DNA of 64,000 nt from Cerasicoccus arenae (GTDB taxonomy: Bacteria; Verrucomicrobiota; Verrucomicrobiia; Opitutales; Cerasicoccaceae). The stretch spans positions 101,965 through 165,964 of the forward strand of contig NZ_BMXG01000010.1 of assembly GCF_014651635.1 (NCBI RefSeq), in the 5' to 3' direction. Below, piece by piece: positions 1 to 64,000 of the stretch. Positions within the stretch are counted from its first letter, which is position 1. Each line of letters opens with the position of its first letter. A program made the position numbers and the translations under genes. Below the pieces are notes generated by a model that was given only the letters and a program-made list of their open reading frames with translations, was not told the origin of the DNA and made no database searches.

Positions 1-248
1 CTCCAGTAGCCGACAAGGGCTAATGCGGCGGTCGAACCCAAAGGTATTGCAGGATGAATGCTGTCCTGGAAGCGGCCCCAGATGCGTTTCGCCCAAGAAG
101 GCCGCGAAACCATCTTTTGCCAGGGTTTGGCGTGGAGTTCACGCTCGAACCGCTGCCAATAGGCGTCGTCAGGTCGTTCCTGTTGCTTGAGGCGCAGAAG
201 CTCCTCAAGACTGATGTTTTCCGTTTCTTGCGAATCGGTCTTTTGCAT
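1..248 (-). CDS. Hypothetical protein, probable sigma-factor partner (partial)
   Basis: The frame opens at an ATG at 248, 28 bases downstream of the sigma factor stop, and runs off the left edge of the window. The visible 82 residues begin MQKTDSQETENISLEELLRL, are charged and helical, and reach a hydrophobic stretch (PLGSTAALALVGYW) at the window edge that may start a membrane segment. A short soluble head followed by a membrane helix directly after an ECF sigma gene is the usual arrangement of an anti-sigma factor. No zinc-binding HxxxCxxC motif is seen in the visible part, so the anti-sigma role is inferred from position only. Confidence 0.55.
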   Translation of the reverse strand, partial: MQKTDSQETENISLEELLRLKQQERPDDAYWQRFERELHAKPWQKMVSRPSWAKRIWGRFQDSIHPAIPLGSTAALALVGYW

Positions 249-276
249 AATTAAAAAGGTTCGGCTACAGCAGGTC

Positions 277-915
277 CTATTCCAAATAGTCTTTTAAAGT
301 CTCACGAAGTTGTTGCTTAGCGTAATGTAATCGTGAACGGACGGTGCCTTCAGAAGTTTTGGTGATTTCGGCAATTTCCTGATGGCTAAGTCCTTCGATT
401 TCATAAAGCACAACTACGGTCCTGTGTTTAACAGACAACTTTTGCAGCGCATCGTTCAATTTTTCCTGAAGTTCGCGCATATAAGTTGGCTTGTCGGTCT
501 TCGCCCGGGAGGCCAAGGACTCCAGTTTGACGTTCGACGAGCCCTCTTCATCCATCTGCTCAAAGCTAAAGAAACGCCGTTTGCGGTTTCGTTTGAGGTG
601 AGTGATGGTGGTGTTAACTGCGATGCGGTAAAGCCAGGTGAAAAAAGAAGAATTGCCCTTAAATTTGCTAATCGAGCGAAAAGCTCGGATAAACGCTTCT
701 TGCGTCAGGTCGTTGGCGTCGTCTCGATTGGAGGTCAAATTATAGACCACGGAGAAAAGGCGCTCGCGATATTTGACGATCAACTGGTCAAAAGCGGCCA
801 TTTCACCGGACTGCACGCGCTTGACGAGCAATGCATCATCTCCCACCGCAGAAGGGGCGGTGGTATGGTCGTGCGAAGTCACGACTGTAGATGAAGCTGT
901 TGGTGCGTCAGCCAT
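277..915 (-). CDS. RNA polymerase sigma factor, ECF (RpoE-like) family
   Basis: A 212-residue sigma-70 family protein. Region 2 spans about residues 40-115 (FDQLIVKYRERLFSVVYNLT, then DDANDLTQEAFIRAF and the DNA-melting segment SSFFTWLYRIAVN). Region 4 spans about 150-208 with the helix-turn-helix LSHQEIAEITKTSEGTVRSR. Regions 1 and 3 are missing, which defines the extracytoplasmic-function group; these redirect RNA polymerase to stress or envelope promoters. A Ser/Thr-rich tail of about 30 residues precedes region 2. The next gene on the same strand is probably its regulator. Family assignment is firm; the regulon is unknown. Confidence 0.95.
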   Translation of the reverse strand: MADAPTASSTVVTSHDHTTAPSAVGDDALLVKRVQSGEMAAFDQLIVKYRERLFSVVYNLTSNRDDANDLTQEAFIRAFRSISKFKGNSSFFTWLYRIAVNTTITHLKRNRKRRFFSFEQMDEEGSSNVKLESLASRAKTDKPTYMRELQEKLNDALQKLSVKHRTVVVLYEIEGLSHQEIAEITKTSEGTVRSRLHYAKQQLRETLKDYLE

Positions 916-1031
916 ACTGCAAAAAGGTTATCATCAATCTATTGAAAGCATTCCATTTTGCAACAGAAATCGGTGGTGGCTGAAGCGGCGATAGTGCCCA
1001 TAGATAACGTTCGCATGAAGGATGGAATCGC

Positions 1032-1056
1032 GGCGCGAGGACGCGCCAGCGCTACC
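1032..1056 (+). repeat. REP-like hairpin repeat, copy A
   Basis: A perfect 6-bp GC stem (GGCGCG / CGCGCC, 4-base loop) is followed by AGCGCTACC. It lies in the 209-bp gap between the sigma factor and the MMPL gene. A second element with the same plan (GC hairpin containing GCGAG..ACGCG, then the tail GCGCTACC) lies on the other strand at 8434-8457. No U-tract follows, so it is not a normal intrinsic terminator. Confidence 0.5.
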
Positions 1057-1124
1057 TTTGGAGTGATCCTTTGCATGAAACCATGCGGGACTACGAATGA
1101 AATGTGTGCTCTATCAGAATGGGG

Positions 1125-4049
1125 TTACGGGGAGGGTGGTTTCTGCCGTTTGCTCATGTTCTTGAATGGAGTGCGTGTCGGGAAGGGGGCGGGAGATTCG
1201 ATGCGCTCCAGAGAGGATTTTAATCGCTGCCCGAGGATACGCGACAAGTTCAGGAATAGCCGAGAGGATAGAAAAGGATTGTAGCGTTGTAGATTTTCCA
1301 ACGCTTTCCAGTTCAGCACGAGCAGGCGGGTGTCTGTGTTTGCGGTGACATCGGCAGTTCGTTTGACGTCGGAGATGAGCGCGATTTCGCCAAAGATGTC
1401 GCCCAAGACCAGCTTGGTGATTACGACTTTGCGCCCTTCGATGGTTTTGCTAACTTCCAGTTCGCCGTCGATGATCACATAAAGCGAATTGCCGACATCG
1501 CCTTCGCGCACGATATACTCGCCGATTTGACGTTCCTCCAAATTGGCCAGCAAGATGAGCTTCTTGGCCTGCCATTTGGTGAGGCCTTCAAACATCGCAG
1601 AGCGCTCAATCAGTGCGTTGCGCAAATTGAAGCCCAGCACGTCCCACAGCGTAATGAGGCGGGTGGTGGACAACAGAACCGGCGTCAGGATGATGTCGGA
1701 CAGCAGCGCCAGAATCATTACCAAGGCACTGAGTAGCCCAAACTGCATGACTGGTACGAAACTGGAGAAGCCAAGTATGACGAAGCCGCCGGCCAGCCCG
1801 AGAGAAGTCGTGATGACGGGAAATAGCTCCGCCCGCAGCGAAGCAAGGATCGCCTTGTGCTCGTCCTTGAGGATCTTGAGTTCCTTATTGTAGCGCACCA
1901 TGAGGTGCAGGGTGTCGTCCACAGCGATACCAATGGTAATGGCCGCGACCATGCATGTGCCGACATTGAGCGTGACGCCAAACAGGGCCATAATCCCAAA
2001 AACGACGACGACTGGGAAAAGATTCGAAAGCACAGCCAAGCTGGCAGCGCGAGTGGACAAAAAGAGGACGCCCACGATGGCAAAAAGGAGGGCTGTCATG
2101 CTCGCCAAGGAAATGACTTGGCCGCCGATTATCTTGTCCACCGCTGCCGCAACCATGACGGATTTGCCGCTGACGCTGTAGCGAAGGTCACCGAATTTCC
2201 CCGTGTTCAGCTTTTGCTCAATGTCTGCGACCAAGGTGTTTAACTCGCTGCTATCGCTGATGTTGCTGCGGAGGACCACATTAGCATCGGAGAATTTGTC
2301 TGCCACGTATGGCTTGAGGTCGGAACGGTGGAAAAAGAGCAAGTATTGTGAGATAAGATTATCATTATCGGGCACGTGGCGGTCGGCTTCGTTTCCACCT
2401 TGCATGGCTTTGTTGACCAGAGCGATGTAGTCTGCGATGGAAGTCACCGTGTCGATGCGCTGGTCTTCGCGCATCCAGTTGGAGAAGGCTTCAATGTTTT
2501 GCAGGCTTTCGTGCTTCTTTAACGAGTTTTCCGAACCATAAAACGTGACGTAAATTACCTTGCTGCCACTGAGTCGGTTGGCCACTAGATTGAGCTGCTC
2601 GACGATGGGTGAATCTGGATGCAAAAAGCTGATCAAGTCGTTGCTGACCCGGATCTTAGGAATCATGAACAAACAGGGCAGGGCGATCAGTGAAAATACT
2701 AGGATGACGCGTCTTGGATTACGTAAGAGATTTTTTTCGAGCAGGTTGCTCACCTTTTGCGTGACCTTGCGGTGTCGGGCGTTTTCGTTGGCCGTGTGTT
2801 TCTGAGAACGAATAAACCGCCCGAATATTCGTAACCAAGCAGGTAGGAAAGTAATCGAAATGATGAAGCGCGAGAGCATGCCGAGCGCGGCAGTGGTCCC
2901 GAACTCCTGCATAATGGAAAGTGCGCTTAGGCCAGTGACTGCGAAGCCCAGAGTCGTCGTAAGGCCCGTGAGGAAGAGGGTCAGGCCGATACGGTGCGCA
3001 ATCTGCATGACAGCGTCTGAGCCCAAGGAGCCTTCACCCTTGGCTTCGCTGTATTCGTTGAGGATGTGCACGTCCTCCGTCGCCCCGATAATGAGTATCA
3101 GCGCGGGGACGATGTAGTTGAGCATACTGATCGGGATGTCGAGAGCGACCATTAGCCCAAAGGTCCACGCGGTGCTGATAATCGCATTGATGACGGGGAT
3201 GATCGCGGCTTGGAAACTGCCCATCATTAGGCCGATCAGGAGCACGAGAATCAGCCCGGCGGCTGGCAGGAGGATTTTCTGGTCGGCAATGATGTAGTCT
3301 GCCATCCAGACGTGGAGCGCGGGGCTGCCGACTTGGAATATACGCGTAAATTGTGTGGTGTAGTCGGTTGGCGCGGCAGTTTCTTCTTTGGCCTTTTTCT
3401 TGGCCTCCAAGGCTATTCGAACGGATTCCGGCAAGTGTTCGATGCTTTTTGCGTCTTGGGTTGGCTCGGGGGCGGGCGGGGCCTTGAGTCCTTCCAGAAT
3501 TTCCTGAATATCATTATAAACGCGCTTATCGCTGTCCATCTGCTCCCCATCGGCGGTCCTGAGGTAAAGTGTTATCAGGGTCGCATTGCCATTGCGGGAA
3601 ATGATCGAGCGCCGCATGAGCGGGTTATCGATGGCTTGCTGTTTCTTCTCGGCGAGGGCTTCGGGCGATTTGGGGATTTTCCGTAAGAGGGGAGACGTAT
3701 CAATCCAGCCATTGACGGATCGGATGTCGTTCACGGTGAAAAGCGACTCTACGCGCTCAACTTCGGGGAGCTTATTGAGCTCTTTGCTGAGCTTTTGCAG
3801 CAGCGTCAGCTTTTCGTGGGTAAAGAGCTGCTCGTCTTCGATGTAAACCAATGCGAGTTGATCGGAGCCGAAGGCATCGGTAACACGTTGGTATTCCTTC
3901 TGAAGCGGGCTGTCCTCGGGGATCAGGGCATCAGTCGATACATTGACCTTGAGGTCGAATGCCTTCGAAATCGAAAATCCCGTGACAGCCAGCACAATGG
4001 CGATCACCAGAAAGGCATTATTGTAGCATAGCTTGAAGAGTCGTTGCAC
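1125..4049 (-). CDS. RND/MMPL-family exporter fused to a cyclic nucleotide-binding domain
   Basis: 974 residues, GTG start at 4049. An N-terminal membrane helix (about 12-30) is followed by a periplasmic loop to about 255, a bundle of helices at 255-420 (sterol-sensing/MMPL type), a second helix near 450, a second periplasmic loop, and another bundle at about 640-790. This is the duplicated RND layout used for lipid or hydrophobic-molecule export. The last 150 residues are unlike a normal exporter: from about 825 they read as a CRP/CNMP-binding beta-barrel, with IVREGDVGNSLYVIIDGELE and GDIFGEIALISDVKRTADV, including the phosphate-cassette-like GEIAL..R.A pattern. The LolA-like gene 86 bp upstream on the same strand is a common partner of such exporters. 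The ligand and whether it gates export are unknown. Confidence 0.85.
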   Translation of the reverse strand: MQRLFKLCYNNAFLVIAIVLAVTGFSISKAFDLKVNVSTDALIPEDSPLQKEYQRVTDAFGSDQLALVYIEDEQLFTHEKLTLLQKLSKELNKLPEVERVESLFTVNDIRSVNGWIDTSPLLRKIPKSPEALAEKKQQAIDNPLMRRSIISRNGNATLITLYLRTADGEQMDSDKRVYNDIQEILEGLKAPPAPEPTQDAKSIEHLPESVRIALEAKKKAKEETAAPTDYTTQFTRIFQVGSPALHVWMADYIIADQKILLPAAGLILVLLIGLMMGSFQAAIIPVINAIISTAWTFGLMVALDIPISMLNYIVPALILIIGATEDVHILNEYSEAKGEGSLGSDAVMQIAHRIGLTLFLTGLTTTLGFAVTGLSALSIMQEFGTTAALGMLSRFIISITFLPAWLRIFGRFIRSQKHTANENARHRKVTQKVSNLLEKNLLRNPRRVILVFSLIALPCLFMIPKIRVSNDLISFLHPDSPIVEQLNLVANRLSGSKVIYVTFYGSENSLKKHESLQNIEAFSNWMREDQRIDTVTSIADYIALVNKAMQGGNEADRHVPDNDNLISQYLLFFHRSDLKPYVADKFSDANVVLRSNISDSSELNTLVADIEQKLNTGKFGDLRYSVSGKSVMVAAAVDKIIGGQVISLASMTALLFAIVGVLFLSTRAASLAVLSNLFPVVVVFGIMALFGVTLNVGTCMVAAITIGIAVDDTLHLMVRYNKELKILKDEHKAILASLRAELFPVITTSLGLAGGFVILGFSSFVPVMQFGLLSALVMILALLSDIILTPVLLSTTRLITLWDVLGFNLRNALIERSAMFEGLTKWQAKKLILLANLEERQIGEYIVREGDVGNSLYVIIDGELEVSKTIEGRKVVITKLVLGDIFGEIALISDVKRTADVTANTDTRLLVLNWKALENLQRYNPFLSSRLFLNLSRILGQRLKSSLERIESPAPFPTRTPFKNMSKRQKPPSP

Positions 4050-4134
4050 GGTCTGTAATCTTTCAGCGCGTTGGGCTGAAAGGCAGTTTCAATGGTGCTG
4101 CCATGTGTCTCTGCATGGCGCTCAAGAATAGTTC

Positions 4135-4998
4135 CTAGCTGTCTGTGTTGAATTGCTCAAGCAATGGCTCGTCCGTTTCTGGAGTCCAGGTATTGAGCGA
4201 TTCCGGTTCAAAGATCAGTGGATCTACGGGCACATTGAGCCGGGACTTCATCAAAGTCATCACCGAGTAGGTGCCGCTGGTCTTGTTGTTCATCCGGATG
4301 CGTGCGGGGCGGTCAACTGAGCTGTCCTCAGTGACTTCGGCATACTGGTCGGCTTCGAGTACCTTGACTGGCTCTGTCTTGCCTTCTTCGTAGAATTCAA
4401 CCTTGAGGACGTTGAAGTTATCGCGGTTGATGTAGAGCAGGCGGTTGGCGTAACCCGTAGCGGATTGAATGTCGACATTGGCGGGAGCGGCCATGACTAC
4501 ATAAACTTGGCTGCCGTTGACCTCGTCATCTTGAAGCCGATAGTAAGAATGCTCCTCAACATTTTCTCTGCGCAAGTCTTCGAAGGTGAAATCTGAGCCC
4601 ATGAAATAGCCGCTGCGGTTCTCGCCCATGATCTTTCGGGCTTGACCCAGTGCGGGCATGTAGAACCATTGTTCGGGGTCATCTGATTGGGCATCCTTGG
4701 TCAGCAAGGTGATGCCTTTGACGTCAGATGGGGAAAGGAAGCGGATCATATAGTTGGCGTCGCCTTTGTCGTCTTGGCTGAAGACGCTGATCATTTCTCG
4801 CACCTGAGTGTTTCCTTCTTCGTCGACAACGACTAGCTTGATCAGCTCCAGTTCGGTTTTCGCTTTATGGCGATTCACCACCTCATCCATGATCTGCGCC
4901 CCAGTCTTAGAGGGAATTTTGACAAATCCGGTTAGGCACACCAACACACCAAGGATAAGCAGTAAACTGGAATAAGGATATGAGCGGTGACGAGACAT
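4135..4998 (-). CDS. LolA-like outer-membrane lipoprotein-sorting family protein
   Basis: 287 residues from ATG 4998; a TTG at 5007 gives a three-residue longer form. A short basic N-terminus and a hydrophobic helix (SLLLILGVLVCLTGFV) form a signal peptide or anchor. The mature part has the half-barrel features of the LolA_like family: MISVFSQDDKGDANYMIRFL, a GITLLTKD segment, and the signature DPEQWFYMPALGQARKI followed by GSDFTFEDLRR. These proteins act in the periplasm and bind hydrophobic ligands or lipoproteins. It precedes the MMPL exporter on the same strand, so a shared substrate is likely but not shown. Confidence 0.85.
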   Translation of the reverse strand: MSRHRSYPYSSLLLILGVLVCLTGFVKIPSKTGAQIMDEVVNRHKAKTELELIKLVVVDEEGNTQVREMISVFSQDDKGDANYMIRFLSPSDVKGITLLTKDAQSDDPEQWFYMPALGQARKIMGENRSGYFMGSDFTFEDLRRENVEEHSYYRLQDDEVNGSQVYVVMAAPANVDIQSATGYANRLLYINRDNFNVLKVEFYEEGKTEPVKVLEADQYAEVTEDSSVDRPARIRMNNKTSGTYSVMTLMKSRLNVPVDPLIFEPESLNTWTPETDEPLLEQFNTDS

Positions 4999-5150
4999 GG
5001 TGGGCAATAATACTTAGTTCCCAAGCGAGCGCAAAAGAAAATATGCGCCGTTGAAAAAAAAGCCCTTAAATATTTTGGCTATTGATCCGACGGGTCAGTT
5101 AATTGGGCTTGCGGGTTGCAATACCCTCAAATTTGGCTCAGTTTTGCTCC

Positions 5151-5387
5151 ATGCAGAAGATCGTAGCCATTCTATTACTCGCTTTGGCCCCGAGTTTGTC
5201 GTTAGCCCACGGAACAAACGATCTATCTCATGGGCATGCGCATTGGCTTTTCAGCCTGCATCATTTGCTCGGCCTGATCATCGCAACCGTGATAGCGGTC
5301 GCGGCTATTTGGTGGTTTACTCGGCCGAAGCCCAAGATGCGCGAAGCAAAAGTCAGAGTTCACAATCGTCGAGATCGTCGCGGCTAG
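5151..5387 (+). CDS. Small secreted/membrane protein with a histidine-rich segment
   Basis: 78 residues. The ATG at 5151 is chosen because it gives a clean signal peptide (MQKIVAILLLALAPSLSLAHG); an upstream GTG/ATG would add 16 residues with no such feature. After the predicted cleavage site comes HGTNDLSHGHAHWLFSLHH, then one hydrophobic helix (LLGLIIATVIAVAAIWWF) and a basic cytoplasmic tail (RPKPKMREAKVRVHNRRDRR). The histidines could bind metal. The layout resembles small uncharacterised membrane proteins such as DUF6732, but no function can be given. It converges on larE, 20 bp away. Confidence 0.6.
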   Translation: MQKIVAILLLALAPSLSLAHGTNDLSHGHAHWLFSLHHLLGLIIATVIAVAAIWWFTRPKPKMREAKVRVHNRRDRRG

Positions 5388-5407
5388 GTTTCTATTGGTT
5401 ATTTTTC

Positions 5408-6208
5408 CTAAGCCTGCCCAATGGCGCGGTTGAGTTTGCCTGACACAAAACCCTCGGCGTCGATTTCCATTTCGGAAAATCCAATCGCGGCAAAGCGTTC
5501 GCTGAGAATCGTTGCCTGTCGCTCTAGAGCGGCCACTTGCTCGTTCGGTGCCTCAATTCGGGCCTTTGTGCCGTAGTGACGCACGCGGTTGATCGGGAAT
5601 CCCAGCTCCGTGACAATGGCCTCCGCTGTTTCAATTTGCCGAAGCTTTTCAAAGGTAATGCGCTCGCCGTAAGGCACGCGAGAGGCAAGACAGGGGCTTG
5701 CGGGCTTATCCCAGCAACTCAGCTCAAAATGGGCAGCCACGGCGCGAACGGCGTCCTTATCCAGCCCGCAATCGAGTAACGGCGAGCGGACTGCGAACTC
5801 AGCGGCGGCTTTCATCCCTGGGCGGTAGTCACCGGCGTCGTCGCGGTTGGCACCGTTGATAATCCACCAGTTCGGGTGGCGTGCCTGAATGCCTGCTAAC
5901 TCATCATAGAGCGTGTGCTTGCAGAAGTAGCAGCGGTTGTCCGGGTTGTTGAAATAGTTCGGGTTTTCCAGCTCTCCAGTGATGATCACTTCCAGCGGGA
6001 TGTCGTTGGCCCGCGCAAAATCGCGCGCTTGCTCCAGGTCCGAAAGCTTGAGTGCGGGTGAGGCTGACGTCACTGCCAAGCAACGCTCTTGGCCGAGAAA
6101 ACGCCGCGCCAGAAAGGCCGCGAGTGAGCTGTCCACGCCGCCGGAAAACGCCACGAGCGCCCCCGGGCAGTCGGCAAACCAATCTTTAAGCGCGGCCAAG
6201 TGTTGCAT
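5408..6208 (-). CDS. larE: LarE, ATP-dependent sacrificial sulfur transferase
   Basis: 266 residues. The PP-loop ATP pyrophosphatase motif FSGGVDSS is at 21-28; NRCYFCKHTLYDEL (C93, C96) and SPCLASRVPYG (C173) follow. In characterised LarE the cysteine in the last motif donates its own sulfur to make the thiocarboxylates of the nickel-pincer nucleotide cofactor, and C173 aligns with it by motif. It is cytoplasmic. It is divergent from larC-larB across a 75-bp gap that must hold both promoters. No larA (lactate racemase) lies in the window. Confidence 0.93.
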   Translation of the reverse strand: MQHLAALKDWFADCPGALVAFSGGVDSSLAAFLARRFLGQERCLAVTSASPALKLSDLEQARDFARANDIPLEVIITGELENPNYFNNPDNRCYFCKHTLYDELAGIQARHPNWWIINGANRDDAGDYRPGMKAAAEFAVRSPLLDCGLDKDAVRAVAAHFELSCWDKPASPCLASRVPYGERITFEKLRQIETAEAIVTELGFPINRVRHYGTKARIEAPNEQVAALERQATILSERFAAIGFSEMEIDAEGFVSGKLNRAIGQA

Positions 6209-6283
6209 CTTTCGGTCATCTTAGGTTCATTTGCCGCTGTGTCAACTGGCGCAGCCCGTTCGACGATCTATCCATTTTCTCCC

Positions 6284-7663
6284 ATGCGTACCCTCTATTA
6301 CCAATGCCCGGCCGGTATCAGCGGCGACATGAACCTCGGCGCGATGATCGCCCTCGGCGTTGATCCCGCTGTGTTGGAAGCCGAACTGCGAAAGCTCCCG
6401 CTCGACGGGTGGGCAATCCGTTTTTCGCCCGACGCCCGTAGCGGCATCACAGGCACACGCTGCGATGTGATTCTCTCCCATGAGCACGGCGATACGCACG
6501 AGCATGAGCATACGCACGATGATGACGCCGGGCATGTGCACACGCATTCCCACAGTCACAGCCATTCCCATGCGCATAGCCATGATGAGCACCATCATCA
6601 GGAGCACACGCATGAGCACAGCCATGAGTATGATGATGAACACGAGCATCACCACCGCACGTTTCGCGATATTCGCGCGATGATCGAAGGTTCTGCGTTG
6701 AAGGACCAAGTAAAGGACGACGCTATTGCGGTCTTTCAGGTCTTGGCTGAGGCCGAGGGCGGCGTTCATGGCCTGCCGCCGGAAGACGTGCATTTTCACG
6801 AAGTTGGCGCAGTGGATTCCATCATCGACATGGTTGGGGCCGCGATTTGCTGGGACTTGCTAGGGGTGGATCAAATTGTCTGCGGCACGCTGGAGCTTGG
6901 CGGCGGCACGGTGATGTGCGCTCACGGCCGGATGCCCGTTCCTGCGCCCGCCACGGCGAGGCTCGTTGCGGGGCTTCCAGTTTCATTGGGCGGCACGAAT
7001 AAGGAGGCGACGACACCCACGGGCGCTGCTTTGCTCGTTGGTAAACGCTGCCAGTTTGGGGTTCAGGTCACGGGTGTTTCCACCGCAACGGGGGTTGGCG
7101 TTGGCCAACGGCAGGACCCCAATCTCGCCAATGTGGTTTACGTTTCGCTGATTGATTCGACTGCCACGGTGGCCGAGCCGAACGGTGATTCGCAGGATGT
7201 TGTCTGGGAACTCGCCGCGAACATCGACGACATGACGGGTGAGGCTGTCGCATTTCTATGCGAGCTGCTTCTGGAGGGCGGGGCGCTCGACGTCTGGCAA
7301 ACATCAGCCGCGTTTAAAAAAGGTCGCGTCGGTGTGATCGTGCATGCGCTCGCACCCGCTGATTTGGTTACCGAAATTGAGGATGTTTTCTTTGACCACA
7401 GTTCCACGCTGGGCGTCCGCCGCCTGGTGTGGCAGCGCACCAAGCTTGAGCGTCAGCTCTTTGAGGTGGAGACGCAGTGGGGGTCGGTCCGGGTGAAGCA
7501 GGCGATGCGCGGCGGCAAGGTTGTCCGCCTCAAGCCTGAGTACGAGGATTGCCAACGGATTGCCCGCGAGCAGGGGCTTTCGTTGACGGAATTCTCGCAA
7601 TTACTGGCTGGTGAGATTTTTGATTTTGGTGGAGACGAAGTAGAGGAGGGTGATGATGCCTGA
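6284..7663 (+). CDS. larC: LarC, nickel pincer cofactor nickel-insertion protein
   Basis: 459 residues from ATG 6284, chosen because the conserved start MRTLYYQCPAGISGDMNLGA begins here; an earlier start would overlap larE. LarC is a CTP-dependent cyclometallase that inserts Ni(II) into the pincer cofactor. Residues about 65-124 are a histidine-rich insert with long runs of HEH, HSHSH and HEHEHHH, a plausible nickel store. The conserved DVHFHEVGAVDSIID and ATTPTGAALL blocks follow. In lactobacilli larC1 and larC2 are joined by programmed frameshifting; here the frame is continuous. It overlaps larB at its 3' end. Confidence 0.93.
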   Translation: MRTLYYQCPAGISGDMNLGAMIALGVDPAVLEAELRKLPLDGWAIRFSPDARSGITGTRCDVILSHEHGDTHEHEHTHDDDAGHVHTHSHSHSHSHAHSHDEHHHQEHTHEHSHEYDDEHEHHHRTFRDIRAMIEGSALKDQVKDDAIAVFQVLAEAEGGVHGLPPEDVHFHEVGAVDSIIDMVGAAICWDLLGVDQIVCGTLELGGGTVMCAHGRMPVPAPATARLVAGLPVSLGGTNKEATTPTGAALLVGKRCQFGVQVTGVSTATGVGVGQRQDPNLANVVYVSLIDSTATVAEPNGDSQDVVWELAANIDDMTGEAVAFLCELLLEGGALDVWQTSAAFKKGRVGVIVHALAPADLVTEIEDVFFDHSSTLGVRRLVWQRTKLERQLFEVETQWGSVRVKQAMRGGKVVRLKPEYEDCQRIAREQGLSLTEFSQLLAGEIFDFGGDEVEEGDDA

Positions 7664-8390
7664 TGTCCGCGACATCCTGACCCGTGTACAAAGCGGCGAA
7701 CTCACGCTCGACGAAGCTGCGGTGCAGCTTCAGGGCTTTGAGGACCTAGGTCATAGCCGGGTAGACCACGATCGCGCCAGCCGCAATGGCGCGCCAGAGG
7801 TCATTTTCGGCCAAGGCAAAACACCCACGCAGATGGTTGAGATCATGGGCAGCCTCGCAAGTCGTAGCAGCAATGTGCTGGCGACGCGGGTGCAGAATGC
7901 CGCTATTGAGCCGATCCTAGCCGCCTTTCCTGACGCCACGCACTACCCGGCTTCTCGCCTGATTGCTTTGCAACGCAACGTCCCGGCACCAGCGACGACG
8001 AACGTTGCCGTTGTCTGTGCTGGCACATCTGACCTGCCAGTGGCCGAGGAGGCGCGCATTACGGCGGAATTCCTAGGTAGCCCGACTGTCGCGGTTTATG
8101 ATGCCGGAGTGGCGGGCCTGCATCGCCTGTTGGCCAGTATTGACACCATCCGCGCCTGTCGCGTGGTGATTGTCGTGGCGGGGATGGAAGGCGCGCTCCC
8201 GAGCGTGGTCGGGGGCCTCGTCGATGCACCCGTGATCGCGGTTCCCACCAGCGTTGGCTACGGGGCGAGTTTCGGCGGCGTAGCGGCCTTACTGGGTATG
8301 CTCAATAGCTGCGCCAGCGGCGTGAGCGTGGTCAATATCGACAACGGCTTTGGTGCGGGTTTCCTCGCTAACCGTATAAATCGTTTGTAG
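7656..8390 (+). CDS. larB: LarB, nickel pincer cofactor biosynthesis protein
   Basis: About 244 residues. A strong ribosome-binding site (AGAGGAGGG, 7642-7650) inside the end of larC favours one of two adjacent ATGs at 7653/7656. The N-terminus (MPDVRDILTRVQSGELTLDEA) and the PurE-like domain (VVCAGTSDLPVAEEA, VVGGLVDAPVIAVPTSVGYG, then NSCASGVSVVNIDNGFGAG) identify LarB, the NaAD carboxylase/hydrolase that starts cofactor synthesis. It overlaps larC by 8 bp, so the two are translated from one transcript. With larE they form the complete biosynthetic set; the enzyme using the cofactor is elsewhere. Confidence 0.93.
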   Translation: MPDVRDILTRVQSGELTLDEAAVQLQGFEDLGHSRVDHDRASRNGAPEVIFGQGKTPTQMVEIMGSLASRSSNVLATRVQNAAIEPILAAFPDATHYPASRLIALQRNVPAPATTNVAVVCAGTSDLPVAEEARITAEFLGSPTVAVYDAGVAGLHRLLASIDTIRACRVVIVVAGMEGALPSVVGGLVDAPVIAVPTSVGYGASFGGVAALLGMLNSCASGVSVVNIDNGFGAGFLANRINRL

Positions 8391-8433
8391 CCGCAACATT
8401 GGGTAAGGCCTTGTGTGATTTTTACCTATTGGT

Positions 8434-8457
8434 GGTAGCGCAGCCGCGTCTCGCGGC
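8434..8457 (-). repeat. REP-like hairpin repeat, copy B
   Basis: On the minus strand this reads GCCGCG-AGA-CGCGGC (perfect 6-bp stem) and then TGCGCTACC, matching copy A at 1032-1056 in hairpin geometry and in the GCGCTACC tail. It lies in the 162-bp gap between convergent larB and the methyltransferase. No other gene is seen in the gap. Confidence 0.5.
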
Positions 8458-8552
8458 GCATGCGTGATGCTGGCCTTAACAGGATGGAACTGTGGCGCGA
8501 GATGCGCTCACGTTGCCTTGCAGAACGCAGAACTGTGCGGTGCTGGGTCGCG

Positions 8553-9125
8553 CTAAATACGTTGGCGGACGGCTTCGAAGAGGCAGACGCCGGTGGCGAC
8601 AGAGAGATTGAGGCAGTCGACGGTGCCGAGCATGGGGATTTTTACGAGGTGGTCGCACATGCGGGCAGTCTTGCTGCGGATGCCAGCGGCTTCGGAGCCC
8701 ATGATGAGGCAAAGCGGGCCCTTAAGGTCGACATCGTAAATGAGCTGGCTTTCCTCGTCGCCTGTGCCAACGAGCCAGATGCCGAGTTCTTTAAAGCGTT
8801 CGAGCGTGCGGCCCAGGTTGACGACCTGAACATAGGGGATCTGGTCTGCTGCGCCTACAGAAACGCGGCGCACGGTGTCGGTTAGGCCGACAGTTCGGTG
8901 CTGCGGGGCGATGACGGCGTGGGCTCCAGCTGCTTCGGCCGAGCGCATGCAAGCACCGAGATTATGCGGGTCCTGCACTTGATCGAGCGCGAGAATGAAC
9001 GGGTCTTCATCCAATGCTTCGAGGCGGAGGATTAGCTCGTCTTCATCGATTCGGTCATGGACTTGCTTGTCGGCAACGTGGGCGTTGGCGCGTGCTCTGG
9101 CGTGTTTGGCTTTACGGCGTGGCAT
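8553..9125 (-). CDS. SpoU/TrmH-family RNA 2'-O-methyltransferase
   Basis: 190 residues. All three SpoU (SPOUT) motifs are present: DPHNLGACMRSAEAAG (motif 1, about 53-68), LCLIMGSEAAGI (motif 2) and IPMLGTVDCLNLSVATGVCL (motif 3), which form the knotted SAM site. The closest relatives by motif are RlmB/TrmH-type enzymes that methylate a ribose in 23S rRNA or tRNA. It is about 50 residues shorter than E. coli RlmB because the N-terminal L30e-like RNA-binding domain is replaced by a basic stretch (MPRRKAKHARARANAHV). The exact target base is not deducible. Confidence 0.88.
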   Translation of the reverse strand: MPRRKAKHARARANAHVADKQVHDRIDEDELILRLEALDEDPFILALDQVQDPHNLGACMRSAEAAGAHAVIAPQHRTVGLTDTVRRVSVGAADQIPYVQVVNLGRTLERFKELGIWLVGTGDEESQLIYDVDLKGPLCLIMGSEAAGIRSKTARMCDHLVKIPMLGTVDCLNLSVATGVCLFEAVRQRI

Positions 9126-9267
9126 TGTGCTAATTCTGAAATTATATCTAACGTTGTTTTAAAACAGAAACTGGAACAGAAGCGAAGCACACAGTGCTCA
9201 TTGTTCTTTCTGCCTTTCCCAAATTATCTGTTTTATTCGCGATTGGGTGGTGTGGCCGAAAGGGGCA

Positions 9268-10665
9268 TCACTTGCCGCGGGTTGCGGCCTCGACAGAGCT
9301 CTTTAAACGGGTGGCAAGGGAAGCGGCGTTTACTTGGTTGTCGTAGTTTTTCTCGACCCAGGTACGGGCGGCGGCGCGGATGCGGTGGAAAGTTTCGTCG
9401 TCACTTTGTAGGGCCGTCAGGGCGCGCTTCCAGGCGTCATAGTCGTCATTGCGGGCCACAAAACCGGTCTCGCCGTGGTGGATGGCCTCGGTCGTGCCAG
9501 CAACCGGAGCCGTGACGACGGGTAGGCCCATGGCCATTGCTTCGGGGATGACATTGGGCAGGCCGTCGCGGTCACCATCGGGGGCGACAATGCCCGTGAA
9601 GATTAGGACGTCGGCCCAGTCGTATTGCTTTTTAACCTCGGTGAACGGGCGGCGGCCCATCAGGTCCACGCAGTCATGTAGGCCGAGTTCGGCATGACGC
9701 TGGCGCAGGCTGTCCTCAATGCGTCCTCCGCCAACAATGCGTGCCTCAAACTGGAAACCATCGTCAGCAAGCTGGCGGAGGATTTCTAATTGGCGGTGAT
9801 AGCCTTTTTTCGGAACGAGTCGTCCAACGCTGAGGATGCGCAGTGGACGGCGTTCCGTGCGCGGAAGCTTACACGGCGGAAATTGATCGAGTCCGCGGCG
9901 AATGAGCAGCACTTTTTCCTTCTTCGCCCCTTTGGCAATGAGGTGCTTGCGGGCGGCGTCGGTGGTGGTGTGGACAATGAGTGCGGACTTGAGCTTGGGT
10001 GTGAGCAGCCAGTCGCCTTCACGTTTGAAGACATCATAGGCGTGCGCACCCATAGTGTACGGAATGCCAGTCAGCTTATTGAGTATCCAGCCAGCGGTTG
10101 CGGGCATCGTCGCCCAAACGCAATGGAAGACGTCGGGTTTTTCTTTTTTAAAATAATCGGCCAAGACGAGTGCGCAGCCGATGCCACGCAGTGTTTCGCC
10201 GAGATTAAGCAGCGAGGGCATGTCATACTTGAGCAGTCGTTCAAGGAGCTCACGAAGCACGTCTGGGCGCAGAATGAGGTATTTGGGGAACAGCCAGAGC
10301 AGTTTAAACAGTGCGCTATGCGAAAATTTCTTAATGGGCATGCCTTCCCATTGGGTGTCCCCAAGCCAGAGCGAATGGATTTCCACCTCTACGCCTTGAG
10401 ACGCCATCACGCGGACCTCGCGCTGGAGGAAGGTCTCCGAGGTGACGGGGAAGGTGGTAAAGAGGTAGGCGATTTTCAGGTGAGGGGGGGGGGGGGCTCC
10501 GTTTTGCTTGCTTTGGGCTCCGGTGGGGTCGGGGCACGTCAAAGCCTCCGTGGTCGTGTTATCAGCGACAGGGTGGGTGATGGTTTCTACGGCAGTTCCA
10601 CTCACGTTTGGCGAGTCCGACGATCCATTACGGCAGTTCGTGGAGGTTGGTGCATATCGCAACAA
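9268..10665 (-). CDS. Glycosyltransferase family 4, with a poly-C tract in frame
   Basis: A GT-B fold glycosyltransferase of the WcaL/colanic-acid type, active on the cytoplasmic face in exopolysaccharide or envelope glycan synthesis. The N-terminal domain begins LKIAYLFTTFPVTSETFLQR; the C-terminal domain has RILSVGRLVPKKGYH and the nucleotide-sugar signature PNVIPEAMAMGLPVVTAPV. The recognisable protein starts at about residue 63 of this frame. The 62 residues before it are low-complexity, begin at a TTG (10665), and cross a C13 run (plus-strand G13, 10484-10496) encoding prolines. No ATG lies between the tract and the domain, so the true start is unresolved and expression may depend on tract length. 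Confidence 0.8.
   Translation of the reverse strand: MLRYAPTSTNCRNGSSDSPNVSGTAVETITHPVADNTTTEALTCPDPTGAQSKQNGAPPPPHLKIAYLFTTFPVTSETFLQREVRVMASQGVEVEIHSLWLGDTQWEGMPIKKFSHSALFKLLWLFPKYLILRPDVLRELLERLLKYDMPSLLNLGETLRGIGCALVLADYFKKEKPDVFHCVWATMPATAGWILNKLTGIPYTMGAHAYDVFKREGDWLLTPKLKSALIVHTTTDAARKHLIAKGAKKEKVLLIRRGLDQFPPCKLPRTERRPLRILSVGRLVPKKGYHRQLEILRQLADDGFQFEARIVGGGRIEDSLRQRHAELGLHDCVDLMGRRPFTEVKKQYDWADVLIFTGIVAPDGDRDGLPNVIPEAMAMGLPVVTAPVAGTTEAIHHGETGFVARNDDYDAWKRALTALQSDDETFHRIRAAARTWVEKNYDNQVNAASLATRLKSSVEAATRGK
10484..10496. repeat. Homopolymer G13 tract inside the glycosyltransferase gene
   Basis: Thirteen consecutive G residues (C on the coding strand) at the N-terminal edge of the GT4 domain. 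With 13 bases the domain is in frame with the upstream TTG; gain or loss of one base would break that link. Long C/G tracts are classic slipped-strand mutation sites, but they are also common assembly-error sites. Confidence 0.85.
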
Positions 10666-10850
10666 GGCATTGGCTCGGCGGCAAGCCGGAAACGCAGGAG
10701 AAAATCCAGCCCATTTTTCAGTTCACTGGTTAGATTCACCAATTTTTGACACCACTTCTTCGTTGGCATTTGCAATGAAGCCCGCATAATAAGCGCCTAA
10801 TAGAACGGAAGCATCTTGTCGTTTCCGCGCAAATTAACTCCCAAATTCTC

Positions 10851-11528
10851 ATGGCAAAAAAGAAAAAGAAATCCAGTGAAGGTAGTCTGGGCGGATCCAT
10901 TGTTTTGGGCGCTGTGACGGCTTTAATCGGTTTGTTTTTGGGTATTTTGGCTTTGGCGCTCGATCCAGTGAGTGAAATGCGTGACCAACCTGCGGAAGAC
11001 AAAATCGAGGCTAAGACCGTGTATTTCATTTTGGGTAAAGACCGCGGCGGTAATTACAAGGGCAAGGAACGTGCCTTCATGGAGCGTCAGACTGGTGCGC
11101 TACGACTGAGCGAAGAAGAGCTGAACCGCTGGGCTGTCGACACCTTTAAATTTTCCAAGCCCAAGAAGGGTGAAGAGGAAAACGTGGGAATGATTAACCT
11201 GAAGCCTTCGGCTCCGAACTTCCGCATTACTGACGGCATTTTTCAAATCGGTATGAGTGTGGAGGTGATCGCCTTTGGGCAGAAACACAAGATGCGATAC
11301 CAAGCCAAGGGGGACTTTGTGCCGACTGCGGAGGGGTATGCCTTTGAGCCCTCGAGCAGCTATTTGGGGTCAGCGCATCTGCCATCTGTGGGAGTCGCGC
11401 CCTTCGTGGGCGATACACTTTTTGGGGTGTTCCAGAATGCTGAGCAATACGCCGCGCTTCACGAAGCTTGGATCAGTCTCACTAGCGTGACGATCGACGG
11501 CAATTCACTCGTGTTGGTCCGCCAGTAG
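10851..11528 (+). CDS. Hypothetical single-pass membrane protein
   Basis: 225 residues. A very basic head (MAKKKKKSSEG) precedes one strong hydrophobic helix (GGSIVLGAVTALIGLFLGIL, about 14-36), so the rest is expected outside the cytoplasm. The remainder is soluble and alternates strands, with LRLSEEELNRW and PNFRITDGIFQIGMSVEVIA, a pattern seen in small lipid-binding-like domains, but I recognise no family. Only about 15 bp separate its stop from the next ATG, so the two are probably one operon. Function unknown. Confidence 0.75.
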   Translation: MAKKKKKSSEGSLGGSIVLGAVTALIGLFLGILALALDPVSEMRDQPAEDKIEAKTVYFILGKDRGGNYKGKERAFMERQTGALRLSEEELNRWAVDTFKFSKPKKGEEENVGMINLKPSAPNFRITDGIFQIGMSVEVIAFGQKHKMRYQAKGDFVPTAEGYAFEPSSSYLGSAHLPSVGVAPFVGDTLFGVFQNAEQYAALHEAWISLTSVTIDGNSLVLVRQ

Positions 11529-11543
11529 CCTTTGCCGCATTTC

Positions 11544-12674
11544 ATGGGTCAATTGCCACGCGCACTGCTTGTTGGATTTACTTTGGTACTGGCCTTGTTG
11601 CGCCCACTCGCGGCTCAGGACGTTCTGGAGCGGACTAGTCGGGACAATGTTTTCCAGATCATCGGGGTCGATTTCAATGGCACTCAAACGGTTGGAGCCA
11701 TGGCCGATCAGATGGAGCGGCTTGGTTTGCGATATTATCCTGAGGCTCGAAATCTTCAAGCGCCGATCCGGGTGTCACTTCTGACTGAGCCCGACTTCGA
11801 CGCGCCTTACTTCGTCAAGCAGCAGCCCAACGGTAACTATTTTATTTATATTGCCTGGAATGAGGACACTCGTTTTGGCGACGTGTGCCAAGCGCTTGCC
11901 AGTGGTTTCATTCGCCGGACAGCGGTTTGGCGTTATGGGCCATCTGCTGGTCCCTTGGCTCCGCACTGGCTGGAGCTTGCCTTTGGCCAGTTGCTGGAGG
12001 CCGCAATCCGGCCTGGTTACGCCGATGTCCAACGCGAACGCGCACTTATCCGCCCACCAATGGGGTTGGAAGAGCTTCTTACCGCACGTGGCCCCTTTGA
12101 GTTACAGCAGGAAAAAGTCGCCCTGAATGCCGTCTGGTTTTTTCGTTTATTGGAAAATCGCATTCCGGACCGCACGCACTTTCGACGGGTGCTGGCAGCA
12201 TTCCTGAAGGATTTGAATCCGAACTACGTGATGGTCAAAGCCTTCCCTGGGCAGTTCGATGACCAAAAATCACTTGAGATGTGGTGGGCGGTTGGTTTCC
12301 AGTCGATGGCCCGCAGCCGTGAAACGCCGTTTTTTACAATGGAGCAATCCCGTGAGCTGGTGCGCAATTTGGCGATCGTCACGGTGTCGCTCAATGGTCA
12401 AGACCGCCGCATGGCCGGCCCCAGCCTTTGGGAGAACCGCGGTAGCCAGGAAGTCCAGAGTGCGATGGAGCTGCGCCACCGCGAAATCAAGCTGGAACTG
12501 CAGCGCGTGAACCCTGTCTATTATAACTCCATCCTCTCGTTAGGTTTGTTTTTCGAAACGGCAATGTCCGCTCAGACTGCTGGCCCCGTCAATGCTGCCA
12601 ATGCACATTTTCTGACGGATTACCGAAGCGCGCAGGAGTTGGAGATGGAGATTAAGCGTCTTCTTCGATGGTAG
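11544..12674 (+). CDS. Hypothetical secreted protein
   Basis: 376 residues from ATG 11544 (a TTG at 11532 is the alternative). An N-terminal signal peptide (MGQLPRALLVGFTLVLALLR, cleavage near LAAQD) predicts export. The body has FNGTQTVGAMADQMERLGLR and PHWLELAFGQLLEAAIRPG, which recalls the substrate-proximal helix of peptidase-MA-like domains, but no HExxH zinc motif is visible, so it would be inactive if related. It follows the membrane protein closely and precedes msrA. Function unknown. Confidence 0.7.
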   Translation: MGQLPRALLVGFTLVLALLRPLAAQDVLERTSRDNVFQIIGVDFNGTQTVGAMADQMERLGLRYYPEARNLQAPIRVSLLTEPDFDAPYFVKQQPNGNYFIYIAWNEDTRFGDVCQALASGFIRRTAVWRYGPSAGPLAPHWLELAFGQLLEAAIRPGYADVQRERALIRPPMGLEELLTARGPFELQQEKVALNAVWFFRLLENRIPDRTHFRRVLAAFLKDLNPNYVMVKAFPGQFDDQKSLEMWWAVGFQSMARSRETPFFTMEQSRELVRNLAIVTVSLNGQDRRMAGPSLWENRGSQEVQSAMELRHREIKLELQRVNPVYYNSILSLGLFFETAMSAQTAGPVNAANAHFLTDYRSAQELEMEIKRLLRW

Positions 12675-12711
12675 GCTGTCAGGTTTCGTGGATGGCTGCG
12701 ACTCAACTCAG

Positions 12712-13356
12712 ATGAAAATGGATAAACCAAGCGTCAAAGCATTCACCTCATTTGTCCTTTCCGCCTTTATATTATTGGTTGCGGGATGTTCCGAAGGAAC
12801 AGCCGAATCTAAAGCCGAAAAAACCATGAACGATTCTGAACCTGCTAATTTATCCGTCGCCACATTTGGCGCGGGCTGTTTTTGGTGCACTGAAGCTGTG
12901 ATGCAGCGTCTGCCCGGCGTTCATCGCGTAGAGTCTGGCTACATGGGTGGGGTTGTGCCCAACCCGACTTATAAGGAAGTCAGCACGGGTACGACCGAGC
13001 ATGCAGAAGTCATTCAGGTGCATTACGACCCGTCGGTCATCACCTATGATCAACTCTTGGCAATGTTCTGGAAACTGCATGATCCGACCCAGCTCAACCG
13101 ACAGGGAGCGGATGTGGGCACGCAGTACCGTTCAGCGATTTTCTACCACTCCGATGAGCAGAAAGAAGCTGCGCTCAAGTCCAAGACTGCTGCGCAAAAA
13201 AAGTTCGAAGACATGATTGTTACCGAGATTACACCCGCGTCGGAGTTCTATGTCGCCGAGGATTACCATCAGGATTATTACGAGCAAAATAAGAATGCTG
13301 GATACTGCCGATTCGTCATTACGCCCAAGCTAGATAAGCTCGGATTGGAAAATTAA
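12712..13356 (+). CDS. msrA: Peptide methionine-S-sulfoxide reductase, lipoprotein form
   Basis: 214 residues. ATG 12712 gives a lipoprotein signal with the lipobox LVAGC (lipidated Cys26), so this MsrA is tethered in the envelope rather than cytoplasmic. The catalytic motif GAGCFWCTE is at about 54-61 (nucleophile Cys56), followed by the MsrA blocks SGYMGG, TTEHAEVIQVHYDP, FWKLHDPTQLNRQGADVGTQYRS and YHQDYYEQN. It reduces methionine S-sulfoxide in oxidised envelope proteins using thiol recycling. No MsrB domain is fused. Identification is firm. Confidence 0.95.
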   Translation: MKMDKPSVKAFTSFVLSAFILLVAGCSEGTAESKAEKTMNDSEPANLSVATFGAGCFWCTEAVMQRLPGVHRVESGYMGGVVPNPTYKEVSTGTTEHAEVIQVHYDPSVITYDQLLAMFWKLHDPTQLNRQGADVGTQYRSAIFYHSDEQKEAALKSKTAAQKKFEDMIVTEITPASEFYVAEDYHQDYYEQNKNAGYCRFVITPKLDKLGLEN

Positions 13357-13424
13357 TCGCTGTGTTTCATGGTGGAAAAAGCGGCGATTCGGGACGATTG
13401 ATTGCAGTGCGAACTTGAAGATTG

Positions 13425-14756
13425 ATGGTCTCTGACTATCGTCAATGCATGGGAAAATCTCCAGTTAAGGGTCGTGTTATTCTAACCTATGGGCGTAGTA
13501 TTATCGCATTGGCGATTGCGCACTCATTGGGCAAGCGGGGAGTCGAAGTAATCGGTGGGGATGACGTGGAGCTAACCGTCTTACAGTTTTCCAAATACGT
13601 GCAGGACACCTTCCTCTACCGTCCTTGGCAAGAGGACCCCGAGGGCTTCATTGACGATCTGATCGAGCACATCAAAGAGCATCGGCCCACTGACGGTGTG
13701 CCCTATGTGTTGATCCCGTCCTTCCGCGATGCTACTACAATTGCGCGGCATCGTGAGCGTTTGGAAAAGCATATCATCGTGGCTGCGCCGAGCGTTGAAT
13801 CCATCGATGCGGTGCTGTCCAAAGCCGCCTTTGCGCGCACCGCGGCGTCTAATGATTTACCAATTCCGCAGACGCTGACCGCGGAGTCGCTGGACGATTT
13901 GCAGACGGCGGAGAACTTTCCGGAACCTGCCATTGTTAAGCCGCCGGATAGCCATGGCGGACGGGGCATTCGGCTTTGTCAGAATCGCTCTGAAGCGTTG
14001 GCTTATTGCCAAGAGATTGTTGATTCGGGCGGTGAATTACCGGTCATCCAATCGGTCGCGCCAGGAGAAGATTTTTGCTTCGCCGCACTTTGTGATCACG
14101 GCGAGATCGTTGCCCACATGGCGTATCGCAACTTGCAGCAGTACCCGATTGAGGCAGGTCAAGGCGTCGTCCGTAAAACTGTTAGCGATAAAGCTTTCTT
14201 GCCTAGTGCGACGAAGCTGTTGCGCGTAGTCAATTGGCACGGTGTTGCGCAGATCGATTACCGTTGGGATGAGCAGGGGGACCCGGTGATGATCGAGGTT
14301 AACCCGCGCTTCTGGGCAGGGCTTGTGCATTCGATGGAGTCCGGGATCGACTTCCCTTGGCTGCTTTACCAGATAAGTCTCAGCGAGCCGATTGAACCCA
14401 GCGAGGCAGTGATCGATTTTACGACGAACACGCCCGGCTTGAGCTGGCTATCGGCCCTTCAGGAGAGCATTGATTCCAATGAAACTTTTGAGGAACTTGG
14501 CCAACATTGGGATGCCTTTAAAGACCAACTAGAAGGTCATAAATGGGAAAAAGCGTGGCGCTCGTTCGCTAACCTGATGACGACCGAAATCCACACGGAG
14601 CCGACCATGGAAAAATGGCGTGCACTCAACGAACTGAGTCGCAATGCACACAGCGATTTGCTGCTGGATGAAGATCCGCAAGCTGCACTCGGCATGTTAT
14701 TTGTGGTCAGTTCTCTTGTTCGTCATGGCGAGCTCCCGCCCGAGTTTAAATCGTAA
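13425..14756 (+). CDS. ATP-grasp ligase-like protein
   Basis: About 443 residues from ATG 13425 (ATG 13449 is also possible). The N-terminal pre-ATP-grasp domain starts GRVILTYGRSIIALAIAHSL; the ATP-grasp core has EPAIVKPPDSHGGRGIRLCQ (nucleotide-binding loop), QSVAPGEDFCFAALC and DPVMIEVNPRFWAGL (Mg-binding Glu/Asn). It is related to carbamoyl-phosphate-synthase-large-chain-like and amino-acid ligase ATP-grasp enzymes that join a carboxylate to an amine or thiol. The last 120 residues are helical and not recognised. The next gene, 3 bp downstream, is a glutamine-amidotransferase-like hydrolase, so the two probably make and trim or feed one product. Substrate unknown. Confidence 0.82.
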   Translation: MVSDYRQCMGKSPVKGRVILTYGRSIIALAIAHSLGKRGVEVIGGDDVELTVLQFSKYVQDTFLYRPWQEDPEGFIDDLIEHIKEHRPTDGVPYVLIPSFRDATTIARHRERLEKHIIVAAPSVESIDAVLSKAAFARTAASNDLPIPQTLTAESLDDLQTAENFPEPAIVKPPDSHGGRGIRLCQNRSEALAYCQEIVDSGGELPVIQSVAPGEDFCFAALCDHGEIVAHMAYRNLQQYPIEAGQGVVRKTVSDKAFLPSATKLLRVVNWHGVAQIDYRWDEQGDPVMIEVNPRFWAGLVHSMESGIDFPWLLYQISLSEPIEPSEAVIDFTTNTPGLSWLSALQESIDSNETFEELGQHWDAFKDQLEGHKWEKAWRSFANLMTTEIHTEPTMEKWRALNELSRNAHSDLLLDEDPQAALGMLFVVSSLVRHGELPPEFKS

Positions 14757-14759
14757 TTC

Positions 14760-15437
14760 ATGCGTCCACGTATCGGCATCACCAGCCCCACCAACGCACC
14801 GCCTTTCGCCCGTTTTTGTCTGACTCTTGCTGTGCGTTTGGCTGGCGGGGTTCCCGTAAAGCTTAGTGCGAAAAGGCCTTATCGCGAAATGGTAATCGAT
14901 GGGCTGATCTTGGGTGGCGGAGCGGATGTCTTCCCCGAGCTCTATCAGTCCGAGGCTCGAAAGGATCGACGCTACGACCGCCAACGTGATGAGCTTGAAG
15001 TGTATTGGCTCAAGCTCGCTCAGGAAAAAAAACTCCCGGTGCTGGCGATTTGCCGTGGCGCTCAGATGATGAACGTCGTCCACGGCGGCACGCTACACAT
15101 GGAAGTGAGCACCGCGTTTGATGACGCACATTACCCGAGTGGCCTTTTTGCGGCGACGTTCTTCCGCAAGCCGATTTACCTGCGAAAAGGCAGTCATTTT
15201 CATCGGCTCATGCGGGACGAGAAACTCATGGTCAACTCGATCCATAAGCAGGCAATTGCCAATCTTGGCCGTGGCTTAATCGCCGTTGCTGAGGAGCCTA
15301 ATGGCGTTATCCAAGCGATCGAGGACCCGACTCAGGCATTCTATTTAGGCGTGCAATTTCACCCGGAATTCCTCCTTTACCAACGGCGTTATCGTCAGCT
15401 TTTTTGTGCGCTGATAGAGGCGGCGATAGTCCCATGA
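14760..15437 (+). CDS. Class I glutamine amidotransferase-like / gamma-glutamyl hydrolase (peptidase C26)
   Basis: 225 residues. The start MRPRIGITSP, the LILGGGADVFP oxyanion segment, the nucleophile elbow LAICRGAQMMNV (Cys98) and GVQFHPEF (His) define the PuuD/peptidase C26 group, which cleaves gamma-glutamyl amides or moves ammonia from glutamine. Only 3 bp separate it from the ATP-grasp gene, implying coupled translation. Known PuuD enzymes act in putrescine degradation, but no other puu genes are here, so an association with the ATP-grasp product is preferred. Confidence 0.85.
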   Translation: MRPRIGITSPTNAPPFARFCLTLAVRLAGGVPVKLSAKRPYREMVIDGLILGGGADVFPELYQSEARKDRRYDRQRDELEVYWLKLAQEKKLPVLAICRGAQMMNVVHGGTLHMEVSTAFDDAHYPSGLFAATFFRKPIYLRKGSHFHRLMRDEKLMVNSIHKQAIANLGRGLIAVAEEPNGVIQAIEDPTQAFYLGVQFHPEFLLYQRRYRQLFCALIEAAIVP

Positions 15438-15486
15438 TGGGCGAGAATTAGGCCGCTGTATATTGCATGTTTTCAGCGGTTGTGGC

Positions 15487-15501
15487 CATGCATTTTGCAT
15501 G
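15487..15501 (+). terminator. Possible weak terminator hairpin
   Basis: In the 191-bp gap after the amidotransferase, CATGCA-TTT-TGCATG forms a perfect 6-bp stem followed by CTTTTG. The stem is AT-rich and the T run short, so terminator function is uncertain. Nothing else is seen in the gap. Confidence 0.3.
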
Positions 15502-15628
15502 CTTTTGTCAATGCTTGGATGTTGTGAGGGATCAATCATTCCTCCCGAAGGACTTGTGTTGGCAAGGTTTGTCAGGTTATTAGGACGTGGGGATTGAGTA
15601 GGTGGCATGAAACCCGCATTAGAGAGGC

Positions 15629-16297
15629 ATGAAACGATTTACCCGGATATTTCTGCGCGGCTTACTCGCTATTCTGCCAATTTTTTTAACGCTGTATTTG
15701 GTCGTTTGGAGTTTCATGTTTTTGGAATCCTCACTTAGTGGCCTACTGCAGTACGTATTGCCGGAATCGATGTATTTCCCCGGCTTGGGGCTGCTGGTTT
15801 TGTTTAGCGGGGTGTTTCTCACTGGGCTTGCTTTGTCGGAAATTCACTTAAAACAGACTTTTCAGTTTCTGGAGAAACGCTTCAGCCGTCTACCAGTGAT
15901 CAAATCAATCTACGGCATCTGCAAAGATTTCCTTGGCTACTTCGCAAACCATCGTCGTCGGAAGGAGTTTAATCAGGTTGTTACCGTGAAAATGCCGCTC
16001 TGGGACTTTAAGCTGGTTGGTTTCATTACCGATGAAGATCTGGCACGACACAATGAACGCTTAGGCGAGGAAAACTGGGTCGCCGTTTATTTGCCGATGG
16101 GCTATCAGATTGGTGGTTATACGCTACTGATGGACCGTCGACACGTGGAGCCGATCGATATGTCCTTCGAGGACGCTATGCGCTTTATCCTAACGGCAGG
16201 TGTTGCGAGTCGTCATGAAGGTGGCACTGCGCCCCCGTTTGTACCTGAGTCAGCGGGCGAGGAAAGAGACTCGGCCAAGGCAGAGGGCGTCGCATAG
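15629..16297 (+). CDS. DUF502 family membrane protein
   Basis: 222 residues. Two N-terminal membrane helices (LLAILPIFLTLYLVVWSFMF and FPGLGLLVLFSGVFLTGLAL) are followed by the DUF502 core: LPVIKSIYGICKDFLGYF, KLVGFITDE, and AVYLPMGYQIGGYTLLMDR. The family is widespread and has no settled biochemical role. The gene stands alone between the amidotransferase and a transposase remnant. The C-terminal 25 residues (after ASRHEGG) are low-complexity and acidic. Confidence 0.9.
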   Translation: MKRFTRIFLRGLLAILPIFLTLYLVVWSFMFLESSLSGLLQYVLPESMYFPGLGLLVLFSGVFLTGLALSEIHLKQTFQFLEKRFSRLPVIKSIYGICKDFLGYFANHRRRKEFNQVVTVKMPLWDFKLVGFITDEDLARHNERLGEENWVAVYLPMGYQIGGYTLLMDRRHVEPIDMSFEDAMRFILTAGVASRHEGGTAPPFVPESAGEERDSAKAEGVA

Positions 16298-16413
16298 CCT
16301 CAACTACGAGTCACAAAAATTTGGTGTTCGTTGTCGAAGACTACGGTAAGGTTGTCTGATCAGGCCACTTCGATTAACCTCGACGGTTCCGGCCGACATT
16401 GATGATTCTTGGG

Positions 16414-16798
16414 CATGCTCGTAAAGACAGGCAGTGGCCAAAGTAATCTGTTCGATATTTTGTCCCACGTAGACACCGCTTCGGAGCGTAAAAGCGCCCT
16501 TGATCGGCTAGTGGTGATTAATTGGGAGTCGTTTCCGCCCTATGCTTGAGGATCACTTGGGTTACGGCGATGAGAAGAAGGGTGGACGACCGCCGTGGTG
16601 TCCGGTGTTGCTGCTCAAGGTGCTGATCTTGCAACGCTTCTTCGACTTGCCCGACGAGGAAACGGAGTTCCAGATTTTGGACCGCTTCAGCTTTCTTCGT
16701 TTCCTCGGGCTGCGTCCGGGTGATGTCGCTTCGAAACCGCCTTAACCAACCTCACTTACAATCTCGAGCGCTTCGCCATGTTCCATGGCAAGGCGTGA
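16414..16798 (+). pseudogene. IS5-like transposase remnant
   Basis: Pieces of one IS5-family transposase can be followed through broken frames. From 16414 a frame gives LFDILSHVDTASERKSALDR and stops after WESFPPYA. A second frame from 16542 continues LEDHLGYGDEKKGGRPPW and LDRFSFLRFLGLRPGD, typical of the DDE transposase N-terminus. The catalytic middle is missing, and the C-terminal piece NLTYNLERFAMFHGK follows directly up to a stop at 16798. It therefore carries a frameshift and a large internal deletion and cannot be active. Terminal inverted repeats were not identified. It marks the boundary between the chromosomal part and the carbohydrate island. Confidence 0.7.
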
Positions 16799-16915
16799 GC
16801 CTGCACATGTGTCAAAAAATACCCAGCAATCCACTCCAGAAACAATATCGGGGAGCCTGCACCCACCTCTCAGGTCGATATGCAGACGCCAAAAATCAAC
16901 GATGATGTTGAACTG

Positions 16916-17695
16916 CTAGAAATTGCCTGCTGATCGAAGTGGCCTAATCACCGCGAGTGTGATGAAGCCTAAGATGAGCGCGTATGTGCCCGGCTCTGGA
17001 ATTTGGGTTCCGGTTAGGGTGACATTATCCCAACCGAAGACGCGTGAAGTGCTATCTGAAATGCCGAATAGCGCGAATGAAAGACTCGTTATGGAATCAT
17101 CTATTGGAACGGAAACTTGGATCCAGTCTTGAGCATAGCTGCCGCTGCCGCCAACCGCGAGATTGGTGCTTTGAATCAAGCTTGATGTGCCATTTAGGGT
17201 GCTCGTGTTAGCATCGGAACTCACGTTGGTCTGAGGTGTGAAGCTTGCTACGCTACCGTCTGTCGTTCCGGCGAGGTAATAACCAAGTTCTGTGAGGTTG
17301 CCTTGGGCAGACCAATAAAAGCTGACAGCGACATTAGTGTAACCGGTGAGGTCAATGCTGTCGAAAGTAGTCCATCCTCGAGCGTTTCCATCAAAAATCG
17401 AGCCATGATCGGCGTCGCTGCCCCCGAAGAATCGGATGCCGTCTTCAGGGCCAGAGATGACGGTTAAACCACTTAGCGATGTGGTCGGCCCCCAGCCTCT
17501 GGTTGTTCCATCGAATGTTGTTTCAGCTCCAGGCGCTGGATTTACTATCGTGGGTGAAATGGAATAGCCCCAGTCGTCACCGGGTGCGCTTGTGCCGAGT
17601 CCTTCGAAACTATTGGTGGCGATGTCAGCAGCTTGCAGGATGACGGAACTCATGCTCAGTGCCGCAAGAGATATTAGGGGTTTTGTGATTTTCAT
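16916..17695 (-). CDS. PEP-CTERM sorting-domain protein
   Basis: 259 residues from ATG 17695 (signal MKITKPLISLAALSMSSVIL); a 14-residue longer start lies nearer the operator and lacks a signal. The body is a beta-rich extracellular domain. The C-terminus has the full sorting signal: IPEPGTYALI, a hydrophobic helix and a basic tail. Exosortase would cleave it and pass it to the cell surface or matrix; no exosortase is in the window. Its body is closely similar along its whole length to the first 228 residues of the giant protein at 19900-23130. A LacI-type operator lies 56 bp upstream. Confidence 0.88.
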   Translation of the reverse strand: MKITKPLISLAALSMSSVILQAADIATNSFEGLGTSAPGDDWGYSISPTIVNPAPGAETTFDGTTRGWGPTTSLSGLTVISGPEDGIRFFGGSDADHGSIFDGNARGWTTFDSIDLTGYTNVAVSFYWSAQGNLTELGYYLAGTTDGSVASFTPQTNVSSDANTSTLNGTSSLIQSTNLAVGGSGSYAQDWIQVSVPIDDSITSLSFALFGISDSTSRVFGWDNVTLTGTQIPEPGTYALILGFITLAVIRPLRSAGNF

Positions 17696-17751
17696 CTTAA
17701 TATGAGTTTTGGGTATGGGGTTGGCTGTGTAGGCCATTTAGTCTGAGATGA

Positions 17752-17763
17752 TATTACGTAAAC
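17752..17763. promoter_or_regulatory. LacI-type operator (PEP-CTERM gene)
   Basis: TATTACGTAAAC, 10 of 12 matches to the palindrome TATTACGTAATA that recurs across the island, followed by GCAATG as at several other copies. It lies 56 bp upstream of the 17695 start. Confidence 0.75.
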
Positions 17764-17825
17764 GCAATGAAAAATTGTATGTATATATGTTTTTAAGAAG
17801 TTCTTAGGCCGATTGGTCGTTCACC

Positions 17826-19250
17826 TTAGGGTTGTTCAGAAACAATTAGGCCCGTCAGGTAGGCATATTCACCGACGTTGAATTCTGGATCGGCTTCCTG
17901 TGGGAAACTCAGTTCTAGTGTCGCGATGCCTTCGGCATTTGGTCGCACATTGGCGAAAATGAGCACCTCACTCGTATTGCCAGTGTTTCCGTGGTTCCCT
18001 CCCGCAGCGAGAAATTTCGTTTCGGTCATGGCACCGGTGACTGTATAGCGCCCCCAGCGTTTACCGCTGGCGGCACGGGATGCCCAGATATTGAACTGAT
18101 AGGTTTTGTCGGTGTCGAGCTTCAGTTGCACTGCTGCAGTTGGATTGCCTTTCTCGCGGTTAATGAAGAGCGATGCGCTTTTCGCGCCTTCGAAAGCTGT
18201 CGCAATACCGGTGAGTGGGGCGTTAACGACGTTTGGATTTTCGTAAGATTCGAAGTCGTCGATCACCATCAGGCTCGACGAGGTGGGTTGGCCTGAGGCA
18301 TCGACTAGGCGTATCGGGGTTGCCATCTTTCCTCCGCTGACTTTGTTCCAGCCTGGTTCGGCTGAGCCGCCAAAGTTCACCCGGATATTAGAGGGCGTGC
18401 TTTGAATGGTGGTCGGAGCTGCTGTGGCTGCTGTGGCAGGTGTGGCCTGTTGCTTTGTGAGTGGTGTATCGGAGGCGTACTCTTCTGCATTATAAGCTTG
18501 TACTGTTGCCCAAGCAGTTTCTTGCAATTGCTGCGCTAGGGATGGGCTGAAGAATGTGAGGTGGTCGCCCTTGGTAACCCAATTCCGCCCTTCAATGATA
18601 TTGGGCATGCCGACAGGGGATTTGCCGGTGAGCGTAGCATAAATTACGCAGGCCGCGAGGTAGGAGCCTTCGGAGGTTGGGTGGCTGCGGTCGTGTATAT
18701 GGAGAGGAATGTCGGGATGCTGCTCGATCCAACTTTCAAAAGCTAGTCCAACGGGGGCGACTTTGATGTTGTTGCGTTTGCCTAATGAGCTGTATGCCTC
18801 GGTAATGATTGCTTGGTCCTGAGGCAGATGCTGGCGGGCCCAGGTCATATAAAGAACGGGTTCGGCTCCAGTTTTTTTAACGAGATCAATTAAGCGTTGG
18901 CCATAATCGTCAAATTCCGCGCGGCTATCAAGTGAGCTACGGCTGTGGTTTTGAAGCACTACATAGTTCCAGTCCGCTTCTTTTTCTATTCTGCGTTCGG
19001 CTTGTCCTCCATCCCAGTGTTTCTTCCAGGAGAATCCCCCTTGTGTTTCTCTTTTAAATAGAGCGTCTTCGCCGGCTGCCTCAAACATGGCTTCAACTTG
19101 CTTATTCAAGGCGTTGTAGTCGCAGTAGCTGTTGCCCACAAAAAGGGCTTTGATCTCTTTGGCATTGAGAGATGAGGTAGCTGTCAAAATTGCGATCAAG
19201 ATCGCAAAATGGCGTATGATGGATGGTATGATGTGAATTTTTTTCTTCAT
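17826..19250 (-). CDS. Secreted SGNH/GDSL-type hydrolase (DUF4886-like) with C-terminal beta domain
   Basis: 474 residues with a signal peptide (cleavage near SSLNAKE). The N-terminal 230 residues carry SGNH blocks: ALFVGNSYCDYNAL (block I, serine in GNSY), WNYVVLQNHSRS (block III, Asn) and DRSHPTSEGSYLAA (block V, Asp and His). Such enzymes remove acetyl or other acyl groups from glycans. A Thr/Ala-rich linker leads to a C-terminal jelly-roll-like region (about 290-474) that may bind carbohydrate. A putative operator lies 82 bp upstream, so it is probably induced with the rest of the island. Confidence 0.82.
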   Translation of the reverse strand: MKKKIHIIPSIIRHFAILIAILTATSSLNAKEIKALFVGNSYCDYNALNKQVEAMFEAAGEDALFKRETQGGFSWKKHWDGGQAERRIEKEADWNYVVLQNHSRSSLDSRAEFDDYGQRLIDLVKKTGAEPVLYMTWARQHLPQDQAIITEAYSSLGKRNNIKVAPVGLAFESWIEQHPDIPLHIHDRSHPTSEGSYLAACVIYATLTGKSPVGMPNIIEGRNWVTKGDHLTFFSPSLAQQLQETAWATVQAYNAEEYASDTPLTKQQATPATAATAAPTTIQSTPSNIRVNFGGSAEPGWNKVSGGKMATPIRLVDASGQPTSSSLMVIDDFESYENPNVVNAPLTGIATAFEGAKSASLFINREKGNPTAAVQLKLDTDKTYQFNIWASRAASGKRWGRYTVTGAMTETKFLAAGGNHGNTGNTSEVLIFANVRPNAEGIATLELSFPQEADPEFNVGEYAYLTGLIVSEQP

Positions 19251-19332
19251 ATCTGATAAGCCCTTAGCTTTCTCAAGGTGGGGTTCTCTTAGTTTAATGT
19301 ATTGGGATGTGGGCTGTTGATATGGCCCTAGG

Positions 19333-19344
19333 TAATACGTAATA
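19333..19344. promoter_or_regulatory. LacI-type operator (SGNH hydrolase gene)
   Basis: TAATACGTAATA, 11 of 12 matches to the island palindrome, 82 bp upstream of the SGNH hydrolase start. Confidence 0.75.
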
Positions 19345-19595
19345 GTGGTGCTGTCAAGGTGTATTGTTTGTGTTTGGACTGCTCATTCCTAACTGGATCG
19401 TTCAGTTGTTGTTGCTGATTTTTCTGGTGCCAAATTTATGCCGCGTCATCGAAAAAGGGGATTTGGCGCACTTTTATAGTTTGTATATACCTTCTGGTCT
19501 TATGGTTAGCCGTTTTGGGTTCACGCACATCTCTGTTCCCTATTTCAGGCATTGAGGTGTGCTTTTTCTGATAAATGCGTATCTCGTACGGGAGC

Positions 19596-19607
19596 TGTAA
19601 CGTAATA
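19596..19607. promoter_or_regulatory. Weaker LacI-type operator-like palindrome
   Basis: TGTAACGTAATA, 10 of 12 matches, in the same divergent region. Its left half is degenerate, so it may be an auxiliary site or chance. Confidence 0.45.
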
Positions 19608-19727
19608 CTAAATTTTTAGATTTGTTAGACTTTTAGCGGCCCATTTAAAGGTGATTTTGGGCTGACTTCCTTATTTTAAAGTAGTTAATGGAATCTAAAC
19701 TTCATTTACTAGGTGGTAGGATTTAGA

Positions 19728-19739
19728 GAATACGTAATA
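19728..19739. promoter_or_regulatory. LacI-type operator (giant beta-helix gene)
   Basis: GAATACGTAATA, 10 of 12 matches, 160 bp upstream of the 19900 start. A TTGACA hexamer follows at 19749-19754 and could be a -35 box, which would place the operator just upstream of the promoter. Confidence 0.7.
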
Positions 19740-19899
19740 GTTTAGGGTTTGACATCTGCCTTGGTTTGGGTGTTGATGGCGGCCAATCTCGGGCGAATCG
19801 TTGCAATATCGTATATTAGACTTCTAGGCCACGAATGATCCTCATGATGTGCTCTAGGAACGGATCCCCCCAACCCCATAAAACAAAACTACTAAAACG

Positions 19900-22800
19900 A
19901 TGAAAATCCCTAAACATCTATTAGCTCTTGCGGCATTGAGTATTACAAGTGTGATGCTACAAGCCGTTGAAATAGCCTCAAATAGTTTCGAAGATATCGG
20001 CGCGACTGCACCCGGTGACGACTGGGGCTATTCCATCGCACCGACTGTGGTCAATCCAGCAATTGGTGCCGAAACCACTCTGGATGCAACCCTTAGGGGG
20101 TGGGGACCGACGACATCGATAAATGGCTTAACCACCATCTCGGGACCTGAAGACGGCGGCCGATTCTTTGGAGGTAGCGACGCTGACTACAGCCAAGTTT
20201 TTAATGGATTGACACGAGGATGGATCATTTTCGACAGCATTGACCTCACTGGCTATACTGATGTCACTGTCAGCTTTTACTGGTCTGCTCAAGGCAATCT
20301 CCAAGAACTTGGTTATTACTTTTCCGGAACGACAGACGGGAGCATCGCGGATTTCGCACCAGTGACTGCTCCGGGTACTAATGCGGACCAGAGCACGTGT
20401 CTAGGCACGACCCAGTTGATCGAAAGCACCAATTTATCGGTCGGCGGCAGCGGCAGCTATGCGCAAGACTGGATCCAAGTTTCCGTTCCAATAGATGATT
20501 CCATAACGAGCCTGTCTTTCGCACTCTTTGGCAACGCAAACAGCACCTCGCGCGTCTTTGGTTGGGATAATGTCATTGTAACCGGAACGCCGATTCCCGA
20601 ACCGGAGCCGGATACGACGTCAAATCGTTATGCCACGTCGACCGATGCCGCCTACTGGCCAACGGTCAATGAGGGCGACTACCTGATCTTTGAAGCCAAT
20701 GCGAGGGATAACGGTATCTATGTCCATGCCGAAGATGTAGCTGACGTGGGAATTGGTAACAAGATTCTGATTTGGAGGGGGCAATACAGCCGCATTACGA
20801 TTGATGGCACCCTGACTTCCAGTACCGCGGAACAGCCTACGATTATCACGAACCTTGGGGGGCAAGTTGAGTGGGGCCAGAATGAGACCACCACGCAGTA
20901 TCGCTCGCTGGATCTGGGTGGATTTGCACACTTGCACCTCACTGGTAAATACGATCCAGTGCTACAAACTGGAGATCCCAACTTTTTAGGCCATGATGGC
21001 GGCGACGCTTTAGGCTCTGGTGAGTACTATGAAAAATATGGACTCTGGGGACATCAAAAGTGGTCAGCTGAGCGCATTCGCGGCAGTCATGCGAATGTGG
21101 TTCGAATCTCAGGTTTTTTGACCTGTAAAGTTGACTACGTTGCCGCATGGGGCGGAGGATTTGCAGGATTTAATATCAAGACCGACTACCCCACCGTTCC
21201 ACAGCGCGTTGAAATCGATGTGCAGGATAATTTCGCCGGGTTTATTGATGGTGAGGGATTTTATATTTCTTTCTCCACAAATGCAGTTGGGCAGGATCTG
21301 ACTAAGCTCACGATGCGCAATAATATTATCGCATTCTCGGGTACTGAAGCGCTGCAGACCGATAACCTCACTGAAGGCTCGGTCATTGAAAATAACGTCA
21401 TCATCGGCTCAGCGATGGCATTTCGCGACCCGTTCCAAAGCTACACCCAGCAAGGCCTGCATCAATTCTCATTCGTCGAGGGAGGTATCGCGGTTCGTGA
21501 TAATATTATGGCTGGTGCGATGGGTAACTTTCAGCAGGTTCGGTATAAGGATCCGGGTGTCGGGCGCGCTTTTCCTGCCGCGAATAAAAAAATCGTTATC
21601 GACAACAACTACATCGGCCTGGGGCGGTATAAAGTAAACTTTGTCTTCGAGGGAGACGGAATCACGCCTTACGAGTTCATCAATAATTTATATGGACCGT
21701 TGAGTGTTCCGCATACAAACGACGCATATACGAATCTCGATCAGCCGCTTGCCCATCATACTTTCGGAAACGCGACAAACCCAATCCTGCTGGAAGGGAA
21801 TGTTTACGACCCGAAGCTAACCGCCTACGAGGTGACTGCCGGTGACGGATCCAACATTACCTATGTAAATAATACTTACGTGGAGACTCCAATCCTGAAG
21901 TTTGTCGACCTTGGATTCGAAGATGGTGTCGATTTCAGGCGCTTTACCCGCTGGTCGCCGACTTACGGCACAGACACCTCGGGCGGGCGTAGTGGCCAGT
22001 ACATTACCTACGAAGCGGGCGATGTTGTTATCTGGTACGATCAGGACGACTCGAATTCTGAACTTGGTTTGACCAAGATGTATCAATGCCTCGAAACCTA
22101 CACTGGCAGCGCCGGGAATGAGTTTGAGCCTGGGAACGCGCCCTCCAAATGGCAACAGCTGACTTGGAGTGGCAATCGATTGCCGCCTTTGGATGTACGA
22201 TTGGTGTCAGATACCTTTTACAACTATCGGGGGATGGGCCTGACGTATAATCCGTCCAACCAAAACAATCCCGACTATGAGGCTCCGGTCATCACTCTTG
22301 TCGACGGAGATATCAGTATCCTGAAGGGGACTGCGTTCGTGGATCCAGGATTCTCCGCGAACGATAACCGAGATGGTGATCTTACTTCTCAAGTCGTTAC
22401 CGAATGGATTTCCGATCCGATTGATGTTAACCAAGTGGGCGAATATGAGTTGTTCTATAGTGTTTTCGATTCCGCGGGAATACCTGCTGGATACACTTCT
22501 CGAATCATTACGGTTTCGGATCCAAATATTACCTACGGCACGATCACCAAGGTGAATTTCCACCGCAATGGTCCTGTCAATCTTCCGGACTGGACTGATC
22601 TCGCTAACGACGGCGTCGGTCTTCAATACCACAATTTGCCCACGTATACGGATCTTTATGATACGATCGGAGTAGATACGGGATGGGATATGTTAATCGA
22701 AAACATAAATCACGGTTACTCTGAGCACGCGCGAATCTATTCTAATTCGGCCGGCCGGGAGATTGGGGATTTTCCTGCATCAGTGACGCGGCAAGGCATC

Positions 22801-23130
22801 ATGCTGAGAAATCCCTATGAAAACCCTTGTGTGTTCGTGTTAACCGGATTGGATCCGAACAAGTACTATGAGGCAAAGTTTACGGGATACAGAGAAGGTG
22901 TTCCCGGCGAACTTGAAGCAACCTTATATGACGGTGGGACCGGTATTGGAGACACCATTTATATCGAAGACAACGATGGTGAAGTCGGATTTATACCCAA
23001 CGGAAAACCGGATGCTAATGGTCGGTTAGACCTAGTGTTTTATACGGACACTCCTTCCGGCACGCCAAACATTGGTGGTCTGATTCTCCAGGAGAAATCC
23101 GGCTATGGCTATGCACCCACGTATCCTTAA
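19900..23130 (+). CDS. Giant secreted protein: PEP-CTERM-paralogue domain, beta-helix, DUF5011-like and C-terminal domains
   Basis: 1076 residues with signal MKIPKHLLALAALSITSVML. Residues 1-228 are a near-copy of the PEP-CTERM protein at 16916-17695. Where that protein enters its sorting signal (IPEP), this one reads IPEPEPDTTSNRYAT and passes into a long right-handed beta-helix-like region (about 240-770) with polysaccharide-lyase or epimerase character (LTMRNNIIAFSGTE, NNVIIGSAMAF). Residues about 792-873 form an Ig-like DUF5011-type module (PVITLVDGDISILKGTAF, VGEYELFYSVFDSAG), and the last 200 residues are an unknown beta domain. It therefore has no C-terminal membrane anchor and should be released. 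Enzyme activity is inferred from fold only. Confidence 0.8.
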   Translation: MKIPKHLLALAALSITSVMLQAVEIASNSFEDIGATAPGDDWGYSIAPTVVNPAIGAETTLDATLRGWGPTTSINGLTTISGPEDGGRFFGGSDADYSQVFNGLTRGWIIFDSIDLTGYTDVTVSFYWSAQGNLQELGYYFSGTTDGSIADFAPVTAPGTNADQSTCLGTTQLIESTNLSVGGSGSYAQDWIQVSVPIDDSITSLSFALFGNANSTSRVFGWDNVIVTGTPIPEPEPDTTSNRYATSTDAAYWPTVNEGDYLIFEANARDNGIYVHAEDVADVGIGNKILIWRGQYSRITIDGTLTSSTAEQPTIITNLGGQVEWGQNETTTQYRSLDLGGFAHLHLTGKYDPVLQTGDPNFLGHDGGDALGSGEYYEKYGLWGHQKWSAERIRGSHANVVRISGFLTCKVDYVAAWGGGFAGFNIKTDYPTVPQRVEIDVQDNFAGFIDGEGFYISFSTNAVGQDLTKLTMRNNIIAFSGTEALQTDNLTEGSVIENNVIIGSAMAFRDPFQSYTQQGLHQFSFVEGGIAVRDNIMAGAMGNFQQVRYKDPGVGRAFPAANKKIVIDNNYIGLGRYKVNFVFEGDGITPYEFINNLYGPLSVPHTNDAYTNLDQPLAHHTFGNATNPILLEGNVYDPKLTAYEVTAGDGSNITYVNNTYVETPILKFVDLGFEDGVDFRRFTRWSPTYGTDTSGGRSGQYITYEAGDVVIWYDQDDSNSELGLTKMYQCLETYTGSAGNEFEPGNAPSKWQQLTWSGNRLPPLDVRLVSDTFYNYRGMGLTYNPSNQNNPDYEAPVITLVDGDISILKGTAFVDPGFSANDNRDGDLTSQVVTEWISDPIDVNQVGEYELFYSVFDSAGIPAGYTSRIITVSDPNITYGTITKVNFHRNGPVNLPDWTDLANDGVGLQYHNLPTYTDLYDTIGVDTGWDMLIENINHGYSEHARIYSNSAGREIGDFPASVTRQGIMLRNPYENPCVFVLTGLDPNKYYEAKFTGYREGVPGELEATLYDGGTGIGDTIYIEDNDGEVGFIPNGKPDANGRLDLVFYTDTPSGTPNIGGLILQEKSGYGYAPTYP

Positions 23131-23174
23131 AATCCTTACGGTTGCGCCTATTCCATAGAATCCGAATTCAAGTT

Positions 23175-23207
23175 TACCGGGAGCATTTGCTCCCGGTATA
23201 TTTTTTT
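23175..23207 (+). terminator. Strong intrinsic terminator
   Basis: A perfect 11-bp GC-rich stem (TACCGGGAGCA / TGCTCCCGGTA, 2-base loop) is followed by TA and seven T. It lies 45 bp after the stop of the giant beta-helix gene and ends its transcript; the next gene converges from the other side. Confidence 0.92.
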
Positions 23208-23231
23208 GTTAGAATTCGCAGCGCAATCGGA

Positions 23232-24836
23232 TCAACTCACGCCTTCTTTCTCAAGGGACGTAGCAGTGAAGCACCTGAAGTCCGCCGAGGCGCTCGCCTG
23301 AGGATCATTTCTTAAGCAGTACATCCCGACCAGCAGGCCAGTGAAGCCGCCAATGACTTCACTCCCAAGTAGACGCGATGTGCCGCGTCCGATTTCAGTC
23401 CAAACGCCCTCTTGAGTTTCGATCGAAAAGACAAATTCGGCGTAACTGTAAGACCAGAACATGCTGCTCCGGTTCAGGGCGACCCGGAGAGGATACTCGT
23501 CCTGCTTCTCTAGGGGAACAGTCTGTGTTGTTTCCATATCGAGGACGCGCCGGGTGAAGGTGGCCCGGGCTGCGCCATCTTCCTCCTGGATGCCGAGTGA
23601 ATAGTAACCAAAGGTTTCCATGAAGACCGCGATGCCAGCCTTCGCCCCTGGAGCGAGACGGCTTAAGCGCGTTTCATAACAGCGGTTATGACCATCAAGC
23701 CTGGTGCCAACAAAGGCGTGAATTGTTTTCTCGGATAAACTGGCGCTCTTTGCATGAAGTGTTAATTTGCCATCCCCACATGTGCTATAGATGGAGCGAT
23801 AGGCGGCGTTGAGCGTGACCCACCGATGGTGCAGCTCGTCGCTGCTAAACTCGTCGGACCAGAGCGTGGAGCCGTCCTTTAAGTCGGCGTCAGTCTCTGC
23901 GGCCAAAGTAATTGGCTTTCCATTGTTTACGATAGGCCAACCTTCGTCCGACCACTCGACTGAGGCAATAAATGTCTCCCGACCGGTGATGTGAACTGGC
24001 GGGTGGCCCAAGGGGCGAACGCCAAGAAACACGATCCACCATTGTCCGTCCTTTCCTTCAAAGAGATCCGCATGGCCAGTGTTTTGGATCGGCGATTGGA
24101 TGCCGCTGTGGCACAGAATAGGATTGTGCGGGCAGCTAGTCCACGGACCCCAAGGGGTCTCGGATCGACTGATTGTCACCCTGTGGCCAGCTTCAGTTCC
24201 GCCCTCAGCGAGGAGCAGGTACCAATATTGACCTTTGTTGAATAGATGGGGGCCTTCTACCGCTTTCCATCCGCAGCCTTCGGAAAGGTGTTGTCGTGGT
24301 GACAGGCCTTTTCCTGTCGCTAAATCAATTTCAAATTGTGTAATGCCCAGTTGGTCGCCACGACTTTCGTCCCAAGTGACTTGGTAAAGCACTCGGCCAT
24401 CATCAAGAAAGGTAATGGATGGATCGATCCCGCCCTGGTATGCGTCCTCGATCCAGACTGGGGCGGACCATTCGCCTGCGGGGTCGGTAGCTGAGACAAT
24501 AAAGTTGCCACCCTGGAGAAAATTCGTCGTCACCAAGTAGAAGCGCTCACCGTCGTGCCTGAGAGTGGGGGCAAAAATGCCGCGACCGATCACGGGTTGA
24601 TCTGCAGCCAAGGGGAGTTGCTCTGGGCGGGAAAGTATGTGGCGAAGGAAACGCCAGTTAATAAGATCTTCGCTGACGTAGAGCGGAATTCCAGGGAAAA
24701 ATCCGAAAGAGCTGGTGGCTAGGTAATAGTGGTCTCCCACTCGGCATACCGTTGGATCAGGATGCATGCCTGATAATACCAATCTGGTGTCAGCGTCTGA
24801 CGGGCGGCTATTTTGGTTGATGAGCTTTTGGTTCAT
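23232..24836 (-). CDS. Glycoside hydrolase family 43 (beta-xylosidase/arabinofuranosidase-like)
   Basis: 534 residues with no signal peptide, so probably cytoplasmic. The five-bladed propeller shows the GH43 triad: base Asp27 in SGMHPDPTV, the pKa-modulating Asp in GGIDPSITF (about 136) and the acid Glu in WKAVEGPHLF (about 194). A C-terminal concanavalin-like beta-sandwich (about 330-534, KLTLHAKSASL and GFTGLLVGMYCL) is typical of the beta-xylosidase/arabinosidase subfamilies. It would release xylose or arabinose from short oligosaccharides. A G15 tract lies 34 bp upstream of the start. No clear operator precedes it, so it is perhaps read through from the sulfatase and dehydrogenase genes. 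Confidence 0.9.
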   Translation of the reverse strand: MNQKLINQNSRPSDADTRLVLSGMHPDPTVCRVGDHYYLATSSFGFFPGIPLYVSEDLINWRFLRHILSRPEQLPLAADQPVIGRGIFAPTLRHDGERFYLVTTNFLQGGNFIVSATDPAGEWSAPVWIEDAYQGGIDPSITFLDDGRVLYQVTWDESRGDQLGITQFEIDLATGKGLSPRQHLSEGCGWKAVEGPHLFNKGQYWYLLLAEGGTEAGHRVTISRSETPWGPWTSCPHNPILCHSGIQSPIQNTGHADLFEGKDGQWWIVFLGVRPLGHPPVHITGRETFIASVEWSDEGWPIVNNGKPITLAAETDADLKDGSTLWSDEFSSDELHHRWVTLNAAYRSIYSTCGDGKLTLHAKSASLSEKTIHAFVGTRLDGHNRCYETRLSRLAPGAKAGIAVFMETFGYYSLGIQEEDGAARATFTRRVLDMETTQTVPLEKQDEYPLRVALNRSSMFWSYSYAEFVFSIETQEGVWTEIGRGTSRLLGSEVIGGFTGLLVGMYCLRNDPQASASADFRCFTATSLEKEGVS

Positions 24837-24869
24837 AAAGAGAATTTGTGCTAAGTGGAGGCAGGTGCC

Positions 24870-24884
24870 GGGGGGGGGGGGGGG
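24870..24884. repeat. Homopolymer G15 tract upstream of the GH43 gene
   Basis: Fifteen consecutive G, one A, then five more G, on the plus strand 34 bp upstream of the minus-strand GH43 start. It lies in the 146-bp gap to the dehydrogenase gene, in leader or promoter position, where a length change could alter transcription or translation. Confidence 0.85.
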
Positions 24885-24982
24885 AGGGGGATCGGATGCT
24901 TGCTTTAGATCGTAAATTCACTAATCTCGGAAAGAGTTTTTCTTGGTAGAATATCAAGGATATTAGTACCTGTGTTCACTTA

Positions 24983-25984
24983 TTACACAACGCACTTGGG
25001 TAGACTCAATTCCGTCATTAGGCGCACACCCGGATCGGCCTGCATAAGTCGAGGGAGGGCATTGACAAGAGCTGCAACGGTCGCGAGGTCGCCGGCGATG
25101 CCGCCATGCACGGTGGCTTCGATGGGAGGTTCGGAATCCAGGCGAAGGTAGTCATGGGGATCCTTGGCACCTTGGTACATTTTCAGGTCTAGGTGGATTT
25201 CGTGCCCCTCCGGTGAGGAGGCATGCACGATTTGGTGGAGTCCGGCTGTTTGACCGACTTCAATGGTGAAATGATCAGTCTCGATTTGTTCGGAGGCGAC
25301 GACCGCTTCAATCGAGTCTGAGATGGGCCCGACCGTCCATCCGAGGGCATGGGCTATGAGCATGAGCGATTCATGGAAACCAGCATGGCCAGCCAGTCCT
25401 TTTTTTTCGAGCTCAATAAAGGCTTCGGGAGGGAGACCACTGCCGACTTTTTTTTGCAAGGGCTGGCGGCGGGTAGAGGCATCGACAACACGTTCTCCGT
25501 AGACTGCTCGAACATCGGCGCAGATCCCAGTAAGGCAAATTGGCAGTACGTCGAGGACGAAGCCGGGGTTGACTCCTGTGCCGAGAATACGTCCTCCGGT
25601 CTTGTGACAGTGGGTATCGGCGAGGGCCGTTTCCTCCGGAGCTCGGAGTGCTGGAAAGAGCAACTCCTCGCAGGAGGAAACAATAGCGCAGCCCGCTTCG
25701 ATCATCGGCTTCATTTGTTCAAGGGAAGTATTTGCCCGGGAACCTACCGTGTGCAGCACCGCGTCCACCGGCGTTTCATGGGCGAGCGCTTCAAAACTTT
25801 CATATATTTGGGCGGATCCAAAGCTGGAACTGCCGACGACGTCGTTCAGGCTGTGGCCGACCAAAGCCTCACGTATATCTATGCCCCCAACTACTTCGAA
25901 TCTGTTCTTGCGGGAAAGGAGCGAAAGGCAGGCTATTCCAATGGGGCCTAGTCCGAATTGGGCAATTCTTATTTTTTTGTTCAT
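24983..25984 (-). CDS. DapB-like NAD(P)-dependent dehydrogenase (2,4-diaminopentanoate dehydrogenase-like)
   Basis: 333 residues from ATG 25984 (or 25990). A Rossmann domain opens IRIAQFGLGPIGIACLSLL with the GxGxxG-type loop, followed by VDAVLHTVGSRANTSLEQ and GTGVNPGFVLDVLPICLTG, matching DapB-like oxidoreductases of the 2,4-diaminopentanoate dehydrogenase type, including their C-terminal domain. In this sugar locus its substrate may be a sugar-derived or amino-acid compound rather than diaminopentanoate. It lies 26 bp downstream of the sulfatase on the same strand and is probably co-transcribed with it. Confidence 0.78.
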   Translation of the reverse strand: MNKKIRIAQFGLGPIGIACLSLLSRKNRFEVVGGIDIREALVGHSLNDVVGSSSFGSAQIYESFEALAHETPVDAVLHTVGSRANTSLEQMKPMIEAGCAIVSSCEELLFPALRAPEETALADTHCHKTGGRILGTGVNPGFVLDVLPICLTGICADVRAVYGERVVDASTRRQPLQKKVGSGLPPEAFIELEKKGLAGHAGFHESLMLIAHALGWTVGPISDSIEAVVASEQIETDHFTIEVGQTAGLHQIVHASSPEGHEIHLDLKMYQGAKDPHDYLRLDSEPPIEATVHGGIAGDLATVAALVNALPRLMQADPGVRLMTELSLPKCVV

Positions 25985-26010
25985 TTTCATACTATTGCCC
26001 TGTCTTCTAT

Positions 26011-27480
26011 TTAATGCTTACTTGGATCTGTGTGCATGATCTCGAGCCTCTGATTTAGTTGGAGTTCGAGGCGGGAAATGTCGTTCGCAAAGACGTCTTC
26101 GTCGGCGTGGTTAATCATTTCGGAGGGATCCTCCTTTTCTAGGTAGAGTTCCTTCCCCGCTTCTCCATAGCACCAACTGGTGAATCGCCACTCGGGGGTG
26201 CGGATTGAGAAGTTCCTTGAGTCGCTATCTCCAACTGCGGAAATAGCGGCTTCCCGTCCTACCCACGCAGGGGCGTCAACGGCACGAGCAAAACTCTCGC
26301 CAGAGGTCCAGACTGGTTCAGGAAGCCCGACCAAATCAGAGAGGGTGCGGTATATATCGACTAGCTCCACCGTTGTGGATGACCGCTGTCCGTTACCCTT
26401 GGCCCTGGGGTCGTAAACCATAAGCGGTATGTGATTCGCCTGGTCGAAAAGGGTTTTCTTTTGCCAGTGTCCGTGTTCTCCAAGATGGAAGCCGTGGTCT
26501 GAGATGAAGACAACGATGGTATTGTCCGCAATTCCCAGATCGTCAATGGCTTGAAGGACTCGACCGACGTTAGCGTCGAGATATGAAACAGTTGCATAGT
26601 AGGCATGAATGACCTCCCGGGCGAGCGGATCTGGGATGTCTATTTGTCCCGGCATCCACGGCTTGTCCACCCGAATGCTCTCAACTGCGGGCCCGGGCAG
26701 ATGTGTCAAGTAGTCCTCAGGTACCTTGGGTGGTTCAAAGTCCGATGAGTCGTAGAGGTCGAAATATTTTTTTGGGGCGACGAAGGGTGTGTGCGGCTTA
26801 TAGAATCCTACGCCTAGAAAGAAGGGTGTCTCTTCGGCGATAAACTGTTCCATCAACTTAATCGATTCCGATGCCACTTTTCCGTCAGTGTGTTCCTCAT
26901 CAGTTTTAACTGGGTCGGCAAACCAACTCAATTGGGCTCCAAGTCCGTCATTGTTTTTTATTTCCTCTCGTAAATGGGATATGCGAATGATGTCGTCTTC
27001 AATGGTCTTATCATAGCCGATGGGATCGATCGCAATATGCCAAGATTCCGGGTCGTCATGGTCGGCCCGCCCGATGCCATCAGGGTTATCGGCATGGTAG
27101 ATTTTTCCTACTCGAGCCGCTACGTAGCCATGATTCATGAAATGCTGAGAAAGTGTAATGATATTCACATGGCGTTCGCGCAATTTATCGCGCAGTCCGA
27201 TGAGCCCGGTGTCCTCAGCATAGCGTCCGCTCATCATACTGTTGCGCGAAGGACCACAAAGTGGGTAGTTTGCATAGGCTCGGTCGAAGATAACACCTTT
27301 TTGGGCGAGCCGATCCAAGTTTGGAGTCTGGATCCGATTATTACCATAGCAACCGATATTTATAAAAAGATCGTCGGCCACAATGAAGACTACATTGGGC
27401 TGCATATTTGCAGAGGCCAGAATGATAGAGGCGGCAAAAAGTGATAATATTGCACAGAGCGTAGGAAAGATCTTTTGCAT
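26011..27480 (-). CDS. Secreted S1-family sulfatase (iduronate-2-sulfatase-like)
   Basis: 489 residues. ATG 27480 is chosen because it starts a signal peptide (MQKIFPTLCAILSLFAASII); the longer frame from 27555 would translate through the operator. Metal ligands lie in VVFIVADDLF (D36, D37). The modification motif PLCGPSRNSMMSGR gives Cys75, to be turned into formylglycine, and FISDHGFHLGEHG carries further metal and sulfate ligands. The pattern YKPHTPFVAPKKYF is typical of iduronate-2-sulfatase-like S1 enzymes. It would remove sulfate esters from a polysaccharide or its oligomers outside the cytoplasm. A perfect operator lies 29 bp upstream. Confidence 0.93.
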   Translation of the reverse strand: MQKIFPTLCAILSLFAASIILASANMQPNVVFIVADDLFINIGCYGNNRIQTPNLDRLAQKGVIFDRAYANYPLCGPSRNSMMSGRYAEDTGLIGLRDKLRERHVNIITLSQHFMNHGYVAARVGKIYHADNPDGIGRADHDDPESWHIAIDPIGYDKTIEDDIIRISHLREEIKNNDGLGAQLSWFADPVKTDEEHTDGKVASESIKLMEQFIAEETPFFLGVGFYKPHTPFVAPKKYFDLYDSSDFEPPKVPEDYLTHLPGPAVESIRVDKPWMPGQIDIPDPLAREVIHAYYATVSYLDANVGRVLQAIDDLGIADNTIVVFISDHGFHLGEHGHWQKKTLFDQANHIPLMVYDPRAKGNGQRSSTTVELVDIYRTLSDLVGLPEPVWTSGESFARAVDAPAWVGREAAISAVGDSDSRNFSIRTPEWRFTSWCYGEAGKELYLEKEDPSEMINHADEDVFANDISRLELQLNQRLEIMHTDPSKH

Positions 27481-27509
27481 GGTAAAAAGCTGGTACAGGC
27501 GCGGGTAGG

Positions 27510-27521
27510 TATTACGTAATA
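27510..27521. promoter_or_regulatory. LacI-type operator (sulfatase operon), perfect palindrome
   Basis: TATTACGTAATA, 12 of 12, followed by GC. It lies 29 bp upstream of the sulfatase start and overlaps the longer frame, supporting the shorter start. Confidence 0.88.
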
Positions 27522-27572
27522 GCTTAAAGTTGGTTGGCAACAAAAAACGATCCAATTCATCGACCGCATAGT

Positions 27573-27620
27573 ATTACTCCAATCATGCTAAGATTTTTCG
27601 GCAAGAGCCATTGGAGTAAT
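27573..27620. repeat. 11-bp inverted repeat with 26-base loop
   Basis: ATTACTCCAAT (27573-27583) and its exact complement ATTGGAGTAAT (27610-27620) flank 26 bases in the gap between the broken permease and the sulfatase. No run of T follows directly on either strand, so it is a poor terminator candidate; a regulator site or element remnant is possible. A second small hairpin (CTAGCG-GTAG-CGCTAG) lies at 27634-27649. Confidence 0.5.
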
Positions 27621-27701
27621 CTCAAGCTTCATGCTAGCGGTAGCGCTAGGATTTTCCTTTTTTGATTCGGTGGTTGTTCTATTGGATACAGATTGCTAGG
27701 A

Positions 27702-28366
27702 TTACTCGTCCGTAGGCCAATAATACAGCGAGAGTAGAGCCCGGTCTCCCCAACGTATTGAGGAGTGGTCTTTTCGGAGTCCTGCTACCATAATGAGCCC
27801 AACGAGCAGGATGAGCCCAGCGATGCTCCCGAACAGTGGATTTATCACTGTGTGTATCGTTGTTTCCAGTTTTGTGGCCAGAGTGGGCATCGCATAGTCA
27901 AGCCAGTTGAGGAATTGCATGCCGCCACTCGCATTGAGGAATCCATTTAATAGTCCGAATTCGGGATCGTAGAAACTCTTCCAAATTAACAGCCAAACCA
28001 TCTGTGGCACGATCATCGGAACGACAAAGCAGACCTGAAAAATGTAGCGAATACGGTCATGGAAAAGCCGATGTAACGAGATAGCAGCAAAGATACCTGG
28101 CCATCGTTTAATTAGATTCGCAATGAGTAGGATGCCTACCAATTTGAATGATTCCCAGAATTGCGGATCAGCAAAGGCTTCAATGAAATTTTGGAAGCCG
28201 ACATACTCCTGGACCGTCGGGGGTACCAGCGAAAAAGTGACATGACAAGCACATCGATCTTTGGGTAATAGCTGAATATTGCTAGCGAAAGAATCGTTGG
28301 CAGGCAAAGCGCATATAATTTGGCTTTAGGAAACCAGCGCTTAATTCTAGTGGGCTTCTTTGATTC
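27702..28366 (-). pseudogene. Sugar ABC transporter permease (MalF-like), broken
   Basis: An N-terminal piece in one frame (28366 to about 28226: IKRWFPKAKLYALCLPT, LAIFSYYPKIDVLVMSLF) passes into a second frame at a run of five G at 28219-28223 and continues PPTVQEYVGFQNFIEAF and PMIVPQMVWLLIWKSFYDPE, typical of the MalF-type membrane domain. There is no start codon in the first frame after an upstream stop. The protein ends at 27702 without the EAA loop that contacts the ATPase. It follows the solute-binding-protein gene and is its expected partner. No second permease or ATPase is present, so the importer cannot be assembled from this locus. Confidence 0.75.
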
Positions 28367-28404
28367 AGTATTTCAATCTGAAAATTACTGCATCGGGGGC
28401 ACAA

Positions 28405-30240
28405 TTAATTGTTGTTAGTCGGGTAACTCTCATTGGGGTAAGTGTCTTTCCAGAGCCACTCCAGTTGCACGCCCTCGTCCTCATTCAGTGATTTGTATAC
28501 CAGAGATTGCAGCTTGGTTTCCGACTTTTGGTCATCATTGAGGTATGCCCTGTATTCCAATGTAGATACCATCCTATCTAAGGCCCGCGATTGGTCTTTG
28601 ATTGCCGTCAACTTGCTGATCCAATATCCTCTCATTCCACGTATCGGATCGTTCAGGATGGCTACCATACGGGATTTGAAATCTTCATATGTGATGTCGC
28701 CTGCCATCGCCAATAAAGATTGGCTGACCCATTCGCGTCGCATTGCCGCAGTGGCACCGCCAAAAGAAATGGACATGGATCTGGGGAAGCCTTCTGACTG
28801 TGGGATGAATGCCTTCATCTTCTCGATGGTTTCAGCGCCACCTGTAGCTGGTAGCCATCCGGAACGGCGATTCAGTTCCTCGTTGATGGGCTGAGAGGTG
28901 ACAAACTGAAGAAAGTCAACTGCCCAATCAAAGTTTTTGGAGGTGTTGTTCACGCTCAATGCAACTCCTGACAGAAAGCTGGCTTCAGAGGTTTGATATG
29001 GAAGCAGTTTCGCCCAACGTTCACCCTCTGCTGGGATCGGTGCTCGTCGTATGATTGGCTCAAAGCGATCATCGGGGTCATCGCGATTTTGTGCACCCAT
29101 AAATATACTGGCAGCGTCCCAACCACCAGACGATATCATAGCGGCCTTTCCCAAGATGAATCGTCGCATGGCTTGCTCACGATCTAGCCCTAGAAAACCT
29201 TCGGGGTAAAAACTGGTGAGTAGCTGTGTTAGATTTATATATTCCCGAATGGGCTCATCGTCAAAGGACCATCGTTCAGTTGACCAGCCGTAGGCAGTCT
29301 CAAAGCCGTCCACGCCGCTACCAATTGGCCCTTCAATGCCTTCACTGAAATTAGACAGAAAGATCGGCTCGTATGCGAAACAAAGATTATTCCCACCATA
29401 ATTTCCTACTGATATAGGAACCAGGTAGGGGTCATTTATCGCCTTGCCGTATACTTTGACTGCACTGCAATAGAGGATGAATTGGCCGAGTGTTTCGGGC
29501 GGAATACGAGGAAGCGCTAGCCATTCACGCAAACGCTGGTTGTCGGGGAGGTAGCCTTTTACTTTATCACCGGATCGATCTATCCACAGCTTTGTTAACC
29601 AATCAGGCTGAGGGCTTTGTTGAATCTGTTCCTTAATGAATGCCTTAACCAATTTTAAAATATGATCGTTATAATAGATGCGCCCGTTGCCAAGCGTGCT
29701 TACTGGAATTCCGTAGTAACCATCCAAGATTTCATCATATCCGCCCCGCATACCGTCTACGGCCGTATCTTGCCAAGAAGAAGCGCTTAGATACTCGGCT
29801 AACGCAGGATCGAGACCATCAGCTAGAAACTTCTGGGCATTGTATGGATTTGGCTGGCTGATATACGAATCCATTGCGGAGTAGAAACGTGCCGTATTAC
29901 CACTGGCAATTACTTGAGAATTACGAGCGGCGATGTCCGGTGCAGTTCCACTGATAAGATGCACATTCATGAACTGGTTGTAAATTCGCTGATTAATCGG
30001 AACTTGCTCAACGCGTATGCCTGCCTCTTGGACTTTTGGGAGCTTCATGTATTCGCTCATTGCCCAGTCTAATGCTTCACGGTATCCGGGTTCCAGTTGC
30101 CAGTGAGCAATTCGTATAACTTTGCTATCCGCGTCCTCGCCATCGCCTCCCGTTAATGAGATGCGCAAGAATCGGCCCGCACTAAGCAGATAAGCGAAAA
30201 CTAGCAGCGAAATTGCGACATAGTTTAGGCGATTTTTCAT
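28405..30240 (-). CDS. ABC-type extracellular solute-binding protein family 1, membrane-anchored
   Basis: 611 residues, longer than the usual 400-450. An N-terminal helix (YVAISLLVFAYLLSAGRFL) without a lipobox acts as a signal anchor. The body has family 1 binding-protein features: VIRIAHWQLEPGYREALDW, ISGTAPDIAARN, GIPVSTLGNGRIYYND and NFDWAVDFLQFVTSQ. Such proteins capture sugars for import. The start codon overlaps the stop of the TPR lipoprotein gene (ATGA), showing translational coupling, and the permease that follows is broken, so the protein may now work with a distant transporter or as a sensor. Confidence 0.87.
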   Translation of the reverse strand: MKNRLNYVAISLLVFAYLLSAGRFLRISLTGGDGEDADSKVIRIAHWQLEPGYREALDWAMSEYMKLPKVQEAGIRVEQVPINQRIYNQFMNVHLISGTAPDIAARNSQVIASGNTARFYSAMDSYISQPNPYNAQKFLADGLDPALAEYLSASSWQDTAVDGMRGGYDEILDGYYGIPVSTLGNGRIYYNDHILKLVKAFIKEQIQQSPQPDWLTKLWIDRSGDKVKGYLPDNQRLREWLALPRIPPETLGQFILYCSAVKVYGKAINDPYLVPISVGNYGGNNLCFAYEPIFLSNFSEGIEGPIGSGVDGFETAYGWSTERWSFDDEPIREYINLTQLLTSFYPEGFLGLDREQAMRRFILGKAAMISSGGWDAASIFMGAQNRDDPDDRFEPIIRRAPIPAEGERWAKLLPYQTSEASFLSGVALSVNNTSKNFDWAVDFLQFVTSQPINEELNRRSGWLPATGGAETIEKMKAFIPQSEGFPRSMSISFGGATAAMRREWVSQSLLAMAGDITYEDFKSRMVAILNDPIRGMRGYWISKLTAIKDQSRALDRMVSTLEYRAYLNDDQKSETKLQSLVYKSLNEDEGVQLEWLWKDTYPNESYPTNNN

Positions 30241-31154
30241 TGCCCGACTCCTTCTAAGAACGCATTTCTCATTTCAGGAAGGGGCACGCTATCATCTGGA
30301 TTCGCTTCATTATATCGGCGGATATTATTTAGTGCGAACCAGCCGTATTGGCTGCGTGGATACTCCTCGACTAACTTGGTGGAATACACGGTAGAAAGAA
30401 GGGCTTGATCTGATCGCTTGGCGAACTCTGCCATCCGCCAAATGTAAATATGCTCTTTTGTTTTGTTAGCGAAGCCTTCTTCCAGGGCGATTTGATAGTA
30501 ATTCAAAGCGTTCTTGGGATCATTTAAGCGTTCGTAGTAAATGTCCCCAAGATACTGGGCTACGACGCTTCGCCAATTGGAATTGGGATAGCTTTCCAAA
30601 TGGTTACCGAGTATGCTGATAGCTCGTGTTAGTCCTTCTTGGGTTAGCGTTTGAACGTAAGTTTGCGCCAGCCTAAGCGTCGCCTCAGATACAAGATCAT
30701 TACTGGACTCAGAGGACAAAACTTCACGATACAGTGACTGGGCTTTGGGAAGATCTACTTCGTCAGTTCTGTAATCAGATACTTCGTAGATTCGACCTAG
30801 ACTGATCTTTGCCAGCGCAATAATTTGAGCATCCGAAGCATGATCAATTACCTGTTGGAAAAAAGAGCTTGCCAGTTCAATGTTATGAGCCGATGGAGGG
30901 CTGCTGTGCCAAGCGGCAATGGCGGCAGCAAAGGTGATTCTATCCCAACTATCTGAACCTTTATCTAAATTGGGTTGAACTTTACTCAGCTTGTTTCCCG
31001 CTAGGTTGTAGTCGTAATATTTGAGAGCTTCCAACCCCTCATCGACCAATTTCTGATTTTCACTATGCTTACTGTGCTCACCTTGATCGCAGCCAACCAG
31101 TATGCCTAGATATGCGGCAGCCAAGAATGCCAAGCCTGTCTTTAAATGCTTCAC
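30237..31154 (-). CDS. TPR-repeat lipoprotein
   Basis: 305 residues. A lipoprotein signal ends at LGILVGC (lipobox, Cys22). The rest is helical, with repeated 34-residue TPR-like units, for example QIIALAKISLGRIYEVSDY, EATLRLAQTYVQTL, VAQYLGDIYYERLNDPKNAL and LNYYQIALEEGFANKT, similar to YfgC/BamD-type scaffolds. It probably sits in the envelope and supports protein-protein contacts. It is first in an operon with the solute-binding protein (4-bp overlap), and a perfect operator lies 151 bp upstream. Its role in sugar capture is inferred from operon position. Confidence 0.83.
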   Translation of the reverse strand: MKHLKTGLAFLAAAYLGILVGCDQGEHSKHSENQKLVDEGLEALKYYDYNLAGNKLSKVQPNLDKGSDSWDRITFAAAIAAWHSSPPSAHNIELASSFFQQVIDHASDAQIIALAKISLGRIYEVSDYRTDEVDLPKAQSLYREVLSSESSNDLVSEATLRLAQTYVQTLTQEGLTRAISILGNHLESYPNSNWRSVVAQYLGDIYYERLNDPKNALNYYQIALEEGFANKTKEHIYIWRMAEFAKRSDQALLSTVYSTKLVEEYPRSQYGWFALNNIRRYNEANPDDSVPLPEMRNAFLEGVGQ

Positions 31155-31305
31155 GATAAATACAGAAATACGAGTTTGGTAAATTAGCCTGATTCAGGCA
31201 GAGGTTTATAAATGGGCCATTGAATATAAGGTAGGGGCGTGGTGAGCTTTTGGAGGAAATGGGGTTTGGGTTTTATTAGTCATGAATTTGAATCTTTTGG
31301 GGGAA

Positions 31306-31317
31306 TATTACGTAATA
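31306..31317. promoter_or_regulatory. LacI-type operator (TPR lipoprotein / solute-binding operon), perfect palindrome
   Basis: TATTACGTAATA, 12 of 12, followed by GCAA, 151 bp upstream of the TPR lipoprotein start. Confidence 0.86.
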
Positions 31318-31359
31318 GCAACTTAAAAAATCCCCCCTGTTTGTTGATAATTGGAATCT

Positions 31360-31628
31360 GAAGCTAAATTCCTTGGTATTCCCTCCTAGAATATCGCTCC
31401 TGGTCGAGCAGCTTTTGAAGATTAAAGCCCTGGAGATCGCCTTGGAAAAAACGTCTGAGCCTGGAGCGCCAGCGCAGCGTTGCCACCAAGGCGATTGCTG
31501 CGCTGCAGTGTTCCAGGAGACAAGTCTGTGGCTGGTTGGGCAACCTGCGTTTCCAGAATGGCTTTCACTTGGCTGGGGAGCACATTTTAGTAGCGATAGC
31601 TGTTGCCGGTAAAGAGCAAATCGATCCA
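31360..31628 (-). pseudogene. Remnant of an SGNH hydrolase N-terminus
   Basis: On the minus strand from 31628 a frame reads WIDLLFTGNSYRY, a stop, then NVLPSQVKAILETQVAQP and further helical sequence, with more stops after about 31430. FTGNSY followed by a helix matches block I of DUF4886-like SGNH hydrolases such as the intact gene at 17826-19250. Later blocks are absent. The open 117-codon frame here is in another register and has no recognisable features. The rest of the 31155-31768 gap holds only the operator. Confidence 0.45.
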
Positions 31629-31768
31629 TCGGCTCGAACTAGAATAGCCCTGCGATAAGGAATACAGCATTCAATGCGGCAATTGCCTGATGCGCTAGAG
31701 TACGGTTTCGATAGCTTGGCCTTTTAAACATAAATGGATTGAGTGTGTGCCGTTTAATGGAGGCAGTC

Positions 31769-32470
31769 TCAATTACTTGACGAATTGACCAGATCAGGAA
31801 TGAGGCGTATTTCAATGTTTCCTCGGGTTGGATCGTCACTTGGAAGGATGAAAACGAGGTAGCGGAAGTCTTCGGAGAAAGTCCAACTGGAGGCGTAAAG
31901 ACGTTTGGCCTGGCCTTTTTCACTTTCAGCAAGTTGCACAGTGACTTCAAAATCTTTTGGATTCTTTACTTGTGCATAAGCGGTAGATTTGGGGGACAGC
32001 AAAAACCTTTGATCATCAATGACGCCACCAATCTGTTTTTCGGTAAAGTTGAAGATTCGGTAGCTACCAGCTGGAGAACTTTCTACGCTGTCATTCACTG
32101 CATTGACGCGATAATTTGGATCTTTCGCATCTGCTTTAGAGAAAATGAGCAGAGGATTTTCGGGAGCTTGAACTGCGTCAAAAGAGGCAATAGGGATTCG
32201 AACGCTTGGTGTATCGCCCTGTTTTACTTCCTTGTAGAAAGTGATCGGATTGGTTCCTTTGTAGTTTACCCAATCAGTTCTGGAATTTGAGTAAATATTT
32301 AAGCGAGTGCCGCCCTGAGCTTCCATGTAAACACCCGAGTTAAGCGGATAATTTAAGGCCAAGGCGCGAAAGCGCAGTTGGATGTCTGGACCGTCATATT
32401 GGGCGAGCAGGCTACTACTGGGGATCAGCAACAGCGTGAATAAAAGGTGAAAGAGTCTTAAGGATTTCAT
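31769..32470 (-). CDS. Secreted hypothetical protein, partner of the giant pilin-like protein
   Basis: 233 residues with a signal peptide (MKSLRLFHLLFTLLLIPSSS, cleavage near LLAQYD). The mature part is beta-rich with no recognised domain (IQLRFRALALNYPL, GSYRIFNFTEKQIGG, FRYLVFILPSDDP). Its start overlaps the stop of the giant pilin-like gene by 4 bp (ATGA), so the two are made together in fixed ratio. It may be an assembly or surface partner of that protein. Function unknown. Confidence 0.72.
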   Translation of the reverse strand: MKSLRLFHLLFTLLLIPSSSLLAQYDGPDIQLRFRALALNYPLNSGVYMEAQGGTRLNIYSNSRTDWVNYKGTNPITFYKEVKQGDTPSVRIPIASFDAVQAPENPLLIFSKADAKDPNYRVNAVNDSVESSPAGSYRIFNFTEKQIGGVIDDQRFLLSPKSTAYAQVKNPKDFEVTVQLAESEKGQAKRLYASSWTFSEDFRYLVFILPSDDPTRGNIEIRLIPDLVNSSSN

Positions 32471-35400
32471 ATCTCATCTTGGCTGAGCCAACGTGCGGAT
32501 ACGATGACAAATCGGCGTCCAAATTCCTGGTTAATAGGGTCGTTGAGTTGGGATATTTCAGTGTCGGCGCTGTCGTTGTCTGCATTCACAAACTCTGGTA
32601 ACCGACGCACGACTGCCTCGAGCACTGCTTCCGCATCAATTTTTTTGGTAAGTGGATTTATAGTGCTGCCGTAAGAGCGGATGACGAAAGTATCGGAGCG
32701 GGCAGTAAGGTAGGGCACCAGTGGTGTCAGCACATCGGCTTGTGTCAAATACTGTGGTAGGCCTACACCACTGAAGGCGGTTACGTGCTCTTTCTGGAAG
32801 TACTTACCTGGATCCGTGTAGGCTTCTACATAGAGATTATCGTCGTTAATATCGAGCGAATCGATAGCCGCTTGGATTGTTCCGGCTTTGCCGTTTTCGG
32901 TGTCTTCAATTTTACGGTTCACGAAGTGGCTGATTGATAGGAAGGGGCCGCGCTCTTTGATTTCGTTCACGATTGCCTGGGCAAGATCGCGGCGTTGTGT
33001 TTCGCTGAGACCTTTGGGCCCACGCCAGGCCTGAGAGCTGAGGCCGTTGGGGAGCGTCGTCCGCGGAAAAATGGTTTCGTCTGCGTTTGAGGCATCGGCG
33101 TAGCCCGAGATCGGATCCAGATATTTGTAGTCAACACCCAGAGTCGAGGCCAGAAAAGCGTCCCAGGCGTCGACAGAAAGGCTGTTGACATTAAAGCCGC
33201 CGGCGACGCCGAAGTAGCGAGCCGTCTTTGAGAAACCATCGATGGCATTCAAGTTCTCAACGAGTTGGCTCGATGCGGTTCCGGCGCTATCTGCTAAAGC
33301 TTCAGGTGGTCCAATATAGCGGAAGCTTTCATTGCTTAAACTGATTTCCTTCCCTTGACTTGCGGCATCATCAATCAGGTTGACGAGGGTCGTTTCAAGG
33401 TCGGTCGTCTCGGGGACATCTCCGCTGAGATCCATCTCAGGAGTGAGTGTTGAGAAAAAATAATCATCGAAGAGTGCATCATTTGCCAGATAGGAGAGAT
33501 CATACTGGGTATAGCGTGCACCATTTTCCCCGACGATTTCATCCAAGTCGAAGCTGCCACCAGCCCAGGCATTTGCAATTGCCTGCCCTGGCATGTATGC
33601 GGAATCAGCGATACGGGCATGCTGTAGTGATCCGAGGGAACGCATGGGGTAGGTGGGTATCTCAGAAACCACTACATGTGATTCTGATGCGGAGGAGTAG
33701 CCTTCGCCAAAAAAGCCTCTATCATCCAGAGACTGGATGTCGGTGTAGTTGCTTATCGGTCCCATTTGCATAGAAAACGTCGTCAAGAAACCACCATGGG
33801 AGAATTGACCATCCACATTGCCGGAGAACGGAGACATTGTGCCGATGAATTCGCTCGGGGAGGGGACTAGCTTCGGGTCGGGCATGACAGGGTTTTGGAA
33901 AGTGCCGATGTAGAGAAAGGGCATTTTCCGGTTGGGATAGGAGCCAATTATGTTGGGGCGTACACTGAGCGGAAAAGGGCCTGAGTCGCCATTCTCACCG
34001 TAAAGCAAGTAGTGGAGGGCTGCGTTCGATTTATCGTCTATCGGCCCATTAAGTGGAATGAATAAATTCTGTATGTAAGTATCTGTCTCGATTAGGCTGC
34101 CACCTGAGTTCAACGCACTTTCAGGCACATAAGCAGTCGTAGTGGTCATGGTTTGCCAGGTTTTCGAGCGGAGATCACCGTCATTAACCTTAGTGAAGTT
34201 TTGCCAGGGATAGAAATTCAACTCCATGAGCTCTGAACTGGAGGCTTTGATTTGGTGAATGATCCCATTGCTATAGGGCGCATTGGAGTCATTTCCGCGC
34301 CTACCCAGTAGAATGCCACCTTTTTTGTGCAAACCTGATGATAGCTTGATAGCTCGGGTCTTGAGGGAATTGCCTTCCTTGTTGACGAGGAGTAGCTCGT
34401 TGACTGGCGTCGGCTGATTGTTTGGGTCTGAAAAGTATCGGATTTCCCCGGGTTCTAATATGATGTTGCTCCCATCGCCGATGACCAGATTGACCTTTCC
34501 AAAGAAGCCGGGTTCCATGATATTCCGGAGGGCGGAAAATTCCGCGGTCATTTGAGGGATGCTTAGATTGGACTTTTCAAATGGTGGTAAATGTTGCTTG
34601 GCGCTGGTCAAGGATGTGGGTGCCAATGAAAAGAGGAATCCAAAGAGCCCGTCAGAAACAATCTTTATGCCGCCGTTAAATTCGACCGCGACATTGTAGG
34701 GATTCCAAAGGCATACGATTGGTTCGACAACTACACTTATCGCATTAGTGATTCCCCCGGTTAGTTCGAAGGCACCCCCTACCGGCGCTTCGCCTCCTGC
34801 GGTTAATGCTTGGCCCTCTTCTACGTAGCGCCATTCGGGCACATTCTGGTCTTCGTAGAGGGAAAAGACGTAAATGACTCGGTTAACAAGTGGCATCACC
34901 TCATGCTCTGTCAGACGCGTTACCGGTTCGATCTCATTCAGAGATTTTGTTTTGACTGATGTGTTAACGAAATTGTTTTGTGCGCCTTTGGGGTGATTGT
35001 GTATGTCTCCTCCCCAGTCCGCTTCCATTGTGTGGAAGTATCCTTTTTGCCCTCCTTTGGGCGAGAGGTCCAGCGCGTTGGGGCCGAATGGGCGCATTTT
35101 GATTTGTGGCACCGTGCTATTGTTTGTGACTTTCTTGTAGAGTCGGTAGAAGTCGCGAAGCTTGTGCCAAGTTGGACCACGAACGAATGCATTTGGCCCA
35201 TGTTGCGGAACTGCTTCTGTATATAGGTAACTGACTTGGTCTTGGTTAACTGGATCGATGTAGTTTACGCCATCGGTTGGAGGAAGATTTTCCCAGTCAC
35301 TGAATGCTGATTCGGTGCTTTCGCCGGTGTAGGGGGTGCGAGCAAAATCGGCATCACTCAGCTCAAATAATAGGCTCAGGTCTTTTTTGAGCCCACCTTG

Positions 35401-36306
35401 GCGAGTGTTGGTTTGCAGAGTCAAAGAGTTAAAGGTTACATCGTGGTAATGCTGCTTCACCGCTTGTCCCCAAGGGCTGGTTCCGCCGCTAGTGTTGGGG
35501 TCTGATAGCATCAATTCCTCTGCACTGTAAGTGCGTGAAATTTTCTTGGCTAAGGCCGTGTCGGTGTCGACATCCAGGGTCTCCATCCCGGTAATCGCCT
35601 TGGCATTATTGCGGGTCGGGCTGCTAAGCTCGAAGCGTGTTTCCATAATCGGGGAGGTCCCTGGAAAGGCAGATTCACCCCGCTCTGCCCGGTTGGTTCG
35701 CTGTATATTTGCTTTCCGGCCCTCATCGGCGATCCAATAGGCGTATTCGCCGCTAATGCCGACAGGAACTTTTGGAACGGCAACAAAGTCTTCATACGTA
35801 TTCTCGTCCACAGTTCCCTTGCCAACTAGCAATGCATGAGTGTCCGGTGTTTTGAGAGTCCCGTCGGCATTTAGCGGATTACTAAAGCTCGGAAGATTGT
35901 TTGCATCGCTACTTTGATCGAAGCCGGAAACCAGCCAACCGATATTCTCACCGTAGGTCGGATTGTCCGAGCCGTCGGCGTTGAATTGCTTCGCGTCCCA
36001 AACGCCTGTCCATTGACTGATTGTAGCGCTCTCCGGCAGTGTCTCATTCTTGTCCATGATCAGTGGCGAGGCGCTGATGCGTTGGTCGGGTCCCATCGCT
36101 GACTGTAGTTTTCCCATTGCGACCTCAACCCCCAATAACGCATTTTGACGGGCAAGCAGTAAATGCTTTTGGGATGTGGTGGCGGAGAGCTCGACGCGAA
36201 CCAGAGCCGCCAGGCTCAGGCCTAAAAGAATTAAAAATGACATCAAGGCCAGGGAGATAATCAAAGCGAAGCCATTCCTTTCTTTGGCTGATTCAAAGAA
36301 TTTCAT
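32467..36306 (-). CDS. Giant pilin-like protein, Verru_Chthon cassette protein A-like
   Basis: 1279 residues from ATG 36306, or 1291 from ATG 36342. The N-terminus is a type IV prepilin/PilX-like leader and helix: a short charged stretch MKFFESAKERNG, then FALIISLALMSFLILLGLSL. The remaining 1200 residues are a huge beta-rich extracellular part with no catalytic motif found (for example YAYWIADEGRKANIQRTNRA and FQNPVMPDPKLVPSPSEFIG). This matches the layout of protein A of the Verru_Chthon cassette known from Verrucomicrobia. It is encoded with the 31769-32470 protein. A putative operator lies about 142 bp upstream, which places it in the sugar regulon. It is probably displayed by a type II/IV pilus-type system encoded elsewhere. 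Confidence 0.78.
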   Translation of the reverse strand: MKFFESAKERNGFALIISLALMSFLILLGLSLAALVRVELSATTSQKHLLLARQNALLGVEVAMGKLQSAMGPDQRISASPLIMDKNETLPESATISQWTGVWDAKQFNADGSDNPTYGENIGWLVSGFDQSSDANNLPSFSNPLNADGTLKTPDTHALLVGKGTVDENTYEDFVAVPKVPVGISGEYAYWIADEGRKANIQRTNRAERGESAFPGTSPIMETRFELSSPTRNNAKAITGMETLDVDTDTALAKKISRTYSAEELMLSDPNTSGGTSPWGQAVKQHYHDVTFNSLTLQTNTRQGGLKKDLSLLFELSDADFARTPYTGESTESAFSDWENLPPTDGVNYIDPVNQDQVSYLYTEAVPQHGPNAFVRGPTWHKLRDFYRLYKKVTNNSTVPQIKMRPFGPNALDLSPKGGQKGYFHTMEADWGGDIHNHPKGAQNNFVNTSVKTKSLNEIEPVTRLTEHEVMPLVNRVIYVFSLYEDQNVPEWRYVEEGQALTAGGEAPVGGAFELTGGITNAISVVVEPIVCLWNPYNVAVEFNGGIKIVSDGLFGFLFSLAPTSLTSAKQHLPPFEKSNLSIPQMTAEFSALRNIMEPGFFGKVNLVIGDGSNIILEPGEIRYFSDPNNQPTPVNELLLVNKEGNSLKTRAIKLSSGLHKKGGILLGRRGNDSNAPYSNGIIHQIKASSSELMELNFYPWQNFTKVNDGDLRSKTWQTMTTTTAYVPESALNSGGSLIETDTYIQNLFIPLNGPIDDKSNAALHYLLYGENGDSGPFPLSVRPNIIGSYPNRKMPFLYIGTFQNPVMPDPKLVPSPSEFIGTMSPFSGNVDGQFSHGGFLTTFSMQMGPISNYTDIQSLDDRGFFGEGYSSASESHVVVSEIPTYPMRSLGSLQHARIADSAYMPGQAIANAWAGGSFDLDEIVGENGARYTQYDLSYLANDALFDDYFFSTLTPEMDLSGDVPETTDLETTLVNLIDDAASQGKEISLSNESFRYIGPPEALADSAGTASSQLVENLNAIDGFSKTARYFGVAGGFNVNSLSVDAWDAFLASTLGVDYKYLDPISGYADASNADETIFPRTTLPNGLSSQAWRGPKGLSETQRRDLAQAIVNEIKERGPFLSISHFVNRKIEDTENGKAGTIQAAIDSLDINDDNLYVEAYTDPGKYFQKEHVTAFSGVGLPQYLTQADVLTPLVPYLTARSDTFVIRSYGSTINPLTKKIDAEAVLEAVVRRLPEFVNADNDSADTEISQLNDPINQEFGRRFVIVSARWLSQDEI

Positions 36307-36448
36307 CCGCAATGAAGTCCTGATGCTGTTTAGGGGGGGCATATGAAGGGGATAGGTTTCTGGGGTGGACCGATGGTCTCGACGAACCCTGCCGAGCGCA
36401 TCTGTTAGAATCGGCGCGTGAGATAGAACTGCTCTAACAATGTCCGAC

Positions 36449-36460
36449 TATTACGTAAAA
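36449..36460. promoter_or_regulatory. LacI-type operator (giant pilin-like operon)
   Basis: TATTACGTAAAA, 11 of 12 matches, followed by GCAAG, 142 bp upstream of the 36306 start (106 bp from 36342). Confidence 0.78.
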
Positions 36461-36554
36461 GCAAGTTCTTAAATTGAAACTTATGGCAGTGAGAATCTCA
36501 TCAGCCGGGATTCCGAAGTCGCGAAATGCCTGACTGTATATTGGACTGATTTGC

Positions 36555-38537
36555 TCAGTAGGCCTTGTTTATCTCTGGGGGGCAGATCAGAAAAGATAGT
36601 TCGCAGCGCTGTGGTCCGTTTTCTAGGCGGACGAGGATACTATTGTAGCCCTGCTTGAAATAAACCTTATTGAAGTGTTCTCCAAGTGCCCAGCGGCTCT
36701 GGCCGCTATCTTGCCAGACGGGAAAGCCGTTGATCCAGACCTTTGCGGAATCGTCCGATCCGATTGCAATTAACATATCTCGTGCTTCCTCGAAGTAAAT
36801 ATCTGTATGAAGATAATAGGTCGCATTGGAGACCTCGTCGGGAACCATTGTGCGGATGGAGTCCGACTGGATAAAATTCCATCGGAGGGTGCGCGGCTCG
36901 TTCAAGGTATAACCGCGAATGATGCCCTGTTCGGAATCCTGCCGGGCGTGTTGCGGGGTATAGACCTTGCCTGTGTAGGCACCATCAAAGTTTATCTCAC
37001 TTTCAGGTGGGAGGGGGATATCGAAGCTCCGTAAATCCCCATCGTTGTCCCATGGGCCAATCACATACCAGGTATCCAGATAGAGCCAGCCCTGTCGTGA
37101 GCTAGAGGCCGAAAAACGGCGACCTGGAAGTGCATTCGCGGTAATATTGATTCCGTCCAAATTGACTACTTGTTTGCTGTCTGGGGAGAAGTCGTTGGCG
37201 CTCTCCGGCGATCCTTCAATATTGCGGTATTCCTGCCCTTCAGGTCCGCTGGAATCTGAACCGGATTGACTCATCGCCATCCGCATCAGGGCGGAAACAT
37301 CTTGGACCTCACCGGGTTGAGACTCGCTACTTGCCTTGTGTAAACGGTTTTGCAGTGCCTGGTTGAGAGAGGTGGACGGGGACATCGTTGCGGAGTCGCG
37401 GGATTGGTTACTGTTCAGCTGCTGCGCCATTTGATTGGCTCGCTGGTTGAGCTGGGAAACCTGCCGGGCTGCCTCATTGACCGCTTCTTTGCGCTGGTCG
37501 AGTTCGCCCAATGTTGTTGGTGTATCTGGCGCTCGAAGTGCGGGTATGTCGCTCATTTGCGATTCACTGGGAATGAGTTTCGTGCGTGCGGACTCGATGT
37601 CCGTGCCTTGGCGCATAGCGAGTTCGGCAGCCCGCGACCCATCGATGCTTTCGTTTATCAGTTGTTCGAGTTGTTGGGCTGCGTCATGCAGTTCAGCGAT
37701 GGATTTATTATCCGTCTGTTCGAGCGTTTCGGCGATGGGCTCGGGGAGTGTCGCCTGGGCGTTTTCATTGGTCTTTGCGTTCTGTTCGGCGGTGATTTGA
37801 TCGGGTGCATCGATCAGTTCGTTTGCCTTGTTCAAGGAATCTCTGGCAGCCCAGAGAATTTGACGGCGTCTGGCGTCGAAGGCCTTGTTTTGTGGCAGTT
37901 CGACGGCACTTGTCTTTTCGACCAGTGATTTGGCTGCGTCCATAACCTCGTCGAGCGTATCCTTATTGTAGCCCTCATCTAATTGCTCCAGTAATTCTTC
38001 GAATTTTTTTCGGTCTTTTTGTAGCGATTCGGCAAAGCCCTCGGGCACTTGTTTGCCGAGGTCTTTATCCGCCTCGAGCCATTCGAGGTCGTCAATTTTT
38101 TCAAGAGTGCGCTCCATGTCGCGGCGAAGCGGTTCCAGTTGCTTGTTGAGTCGTTCTGCGAGACTGCGATTTTCCACGTGCTCGAGTTTTTGCAGCCGCT
38201 CTGCTTCTAATTTTTCATAGACCTCTCTAACATTTTGCAATTGTCGGGTTATTTCCTGGCGCTCTTTTTTTTCAATCTCCTCAGTGAGTTCGCGAGCATG
38301 TGCTTCGCTCAGTTGTCGTTCAGCTCGCTCCTTTTTCTGCTGCTCGCGGATTGCCTCTGCGCGCTCACGGACCTCTTGGGTGCGGGTCTCCGCCTCTTCC
38401 CGGCTAAATTCAAGCTGATTGTAGCGCAAAGAGGGAATCAGGTAGATCATTGCCAATCCACCAAATACCATAAGAGTAGCCGTGAGCCAGCACCACTTTC
38501 GGATCCGGCTCAGGCTATTTGCGGTTATATTTTTCAT
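36555..38537 (-). CDS. Membrane-anchored coiled-coil protein with C-terminal jelly-roll domain, Exb-system partner
   Basis: 660 residues. ATG 38537 is chosen (MKNITANSLSRIRKWCW) because it precedes a single membrane helix (LTATLMVFGGLAMIYLIPSL, about 18-37); the longer frame from 38729 overlaps exbD almost wholly. Residues about 45-370 are highly charged coiled coil (REEAETRTQEVRERAEA, ERQEITRQLQNVREVYEK), followed by a Gln/Ser/Asn-rich linker. The last 180 residues form a PA14- or galactose-binding-like beta domain (WYVIGPWDNDG, GSDDSAKVWINGFPVW, QGYNSILVRLENG). The layout (one helix, long periplasm-spanning coil, terminal domain) parallels TolA/TonB, but the C-terminal domain is different. 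It overlaps the second exbD by 23 bp. Confidence 0.8.
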   Translation of the reverse strand: MKNITANSLSRIRKWCWLTATLMVFGGLAMIYLIPSLRYNQLEFSREEAETRTQEVRERAEAIREQQKKERAERQLSEAHARELTEEIEKKERQEITRQLQNVREVYEKLEAERLQKLEHVENRSLAERLNKQLEPLRRDMERTLEKIDDLEWLEADKDLGKQVPEGFAESLQKDRKKFEELLEQLDEGYNKDTLDEVMDAAKSLVEKTSAVELPQNKAFDARRRQILWAARDSLNKANELIDAPDQITAEQNAKTNENAQATLPEPIAETLEQTDNKSIAELHDAAQQLEQLINESIDGSRAAELAMRQGTDIESARTKLIPSESQMSDIPALRAPDTPTTLGELDQRKEAVNEAARQVSQLNQRANQMAQQLNSNQSRDSATMSPSTSLNQALQNRLHKASSESQPGEVQDVSALMRMAMSQSGSDSSGPEGQEYRNIEGSPESANDFSPDSKQVVNLDGINITANALPGRRFSASSSRQGWLYLDTWYVIGPWDNDGDLRSFDIPLPPESEINFDGAYTGKVYTPQHARQDSEQGIIRGYTLNEPRTLRWNFIQSDSIRTMVPDEVSNATYYLHTDIYFEEARDMLIAIGSDDSAKVWINGFPVWQDSGQSRWALGEHFNKVYFKQGYNSILVRLENGPQRCELSFLICPPEINKAY

Positions 38538-38937
38538 CGTAAGTGCGTATGACGACGTTCTGAAGTCCGCGGAACTGACAGATATCCATAACCTGGACGA
38601 CGGAATTGAAGGGCGCTTGGGCGTCTGCATCCAGACGTATCTGTCGATCGGGTTCACTGGCCGACAAGTCGCGAAGCTCTTGGTGAAGTAGGTTGACCGA
38701 GGCGGGGCGTCCTTCGTAAAAGAACTCACCTGTTTGCGAAATGCCTACCACTACTGCTTTGTCATCGGCAGGCTTTTTGATTGCTGAAATCGACTCAGGT
38801 GGGGTGATCTCGATGTCTTTGTCCTCCTTCTTCATCATAGTCGCGACAAGGAAGAAAATCAGCAACAGAAAGACCGCATCGATCATCGGTGCCATGCTGA
38901 CTTCGATTTTGTTGTTATTTGCCTGGCTTAAGCGCAT
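38515..38937 (-). CDS. exbD: ExbD/TolR family protein (second copy)
   Basis: 140 residues. One N-terminal membrane helix, MAPMIDAVFLLLIFFLVATM, keeps the proton-path Asp of ExbD/TolR, and the periplasmic domain has QIRLDADAQAPFNSVVQVM, the ExbD strand-helix pattern. It pairs with ExbB/TolQ to turn proton-motive force into movement of a periplasmic partner. It lies 4 bp downstream of the first exbD and overlaps the coiled-coil gene. Two different ExbD copies suggest a heteromeric stator. Confidence 0.9.
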   Translation of the reverse strand: MRLSQANNNKIEVSMAPMIDAVFLLLIFFLVATMMKKEDKDIEITPPESISAIKKPADDKAVVVGISQTGEFFYEGRPASVNLLHQELRDLSASEPDRQIRLDADAQAPFNSVVQVMDICQFRGLQNVVIRTYDEKYNRK

Positions 38938-38941
38938 TGTT

Positions 38942-39394
38942 CTAAAAAGTCTCTGGCAGGGTTCTTACAGATACATTGTGAAAACCCTGGAGCTGTGCTA
39001 TATCTAGGACATCGATCACCTTTTGGGTGGGGGTATCCCGTGCAACGGAAATTTCGAGTGGATGTGTCGATCTATTTTTGGCATCCAGCGACTGAAGGAA
39101 TATCGCGAAATCTTCAACCGGGGTATATTCGTAATCGAAAGAATTTCTCGGGCCAATACGCCGATTGCTTGTCATGACCTGGCCCTCGCGGTCAATGGCA
39201 AGCTTCACTGTGGTGTCTGAGGCTTGCTGCGAGAGGGCGGAGGTTTGATCGGGCAGTTCGACGGGGATGAGCATTTCAAAGCGCTTGAACATACCGGTCA
39301 CAAGAAAAAATATGATAAGCAAAAAGACGCAGTCGATTAAGGGGGTGATGGGCACCTCCTCAACCTCATCTTCACTTTTATATCGGAGCCGCAT
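38942..39394 (-). CDS. exbD: ExbD/TolR family protein (first copy)
   Basis: 150 residues. The membrane segment VPITPLIDCVFLLIIFFLVT keeps the essential Asp. The periplasmic part has PLEISVARDTPTQKVIDVLD followed by IAQLQGFHNVSVRTL. It differs clearly from the second copy and has a longer periplasmic loop (FDYEYTPVEDFAIFLQSLD). It starts 9 bp after exbB on the same transcript. Confidence 0.9.
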   Translation of the reverse strand: MRLRYKSEDEVEEVPITPLIDCVFLLIIFFLVTGMFKRFEMLIPVELPDQTSALSQQASDTTVKLAIDREGQVMTSNRRIGPRNSFDYEYTPVEDFAIFLQSLDAKNRSTHPLEISVARDTPTQKVIDVLDIAQLQGFHNVSVRTLPETF

Positions 39395-39403
39395 TTCAGA
39401 GCT

Positions 39404-40147
39404 TTAGCTGACGGCTGCTTCTGTGGCTTCCTGCTCAGGCGTTTCTGCCAAAGGCGATGGAGCGGACTCCTCTGGTTGAGCCTCCGGCCTATCGGTTCCC
39501 AAGAACCAACTGAGGTAAAGGGCTTCCATGTTCGCCTCCAAGCTCTTGGATATTTTTTGTAGTTTGCGCTTGAAAGTGTGGTGGAGGAAAAGCGCTGGCA
39601 GGGCGATGATCAGACCGACCGCTGTTGTGATGAGCGCTTTAGCAATGGAGCCAGCCAACATGGAGGCTCCTCCCTCGTCACCATAGAGCGCAACCAACTG
39701 GAATGATTCAATCATGCCGATCATGGTACCGAGCAGACCCAGGAGCGGAGCAGCTGCAGCAATCAGCGAAAGCGAAGCCAGTTTTTCGTATTCAGTTTCG
39801 ATTTCGCGCTGGGCGATATCCTGCATGTTATCGGAGATATTTGGTGAGGAGGTGCCGTGGTGAAGGGCGAAAGCGATCACGCGAGCCAAGGTGTGGTTCT
39901 CCTTCTGGCAGCGGGACTCCATTGTTGAATAGTCTTCGTTCGAGGCGAGCCTCAGCATGGTCTGCGTAAATCCGACTGGCGAGAAGCGCTTGAGCCGAAG
40001 TGCGTACATGCGCTCCAAGCTAATAGCAATCAGCGCAATTACCAAGAGGCCTTGAACAATAACAACGATGCCTCCTTGCTGGAGTTGTTCGAACCAATCC
40101 ACCTGTACGGTTTCAGGGCCGACGATTTGTGCGATAAAAGTGAGCAT
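39404..40147 (-). CDS. exbB: MotA/TolQ/ExbB family proton channel protein
   Basis: 247 residues. The three-helix plan of ExbB/TolQ is seen: a first helix in GGIVVIVQGLLVIALIAISL, then the conserved pair LIAAAAPLLGLLGTMIGMIE and ALITTAVGLIIALPALFLHH, which carry the threonines of the proton channel. The C-terminal tail is acidic and Pro/Glu-rich. With the two ExbD proteins it forms an inner-membrane motor. It lies 30 bp downstream of the clan GH-A gene and is apparently expressed from the operator-controlled promoter at 42932. Confidence 0.92.
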   Translation of the reverse strand: MLTFIAQIVGPETVQVDWFEQLQQGGIVVIVQGLLVIALIAISLERMYALRLKRFSPVGFTQTMLRLASNEDYSTMESRCQKENHTLARVIAFALHHGTSSPNISDNMQDIAQREIETEYEKLASLSLIAAAAPLLGLLGTMIGMIESFQLVALYGDEGGASMLAGSIAKALITTAVGLIIALPALFLHHTFKRKLQKISKSLEANMEALYLSWFLGTDRPEAQPEESAPSPLAETPEQEATEAAVS

Positions 40148-40177
40148 AATGAATATTTTGTAACTTACACAATAAGG

Positions 40178-42916
40178 TTAATCTTCGAATATGAGCATGC
40201 CCCAGGATTCCCAGCCCTTACCGGGTCCTGCGGGCCACGTCGCCACCGTTTTCGGACTAAGCGCTCTTGAGATTTTAGCGTTAATGGTCATGCGCCAAAT
40301 TTCGTTGGCCTCGGGGGAGGCCTCCAAGACCTCGTCGGGGATGAATATTTCGAGAGTCATCATCCCGCCTTCGTAAATGACGGCATTCTTGGTTCGTATG
40401 TCGTCTTTCAGGTGATTCCTGGAACCGTCTGGCATCTGCTTGTTCCACTCCCCGGCGAATAGCCGCCAAGGCTGGTTCTTTCCGTCCTGGGTTGGCACGA
40501 AGTATAGCAGATGCGGGCGCACGGCTCCTGGCTCAGTCTTCACATCGGCGGCGTTGAGGTTCATTTCGAGCCCTGTCCATTCCCAGAAATCCTCAGGCTT
40601 CGCCGGTGGCTTGAGGCCCATCCCGACCGGAATTTGTGCGGCGACATAAAGTCCTTCGGACGACCATGCGAGCCGCATCTTGGGGTCGAAGCCGGTTTCC
40701 AGCCCTTTCAATAAAAGTGAGTGTCGGGTTAGGATGCCATTGTCTTTGGGCCAGTCGTCCAGACTTCCGTCTATCTGGATATTTCCGGCTTTGGGCACTT
40801 GCAATATGCGAGGGCGAATCCATGTCACCTGGGTCCCGCCATTGCTTAACTTTGAAGTGAGTTGTATTGGACCTTGGTCCTCTGAGGTGGCGGTGAATTC
40901 GAGCGTTTTGGTTTGATCACTTTCAAGTTCCAGGCTGTCCGGTGTCATGGTGCCAAGCTCTTCAGGTGTGGAGAAAGTGGCTTCGACGGCTTTCGGAATC
41001 AGTAAAGTCGCCTCGATGGACGAAGGCTTCCCTGGTGTGTAAGGCATCGTCCGTATACTCACAGCAGGGCGCACGACCAAGCGTAGGGTGAAACGCTTTT
41101 CCCAACCCTTATCTGAAGCCACTGCCTGAATGGAGTAGATCGCGGCGGGCAGAGTCGGATTGGCGCTTAAGTCGCATACCCAAGTGTTATCTTCGTAGGT
41201 CCATTCACCCACCTGAACTCCTGATGGAAGGTCGGCAAAACGAAGTTTGATATCCCCACCGGCACGGACTTCAACAGTGGCATCATCACCTTGATAGATG
41301 TTAATTGTGCTCGTGCTGAGCAACTGAACCTGGCGCTGAGATTCCCATTCATCGGGGAGGGCGGAGAGGTAGAAATAGGCGGGGTCGTCGCTTAGGCGAC
41401 GGTCGCGGAGTGGATTCCCGTAGAGGTCGAAAGACTCTTTGGCGTTTTCCAATTCGGAGGGCAGGGGGAACTCGGTTCCTACTGCCCAAGCGGCAACCAG
41501 CCACCCACCTTCTGGGCGCTCGAACAGGAGACACCAGCGTTCATGACCGATGTCAACTGAGCCAGCATACCGAGCACGGGCAATGAATTTCGAGATGCCA
41601 GCCATGGCCGCACCAACTGGAAGCGCCACCGTGGGTTTGGTCTCCATATCGATCAATCCTGTCCCGCTAAAGCGTCCCTGGCCGCCAAGGTTGCGGTCCC
41701 AGAACCAAAATACCTTGTCGGTTCCTGCCCAGGCAGCGAGCAGGTAAATGCGGTGGAGGTAAGCCGCCTGGTATCGATAGCCTACCTCTGGCCCGCCTTC
41801 CGCCGACCAAGCTATTTCCGACAGCCATGTCTCTTTACCGTGGTCTTTGGCGAGTTGATTCATCTCCCGCATGATATCAAGAAACGAGACGGTCTGCGGC
41901 CGGTCTTCGGCCCCGGTGTTGATATCCCGCTCTGCAATCTCGGGAGCAACGGTGCCCGTATAATAGTGGTAGTTGACAACGGAATAATAATCTCCGACCT
42001 GTTCTAGTAGGTAGCGCGCCCGGACGGGGTGGATGCCCGCCTCGCCGTCCAGGACGACCTTCGCGCCGTTTCCTGCGTCTTGGAGGCCTGCGTACGCCAT
42101 GCGAATGTATTTCACGTAGCTTTCGAGGTATTTCTGATAGTCTTCTGTCGTCTCGTCCCGGTGTTGAAGGTTGGATTCATTGTCCAACTCCCAATAGAGG
42201 ATGTCGGGAAAGCCCTTGCTCAGCCGTTCGTAAGATTCTTGAATAACATCGCCCCAGGGGATGAAAAAACGATTATCCTTCGTCCGGAAGGCTCGCTGCA
42301 TCACTGGGAGCACTTCGATACCTGCCGCTTGAATTGCCTCGAGTTTCTTGCCGAAGTCTGTGTGATTGGCGGCTTTGGGGATATGTTTTCCCTGGCGCAG
42401 CCAGCCCCAGCTATAATCGCGAGCCCAGTGTACGCCGAAGGCCTTCAATGTCTGCCAGTGAGCCCCGTCGTGGGTGTTAATACCGATAGGTGACGCGATT
42501 CGCTCGGCCTTCGTTAGCTCGGGCAGGGGCACCGGCTTGACTAACCACAATCGTTGGGTGGCGATGGGCTGCTTTGTCTCGGACTCGAAGACCTCCACCC
42601 GATACTCCGTCGCGCCATAGTATTCAACTGGCACTACTGCCTTGTGAGTCCAGACCTGCTTCAGGTCGGCAGGCAAAGTCGCACCCTTCGTTTCAATGCC
42701 GTAGCGATCGGTGAAATACTGGCGCACCTCGTAGGCGCCGTCTTTGGAATCCCCCTGCTGCAACTTAATGGTCACCTCACTCGAAGCTCCATCCATGATG
42801 ACGGCGTCCGGAGCTTCCGGTAGTAGGGACAGTTCCACTCCCGGCAGGGAGCTAGAACTGAATGAGAACAAGGTGCTAACAATAAGCAACAACATTGGAC
42901 GGGGTATGATTGTCAT
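40178..42916 (-). CDS. Secreted clan GH-A glycoside hydrolase with C-terminal CBM9-like domain
   Basis: 912 residues with a signal peptide (MLLLIVSTLFSFSSSSLPG). A beta-sandwich (about 25-130) precedes a TIM barrel of GH39/GH5-like type: PIGINTHDGAHWQTLKAFGV, the acid/base Glu in ILYWELDNESNL (about 245) and the candidate nucleophile Glu in ETWLSEIAWSAEGG (about 364). A further beta region is followed by a CBM9-like domain (about 715-912, IQIDGSLDDWPKDNGI, LRLAWSSEGLYVAAQIPV-type strands). The substrate is not deducible. It opens the operon that continues into the Exb motor genes, with an operator 15 bp upstream of the start. Confidence 0.83.
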   Translation of the reverse strand: MTIIPRPMLLLIVSTLFSFSSSSLPGVELSLLPEAPDAVIMDGASSEVTIKLQQGDSKDGAYEVRQYFTDRYGIETKGATLPADLKQVWTHKAVVPVEYYGATEYRVEVFESETKQPIATQRLWLVKPVPLPELTKAERIASPIGINTHDGAHWQTLKAFGVHWARDYSWGWLRQGKHIPKAANHTDFGKKLEAIQAAGIEVLPVMQRAFRTKDNRFFIPWGDVIQESYERLSKGFPDILYWELDNESNLQHRDETTEDYQKYLESYVKYIRMAYAGLQDAGNGAKVVLDGEAGIHPVRARYLLEQVGDYYSVVNYHYYTGTVAPEIAERDINTGAEDRPQTVSFLDIMREMNQLAKDHGKETWLSEIAWSAEGGPEVGYRYQAAYLHRIYLLAAWAGTDKVFWFWDRNLGGQGRFSGTGLIDMETKPTVALPVGAAMAGISKFIARARYAGSVDIGHERWCLLFERPEGGWLVAAWAVGTEFPLPSELENAKESFDLYGNPLRDRRLSDDPAYFYLSALPDEWESQRQVQLLSTSTINIYQGDDATVEVRAGGDIKLRFADLPSGVQVGEWTYEDNTWVCDLSANPTLPAAIYSIQAVASDKGWEKRFTLRLVVRPAVSIRTMPYTPGKPSSIEATLLIPKAVEATFSTPEELGTMTPDSLELESDQTKTLEFTATSEDQGPIQLTSKLSNGGTQVTWIRPRILQVPKAGNIQIDGSLDDWPKDNGILTRHSLLLKGLETGFDPKMRLAWSSEGLYVAAQIPVGMGLKPPAKPEDFWEWTGLEMNLNAADVKTEPGAVRPHLLYFVPTQDGKNQPWRLFAGEWNKQMPDGSRNHLKDDIRTKNAVIYEGGMMTLEIFIPDEVLEASPEANEIWRMTINAKISRALSPKTVATWPAGPGKGWESWGMLIFED

Positions 42917-42931
42917 GGTGCTGAATTAAAG

Positions 42932-42943
42932 TATTACGTATGC
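42932..42943. promoter_or_regulatory. LacI-type operator (GH / Exb motor operon)
   Basis: TATTACGTATGC, 9 of 12 matches with an intact left half and core, 15 bp upstream of the 42916 start. The adjoining GCGTAAAGC repeats part of the half-site. Its small distance to the start codon fits a site overlapping the promoter or leader. Confidence 0.65.
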
Positions 42944-43110
42944 GTAAAGCCAAGGATAAACTTTCCGAAATTGGTTCCACGGGTGAACCCTTTATAGTCT
43001 ATTTTCAGTGGTACATCGGAAAAGGTACTTTCAATTGGTGCTCAACAAATCGATGTGAAGGTGTTTTTGTCGTCTCAGAATTCACTGTGGAATATATGCT
43101 TTTATCTTGA

Positions 43111-43122
43111 TTTTACGTAATA
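43111..43122. promoter_or_regulatory. LacI-type operator (PEP-CTERM gene at 43213)
   Basis: TTTTACGTAATA, 11 of 12 matches, 90 bp upstream of the plus-strand gene starting at 43213. The 296-bp divergent gap thus carries one site for each direction. Confidence 0.75.
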
Positions 43123-43212
43123 CCATAAGTTAGTCTTCCAGTACAATCCCAATAAATTGCCGTAAAAACGGTGATCCCCAAATCGATAATCAAACCTAAC
43201 CCACCCATATCC

Positions 43213-44094
43213 ATGCATATGAAATTACTCCCATCATCCCCGCGCCTCCAAACCCGAACCTTTGGCCTTGTTGCATGTCTGCTTGGCATTGCATCGGTCA
43301 GCCATGCGGCGACCATTTTCGAGCAAAACTTCAACTCCAGCAACACGGTCAGTGATTACGTTCTCCCCGGCGGCACCGCATCGGGCAGCCTTTTCACGGA
43401 TATTTCCGGTCCTGCCGGCATGACTCAGTCCATCACTAATGGGGCGCTGTTGCTCTCCAATGTAAGCGGCTCAGGAAACGACTCGCAGGGCTTTCGCTAC
43501 ACCGGTGGCTTCACGGGCGGCACGCCCAGCTTCCTGATGGTAGAGTATGACTTTGATTTGACGACATCATCCAATTCTACCGGGCAAACTAATTTTGTTT
43601 TTGGTAATAATGACGAGGTCAGCCGTCCATATGGTCAAGGTAGTATTTCTACCACGAATAGTTTCGGTTATGTAGCCGTTAAGGGTGGCAACACGGCGGG
43701 TACCATACAGATATCCGTCAACACGACTTCTGGTTTCCAAATTCCAGCTTTCACACCCGAAGGTACGTTAACCTTTCGTCTGTATTTGAACGATACAGGA
43801 GGTAATGTGAATTATGTCGGCCCAAATGGCGGTAACTACACCTCGAACAGCGAAACCATTTCCGTCTGGTATGAGGACGGAGGCACTTGGAATGATTATA
43901 ATCTTAACGTGGCGGCCAACTCGGGAGATCTCTATGGATTCCGCTTCATTCATAAGAACACAGCCGAAAGCGTAGCAATTGACAACATTGCGATTTACGA
44001 CTCTACAGTGATACCAGAGCCTTCCCAAGTCGCTCTTGCAATGGGGAGTTTCCTGCTGGTTGGCGCGATGATCTACCGCCGCCGCAAGGCTTAA
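43213..44094 (+). CDS. PEP-CTERM sorting-domain protein
   Basis: About 293 residues from ATG 43213 (MHMKLLPSSP; a second ATG at 43219). The earlier GTG at 43171 is rejected because the signal region (TFGLVACLLGIASVSHAATI) begins after 43213. The mature part is a beta-sandwich-like domain (FEQNFNSSNTVSDYVLPGG, FLMVEYDFDLTTSSNSTG, SVAIDNIAIYDS). The C-terminus holds the sorting signal VIPEPSQVALAMGSFLLVG, then the basic tail YRRRKA. It is a surface or matrix protein processed by an exosortase not found here. Regulated by the site at 43111 and closed by the terminator at 44149. Confidence 0.9.
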   Translation: MHMKLLPSSPRLQTRTFGLVACLLGIASVSHAATIFEQNFNSSNTVSDYVLPGGTASGSLFTDISGPAGMTQSITNGALLLSNVSGSGNDSQGFRYTGGFTGGTPSFLMVEYDFDLTTSSNSTGQTNFVFGNNDEVSRPYGQGSISTTNSFGYVAVKGGNTAGTIQISVNTTSGFQIPAFTPEGTLTFRLYLNDTGGNVNYVGPNGGNYTSNSETISVWYEDGGTWNDYNLNVAANSGDLYGFRFIHKNTAESVAIDNIAIYDSTVIPEPSQVALAMGSFLLVGAMIYRRRKA

Positions 44095-44148
44095 TTCCGG
44101 TTGCTTCGGCCTCGCTAAAGAATCGTAGAGGCCTACTTCTTTTACGCG

Positions 44149-44181
44149 ACCGGCGGGTGAAACCTGCCGGTTGTTTTTTTT
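44149..44181 (+). terminator. Strong intrinsic terminator
   Basis: A 10-bp stem (ACCGGCGGGT / ACCTGCCGGT, one G-U pair, GAA loop) is followed by TG and eight T, 55 bp after the PEP-CTERM stop. Confidence 0.92.
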
Positions 44182-44236
44182 GATTTCATCATGTAATATT
44201 TTGCATGAAACGCTTCGCATTGAACTGACTGAATAT

Positions 44237-45583
44237 ATGAGCTACTCACCCGTTCAATATCCTCTACCTACATTCGCACGATACCGGGCGGTCCATTTAG
44301 CCACATGGAAGCCCGGTACGGACGCCGCATTTGCAAGCTCTGGCGGAGAGCGGATGCCTCTTCCGACAGGCCTACTGCACCGCACTGCCTGCTCGCCGAG
44401 TCGTGCGGGTCTGCTGTCAGGTGAGACTTCCCACCAGGCTGGGATGGTGGCACTGGCACATCGGGGCGGCCGGCTCGTTCACCCCGTCATCTCGCGAGTT
44501 TCCTGGCCGGACATGGTTATGAAACCGTGCTGGCGGGCTTCGAGCATGTCGGCCTTCCCGAGATTTGTGGCTACACGAAAGTTTCAGATGTCGATCGCAA
44601 CACCGGGCAGGATATCGTTGATTACGCGACGGATTTCCTACGCACGGTTGAAGGGGAAAAGCCCTTTTTCCTCGATGTCGGCTTTATGGAGACACATCGT
44701 ACCGAGTGGGTCTCACATGGCTTCAATCAGGAGCGATATTCACCGCACGACGGCGATGGTAGCCCCAATTATGTCTGCCCGCCGCCTAGTTTACCCGACG
44801 CTCCGGAAGCTCGCCGTGATTGGTTTTATTTTCAACACGCCGTGGAGCGTCTCGACGGATATTACGGTCAGGTAATCGCCTCCCTCACTGCCTCAGGCCT
44901 TGTGGAGAACACACTCGTTCTTGCCACGACCGACCAATGGCATCGCTTTTCCGCTTCATGAGTGCAGTCTGACGTCGCTCGGAACTGGTGTGTATTTTAA
45001 TCCTCCGTTTGCCTGGTGGCCTCAATGCCGGGCTTGCTAGGGTCTCCCATCTGGATTTCTATCCAACGGTATGCGATCTGCTGAAACTTGAGGCCCCCGA
45101 ATGGCTGCAGGGTAATTCCCTGCTTCCTCTAATGCTCGGGGAAGTCGACAGCGTTCGAGACGCGGTTTTCTCAGAAGTGACCTTTCATGCGGCTTTCGAA
45201 CTGAAGCGCTCAGTCCGCACGCAGGATTGAAACTACATCCGTAATTTCGCCGTGCCTCATCCCACTATTTTGCCTAACTGCGACGACGACCACAGCAAAC
45301 GTTTTTTACTGACAAAAGGATGGGGGGGCGGATCACACCAGCCGAAGAACTGTATAACCTGAATTTCGATCCTCATGAACAGGCCAATCTAGCGGGCGAC
45401 CCTGCTTATGGCAAAATACTTGAAGAACTACGGGCACGCCTTCTGACATGGATGTGAAATACCAGCGATCCACTGCTCAATCCCGATCCGACGTCGCTTC
45501 CTTTGTCACTGACCATCAATACCTGGGACCAACAGCAACTTGGAGGAGGCGAAACAGCATTCATTTGGGACAGTGGCGATTGA
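44237..45583 (+). pseudogene. Decayed S1-type sulfatase
   Basis: A sulfatase can be followed through at least four broken frames. HSHDTGRSI (44271, then a stop) is the usual N-terminal metal region; LFRQAYCTALPAR and, in another frame, ACSPSRAGLLSGE cover the CxPSR modification site. A long intact piece, 44527-44961, reads GYETVLAGFEHVGLPE, EKPFFLDVGFMETHR and NTLVLATTDQW. Then come VSHLDFYPTVCDLLKLEAP (from about 45030) and [15 protein letters not shown] with a stop after RARLLTWM. Sequence still matching the family runs on to 45583. The gene was clearly functional in an ancestor and lost several frames. Confidence 0.85.
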
Positions 45584-45619
45584 GCACGCACCGAGCATTC
45601 GGTTTAGTGGAAAGCGTCG

Positions 45620-47923
45620 CTAGTTTTTGATTTCGATGATTGAGATCCACGCGACATCGACGTCGTGGTCGAACTGTATGGTGAGTGGAGTGCCTCGGGA
45701 GGTGACGCGCCCTTCGAAGTTTGGCTTGGCACCCTGGGGAGCGCTCAAAGTAAGTTTGAGCGGGCCACCTGCGCCTCCGTCGACGATTGCATTGATGTCG
45801 GATGTGCCAGAGCGGGCGTATCCGCATATCTCATAGTCGCCGGGTTCGACGTCGATTTTAAATTCAGTATTCCGCTTGAAGCGTGTGATGTCGCGGGTCA
45901 AAGGTGCTAGGCGGTCGTAGTCTCGGTCTCCGTCTGAGGCAGCCGAGGTAGTGAAGCCGTAGCCCATTTGCGATGAGTATCGGTCGCCTTTAGTCACGGT
46001 GGTAAAGGGGCGCATCAGGCCGTGGCCTTGGAGCAGGCCGCCGTATTCATGCGTGCCGAAGTCAAAGAGATACATTTTCAAGGTTTTTGATTCTTCAAGT
46101 GAACGTATCGCCTGGTTCTTCATCTCAAGTGCTTTGTCTTTCAGGGCAAATACCTCGCTGATGTCACCGATATCAGAAATATAAACTGGGAAGTCGCCTA
46201 ACGCCCACTCACCGTTGAGTTCTGCCCGACGTTTATTCCCAAAGGCATCCGTGATTGTTACGGTTCCAAGGTTAAGATTGACGCTATCTCCGCCTTCGAC
46301 TGCCCAGGCCGTTAGCATTGGGCCGTTTCTTGTTTTCCATAGGATAAGGCGGATATTTTTATTGGGGTGGGGCAATACCAGGCAGTCACGCGTACCGACA
46401 CCATCGAGTTCCCGGATCAGCGTTGCCATAGTCAGCCAGGAAGGACGGATGTTCTCGTCGTTGTCGATCAACCCGGCACCAGCATGCTGTGAGGGCGTTG
46501 AGCCCTTCTCGCGGTACCAGAAAATGCGGTCTACGCCGTTGGCAAAGGCGAGCAAATATACACGGGGTAATTTAGCGCAGTGCATGCGCAGGGTGCTGCC
46601 AATTTTACCTCCGACATCGTACCCTGTTTCGGTGATCCAAATTTCGGCTTCGGGCTTGAATTGGTTGCGCCAGGCATCGAGGTCGATCAGGTTTTCCTCG
46701 AAGGTGCGGGCACCATCGACAGCGACGCCGGTGCGATTTGCGTTGGGATCCAAAGTGGCGGTCTCAGGCAGGGATTTACCACTATAGTAGTGGACGTTGA
46801 TTATATCGGTGAAATCGAGTGGGTGTTTCCCGTCGGGATAAGTATAGGTGCGGAGCTGGTCGACTAGCTCCGGTGCCAGACCGGCGTAGCTGGAGTGTGA
46901 GATCAGTACATCTGGGTCAGCAGCTTTGCCGGCTTCTGCTGCAGGGCGAAACATTTCAAAATACTGTTCCATGCTGCCGACCCAGAAACCCCAATTGGGG
47001 TTGGTCAAGTTTACCTCGTTCCACAGTTCCAGCATCGCTAGTTGATCTAGACCAGATTTCTTATTCTTGGATTTAAGAGCTGAGTTTGGATGATTTACAT
47101 CGCCATACCGTGCGATGGTCTGAAAGACAGCGTCGGCGTAGTAGGCATTGTCGGTGGGGGGATAAACCAGTTTGCGCGGCTTTTTAATATCTTCGGGCGC
47201 GGAGGAGGCCCACCAGGGAGTCTGGAAAAAGTAGCCTGCCATCTTGAAGCCGGCCGCCTTGTAAGCTGCCAAGATTTCGTCCATTTTAACATTCCAGGGA
47301 GCGACGCTGCCATCGAAGGCATACTCGTCTTTGCTTGGGTTAACAAATGCCCACTTGAGGTTTTCGAAGCGAATCCATCCGACCCCTAGCCGACGCAGAT
47401 TGTCTATGTATTTCGGGTTCGATGAATTCATGCCAAAGCGTGAATCCTCTGGTAATTCTGGCAATGACTCATGCATTACGATTTGATGGTCATAAAGCAA
47501 TTGAGTTGCACCACCGAGATTCACGCTGAGTGCGACGAAATAGTATCCGACTGGAATGCCTTGCTCGGTGCTTATCTCAAAGGTCTTCTTGCCATTAGCA
47601 GGCACCTCAATTTTCATGGAGGCACTGTCAGCTTCGGGGCCAATCTCAGGGAGGGAAAGCTCGCCCAAGGAGGGCGCTGGAGCGCTTTCTTCGGAGAACT
47701 CCGAGTCGACCTGAACCGAGAGCGATATTGTGCCGGAGAGGCTACGGTTGCTTTGATTGTGGACGGTGACTTCGCGTATTATCGGTTGGCCGGGATCCGT
47801 TGTGTTCACACCGTTTTGCGTCGCAGCGAAAGGGATGCCAACGGAGCCGGGCATGGTGTCGGCTTGTAGCAGGGAAACGCTGATAATTAGGGAGAGGGCA
47901 GTGACGAGAAGTTTTGAGGCCAT
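45620..47923 (-). CDS. Secreted clan GH-A glycoside hydrolase (GH39-like) with C-terminal beta domain
   Basis: 767 residues, signal peptide MASKLLVTALSLIISVSLLQ. An N-terminal Ig-like sandwich (about 25-155) precedes a TIM barrel with RFGMNSSNPKYIDNLRRLGV, acid/base Glu in MLELWNEVNLTNPNWG (about 301) and nucleophile Glu in IWITETGYDVGG (about 430). The last 200 residues contain a heptad-rich helix (FALKDKALEMKNQAIRSLEE) and a jelly-roll domain (GDYEICGYARSGTSDINAIV). It shares plan and catalytic motifs with the 40178-42916 enzyme. It lies 40 bp downstream of the GH94-like gene, so the operator at 50313 probably controls both. Exact specificity unknown. Confidence 0.83.
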   Translation of the reverse strand: MASKLLVTALSLIISVSLLQADTMPGSVGIPFAATQNGVNTTDPGQPIIREVTVHNQSNRSLSGTISLSVQVDSEFSEESAPAPSLGELSLPEIGPEADSASMKIEVPANGKKTFEISTEQGIPVGYYFVALSVNLGGATQLLYDHQIVMHESLPELPEDSRFGMNSSNPKYIDNLRRLGVGWIRFENLKWAFVNPSKDEYAFDGSVAPWNVKMDEILAAYKAAGFKMAGYFFQTPWWASSAPEDIKKPRKLVYPPTDNAYYADAVFQTIARYGDVNHPNSALKSKNKKSGLDQLAMLELWNEVNLTNPNWGFWVGSMEQYFEMFRPAAEAGKAADPDVLISHSSYAGLAPELVDQLRTYTYPDGKHPLDFTDIINVHYYSGKSLPETATLDPNANRTGVAVDGARTFEENLIDLDAWRNQFKPEAEIWITETGYDVGGKIGSTLRMHCAKLPRVYLLAFANGVDRIFWYREKGSTPSQHAGAGLIDNDENIRPSWLTMATLIRELDGVGTRDCLVLPHPNKNIRLILWKTRNGPMLTAWAVEGGDSVNLNLGTVTITDAFGNKRRAELNGEWALGDFPVYISDIGDISEVFALKDKALEMKNQAIRSLEESKTLKMYLFDFGTHEYGGLLQGHGLMRPFTTVTKGDRYSSQMGYGFTTSAASDGDRDYDRLAPLTRDITRFKRNTEFKIDVEPGDYEICGYARSGTSDINAIVDGGAGGPLKLTLSAPQGAKPNFEGRVTSRGTPLTIQFDHDVDVAWISIIEIKN

Positions 47924-47963
47924 ATATGAGAAGTTCTCCTAAGCCTTTAGGCGGGGATGTTTT

Positions 47964-50288
47964 TTAGAATGTGATTTCCAATAGGTTGTTATTTTCGCTT
48001 AATTGCTCGGCCTTGATTGGTACGCTATTGATCGAATTACCATTTAAAAAGCGGGAGCCTATACCGGTACGTTTCCACTCTATCTGGATTTGTTTGTTAC
48101 GGTAGTTTCGCGACATGCTGGCCCGATCCCAATCGGAGGGGAGTTTCGCACGCACATCTAGTCCATCTATTCCCGCGACGACTCCCAGAATGCTTTCTAT
48201 TGCCGTTCGGAATGCCCAACCTGCGGTCCCGGTACGCCAGGAAAAGTAGGATCGCCCAGAAGAATCTTTGCCAGCTTCTGGGGCATAGTAGGAGTTGGTT
48301 AGGGAAAATGGTTCCTGATGGGAGTGAGAGGGCGGGTTTTGGGGGTTAATGGGCAGAATCCGTTTGAGGGTGTCCAGTGCATCGTCCACCCGTCCGCTCT
48401 GTCCCAGTGCATAAGCCATAAACATACTTCCATGGCAGTAATTGCCTCCGTTCTCAAGATGGCCCGGCGGGGTGCTGCTGAGTAGGCCTATGCTAGGATC
48501 GAAACGGGTATAGGGTGGGTTTAGCAGGCGGAAACCATGGTCGACCTGTAAATAACGATAGGTGGCCTCCAGTACGGAGGGAATCTGTTCCTCGGTCGCA
48601 ATCCCACTGATCATGCTCCAAGCTTGGGGGAGCAGGTAAATGGAGCCTTCGGCACAGTCAGGTGTCCCGACTGGATGACCCGCGTCGGTGAAAGCGCGTG
48701 AGTACCATTGCCCATTCCAGGCCTCCCTGCGCAGATCATCGGTTACTGTGCGATACCGCTGTTCGAAGCTTTGTGCATCATTGGCCTTGCCGACTTTGGC
48801 GGCGATTTCAGCCAAGAGGCGGAGCGATTGCGCCAAAGCCATGGTAGTCCAGACGCTTTGGCCTTTGCCATCTTTGCCGATACCTGTCAGACGGTCGTTC
48901 CAGTCCCCATAAGGCATCAGGCAGAGTTTGCGATCTCCGCGATTATTCCAAAGGTAGTCAGCACCTCGCTTGAGGTGCTCGTAAACGGAGCTTGCTTCTT
49001 CGGATTCAAAAAACGGTGCCCTTTCTTCGAGCAATTCAAAGTCCCCGGTTTCTGCGAGATAGGCGTGCGTGGCAAAGATCAGCCAAGCTCCGCCGTCATT
49101 ATACTGGTCACGGTCGACAGGGCCCCACTTCCGGACGGTGCGCCCGTCGTCATACTGGTAAGGAAGGCAGTCCAGAATCATCTTCCGCGAGCGTTGTGGG
49201 TCGAGAAGGGTGAAGGCCCAGGCATCCTGGTTACTGTCACGGAAACCTTTGGCCCAACCCCGATTCCAATAAGCGCTGTAGGTCAGCTGATGTTTGATCC
49301 AGGTATTTGTGTATAAGTCGAATACGGGGTCAGGAGTGCTGACGGTTAGTTTGCCGTAAAGGTCGTCAAACCATTTGCTCTGCTGGTCTTTGGAACGGCG
49401 AACTTGCTCACTTCTGAAACGGGGTTCGTCAACACCAGTCGCATTAAAGCGAAGTCCAAGGGCGATGAGTAGGTCTTTTGACTCGCCGGGACACAGCGTG
49501 TGCTCTGAGTAACCACAAAGGATGGGTGCTTCAATTGCACTGTCGGCTTCAGGCCAATTGCATATTAGCGCGTCGGGCCGGGTGAGATTACCGTAGGTAC
49601 CAGTGAAATCTAGCCGTGTAAATAGAGCCCCTCCGAAGACATCACTGGATTCGAGGAATGCCGTTCGGGTTTTCCCGGTTAGTGGCTCTAGGCTGTGCAA
49701 TTCGAGACAGTGACCGTCCCGCGATCGAGCCGAACTAAAGGGATTGGCAGTTTGGAATTTCGCGGAGCCTTGATTGAGGGCGAGATCAGTGTAAAAGATG
49801 ACGCGCCAAGTCGCAGTGCTTTGTCCCGTGTTATGGAGGCTTGTTTCAAAGTATTCTACTGGGTTCTCTGTATCCACAGTATGCGTAATCGTCAGTCGCA
49901 AACCATACTGTTCGATTTCTGTAATGCTGTAGTTTAGTCCATATCGATACTTAAAGTTATTGAAGTCTCGATTACAAATTGGGCTGTAACCCGGGGAAAA
50001 GAGCTGCCCGGTGTCGACATTTTGAAGATAGAAGTATTTGTGGCCAGACCAGTTGAGGAGAATCGTCTCCCCTGAATCTTCTCGTTTGTAACTGATCCCT
50101 CCGGTAGTCTGATTTGGATGGGTATTGTAGTGGGTGTTCCAGAGTATGTTCTTCCATGGGCGTGGCGAAAAAGGGCTGAGAAGGACATATTCCCTGTTCT
50201 TCTGGTCGAAATACCCCCACGGGGTGGTTTCTATCCGTGAGTTTTGCTGCGGATTGACGACAGGGCCTTTGGATGTGGTTGAATGCAT
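47964..50288 (-). CDS. Glycoside hydrolase family 94-like phosphorylase
   Basis: 774 residues, no signal peptide, cytoplasmic. The N-terminal beta-sandwich (about 20-290, TPWGYFDQKNREYVLLSPFS, NWSGHKYFYLQNVDTGQLFS) and (alpha/alpha)6 barrel match GH94 cellobiose/chitobiose-phosphorylase relatives. The acid Asp is in LMPYGDWNDRL (about 460), and the phosphate-binding loop in FSWRTGTAGWAF (about 684). Such enzymes split beta-linked oligosaccharides with phosphate to give a sugar 1-phosphate, saving ATP. In this locus it would act on disaccharides released by the secreted hydrolases. The linkage is not deducible. Operator 24 bp upstream. Confidence 0.88.
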   Translation of the reverse strand: MHSTTSKGPVVNPQQNSRIETTPWGYFDQKNREYVLLSPFSPRPWKNILWNTHYNTHPNQTTGGISYKREDSGETILLNWSGHKYFYLQNVDTGQLFSPGYSPICNRDFNNFKYRYGLNYSITEIEQYGLRLTITHTVDTENPVEYFETSLHNTGQSTATWRVIFYTDLALNQGSAKFQTANPFSSARSRDGHCLELHSLEPLTGKTRTAFLESSDVFGGALFTRLDFTGTYGNLTRPDALICNWPEADSAIEAPILCGYSEHTLCPGESKDLLIALGLRFNATGVDEPRFRSEQVRRSKDQQSKWFDDLYGKLTVSTPDPVFDLYTNTWIKHQLTYSAYWNRGWAKGFRDSNQDAWAFTLLDPQRSRKMILDCLPYQYDDGRTVRKWGPVDRDQYNDGGAWLIFATHAYLAETGDFELLEERAPFFESEEASSVYEHLKRGADYLWNNRGDRKLCLMPYGDWNDRLTGIGKDGKGQSVWTTMALAQSLRLLAEIAAKVGKANDAQSFEQRYRTVTDDLRREAWNGQWYSRAFTDAGHPVGTPDCAEGSIYLLPQAWSMISGIATEEQIPSVLEATYRYLQVDHGFRLLNPPYTRFDPSIGLLSSTPPGHLENGGNYCHGSMFMAYALGQSGRVDDALDTLKRILPINPQNPPSHSHQEPFSLTNSYYAPEAGKDSSGRSYFSWRTGTAGWAFRTAIESILGVVAGIDGLDVRAKLPSDWDRASMSRNYRNKQIQIEWKRTGIGSRFLNGNSINSVPIKAEQLSENNNLLEITF

Positions 50289-50312
50289 ATTGAGTGCTTT
50301 ACGTTGAACATA

Positions 50313-50324
50313 TACTACGTAATA
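50313..50324. promoter_or_regulatory. LacI-type operator (phosphorylase / GH operon)
   Basis: TACTACGTAATA, 11 of 12 matches, followed by GCAATG, 24 bp upstream of the GH94-like start, in the divergent gap shared with the LacI gene (160 bp from its start). Confidence 0.82.
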
Positions 50325-50483
50325 GCAATGGAAAAATAAGAATTCCGATGAATTGGCAACGTTTCAGCTTAACCTTTTAGAAAGGGAGGGTTAGCCTCTG
50401 TAGTAATTCTAAACTTGTGTAGGAACGGAGGTTAAATTAGTGTGCTTGATTATTGATTTCACTTTTATCGTAGTATCAAAAAT

Positions 50484-51530
50484 ATGACAACAGAAGTAAA
50501 AAACGGAAAGAACCGGGCGCAACGCCCGACCTTCCGGGACTTGGTGAAACTGACCGGCTATTCGCAAGGTGCGATATCGCGTGCCTTCAACGGACAGCCG
50601 GGTATCGGCGAAGCAACGCGCGAGAAGATATTAAAGGCGGCCCGTGAGATCGGCTACTATCCGAATCCGGCAGCGAGAAATTTTAAACGTGGCTACACCT
50701 CTAGAATCGGAATCGTCCTGCCCAATCTGGGAAACACGAACTACTCTGAGTTATACGAGCAGTTGGATTTGGTTAATGCGAAGGGGGGGTACAGCTCAAT
50801 TCTTGCGATTACTCACGACTCAGAGACTGTGGAGGCAGATACCTTGTTGCACTGGTCTGCTGGAGAAACCGATGGTTTGATTATCAATCCAATCGTGAGT
50901 GGAAAGAACGTAGATTTGTACCGGAAACTAAAATCGTGGGGTTTCCCGATTGTCTTACTTTATAGGCTTTTTGGCAGCGAATTCGATGGCGTTTACATCG
51001 ATTACAAGGCTTGTTTGCGCCAAGCTCTTATTTACCTGCAAGATGTGGGGCACCGCAAGGTTGCTTATGTGGGTTTTTCGAATCTTAGGAAGCCAGTGGG
51101 AAAACTGTGGCTTCTCCTAGAGCTATTAAAGGAATTGGAAATGGAATTTGATGAGACAGGGTCGGTCTTTGATATTGCTGGTGACGAGGCCGGTATTCGG
51201 GCATTCAGCCAATGGAACCTTCAGGGGCGCCGTCCGACCGCAGTTGTTACCTACAGCGACCAAACGGCGATTTCACTCTATTCGGATGCGGTTAGCATGG
51301 GTTTGGAAATTCCCCGCGATATCTCTATATTCGGAAGTGATGATGTTGCCGGTGCCAAGGCAGTGGGCCTATCGACCATTCGAGTGGACCGTTCTCTAAT
51401 GGCTCGTGTAATCGTGGATATTCTCCATGCTCGGATGCGTGATTTCGATGCGCCCACACGGATTCAAACTTTGCCTTGTGAACTAGTATTAAGACGGTCT
51501 ATGGGGCCAGTCCCGAAATCGAAGAAATAG
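50484..51530 (+). CDS. LacI-family transcriptional regulator, candidate master regulator of the island
   Basis: 348 residues. The N-terminal helix-turn-helix (about 13-60) reads TFRDLVKLTGYSQGAISRAF, with the hinge segment YYPNPAARNFKRG. The effector domain is the periplasmic-binding-like fold of the family: SRIGIVLPNLGNTNYSELYE, GLIINPIVSGK, YIDYKACLRQALIYLQDVGH, ISIFGSDDVAGAKAV and STIRVDRSLMARVIVDIL. The recognition helix (SQGAISRAF) differs from the common xxTVSRVL form. It is the only regulator in the island, divergent from the phosphorylase operon and convergent with the rhamnosidase gene (6 bp apart). The palindromes with a central CG are the kind of site this family binds, so it is the natural candidate to bind all of them. 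Confidence 0.92.
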   Translation: MTTEVKNGKNRAQRPTFRDLVKLTGYSQGAISRAFNGQPGIGEATREKILKAAREIGYYPNPAARNFKRGYTSRIGIVLPNLGNTNYSELYEQLDLVNAKGGYSSILAITHDSETVEADTLLHWSAGETDGLIINPIVSGKNVDLYRKLKSWGFPIVLLYRLFGSEFDGVYIDYKACLRQALIYLQDVGHRKVAYVGFSNLRKPVGKLWLLLELLKELEMEFDETGSVFDIAGDEAGIRAFSQWNLQGRRPTAVVTYSDQTAISLYSDAVSMGLEIPRDISIFGSDDVAGAKAVGLSTIRVDRSLMARVIVDILHARMRDFDAPTRIQTLPCELVLRRSMGPVPKSKK

Positions 51531-51536
51531 GTATTT

Positions 51537-53732
51537 CTAAAGGCAAAGTCGAAACTCGGAAGCATCTGGGTGGAGTAGCCAGGCTGGCACCGCTGACCAC
51601 GGGTGGCAATAGCTGTCCAGCTCATCGCCGCCAAAACATTCCCACCAGCAAGTGACTTCTGGGTTAGAATTCATTCCGCCCCAGGCTTCTTTTACCAATT
51701 CGATTATTTGACTTCCGTGTCCGCTCTGTTTGAGCGCTTCCGCATAGTAGATCCAAAAATAGGGGGTACATTTACAGAGCTTCGGATCGTGTCGAGCTTC
51801 GATCAACTGACGTATCATTTCATGGGCCTCGTCACCAGTGGTCATTTTTGAAAGAACGGCGAGTATTTGAGACTGTTCGCTCCAGCCTTTCCGCTTTCCG
51901 TTCTCATCCACACAATCCGAAAAATAGCCGGTTTTTGTGTGATGGAAATATTTACGCGATTGCTCGCGTAGCCGTTCAACCGAAAGCTTTTCAAGGTTCA
52001 GGCTGTGCGTGTATTCACAGGCCTCGGCGCAGGCTAGAAAGGCGTGCACGGCAATAATAAGGAAGGCATTAAGGCCCTGCTGAATCCAAGAGCGCTCCAT
52101 ACCGGGTTCGTTTTGCATGTGCCAGCCCATACCAGGATGGTCAATGAAGACCAATTGACCATGGTCTTCTTCCGGCCCGTGGCCAAATGACTTGGGATTC
52201 GTTTCTACAAGACCACTTGAACCTATACGGTCTTCAAACCACTTCAATACTCGCTCACCACTTTCGAGGGTGGCTTTCACCCGAGAGTTGTTTCCTGGAA
52301 GCGCACGACGGTAGACATCAATGCCCCATACATAAATCAGGCAATAATCGAGTAGGAATACCGGAGGTTGAGCACCTCTGAATACAGCGGGGGTAATGAG
52401 TCCACTGGTTTCATGCTGGCTGGCGGCTATCGCGTCGAAAAAGTGGTGGAGGTGTCCGGGAGACTGGTAGAGCTTGTTCAACCAAAGTGAGTGCCAGAGA
52501 CCGTCGCCGATATACAGCGCCTGCTCTCGGGTCGGGCAATCGATCGCGGTCTCTTGCGTCCCGACTTCAATAGTGTGTAGGCTTGTTTCCCAGAGGCTTT
52601 GCTCTTCGTAATCCTTCGGAGTGAATTCACAGGCCCGAACAAGATCCGCTTGGCGTCGCCAAGCACCGCAGCGGCGTAAGTGCAATGGATGCTTGTCAGG
52701 GCGGAGGACTATGAGGAGGTAGCGAAAGCCGTTGTAGTTGAGTGTACGAAAGCTCGATACACGGCCGGAACTTGGAGGAAACCATCTTCCTGAGTAATCC
52801 GCATCCTTGACATAGGCACGTGGGCGACCGGCTCGTAAACGTTCTGATCCATAGTGGTCGACGCAGCCGTCTTTGCCCTCGATATCGAATTCCGTCTGAG
52901 CGGCGACTTCGTGCCCCAGATCAAAAAGTAAGGCTAGTCCTTTTCCTGAGGCTTCGGCGGTGATTCCCTTCCCAGCAGACCAAGCTTCGCAAACCTTGGT
53001 CAATTGCTGAGTTGAAAGCATATCCCATGGCTCCTCGTCGAGGACTTGGCCCAACTTTACCGCACCATCAAATGGGAAATCCGCGTGATTGGAAACGTAC
53101 GCGGCTGCAATCAGGTTTTCAGCCGGTTGGAACCATTCCCGGAGCGGGGGGACCTCTCTTGGGGCCAGTGTAGCATGCGTGTAAGTCAGTTCGATTGGAG
53201 TCTCCCAGTCGGCGTCATTATACTCCGGAGCCTGCCAGTTTTCCGGATGTCGATTTGCGTCGAACTGATCCACCCAGGCAGTTGCCCAGCTCCGGCGGCA
53301 GTCCGTGGGAATCCAACCGCCCTGGTGCAGGCAGCGCCAATTTTCTATGGGTAAGTCAATGGTTCTATCCGTTTCCCCGGTTCGGTTTACGAGTTGGCAC
53401 CATAGGCCGGGCTTTGCGCTTGAATGGCTTTGTGTGTCGACACCGTAGTAATGTACGATGACTGCGATACAGATGGAGGGGCCAGGACAATCCAGGTGGT
53501 AGGTGTCGACGATACTCTGATTTTTGGGAGCAGGGCAGGGCCCCTGAGACAAATAGCAACCATTTACCCACAAATAGTAGCGAGTATTGGCAGCGATTTG
53601 AAGATCGACGCTCTTGAGGCTTTCTGGGACCTGTAGTTGGGTACGAAAAAGAAGGGTTTGGTTTTTATGAGTTTCTCGTGCCCAGATCCATGTCGGCTCT
53701 GTCGGCAGCATACTTTTCGCGTCGATATTCAT
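51537..53732 (-). CDS. Alpha-L-rhamnosidase-like protein (GH78-type)
   Basis: 731 residues, no signal peptide. An N-terminal sandwich has the rhamnosidase-like WIWARETHKNQTLLFRTQL and NTRYYLWVNGCYLSQGP, then the GH78-like block AIDCPTREQALYIGDGLWHS, which corresponds to the DCPxRDER..GD acid region, and the (alpha/alpha)6 barrel (VKATLESGERVLKWFEDRI, VTCWWECFGGDELDSYCHPW). It would remove terminal rhamnose or a related deoxysugar from imported oligomers; GH106-like or altered specificity is possible because the catalytic block is diverged. It is last of three genes read from the 57099 operator, 85 bp after the esterase. Confidence 0.8.
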   Translation of the reverse strand: MNIDAKSMLPTEPTWIWARETHKNQTLLFRTQLQVPESLKSVDLQIAANTRYYLWVNGCYLSQGPCPAPKNQSIVDTYHLDCPGPSICIAVIVHYYGVDTQSHSSAKPGLWCQLVNRTGETDRTIDLPIENWRCLHQGGWIPTDCRRSWATAWVDQFDANRHPENWQAPEYNDADWETPIELTYTHATLAPREVPPLREWFQPAENLIAAAYVSNHADFPFDGAVKLGQVLDEEPWDMLSTQQLTKVCEAWSAGKGITAEASGKGLALLFDLGHEVAAQTEFDIEGKDGCVDHYGSERLRAGRPRAYVKDADYSGRWFPPSSGRVSSFRTLNYNGFRYLLIVLRPDKHPLHLRRCGAWRRQADLVRACEFTPKDYEEQSLWETSLHTIEVGTQETAIDCPTREQALYIGDGLWHSLWLNKLYQSPGHLHHFFDAIAASQHETSGLITPAVFRGAQPPVFLLDYCLIYVWGIDVYRRALPGNNSRVKATLESGERVLKWFEDRIGSSGLVETNPKSFGHGPEEDHGQLVFIDHPGMGWHMQNEPGMERSWIQQGLNAFLIIAVHAFLACAEACEYTHSLNLEKLSVERLREQSRKYFHHTKTGYFSDCVDENGKRKGWSEQSQILAVLSKMTTGDEAHEMIRQLIEARHDPKLCKCTPYFWIYYAEALKQSGHGSQIIELVKEAWGGMNSNPEVTCWWECFGGDELDSYCHPWSAVPAWLLHPDASEFRLCL

Positions 53733-53817
53733 TTAATAATGTCTGGGTTTGGATCGTGAGTAATTCTCAAAAATGAATCGTTACAATGATTGAGATTGGC
53801 ATCATTGTTGGCGTGGC

Positions 53818-55665
53818 CTATTGCGCTTCAACTTCGAGCACGTAAAACCGTCGTGGTGTCAGAGGCCGAGTGTCCACTATTTTAATGCTATCCGCTTCTG
53901 TATCCGTTTGGATGCTAATACCGGTTTCGATGGTGAAGCTAGGCGCGCCTGCTGATTTTTCTGCGAGCAAGGTCCACTGTTCCGGATCGAGCGTTTCATT
54001 CGATAGTATGCGGTATGTAATGTCTGGGCGTGATAACGCGGGCAGATTAAGTTGCATGTCATCGTTGGCGTTGCTCTTTGTCAGGGTGGGAAGTCGCTCA
54101 TGGGCGTGCTCGTCAGGCTCGGCTCCGAGTGCGTAAGCCAGGATGTTTTGAATGCCGTCGGCGTTCTCGTCTTCACTCGGAGCAGTAGAAAATCCGTTCG
54201 CCCATTCCGTATAGTTTGCCGGTCCTGAATTTACCTCTCTCTGCAAAGTCATGGCGTTCAACTGACCGTACCGCGACCCACTGTTGGGCGTTGGGAAAAC
54301 TTTCAGAACAAAGCGGCCGTTTTCGTCGGCGACCACATTTTCAAGTGCTGCTACATTGTTGGCGTTGTTGGCTGCTTCGAGATCGACGAATTGGTCATCG
54401 ACTTTGTAGCGGCTCATGCGCCCTCGTCCTTGGTCATCATTGTTGTAAGAGGCAAAGAACGTGAGAGTATAGCTAGCCCCTGGCGCTAGCCCGCTGAAGA
54501 GCAGTGCACCAGCATTAGATTCGGTAGCGTCACGCGAACTGAGCCAACTATCGCGGGCTATTGCTTCGTCAAACAGACCTCCCGTGTAAATGCCCTCGTT
54601 ATGGTTGCGTGAGCCAAACGCGTCAAGAAGGCGAACCATGACCTTGGTTCGTCGGCCAGTGTCAGTCGTGGCAAAGGGAAAGGTGACTTCCAAGGTCTTT
54701 TCGAGCCAGCCTTTCGTGCTGTTCCACCAGCGTCCGGAGCTGTCTGCTTCCTGGAGGAATTCCCTGCTGCCAAAGTCTAGAAGAATGGTTTCTCCCTCCT
54801 GTAGCGGGTCTGGATTAATCGTATGGTTGAGCAGCCAGTCGTACATCGGAGACTCGTTGTAGGCCCGGCTCCAGATGCCGTGTCCGCCCGTAGGATACTC
54901 GGAGTAGCGCAAGCCGTTCTCCTCGTAGAAGGTGGAACCATCCGTGTAGTATGGGCTGCCATCGCTATAGTATTCGTAGTTGACGTCATCATCGAGTGGA
55001 AACTGAAGGGCGGGCTTGTTGCCGTCCGCCGCCCGGATGTCGCGGGTCATATTGCGTGAGGTGCCGACGGACGTGGAGCTGTCATTTCTGGCATGGTAGA
55101 TCCAGATTGGGTCGCCAACCAGTCGATCGTAAAAAACGCCGGGGCCAGGAGATCCGTTGATGACTGTAGAAGCCGCGATGATTCCGTCGTAGAGGGAGGC
55201 TGCGGTATAGGCACCCTGACCTCCATTGGAGAGGCCAGTGACGTAAATGCGTGAGGGGTCTATATTATAATCTTCGAGCAGGCTAGCCACCATGCGCATG
55301 GCATCGGTCACGGAGGTTGGATTCCAACTGACCTGATAGTTGTTCTGGGGAGCGTAGATGAAAAATCCCCAGGATTTCGCGTTGCTCAGCAGATTATCGA
55401 TGTTTCCATTAACCTGGCTCGTGTTGTTTTCGCCACCTTCGCCAAAGCCATGAAAAAATAAGACGAGTGGAAACGCGGCACTGCCGTCGTAGCTATCGGG
55501 AACGAAAAGTCTACCCGGCGTTTCTACGGACCCATCGCTTCCCACATCATAATTGTACTCCAGAAATTCGTTGGGATCAGCCGCTTTCAAACTACTGACT
55601 GCGAGGATAAATAGACTGAATCGAAATATGCGGACGCTTAGGGAATAAAATCGAGTTGAGATCAT
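53818..55665 (-). CDS. Secreted alpha/beta-hydrolase esterase (CE1/PHB-depolymerase-like) with Verrucomicrobial C-terminal domain
   Basis: 615 residues, signal peptide ending near SSLKAAD. The catalytic part (about 30-290) has FPLVLFFHGFGEGGEN (oxyanion), the nucleophile in YVTGLSNGGQGAY (Ser146), HARNDSSTSVG (Asp) and PTGGHGIWSRAY (His). These fit feruloyl/acetyl-esterase CE1 and depolymerase-like enzymes. A beta domain (about 300-480) follows. The last 140 residues, EDENADGIQNILAYALGAEP and RRFYVLEVEAQ, are a tail common on secreted proteins of this phylum. It probably strips ester groups from the glycan. Middle gene of the 57099 operon. Confidence 0.84.
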   Translation of the reverse strand: MISTRFYSLSVRIFRFSLFILAVSSLKAADPNEFLEYNYDVGSDGSVETPGRLFVPDSYDGSAAFPLVLFFHGFGEGGENNTSQVNGNIDNLLSNAKSWGFFIYAPQNNYQVSWNPTSVTDAMRMVASLLEDYNIDPSRIYVTGLSNGGQGAYTAASLYDGIIAASTVINGSPGPGVFYDRLVGDPIWIYHARNDSSTSVGTSRNMTRDIRAADGNKPALQFPLDDDVNYEYYSDGSPYYTDGSTFYEENGLRYSEYPTGGHGIWSRAYNESPMYDWLLNHTINPDPLQEGETILLDFGSREFLQEADSSGRWWNSTKGWLEKTLEVTFPFATTDTGRRTKVMVRLLDAFGSRNHNEGIYTGGLFDEAIARDSWLSSRDATESNAGALLFSGLAPGASYTLTFFASYNNDDQGRGRMSRYKVDDQFVDLEAANNANNVAALENVVADENGRFVLKVFPTPNSGSRYGQLNAMTLQREVNSGPANYTEWANGFSTAPSEDENADGIQNILAYALGAEPDEHAHERLPTLTKSNANDDMQLNLPALSRPDITYRILSNETLDPEQWTLLAEKSAGAPSFTIETGISIQTDTEADSIKIVDTRPLTPRRFYVLEVEAQ

Positions 55666-55752
55666 TGTTTGGGGCTGAGATGTATGGTTTTATCTGTATT
55701 CGATGGGGTAAAAGTCCTTCGGCCCGGTTTGCTTGTAATTTAAGCAAGCGGA

Positions 55753-57021
55753 TTAAGAGCTGGGCATTTGAAAGTTGAGTGCCTCCATGACAGCATCGTC
55801 ACCTATGAGCGCATTTTCTGGCCGTGGGTACTCGTCATTGAAAACACGCAGTTCCTCAGGCGGTAGAATGGTAACAAAGCTTTCATCATAACCGCCATCT
55901 GGTGTGTACGGAATCGACTTCCAGTTGAGTTTGAAGTGGTGAGCGAAGAAATTATAGACGGCGCAACGTTTGGAATACCCATAGTCGTGTGCCTCAGTCG
56001 GAAAGTGTGCGTTCTCGATGTTTGGCTCGGCGTCATAGAGAGCGTACACTTTTTGAATATAAGGAAATTCGATATTTGGCGTATTCCTCGTCCAGTCAGC
56101 GCCATCGGAAACAATCAACTGAGGGCGCGGTGCAGCAAGGGCGGCAAACTCGACGTTGCTTGTCTGGTGATGATCGCTCTTATGGATGGGCATGCCACTC
56201 TCGCAACCGCAGCCTCCAAAGAAATGTGCCGAAACTTGAACCACGGGGGCGGATGCCGTTATGCGCTCGTCAATCGCGGTGAGCAGGAATGTCTGCGTGC
56301 CGCCGCCAGATGCGCCGGTAATGCCGATCCGCGTCGGATCGACGTCGGAGCGTGAAAGCAGGTAGTCCAGAACGCATTTGCTGTTCCATGTCTGGAGCAG
56401 TGCCGCTATCGGGATGCTGTGGGTTACTTGGGTAGAATCGCCATGCCCCAGCATATCATAGGCGAAGACGATGGTACCAAGCCGGGCCATCGATGCGCAG
56501 CGCAACTGCATTTGGTCGGTCAGTCTTTTATGGGGCTTATGGCCGTGCGGGCTTAATATGGCAGGGTGGGCATCTGCTGAAGTGGTTGGTAAGTATAAGT
56601 TTCCGGTTACGTAAAATCCGGGAAAACTCTCTATCGCAATATTCTCAACGACGTAGCCGTCCATTTGCCGTCGGCTGTGGATTATCGGGTTAAGACACTG
56701 CTGGGCCTGCGGCATATGGTCCCAGGCGAGGCCTTCGAGAATTCCTTTGTGAATCATCTCTGCGCGCCTTTCCCATGAAATCAGTTCGTTCCAGGTGGAG
56801 GCAAACTGCTTCAAATGTTTATTGGCTTCGGAAGGCGTCCAGTAATCGCCCTGACACAGTAAATGCCTTGAAATGGGTAAATTCATCAAACTTGGGTTTT
56901 TGGTGTATTCTGTTTGCGGCTCTAGGCTCGGAATTTGTTTTTCAGTGCCGGTCGCAACAACGGAAATGCAGAGAAATGGGAAAATTAAGAGACGACGAAA
57001 TCGCGGAGTACATTTTTTCAT
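55753..57021 (-). CDS. Secreted acetylxylan-esterase-like alpha/beta hydrolase
   Basis: 422 residues from the ATG near 57021, which starts MKKCTPRFRRLLIFPFLCIS, a signal peptide; the longer TTG frame from 57114 would run through the operator. The fold is shown by NLYLPTTSADAHPAILSPHG, the domain-conserved YDMLGHGDS, the nucleophile elbow ITGASGGGTQTFLL, LIVSDGADWTRN (Asp) and FPTEAHDYGYSKRC (His). It belongs with acetylxylan-esterase/dienelactone-hydrolase-like proteins (Abhydrolase_7 type). It would deacetylate the polysaccharide outside the cell and leads the operon with the CE1-like esterase and the rhamnosidase-like enzyme. Confidence 0.82.
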   Translation of the reverse strand: MKKCTPRFRRLLIFPFLCISVVATGTEKQIPSLEPQTEYTKNPSLMNLPISRHLLCQGDYWTPSEANKHLKQFASTWNELISWERRAEMIHKGILEGLAWDHMPQAQQCLNPIIHSRRQMDGYVVENIAIESFPGFYVTGNLYLPTTSADAHPAILSPHGHKPHKRLTDQMQLRCASMARLGTIVFAYDMLGHGDSTQVTHSIPIAALLQTWNSKCVLDYLLSRSDVDPTRIGITGASGGGTQTFLLTAIDERITASAPVVQVSAHFFGGCGCESGMPIHKSDHHQTSNVEFAALAAPRPQLIVSDGADWTRNTPNIEFPYIQKVYALYDAEPNIENAHFPTEAHDYGYSKRCAVYNFFAHHFKLNWKSIPYTPDGGYDESFVTILPPEELRVFNDEYPRPENALIGDDAVMEALNFQMPSS

Positions 57022-57098
57022 AGAAAGGTGGTCTTTGCCTACCGCGTCCTTGTTTTCTGGATGAAACCGGGTGCAAGTGATATCAAGCATTTGGCAAC

Positions 57099-57110
57099 TA
57101 TTACGTAAAA
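57099..57110. promoter_or_regulatory. LacI-type operator (esterase / rhamnosidase operon)
   Basis: TATTACGTAAAA, 11 of 12 matches, followed by GCAACG, about 77 bp upstream of the esterase start. It is the last copy found on the right and lies just before the IS30 element. Confidence 0.82.
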
Positions 57111-57259
57111 GCAACGCTGCCAGTCAATGCTTTTCCATTTATTGGATGCAGATAACTTGGCTCAGGCATTTCTTAGGTGGGATCGCTCCTCGATGTCGCG
57201 CTATGTCGCCCTATTGGTTATGGCGATATTTCCGATTAAATTTCAGGCAGATTCCAACT

Positions 57260-58314
57260 TCTAGGGAATAAGAGTGCGGAGGAAAGGCATGTCCTCAAGC
57301 ATTGCGATTTACCACAATCAAAATGCCGAAGAAAACCTACCGTCGTCTCCGCAAAGCGGATTGTAATATAATCTATCGCATGCGTAAAGTCGGAAACAGT
57401 CAGCGTGAGATCGCCTACGTGCTTGGCTGTGCGCAATCGACAGTCAGCAAGGAACTGCGTCGCAACCGTGGATTGACTGCTTACCGACCGAAACAGGCGC
57501 AGCAGAAGTCCGATTACCGGCAATGGCGAAAACGGTCTCGTGAACCCGTTTTTGTCGGCGAGTTGGAGACCAGTGTGCGCTAACGCCTGACCCGCAAACA
57601 CAGCCCGGTACAAATCAGTGGGGCCTTGCGTCGTGAAGGTCGCCGGGCTCCTAGGCGCACGAGCATCTACAGTTTCATCCAGGCTGATCGGCAGCGTGGC
57701 GGGCACCTTTACCTGCAACTGCGAATCAACGGAAAACGTCGCTACCGCTATCGTAACAAGGCTAACCGGAGCAAGCTTCCAGCCCGCGTTGGAATTGGAA
57801 AATGGCCGCCCGTCGTCGACCGACGCGACCGCTATGGCGACTGGGAAGCCGATCTCATCGCAGGCTACCGAGGTGGTGGCCATCTGTTTAGTATCTACGA
57901 GCGTAAGGGCCGCTTCGGGCGTTTTGGTCAAGCTGTCGAGCAAGGATGCCACTGTGCCGCCCAAGCCATCATCGCGGTCTTGCAAGGTTAACGGGGCCAA
58001 CACGATCACCTACGACAACGGTCTGGAGTTCGCCGGGCACCAGCACGTTAGCGAGTCACTCGGAGCAGAAAGCTATTTTTGCCAGCCCTATCACTTTTGA
58101 GAAAAAGGCGGTGTAGAGAACTTTAACGGCCTTGTGTGGCAATACTTAGCCAAGGTAACCGACTTGCTCAATGTGGCCAAGGCTGGCCTTGGCCACATTG
58201 AAACCGAAATCAACGAACGACCACGCAAGACCCTTCACTTCCAATCACTCACCAAGATCAAATGCAGAATCGTATCTCTACAGGCGATTACTATAAATTT
58301 AATTATTCCCTAGA
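57260..58314 (+). mobile_element. IS30-family element, inactive
   Basis: A broken IS30 transposase is framed by exact 12-bp inverted repeats, TCTAGGGAATAA (57260-57271) and TTATTCCCTAGA (58303-58314). Length about 1055 bp, typical of IS30. No matching target duplication could be seen on the flanks, so the insertion is old or the true ends lie a few bases away. It separates the LacI island from the 58.5-64 kb genes. Confidence 0.75.
57323..58313 (+). pseudogene. IS30-family transposase, broken
   Basis: The first piece (ATG 57323) has the IS30 helix-turn-helix (YRRLRKADCNIIYRMRKVG, QREIAYVLGCAQSTVSKELR) and meets an in-frame TAA at about 57581, after which RLTRKHSPVQISGALRREG continues in the same frame. 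The catalytic part has RDRYGDWEADLIAGY (first Asp) and stops at 57991; TITYDNGLEFAGHQHV (second Asp) is in another frame, followed by an in-frame TGA in place of the usual Trp before EKGGVENFNGL (Glu). Thus there are two nonsense codons and one frameshift; the element cannot move itself. Confidence 0.85.
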
Positions 58315-58515
58315 TATTGTAATTCGAGGTTGGTAGTCGAGAAGCTGTTCATAGCGCATTTTACTTTGGCCCGGCAAGCAGTTGGCATGCTCTCGTCTAT
58401 GGTTGGCCGTGTAGGTTCATTTAAAAAAATGCTTGCAACATCACGAGAATTTTCTGATTTTGTGCACGTGCCCATTTTTACAATAAACATCAAATACCTC
58501 AAGCACCCTTACCCT

Positions 58516-59394
58516 ATGTATCGTATAAATTCATTATTGACCTTGCTTTTAGCCCTGTCTTCAGCGTCTGCCTCTGCAGTCGTTTATGAGCAGGATTTTG
58601 GTAACTCCACGGGGACGTTTAATACCGCGTCGAGTAACTCCACCGATTTTATTCCATCGACCCAGCCGGGAGGTGGAGAGCAGTATGTTCGCATTGGTTC
58701 AGGCGACGGAAGCTGGGTATTGCAGCCCTCCACGCTTTCTTCCGGCAGCGGCAGTGAGCTGTTAGCTACCGCATCAAGTAGTAGCTCAAGAAACAAATTT
58801 GCGATTTACGATTTCTTAGACTCAACGAGCCTGTATCAGATGTCTTTCGACGTTGAGTTTAGTGGTGGCACGGATGGTTCATGGAATTTTGTATTTGGCA
58901 ATGGTGACGGCGGAGACAACGATTTCGCCAAAACAGGCAGCGCCATTTCTGCTGCTGAAACATTTGCGAATATCGTATTTCAGTTTGACGCTGGAAGTGG
59001 TATGACAGCTTTCAGTAACGGCACCGAGCTTCTCTCTGATCCATTTTCACAGGACATAGAGTACCGGGTGGAGATTTATGCGAACAATTCAACGTCCGAT
59101 GCGACTTACAATGGTGGCGTAAATACTGTCGTTGCAGGCAGCTACGATTTGTGGGTAGATGGCTTATTGGTCGGTGGTAATCTTCCCAAAAGTAGTTTGG
59201 CCAATGGCATCGCGATCGACTCTTTCACCTTCTGGGGGCAGGATTCAACTGGAAATGGCGCTGCCATTACATTGGACAATATTACATATAGCACGGCAAT
59301 ACCGGAACCTCATGTAATCTGTTTGCCTGTAGCTATTTGCCTGTTCATTTGCTTCCGACAGGTCCGTCGAAAGCCAAGTAATCTCGAACTGTAG
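58516..59394 (+). CDS. PEP-CTERM sorting-domain protein
   Basis: 292 residues from ATG 58516, chosen because it begins a signal peptide (MYRINSLLTLLLALSSASAS); the frame from 58330 adds 62 residues without sense. The mature part is beta-rich (YEQDFGNSTGTFNTASSN, SGGTDGSWNFVFGNGDGG, NGIAIDSFTFWGQD), similar in style to the 43213 protein. The C-terminal signal is AIPEPHVICLPVAICLFICF with a basic tail RQVRRK. Exported and probably surface-linked by exosortase. No LacI-type operator was seen upstream, so it may belong to another regulon; the IS30 end lies about 200 bp upstream. Confidence 0.88.
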   Translation: MYRINSLLTLLLALSSASASAVVYEQDFGNSTGTFNTASSNSTDFIPSTQPGGGEQYVRIGSGDGSWVLQPSTLSSGSGSELLATASSSSSRNKFAIYDFLDSTSLYQMSFDVEFSGGTDGSWNFVFGNGDGGDNDFAKTGSAISAAETFANIVFQFDAGSGMTAFSNGTELLSDPFSQDIEYRVEIYANNSTSDATYNGGVNTVVAGSYDLWVDGLLVGGNLPKSSLANGIAIDSFTFWGQDSTGNGAAITLDNITYSTAIPEPHVICLPVAICLFICFRQVRRKPSNLEL

Positions 59395-59547
59395 ATCTCG
59401 GCCCTTTGTCTTTGTTTGGAAAAGCACTCTCGAAGCGCTTGGCATCTTTGCCCGGCAAATGGATTATCAATTAAATTAGCTACCACTTTGCTGTGGTCAT
59501 CAGTGGCAGTGCCGAACGGATGTAAAAAGCGCAGGAAACATACATAA

Positions 59548-60132
59548 GTGAATATAACAACTACCAGTCTAGCCTTGCTTCTGCTTAGTTGCAGTTTGGC
59601 ACACTCACAAAATTCCGTTAATCTCATTCCGAACCCCGGCCTAGAAGATATTAATGGCAAAGCAGGGTTGCCCAAAGGTTGGGCGCATACCACCTACGGT
59701 AATGGAGTGGAATTTTCTTACATTCAAGATGGTATGCTAGGTGAGAATGTCTATGACGGCGAATCCGCTCTCTGCATTGCAAAGGGCGGAAACTCCCGTG
59801 AAGGTTGGCACATCATCGATAAAGCCCTTCCTGAGGTTCGGGAAGAAAGTGAATACAAATTATCGCTTCAAGTCCGCGGCATTCACTTGGGCAGTGATGA
59901 TCGACTTCGTCTCGCGTTGGTTTGGATGAACGATGCTAAGCAGAAAATTGCTTCGGACGCAGGAACGTTTTCAGTTCCGTCCAGTTTCGAACCGCTTGGG
60001 ATGTTGGCGACTGCGCCAAATGGGAGCCGATACGTCCGTGTTACCATTGGCCTTCTATTAGGTAAAGATGCTGACATTGATGAAAATACCAAGGTGTATC
60101 TGGATCATATCGAATTAGTCGAAGTGGACTGA
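59548..60132 (+). CDS. Secreted jelly-roll (carbohydrate-binding-like) protein
   Basis: 194 residues with a GTG start. A signal peptide (LALLLLSCSLAHSQ) is followed by a single galactose-binding-like beta-sandwich: NLIPNPGLEDINGKAGLPKG, EESEYKLSLQVRGIHLG, VTIGLLLGKDADIDENTKVY and LDHIELVEVD. Such modules bind glycan chains or act as structural caps. It is 3 bp from the prepilin gene and in the same direction as the large enzyme, so the three form an operon. A binding role is inferred from the fold. Confidence 0.75.
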   Translation: MNITTTSLALLLLSCSLAHSQNSVNLIPNPGLEDINGKAGLPKGWAHTTYGNGVEFSYIQDGMLGENVYDGESALCIAKGGNSREGWHIIDKALPEVREESEYKLSLQVRGIHLGSDDRLRLALVWMNDAKQKIASDAGTFSVPSSFEPLGMLATAPNGSRYVRVTIGLLLGKDADIDENTKVYLDHIELVEVD

Positions 60133-60135
60133 CCA

Positions 60136-60819
60136 ATGCCTTGCAATCCCAGAAAAAACGGGTTTTCGCTGGTCGAGGTACTGGTATCGGTCGTTATCGT
60201 TGCCATACTCGCAGCAGTTTTACTATCAGTAATTTCGGGCGTTCGAGCGAGTAACCAAACAGCGAAATGTCGGGTTAACATACGATCAATTCTCGCCGCA
60301 GTTCAGCTGTATGCCAATGAGCATGACGCAGTACTTCCCTTACACAATCGAGCGAAAGATGGTGAGGTAATTGCACTTTGGCACATCGATGATGTCGCGC
60401 CTTATCTGGAGTACACGAGGCCAAAGAGCATTGATCAGGTTAGTGATATTTCGGATGTATTCCGCTGTCCGGCGGACGAGTATTTTGGCGAGCGTTCAAG
60501 TGGCAGCGGCTTGTCTCGTGAAGAGATTTCGTATGGCTACAATCTCCATTTGGGTAAAGGCGGCAAGTCAGGTGACTATCGTCTTGTGTCGATGTACAAT
60601 GTGGCTAACCCGTCCGATCAGGTTGTTGTGGCTGACAGTGGTCACGCTTCAGAAGATGGAATGGTCGCTTATGTTTTAAACCCCAAATCGGGGACATCAG
60701 GAATGCCGTTCGGGCGGCATAATGGTATGAGCAATATCGGTTACCTCGACGGACATGTCAGCTTGATCGATCCAAGCGAACTCGATGCGGATTCAGACGC
60801 CTGGTATCCCGACCGGTGA
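60136..60819 (+). CDS. Prepilin-type protein with H-X9-DG C-terminal motif
   Basis: 227 residues. The type II/IV prepilin signature is NGFSLVEVLVSVVIVAILAA, with cleavage after the Gly and a Glu at +5. The globular part has CRVNIRSILAAVQLYANEHD, VFRCPADEYFGE and the characteristic C-terminal RHNGMSNIGYLDGHVSLID, the H-X9-DG box of Verrucomicrobia/Planctomycetes pseudopilins. These are processed by a prepilin peptidase and assembled or displayed in the envelope. Located between a jelly-roll protein and a glycosidase-like protein, it may serve carbohydrate handling. Confidence 0.88.
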   Translation: MPCNPRKNGFSLVEVLVSVVIVAILAAVLLSVISGVRASNQTAKCRVNIRSILAAVQLYANEHDAVLPLHNRAKDGEVIALWHIDDVAPYLEYTRPKSIDQVSDISDVFRCPADEYFGERSSGSGLSREEISYGYNLHLGKGGKSGDYRLVSMYNVANPSDQVVVADSGHASEDGMVAYVLNPKSGTSGMPFGRHNGMSNIGYLDGHVSLIDPSELDADSDAWYPDR

Positions 60820-60837
60820 ATCTGAATTTATACTTTA

Positions 60838-63800
60838 ATGATTATGAAAACTATTTTGAAAGTTTTTCTGGGTATCCTTTGCTCCTCAACTTGGATGTTG
60901 GCCTTAAACAGTGATTTTGAGCAGTCAAACCGTAAGGGATTACCTGAGGAGTGGGCATCCTATGTTGGTACAAACTTTTCTGCGGAGTATGACCAGTTTG
61001 GCGTAGGAGGCAGTCTCGCAGTCGGCATCCGAAGCCCTGGCTCGCAAATGGATTCTTGGAGCCTAAAAAAGAGCAGCGCCATTAAAGTAACCACGGGCAT
61101 GTCCTATGTATTTGCTGTTCAAGCTAAGGCTTCGGGAGCGGACGAGGATGACTACGCTTGGTTACGGGTAGTCTGGCTAGATGGGAACGGAAAGGGATTA
61201 GCTCGGTCGGATAGCGATGCCTGGTCTGGTGATTTCGACTGGAGGAAAATTCGCTTTACCTCGTTGGCACCGGAAGGTGCGGAGCAAGCCATCCTATCTT
61301 TGATGGCGAGCCCAGGGGCAAATGCGCTCGCACAAGATTATGAGGTCATTTATGACGATTTGGAATTTTCTTCATCTGCTGAAGCAGTCCCTGATTTGTT
61401 GCCAGATGACTGGGAAGCATTGATGTCATTATCTACGGGCCTGCCAGACGAATCCTCATTTTGGGTGCCTACTTCTGCGATGGGTATGTGGCGTAGTGAG
61501 ACTTCGGGAGTACACTGCAAATCAGCAAACCTAGCTTTGTTTTTTGATCCTGAAACAGACGGTGGCATTGTAGCACTTATTCCTCCGGAGCCTGTGGAAC
61601 TTCCAGTCGGTGCGCAACGTTTGCACTTCTGGACGACAGCTCTGCCTCTGTCTTGCACGTTTGTACTGAGAGACAACGATGGCGAGGAGCATCGTATCGA
61701 CGCGCGGGCCTCTTTTCCTCTGGGCGCGCGCATGGATAAGCCGGATGGCTGGCCGCTTTGGAAGCATATCTACAGTGATAACTTTGGCATGCCCAACGGG
61801 CTAAACAATCGGGTTGTTCCTGAGCTCCAACAGGAGGTAGCTGGGCTCCTTTGGCCGCACCCTCTTCGCCTTGAGACAATCGAGTTGGTTGTCTCTCCTG
61901 GAACCAAGGAGCCATATGCGGCCACGGGGTTGCAGACGCTTACGGTCCCCGAGTTGGAAACGGACTACGGTTGGTTCAATTTGACTACAGGACGTGTTGG
62001 CTGGGGGATAGACGCGATATTGATGCCCGCTGATTTTTCTAGATTAGAAGGTGAGTTCCGCTATCAAGCGGAAATGCGGCAGGGATATCAGGGCGATATT
62101 ATCTGGCACCATCAAGGGCAGGGCTCCCACTTTGCAGATGATCCCTTAACTCAGGTAAGCCAAGCAATCCCGTTGCCGAAGGTACCAAGGGGAACGTATT
62201 TTCTGGATCTTAAATCATGGAATCTGGATGGGACATTGCGGGAAGAGGGACGCATGCAGCTATACGTATTGAAGGGAGTTGATACGCTGCCAGCAGCTAT
62301 AGGAAGCTCGTTCTCACTCGCTACGCCCTGCGAAGACAATGTTTTTCCAGTTGAAACCCAAGAAGGCACATTGCGGTTGAAAACTGATGCTGGTGATAGC
62401 CCGTCGGCCGATACGATGGTTCGCTTTCGACTTTACGATTGGCGAATGCAGTTACTTGATGAGCAAGTCATGTCCTTTGAGGATAATCTTAGTTTTGACG
62501 TAGCGATTGACGGACAGAGCGATTTGTTCGCTGTGGCAGAATTACGAGATGAGAAGGGAGTTCTGGATCGTGCTCGACTGCATTTCGGCATCGCGAACAA
62601 AGATGAGCTAAACGCGTCTTGGACTGTTCCCGAAAACATGCCTGTAGCATTTGCACCTAATAGCGATGTCAGCTTGGTGGCGGAGTACACACGTCCCTGG
62701 TTCTCGAAACGCTATTCTCGCTATCCAGAGCAGCAGTGGGAAAGCATAGAATCAATGAAGGGCTATGACTCATGGCTGGTTGATCAAGCCATCCCTCGTG
62801 GATTTCATCATGTATCAAACCTCAATCCCTGGTCGGATATCGAGGTCCTACCAGGCGTATTTCGTTGGGATGAATCCGACCGCCGCACAAACTTTGCAGT
62901 CGAACATGGGGCGACCGTTACGGCTTGGTTTGGCACACTGGGAGATTGGCCCCCTCATGTGCCCGATTGGTGGGGAGGAGATATCATGCTGACTCAGCAC
63001 GGTTATCCACATTTAGAGCGCTCAGGAGCTTCGGCAGCTCGGAACCCGACAGCAAGCTATTGGTATGCGGAAAAAGACGACTACCTGAAGTGGCTTCGCA
63101 AGGCGATCACTCACCAACGTCAGAATCCAGCGGTAACGCAATACAAGGTGCTGATGCAGTCCTTTGTTGAGGGCACCGATTACCACGATCAACTCAATGA
63201 CTACCGAACTTCGGATTACTCCGAAACCTTTCAGAACGCCTACAATGAGTGGCAGATTGAACGTGGCCTAAAACCGTCGCGCTTGCCTATGCCATACGTG
63301 ATTCCGGGCGAATGGGTGAGTTCCACTGGGCCGGACTTGTCCGAGGAATGGCTTAACTTCGTTCAGTTTAAAACCGACTCATCGCTTGACCGACTTCAAA
63401 CGGTTCTGGAAACAATTCGCGAGTTGGACTCGGAACGTCCAATTTATGTTTACCGAGGTCCTCGCACACATCCGGCAACGGAAGCAGCCATGCCTCTGCT
63501 CAAAGCAAACAACGCATATTTCTTTGACGAAAGCATGCCCAATTTCTTTTCAAACGCTTTGGCAAGTATGAGTGTACAAGCGGGCGTTCGTTATGGCAGC
63601 GAAAATCATTTTTATATGCCTGCATCGTTTGAGATCATCGACGCCGATATTTTTTATGGGACTATTTATAATCAAGGCTGGTATTTTAGTTATCGTTGGC
63701 ATGAACGTTTTCGTGATGGGTATGCGAAACAGTATTACGGCGCGCTGGACTATCTGGAGAAAGCAATGCCTCTCATTGAATCTTTTGCCTTGGCTGAAGC

Positions 63801-64000
63801 TGAAGAACCTCAAGCGCTCGTTTTCGGGAGTCGAATCGATGGTATGGTGAACCGCAACAAGCATAACTTTTTTGCAAATGCTAGCGGGGTGGATTTTTAT
63901 ACGGGATTATTCAGTTACTTTCAGGTGCTACCTCATTTTGGCACGGAGCATACTGACTGGGTTAATCTGAATAACTTTAAAGTTGTTTTTGTTTGTGGAG
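60838..64000 (+). CDS. Large secreted glycosidase-like protein (partial)
   Basis: The frame starts at ATG 60838 (or 60844) with a signal peptide (MKTILKVFLGILCSSTWMLA) and is open for 1054 codons to the window edge. Residues about 20-180 form a carbohydrate-binding-like sandwich (NSDFEQSNRKGLPEEWASYV, FTSLAPEGAEQAILSL). Beta-rich sequence follows to about 615, and from about 620 a TIM-barrel-like region of GH42/clan GH-A style (AEYTRPWFSKRYSRYPEQQW, FAVEHGATVTAWFGTLGDWP, VLMQSFVEGTDYHD). Exact catalytic residues are not assigned; the Glu in QSFVEGTDYHD is a candidate. The gene continues past 64000. It lies 18 bp after the prepilin gene. Confidence 0.7.
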   Translation, partial: MIMKTILKVFLGILCSSTWMLALNSDFEQSNRKGLPEEWASYVGTNFSAEYDQFGVGGSLAVGIRSPGSQMDSWSLKKSSAIKVTTGMSYVFAVQAKASGADEDDYAWLRVVWLDGNGKGLARSDSDAWSGDFDWRKIRFTSLAPEGAEQAILSLMASPGANALAQDYEVIYDDLEFSSSAEAVPDLLPDDWEALMSLSTGLPDESSFWVPTSAMGMWRSETSGVHCKSANLALFFDPETDGGIVALIPPEPVELPVGAQRLHFWTTALPLSCTFVLRDNDGEEHRIDARASFPLGARMDKPDGWPLWKHIYSDNFGMPNGLNNRVVPELQQEVAGLLWPHPLRLETIELVVSPGTKEPYAATGLQTLTVPELETDYGWFNLTTGRVGWGIDAILMPADFSRLEGEFRYQAEMRQGYQGDIIWHHQGQGSHFADDPLTQVSQAIPLPKVPRGTYFLDLKSWNLDGTLREEGRMQLYVLKGVDTLPAAIGSSFSLATPCEDNVFPVETQEGTLRLKTDAGDSPSADTMVRFRLYDWRMQLLDEQVMSFEDNLSFDVAIDGQSDLFAVAELRDEKGVLDRARLHFGIANKDELNASWTVPENMPVAFAPNSDVSLVAEYTRPWFSKRYSRYPEQQWESIESMKGYDSWLVDQAIPRGFHHVSNLNPWSDIEVLPGVFRWDESDRRTNFAVEHGATVTAWFGTLGDWPPHVPDWWGGDIMLTQHGYPHLERSGASAARNPTASYWYAEKDDYLKWLRKAITHQRQNPAVTQYKVLMQSFVEGTDYHDQLNDYRTSDYSETFQNAYNEWQIERGLKPSRLPMPYVIPGEWVSSTGPDLSEEWLNFVQFKTDSSLDRLQTVLETIRELDSERPIYVYRGPRTHPATEAAMPLLKANNAYFFDESMPNFFSNALASMSVQAGVRYGSENHFYMPASFEIIDADIFYGTIYNQGWYFSYRWHERFRDGYAKQYYGALDYLEKAMPLIESFALAEAEEPQALVFGSRIDGMVNRNKHNFFANASGVDFYTGLFSYFQVLPHFGTEHTDWVNLNNFKVVFVCG

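Follow-up and report, generated by a model that had tools for sequence, protein, structure and literature searches.

The locus under study lay on the minus strand of the window, by which we mean the whole stretch of 64,000 nucleotides analysed here, part of the 4.13-Mb genome, in 63 contigs, of a marine Verrucomicrobiota bacterium of the Cerasicoccus group. Five genes ran from position 42916 down to 36555 and encoded a hydrolase, the motor ring subunit ExbB, two ExbD proteins and a force-transducer-like arm (Table 1), with successive gaps of 30, 9 and 4 bp and then a 23-bp overlap. The first-pass annotation had described this order together with a LacI-type operator upstream, the conserved Asp and Thr residues of the motor, a partner of TolA/TonB topology ending in neither a TonB nor a TolA tip, and the lack of a SusC-like receptor. 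The coordinates were confirmed, and each of these points was borne out by the analyses given below. In particular, no TonB receptor was found in the window, and the three Plug matches of the genome all lay outside it.

Table 1. Positions of the main features, numbered from the first letter of the window
Feature	Position	Strand	Basis or remark
Hydrolase, clan GH-A-like, secreted, 912 aa	40178..42916	-	First gene of the motor operon
ExbB/TolQ-type motor ring subunit	39404..40147	-	MotA_ExbB PF01618, 90.6 bits (Pfam cut-off 22.9); tree grouping with cassette ExbBs
ExbD1, membrane Asp kept	38942..39394	-	PF02472, 79.8 bits (Pfam cut-off 25.4); TolR alignment
ExbD2, membrane Asp kept	38515..38937	-	PF02472, 105 bits (Pfam cut-off 25.4); ExbD alignment
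Arm, force-transducer-like, 660 aa	36555..38537 (ATG 38537)	-	TM helix, long helical region, linker, jelly roll
Predicted jelly-roll domain of the arm C-terminus, 197 aa, GH2 sugar-binding/PA14-like fold	36558..37148	-	Structure model, VIA, Foldseek
Candidate operator TTTTACGTAATA	43111..43122		Before motor operon; shared with divergent secreted-protein gene 43171-44094
Candidate operator between GH94 and LacI genes	50313..50324
Candidate operator upstream of Verru_Chthon_A-like gene	36449..36460
Candidate operator, perfect, upstream of TPR/solute-binding pair	31306..31317
Candidate operator, perfect, upstream of sulfatase	27510..27521		Sulfatase start 27480 judged likely
Candidate operator upstream of esterase (AXE1/glucuronoyl-esterase-like)	57099..57110		Start 57021 judged by eye
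LacI-family regulator	50484..51530	+	PF00356, 30.1 vs 27 bits
GH94 phosphorylase, probable regulon member	47964..50288	-	PF17167, 270.7 bits; site 31 bp upstream
GH39-like secreted hydrolase, downstream of GH94	45620..47923	-	PDB match to GH39 beta-xylosidases
TPR protein, partner of solute-binding gene in relatives	30237..31154	-
Sugar-type solute-binding protein, N-terminal hydrophobic stretch	28405..30240	-	PF13416, 30.5 vs 27 bits

The three motor subunits exceeded their family cut-offs (Table 1). In alignments with solved proteins, the Asp of the membrane helix was present in ExbD1 (against TolR) and in ExbD2 (against ExbD), and each of two ExbB helices had a Thr aligned with that of solved TolQ; we take these residues to have functional roles in the motor. 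The genome had 13 ExbB and 17 ExbD matches, and thus Exb motors as such were not rare there. The possibility of an anti-phage motor was rejected, since there was no PADLOC match at E<=0.001.

Neither Pfam nor NCBIfam matched the hydrolase at E<=0.1, and a sequence search of the PDB found nothing at E<=1. The hydrolase aligned with the product of the neighbouring gene 45620-47923 (24% identity, E 3e-13 for that single comparison), which itself matched GH39 beta-xylosidases in the PDB with an E of 5e-4. Therefore, it was reasonable to call the hydrolase clan GH-A-like.

The arm and its modelled jelly-roll tip

The arm had a single TM helix (judged by eye, and seen as helix 8-33 of a low-confidence model) followed by a long periplasmic helical region and a C-terminal beta domain. 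The full-length model was poor, with a pLDDT of 58. The only Pfam match of the arm, DUF2935, fell below its cut-off (22.4 vs 24.4 bits). No TonB_C/TonB or TolA family match was obtained at E<=0.1 with Pfam and NCBIfam, nor was a VWA match obtained at E<=0.1 with Pfam.

The tip alone, modelled from 64 sequences, reached a mean pLDDT of 88.4 and formed a beta sandwich with three short helices. VIA-align matched this model to the GH2 exo-chitosanase 2vzv with a Z of 11.7 over 132 residues (rmsd 2.8), compared with best Z values of 7-8 that are typical without a clear match. Nearly all rows below 2vzv among the VIA matches listed were GH2-type enzymes. Additionally, Foldseek matched the tip to PA14 carbohydrate-binding domains with an E of about 1e-4 and a TM-score of 0.44, and the query-normalised TM-scores among the matches listed were 0.26-0.47. 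At the level of sequence, PA14 (PF07691) stayed below the Pfam cut-off on the tip (14 vs 24 bits), 5 of the 64 members matched it at E<=0.1, and searching the PDB with a profile of the tip returned best hits that were chance-like (E 0.0007 over 33 positions). Thus, at the level of the model, the tip adopted a jelly-roll fold like those of GH2 sugar-binding and PA14 domains, for which the sequence matches were weak. Such a domain may bind glycan, although similarity of fold does not in itself demonstrate sugar binding.

Palindrome sites and sugar genes around the motor

The palindrome TATTACGTAATA occurred at 11 sites of the window with at most 2 mismatches, compared with 0.87 expected, and never more than 4 times in 100 shuffles. 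One of the 11 matches (2717) was inside a gene. The strict form WWTTACGTAAWW was found at 10 places in the 4.1-Mb genome, 5 of them within the 64 kb, and a reversed control pattern was found at 3 places. Measured from the site centre, the sites lay 201 bp before the motor operon, 54 bp before the divergent secreted gene, 31 bp before the GH94 gene, 165 bp before the LacI gene, 158 bp before the TPR-solute-binding pair, 113 bp before the Verru_Chthon_A-like gene and, with gene starts judged by eye, 36 bp before the sulfatase and 84 bp before the esterase. A poorer copy with 3 mismatches was present at 42932. For the genes at 16.9-23.1 kb, the palindrome sites were 21-352 bp upstream.

Since the same palindrome preceded the motor, the GH94 and LacI genes, the solute-binding operon, the sulfatase and the esterase, the motor was probably part of one sugar regulon. 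Sugar regulation of the motor in this genome was thus well supported as a prediction from the shared palindrome. The LacI-family protein is likely to bind these sites, judging from its position and the form of the palindrome. The GH43, GH39-like, GH94 and AXE1/glucuronoyl-esterase-like enzymes point to a putative xylan-like substrate.

Several other genes of the window could be described in passing. Three secreted proteins (16916-17737, 19900-23130 and 43171-44094) were each encoded behind a palindrome match, and two of them had PEP-CTERM-like tails by eye. The overlapping ORFs at 44171-45230 resembled fragments of a single broken sulfatase, also by eye. The gene at 32467-36342 encoded a very long pseudopilin-like protein with a weak Verru_Chthon_A match at its N-terminus. 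It was followed by a gene for a 233-aa protein (31769-32470), and this pair recurred in the genome (L054) and near the cassette L076.

The adjacent pseudopilin-type protein raised the possibility that the motor belongs to an apparatus for secretion or at the cell surface, such as one that includes this Verru_Chthon_A-like product. The gene had an operator of its own, and L065, L076 and L081 had similar genes close to the cassette. However, such genes were present at 2 of the 79 listed loci (L076 and L081), and the TIGR02600 match was weak (17.3 bits vs a cut-off of 332.3). We consider an apparatus of this kind very unlikely.

In L066/L187, a TPR-solute-binding pair, whose solute-binding protein was a relative (49%) of the one in the window, was located directly before an ExbB-ExbD-ExbD-arm cassette. 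At 14 loci with a strong solute-binding match, a permease-like gene (named by eye) came next in 9; the other 5 were the window with a broken permease, L187 with the motor instead, and L194, L195 and L202. In these last three, the approximately 1.5 kb read showed no intact permease and no motor, and therefore a motor-coupled solute-binding protein was only a lead, with no special link established. The permease remnant of the window (27702-28369) followed the solute-binding gene, matched relatives in two frames and stopped near residue 222 of about 490.

Conservation of the motor and arm in other genomes

We used the C-terminal domain of the arm as a marker and scanned one genome per species, which gave 79 loci among the matches listed (80 of 91 confirmed). 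The 67 strong loci (L075-L141) were kept and the 12 weak matches (L142-L153) were set aside. According to their titles, the 67 strong loci listed came mostly from Verrucomicrobiota, Kiritimatiellota, Lentisphaerota or an 'uncultured bacterium'. The exceptions by label were three Planctomycetota (L112, L119 and L137) and MAGs named Armatimonadetes (L109) and Blastochloris (L107).

ExbB and ExbD adjoined the arm gene in 57 of the 67 strong loci listed. In the other 10, the start of the arm gene was at most 534 bases (nine loci) or 2,393 bases (L129) from the contig end. Motor and arm together were firm, both as gene content and as a co-conserved unit. Beyond ExbB, ExbD and the arm, clustering found no gene family common to more than 7 of the 67 listed loci. 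The observed orders were ExbB-ExbD-arm, ExbB-ExbD-ExbD-arm, ExbD-arm-ExbB-ExbD (e.g., L085), ExbB-ExbD-arm-ExbD (L092) and ExbB-arm-ExbD (L209, L210). In some cassettes the arm was one fused protein; in others (e.g., L101, L104, L110, L116, L124 and L126) it was made up of two, a TM-coil protein and a secreted protein with coil and jelly roll. Tandem arm genes followed a single ExbB-ExbD pair in L120, L122, L128 and L141 (the ExbB end of L122 was off the contig), and the arm of L082 was split over two overlapping ORFs.

A separate draw of 387 genomes from the phylum contained 111 that matched the tip domain at E<=0.001, including 29 at >=100 bits. Among 15 stretches read from this draw, 7 had a match of at least 112 bits together with a motor (L209-L214 and L217), and L216 had no tip-profile match. 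No motor was found in six weak stretches (44-73 bits; L204-L208 and L218), and no ExbB was near any of the 12 weak loci L142-L153. These weak matches without a motor indicated that the wider jelly-roll family was larger than the motor module, and related jelly rolls probably have uses outside it as well. L215 (154 bits, 8355-10472) encoded an arm-like protein next to a pseudopilin-like gene, and across 18 kb neither ExbB nor ExbD was found.

In a tree of 64 of 71 rows, from which near-copies, short rows and two contig-end rows were left out, the cassette ExbBs clustered together (SH-aLRT 96), separate from 10 of the 11 other ExbBs of the genome; the eleventh was outside the tree. The window ExbB grouped with L083 and L066 (support 97) on a long branch of 1.92. 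This was a quick tree with long branches on the window row and on the other ExbBs, and the program warned that such joins may be false. As the quick tree placed the window protein in the cassette group, we rejected the idea that it was a plain duplicate of the other ExbBs of the genome.

The docking motif of the arm differed between cassettes. PMC12204202 describes SHLS, a Ser- and His-containing motif of the TM helix through which TonB and TolA attach to their motors. The corresponding motif [S/A]xxxH was absent from the TM helix of the window arm on sequence inspection. Among the 57 listed motor loci, it was kept in 41 of 41 readable one-ExbD cassettes (with Ser in 39, and Ala replacing Ser in L112 and L125) and absent in 14 of 14 two-ExbD cassettes, as well as in the window, L055, L063, L065 and L066. 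These counts, read partly by eye, covered 55 of the 57 cassettes; L088 and L090 were excluded because a second ExbD would fall past the contig end. For 37 of the 41 one-ExbD cases, we used a script with a pattern looser than SxxxH and then checked the result, and L100, L103, L135 and L108 were read individually. L130-L133 were near-copies with an identical helix. L080 and L055 had a His directly before the helix (TSHKP), off the motif spacing. In the rumen Lentisphaeria L085-L090, with the order ExbD-arm-ExbB-ExbD, the arms were about 950 aa long and the docking motif was missing.

Possession of two ExbDs was not strictly tied to absence of the motif, since L211 had two ExbDs and kept SxxxH and L213 had two ExbDs and SxxxQ. 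The two-ExbD rows needed one change on the ExbB tree (support 85). Because one change suffices, the second ExbD and the loss of the docking motif may represent a single event rather than many.

The TonB-like motif of the one-ExbD relatives, together with the three Plug matches of the genome, would fit a motor that serves as a TonB-type energiser of a distant TonB-dependent receptor, with the jelly roll in contact with the receptor or its lipoprotein. On the other hand, the window had no receptor and the arm no TonB_C domain. Moreover, of the three TonB_C places in the genome, those on C7 and C10 adjoined other ExbB/ExbD genes, and one Plug place was near the C10 set. We find little reason to favour this explanation, and regard it as improbable.

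The glycosidase was not supported as a fixed partner of the motor. Five full-length homologues of the hydrolase in relatives were found elsewhere, with no adjoining ExbB or ExbD in flanks of about 1.5 kb, so that the hydrolase was rejected as a conserved motor partner. The proposal of a sugar-controlled motor stood as far as the repeated palindrome tied the operon to the LacI and enzyme genes, and its suggestion of the glycosidase as a steady companion did not survive in relatives. Other cassettes gave a mixed picture. In L084, 3 bp separated the end of a LacI gene from ExbB; in L082, a LacI-like gene split over two ORFs preceded ExbB by 109 bp; arabinose-type genes (named by eye) were beside the cassette in L124; and the gene just before ExbB in L065, L076 and L080 may encode a Peripla_BP_4 protein.

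We also compared neighbour genes of at least 180 aa in sets chosen partly by eye and excluding the window, so that the counts are illustrative. The 64 neighbours of six cassettes included 5 LacI, 4 sulfatase, 2 rhamnosidase and 1 GH115 among the Pfam matches listed. The 50 neighbours of seven other cassettes had neither LacI nor sulfatase among their 25 commonest families, which included 3 Peripla_BP_4, 2 GH5 and one each of GH20, GH57 and CBM96. The control set comprised 80 genes next to the other motor loci of the genome (7 of 11 own-genome stretches); TPR families led its 25 commonest, and LacI, sulfatase and rhamnosidase were not among these 25. Thus, sugar genes were frequent near some cassettes and not near all, and the glycosidase association was mixed across cassettes. 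A plain constitutive Tol/Exb system with no glycosidase link did not describe the window, but other cassettes were not always located in sugar loci.

This variety bears on a further explanation, in which the module performs general Tol-Pal-like envelope maintenance and the arm ties the inner to the outer envelope through peptidoglycan, LPS or an outer-membrane protein. The copy at the sugar locus would then be a paralogue that meets envelope needs during growth on polymers and has no part in uptake. The surroundings of related cassettes were indeed varied, and no further gene was widely conserved in them. A second copy in the same genome (L055, contig 21) had neighbours that by eye formed no polysaccharide cluster, and the one strict operator of contig 21 was about 12 kb from it. 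However, the window copy carried the operator common to the sugar genes, and LacI, TPR-solute-binding or arabinose-type genes were directly beside the motor in some other cassettes. For the window copy, we judge an envelope role without uptake somewhat unlikely, although it has a better claim than either the apparatus or the TonB receptor. For the wider cassette family, a general envelope role may apply.

Proposed mechanism and comparison with known systems

The most likely single reading of the window copy was glycan handling at the envelope. It builds on what was established for gene content, motor-arm co-conservation, the modelled tip fold and the shared palindrome. We propose, with a confidence slightly better than even, a PMF-driven 5:2 force-transducing motor with a TonB/TolA-like arm that is used here in glycan utilisation. 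An ExbB pentamer would surround an ExbD pair, probably of ExbD1 with ExbD2, and the proton motive force acting through this complex would drive the arm. The arm would cross the inner membrane once, span the periplasm with its long helical region and carry the jelly roll at its end. In place of a TonB or TolA tip, the jelly roll might grip a glycan itself, a component of the envelope that carries glycan, or else an outer-membrane protein. The motor would be switched on with the putative xylan-like degradation locus by the LacI regulator of that locus, and force from the proton gradient may help to move or admit glycan at the envelope. Glycan might then be taken up by a route other than TonB/SusCD, as suggested in the first-pass annotation.

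Several observations counted against glycan utilisation as the role of the motor: the hydrolase was not beside the motor in relatives, the second cassette set had no LacI or sulfatase among its 25 commonest families, the window arm had lost the docking motif, and the arm-like gene of L215 had no motor nearby. Additionally, the lack of a conserved outer-membrane partner nearby counted against uptake.

The system works like TonB/TolA force transduction, and it is not TonB or TolA by its tip nor, for the window arm, by its docking motif. It shares with TonB-ExbB-ExbD the ExbB/ExbD motor, the one-TM arm and, in one-ExbD relatives, the docking His. In contrast, the window has a modelled jelly-roll tip, no TonB_C, no receptor, an arm without the His and two ExbDs. 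Similar to Tol-Pal (TolQ-TolR-TolA), it combines a motor with an arm that has a long helical region, whereas the window arm has no TolA family match and its motor is predicted to be sugar-regulated.

Among the published cases read, the closest was the class of vWA-type force transducers that PVC bacteria carry (Williams-Jones et al. 2025, PMC12204202), described there as having a vWA tip and a proline-rich/disordered linker of about 100 residues. As in that description, a TonB/TolA-like arm bears a foreign tip. However, the window arm falls outside the class so described: its tip is modelled as a jelly roll made mostly of beta strands, and its helical region is long. The SusC/SusD systems of Bacteroidota offer an analogy of energised glycan import in a sugar-regulated locus, although the window has no SusC-like receptor. 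The Akkermansia mucin loci described in PMC13174399, namely the pilus-like MUL2 and the Sus-resembling MUL1, are likewise glycan-acquisition loci of Verrucomicrobiota; they were compared by description only, and that description mentions no ExbB/ExbD arm. Our searches of open-access papers, covered mostly at the level of listings, gave no account of a jelly-roll arm.

Selfish polysaccharide uptake has been observed in both the Verrucomicrobiota and the Planctomycetes. According to a recent methods paper, its specific mechanism is still to be found for some of the selfish organisms (PMC12323593). It could be speculated that a lectin-tipped, proton-driven arm powers a TonB- and SusC-independent outer-membrane route for large polysaccharides and represents one missing mechanism of selfish uptake in Verrucomicrobiota and their relatives. 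We consider this broader idea unlikely, well behind the proposed use in glycan utilisation. Nevertheless, a sugar-regulated motor with a tip of the sugar-enzyme type is a concrete and testable candidate for such a mechanism. With this arm, the known force-transducer tips are no longer limited to TonB/TolA and the vWA class proposed recently. How arms attach to these motors could be studied in the two-ExbD class, whose loss of the docking motif amounts to a natural experiment. Finally, related motors across Verrucomicrobiota-type bacteria may help to explain how large sugars are imported.
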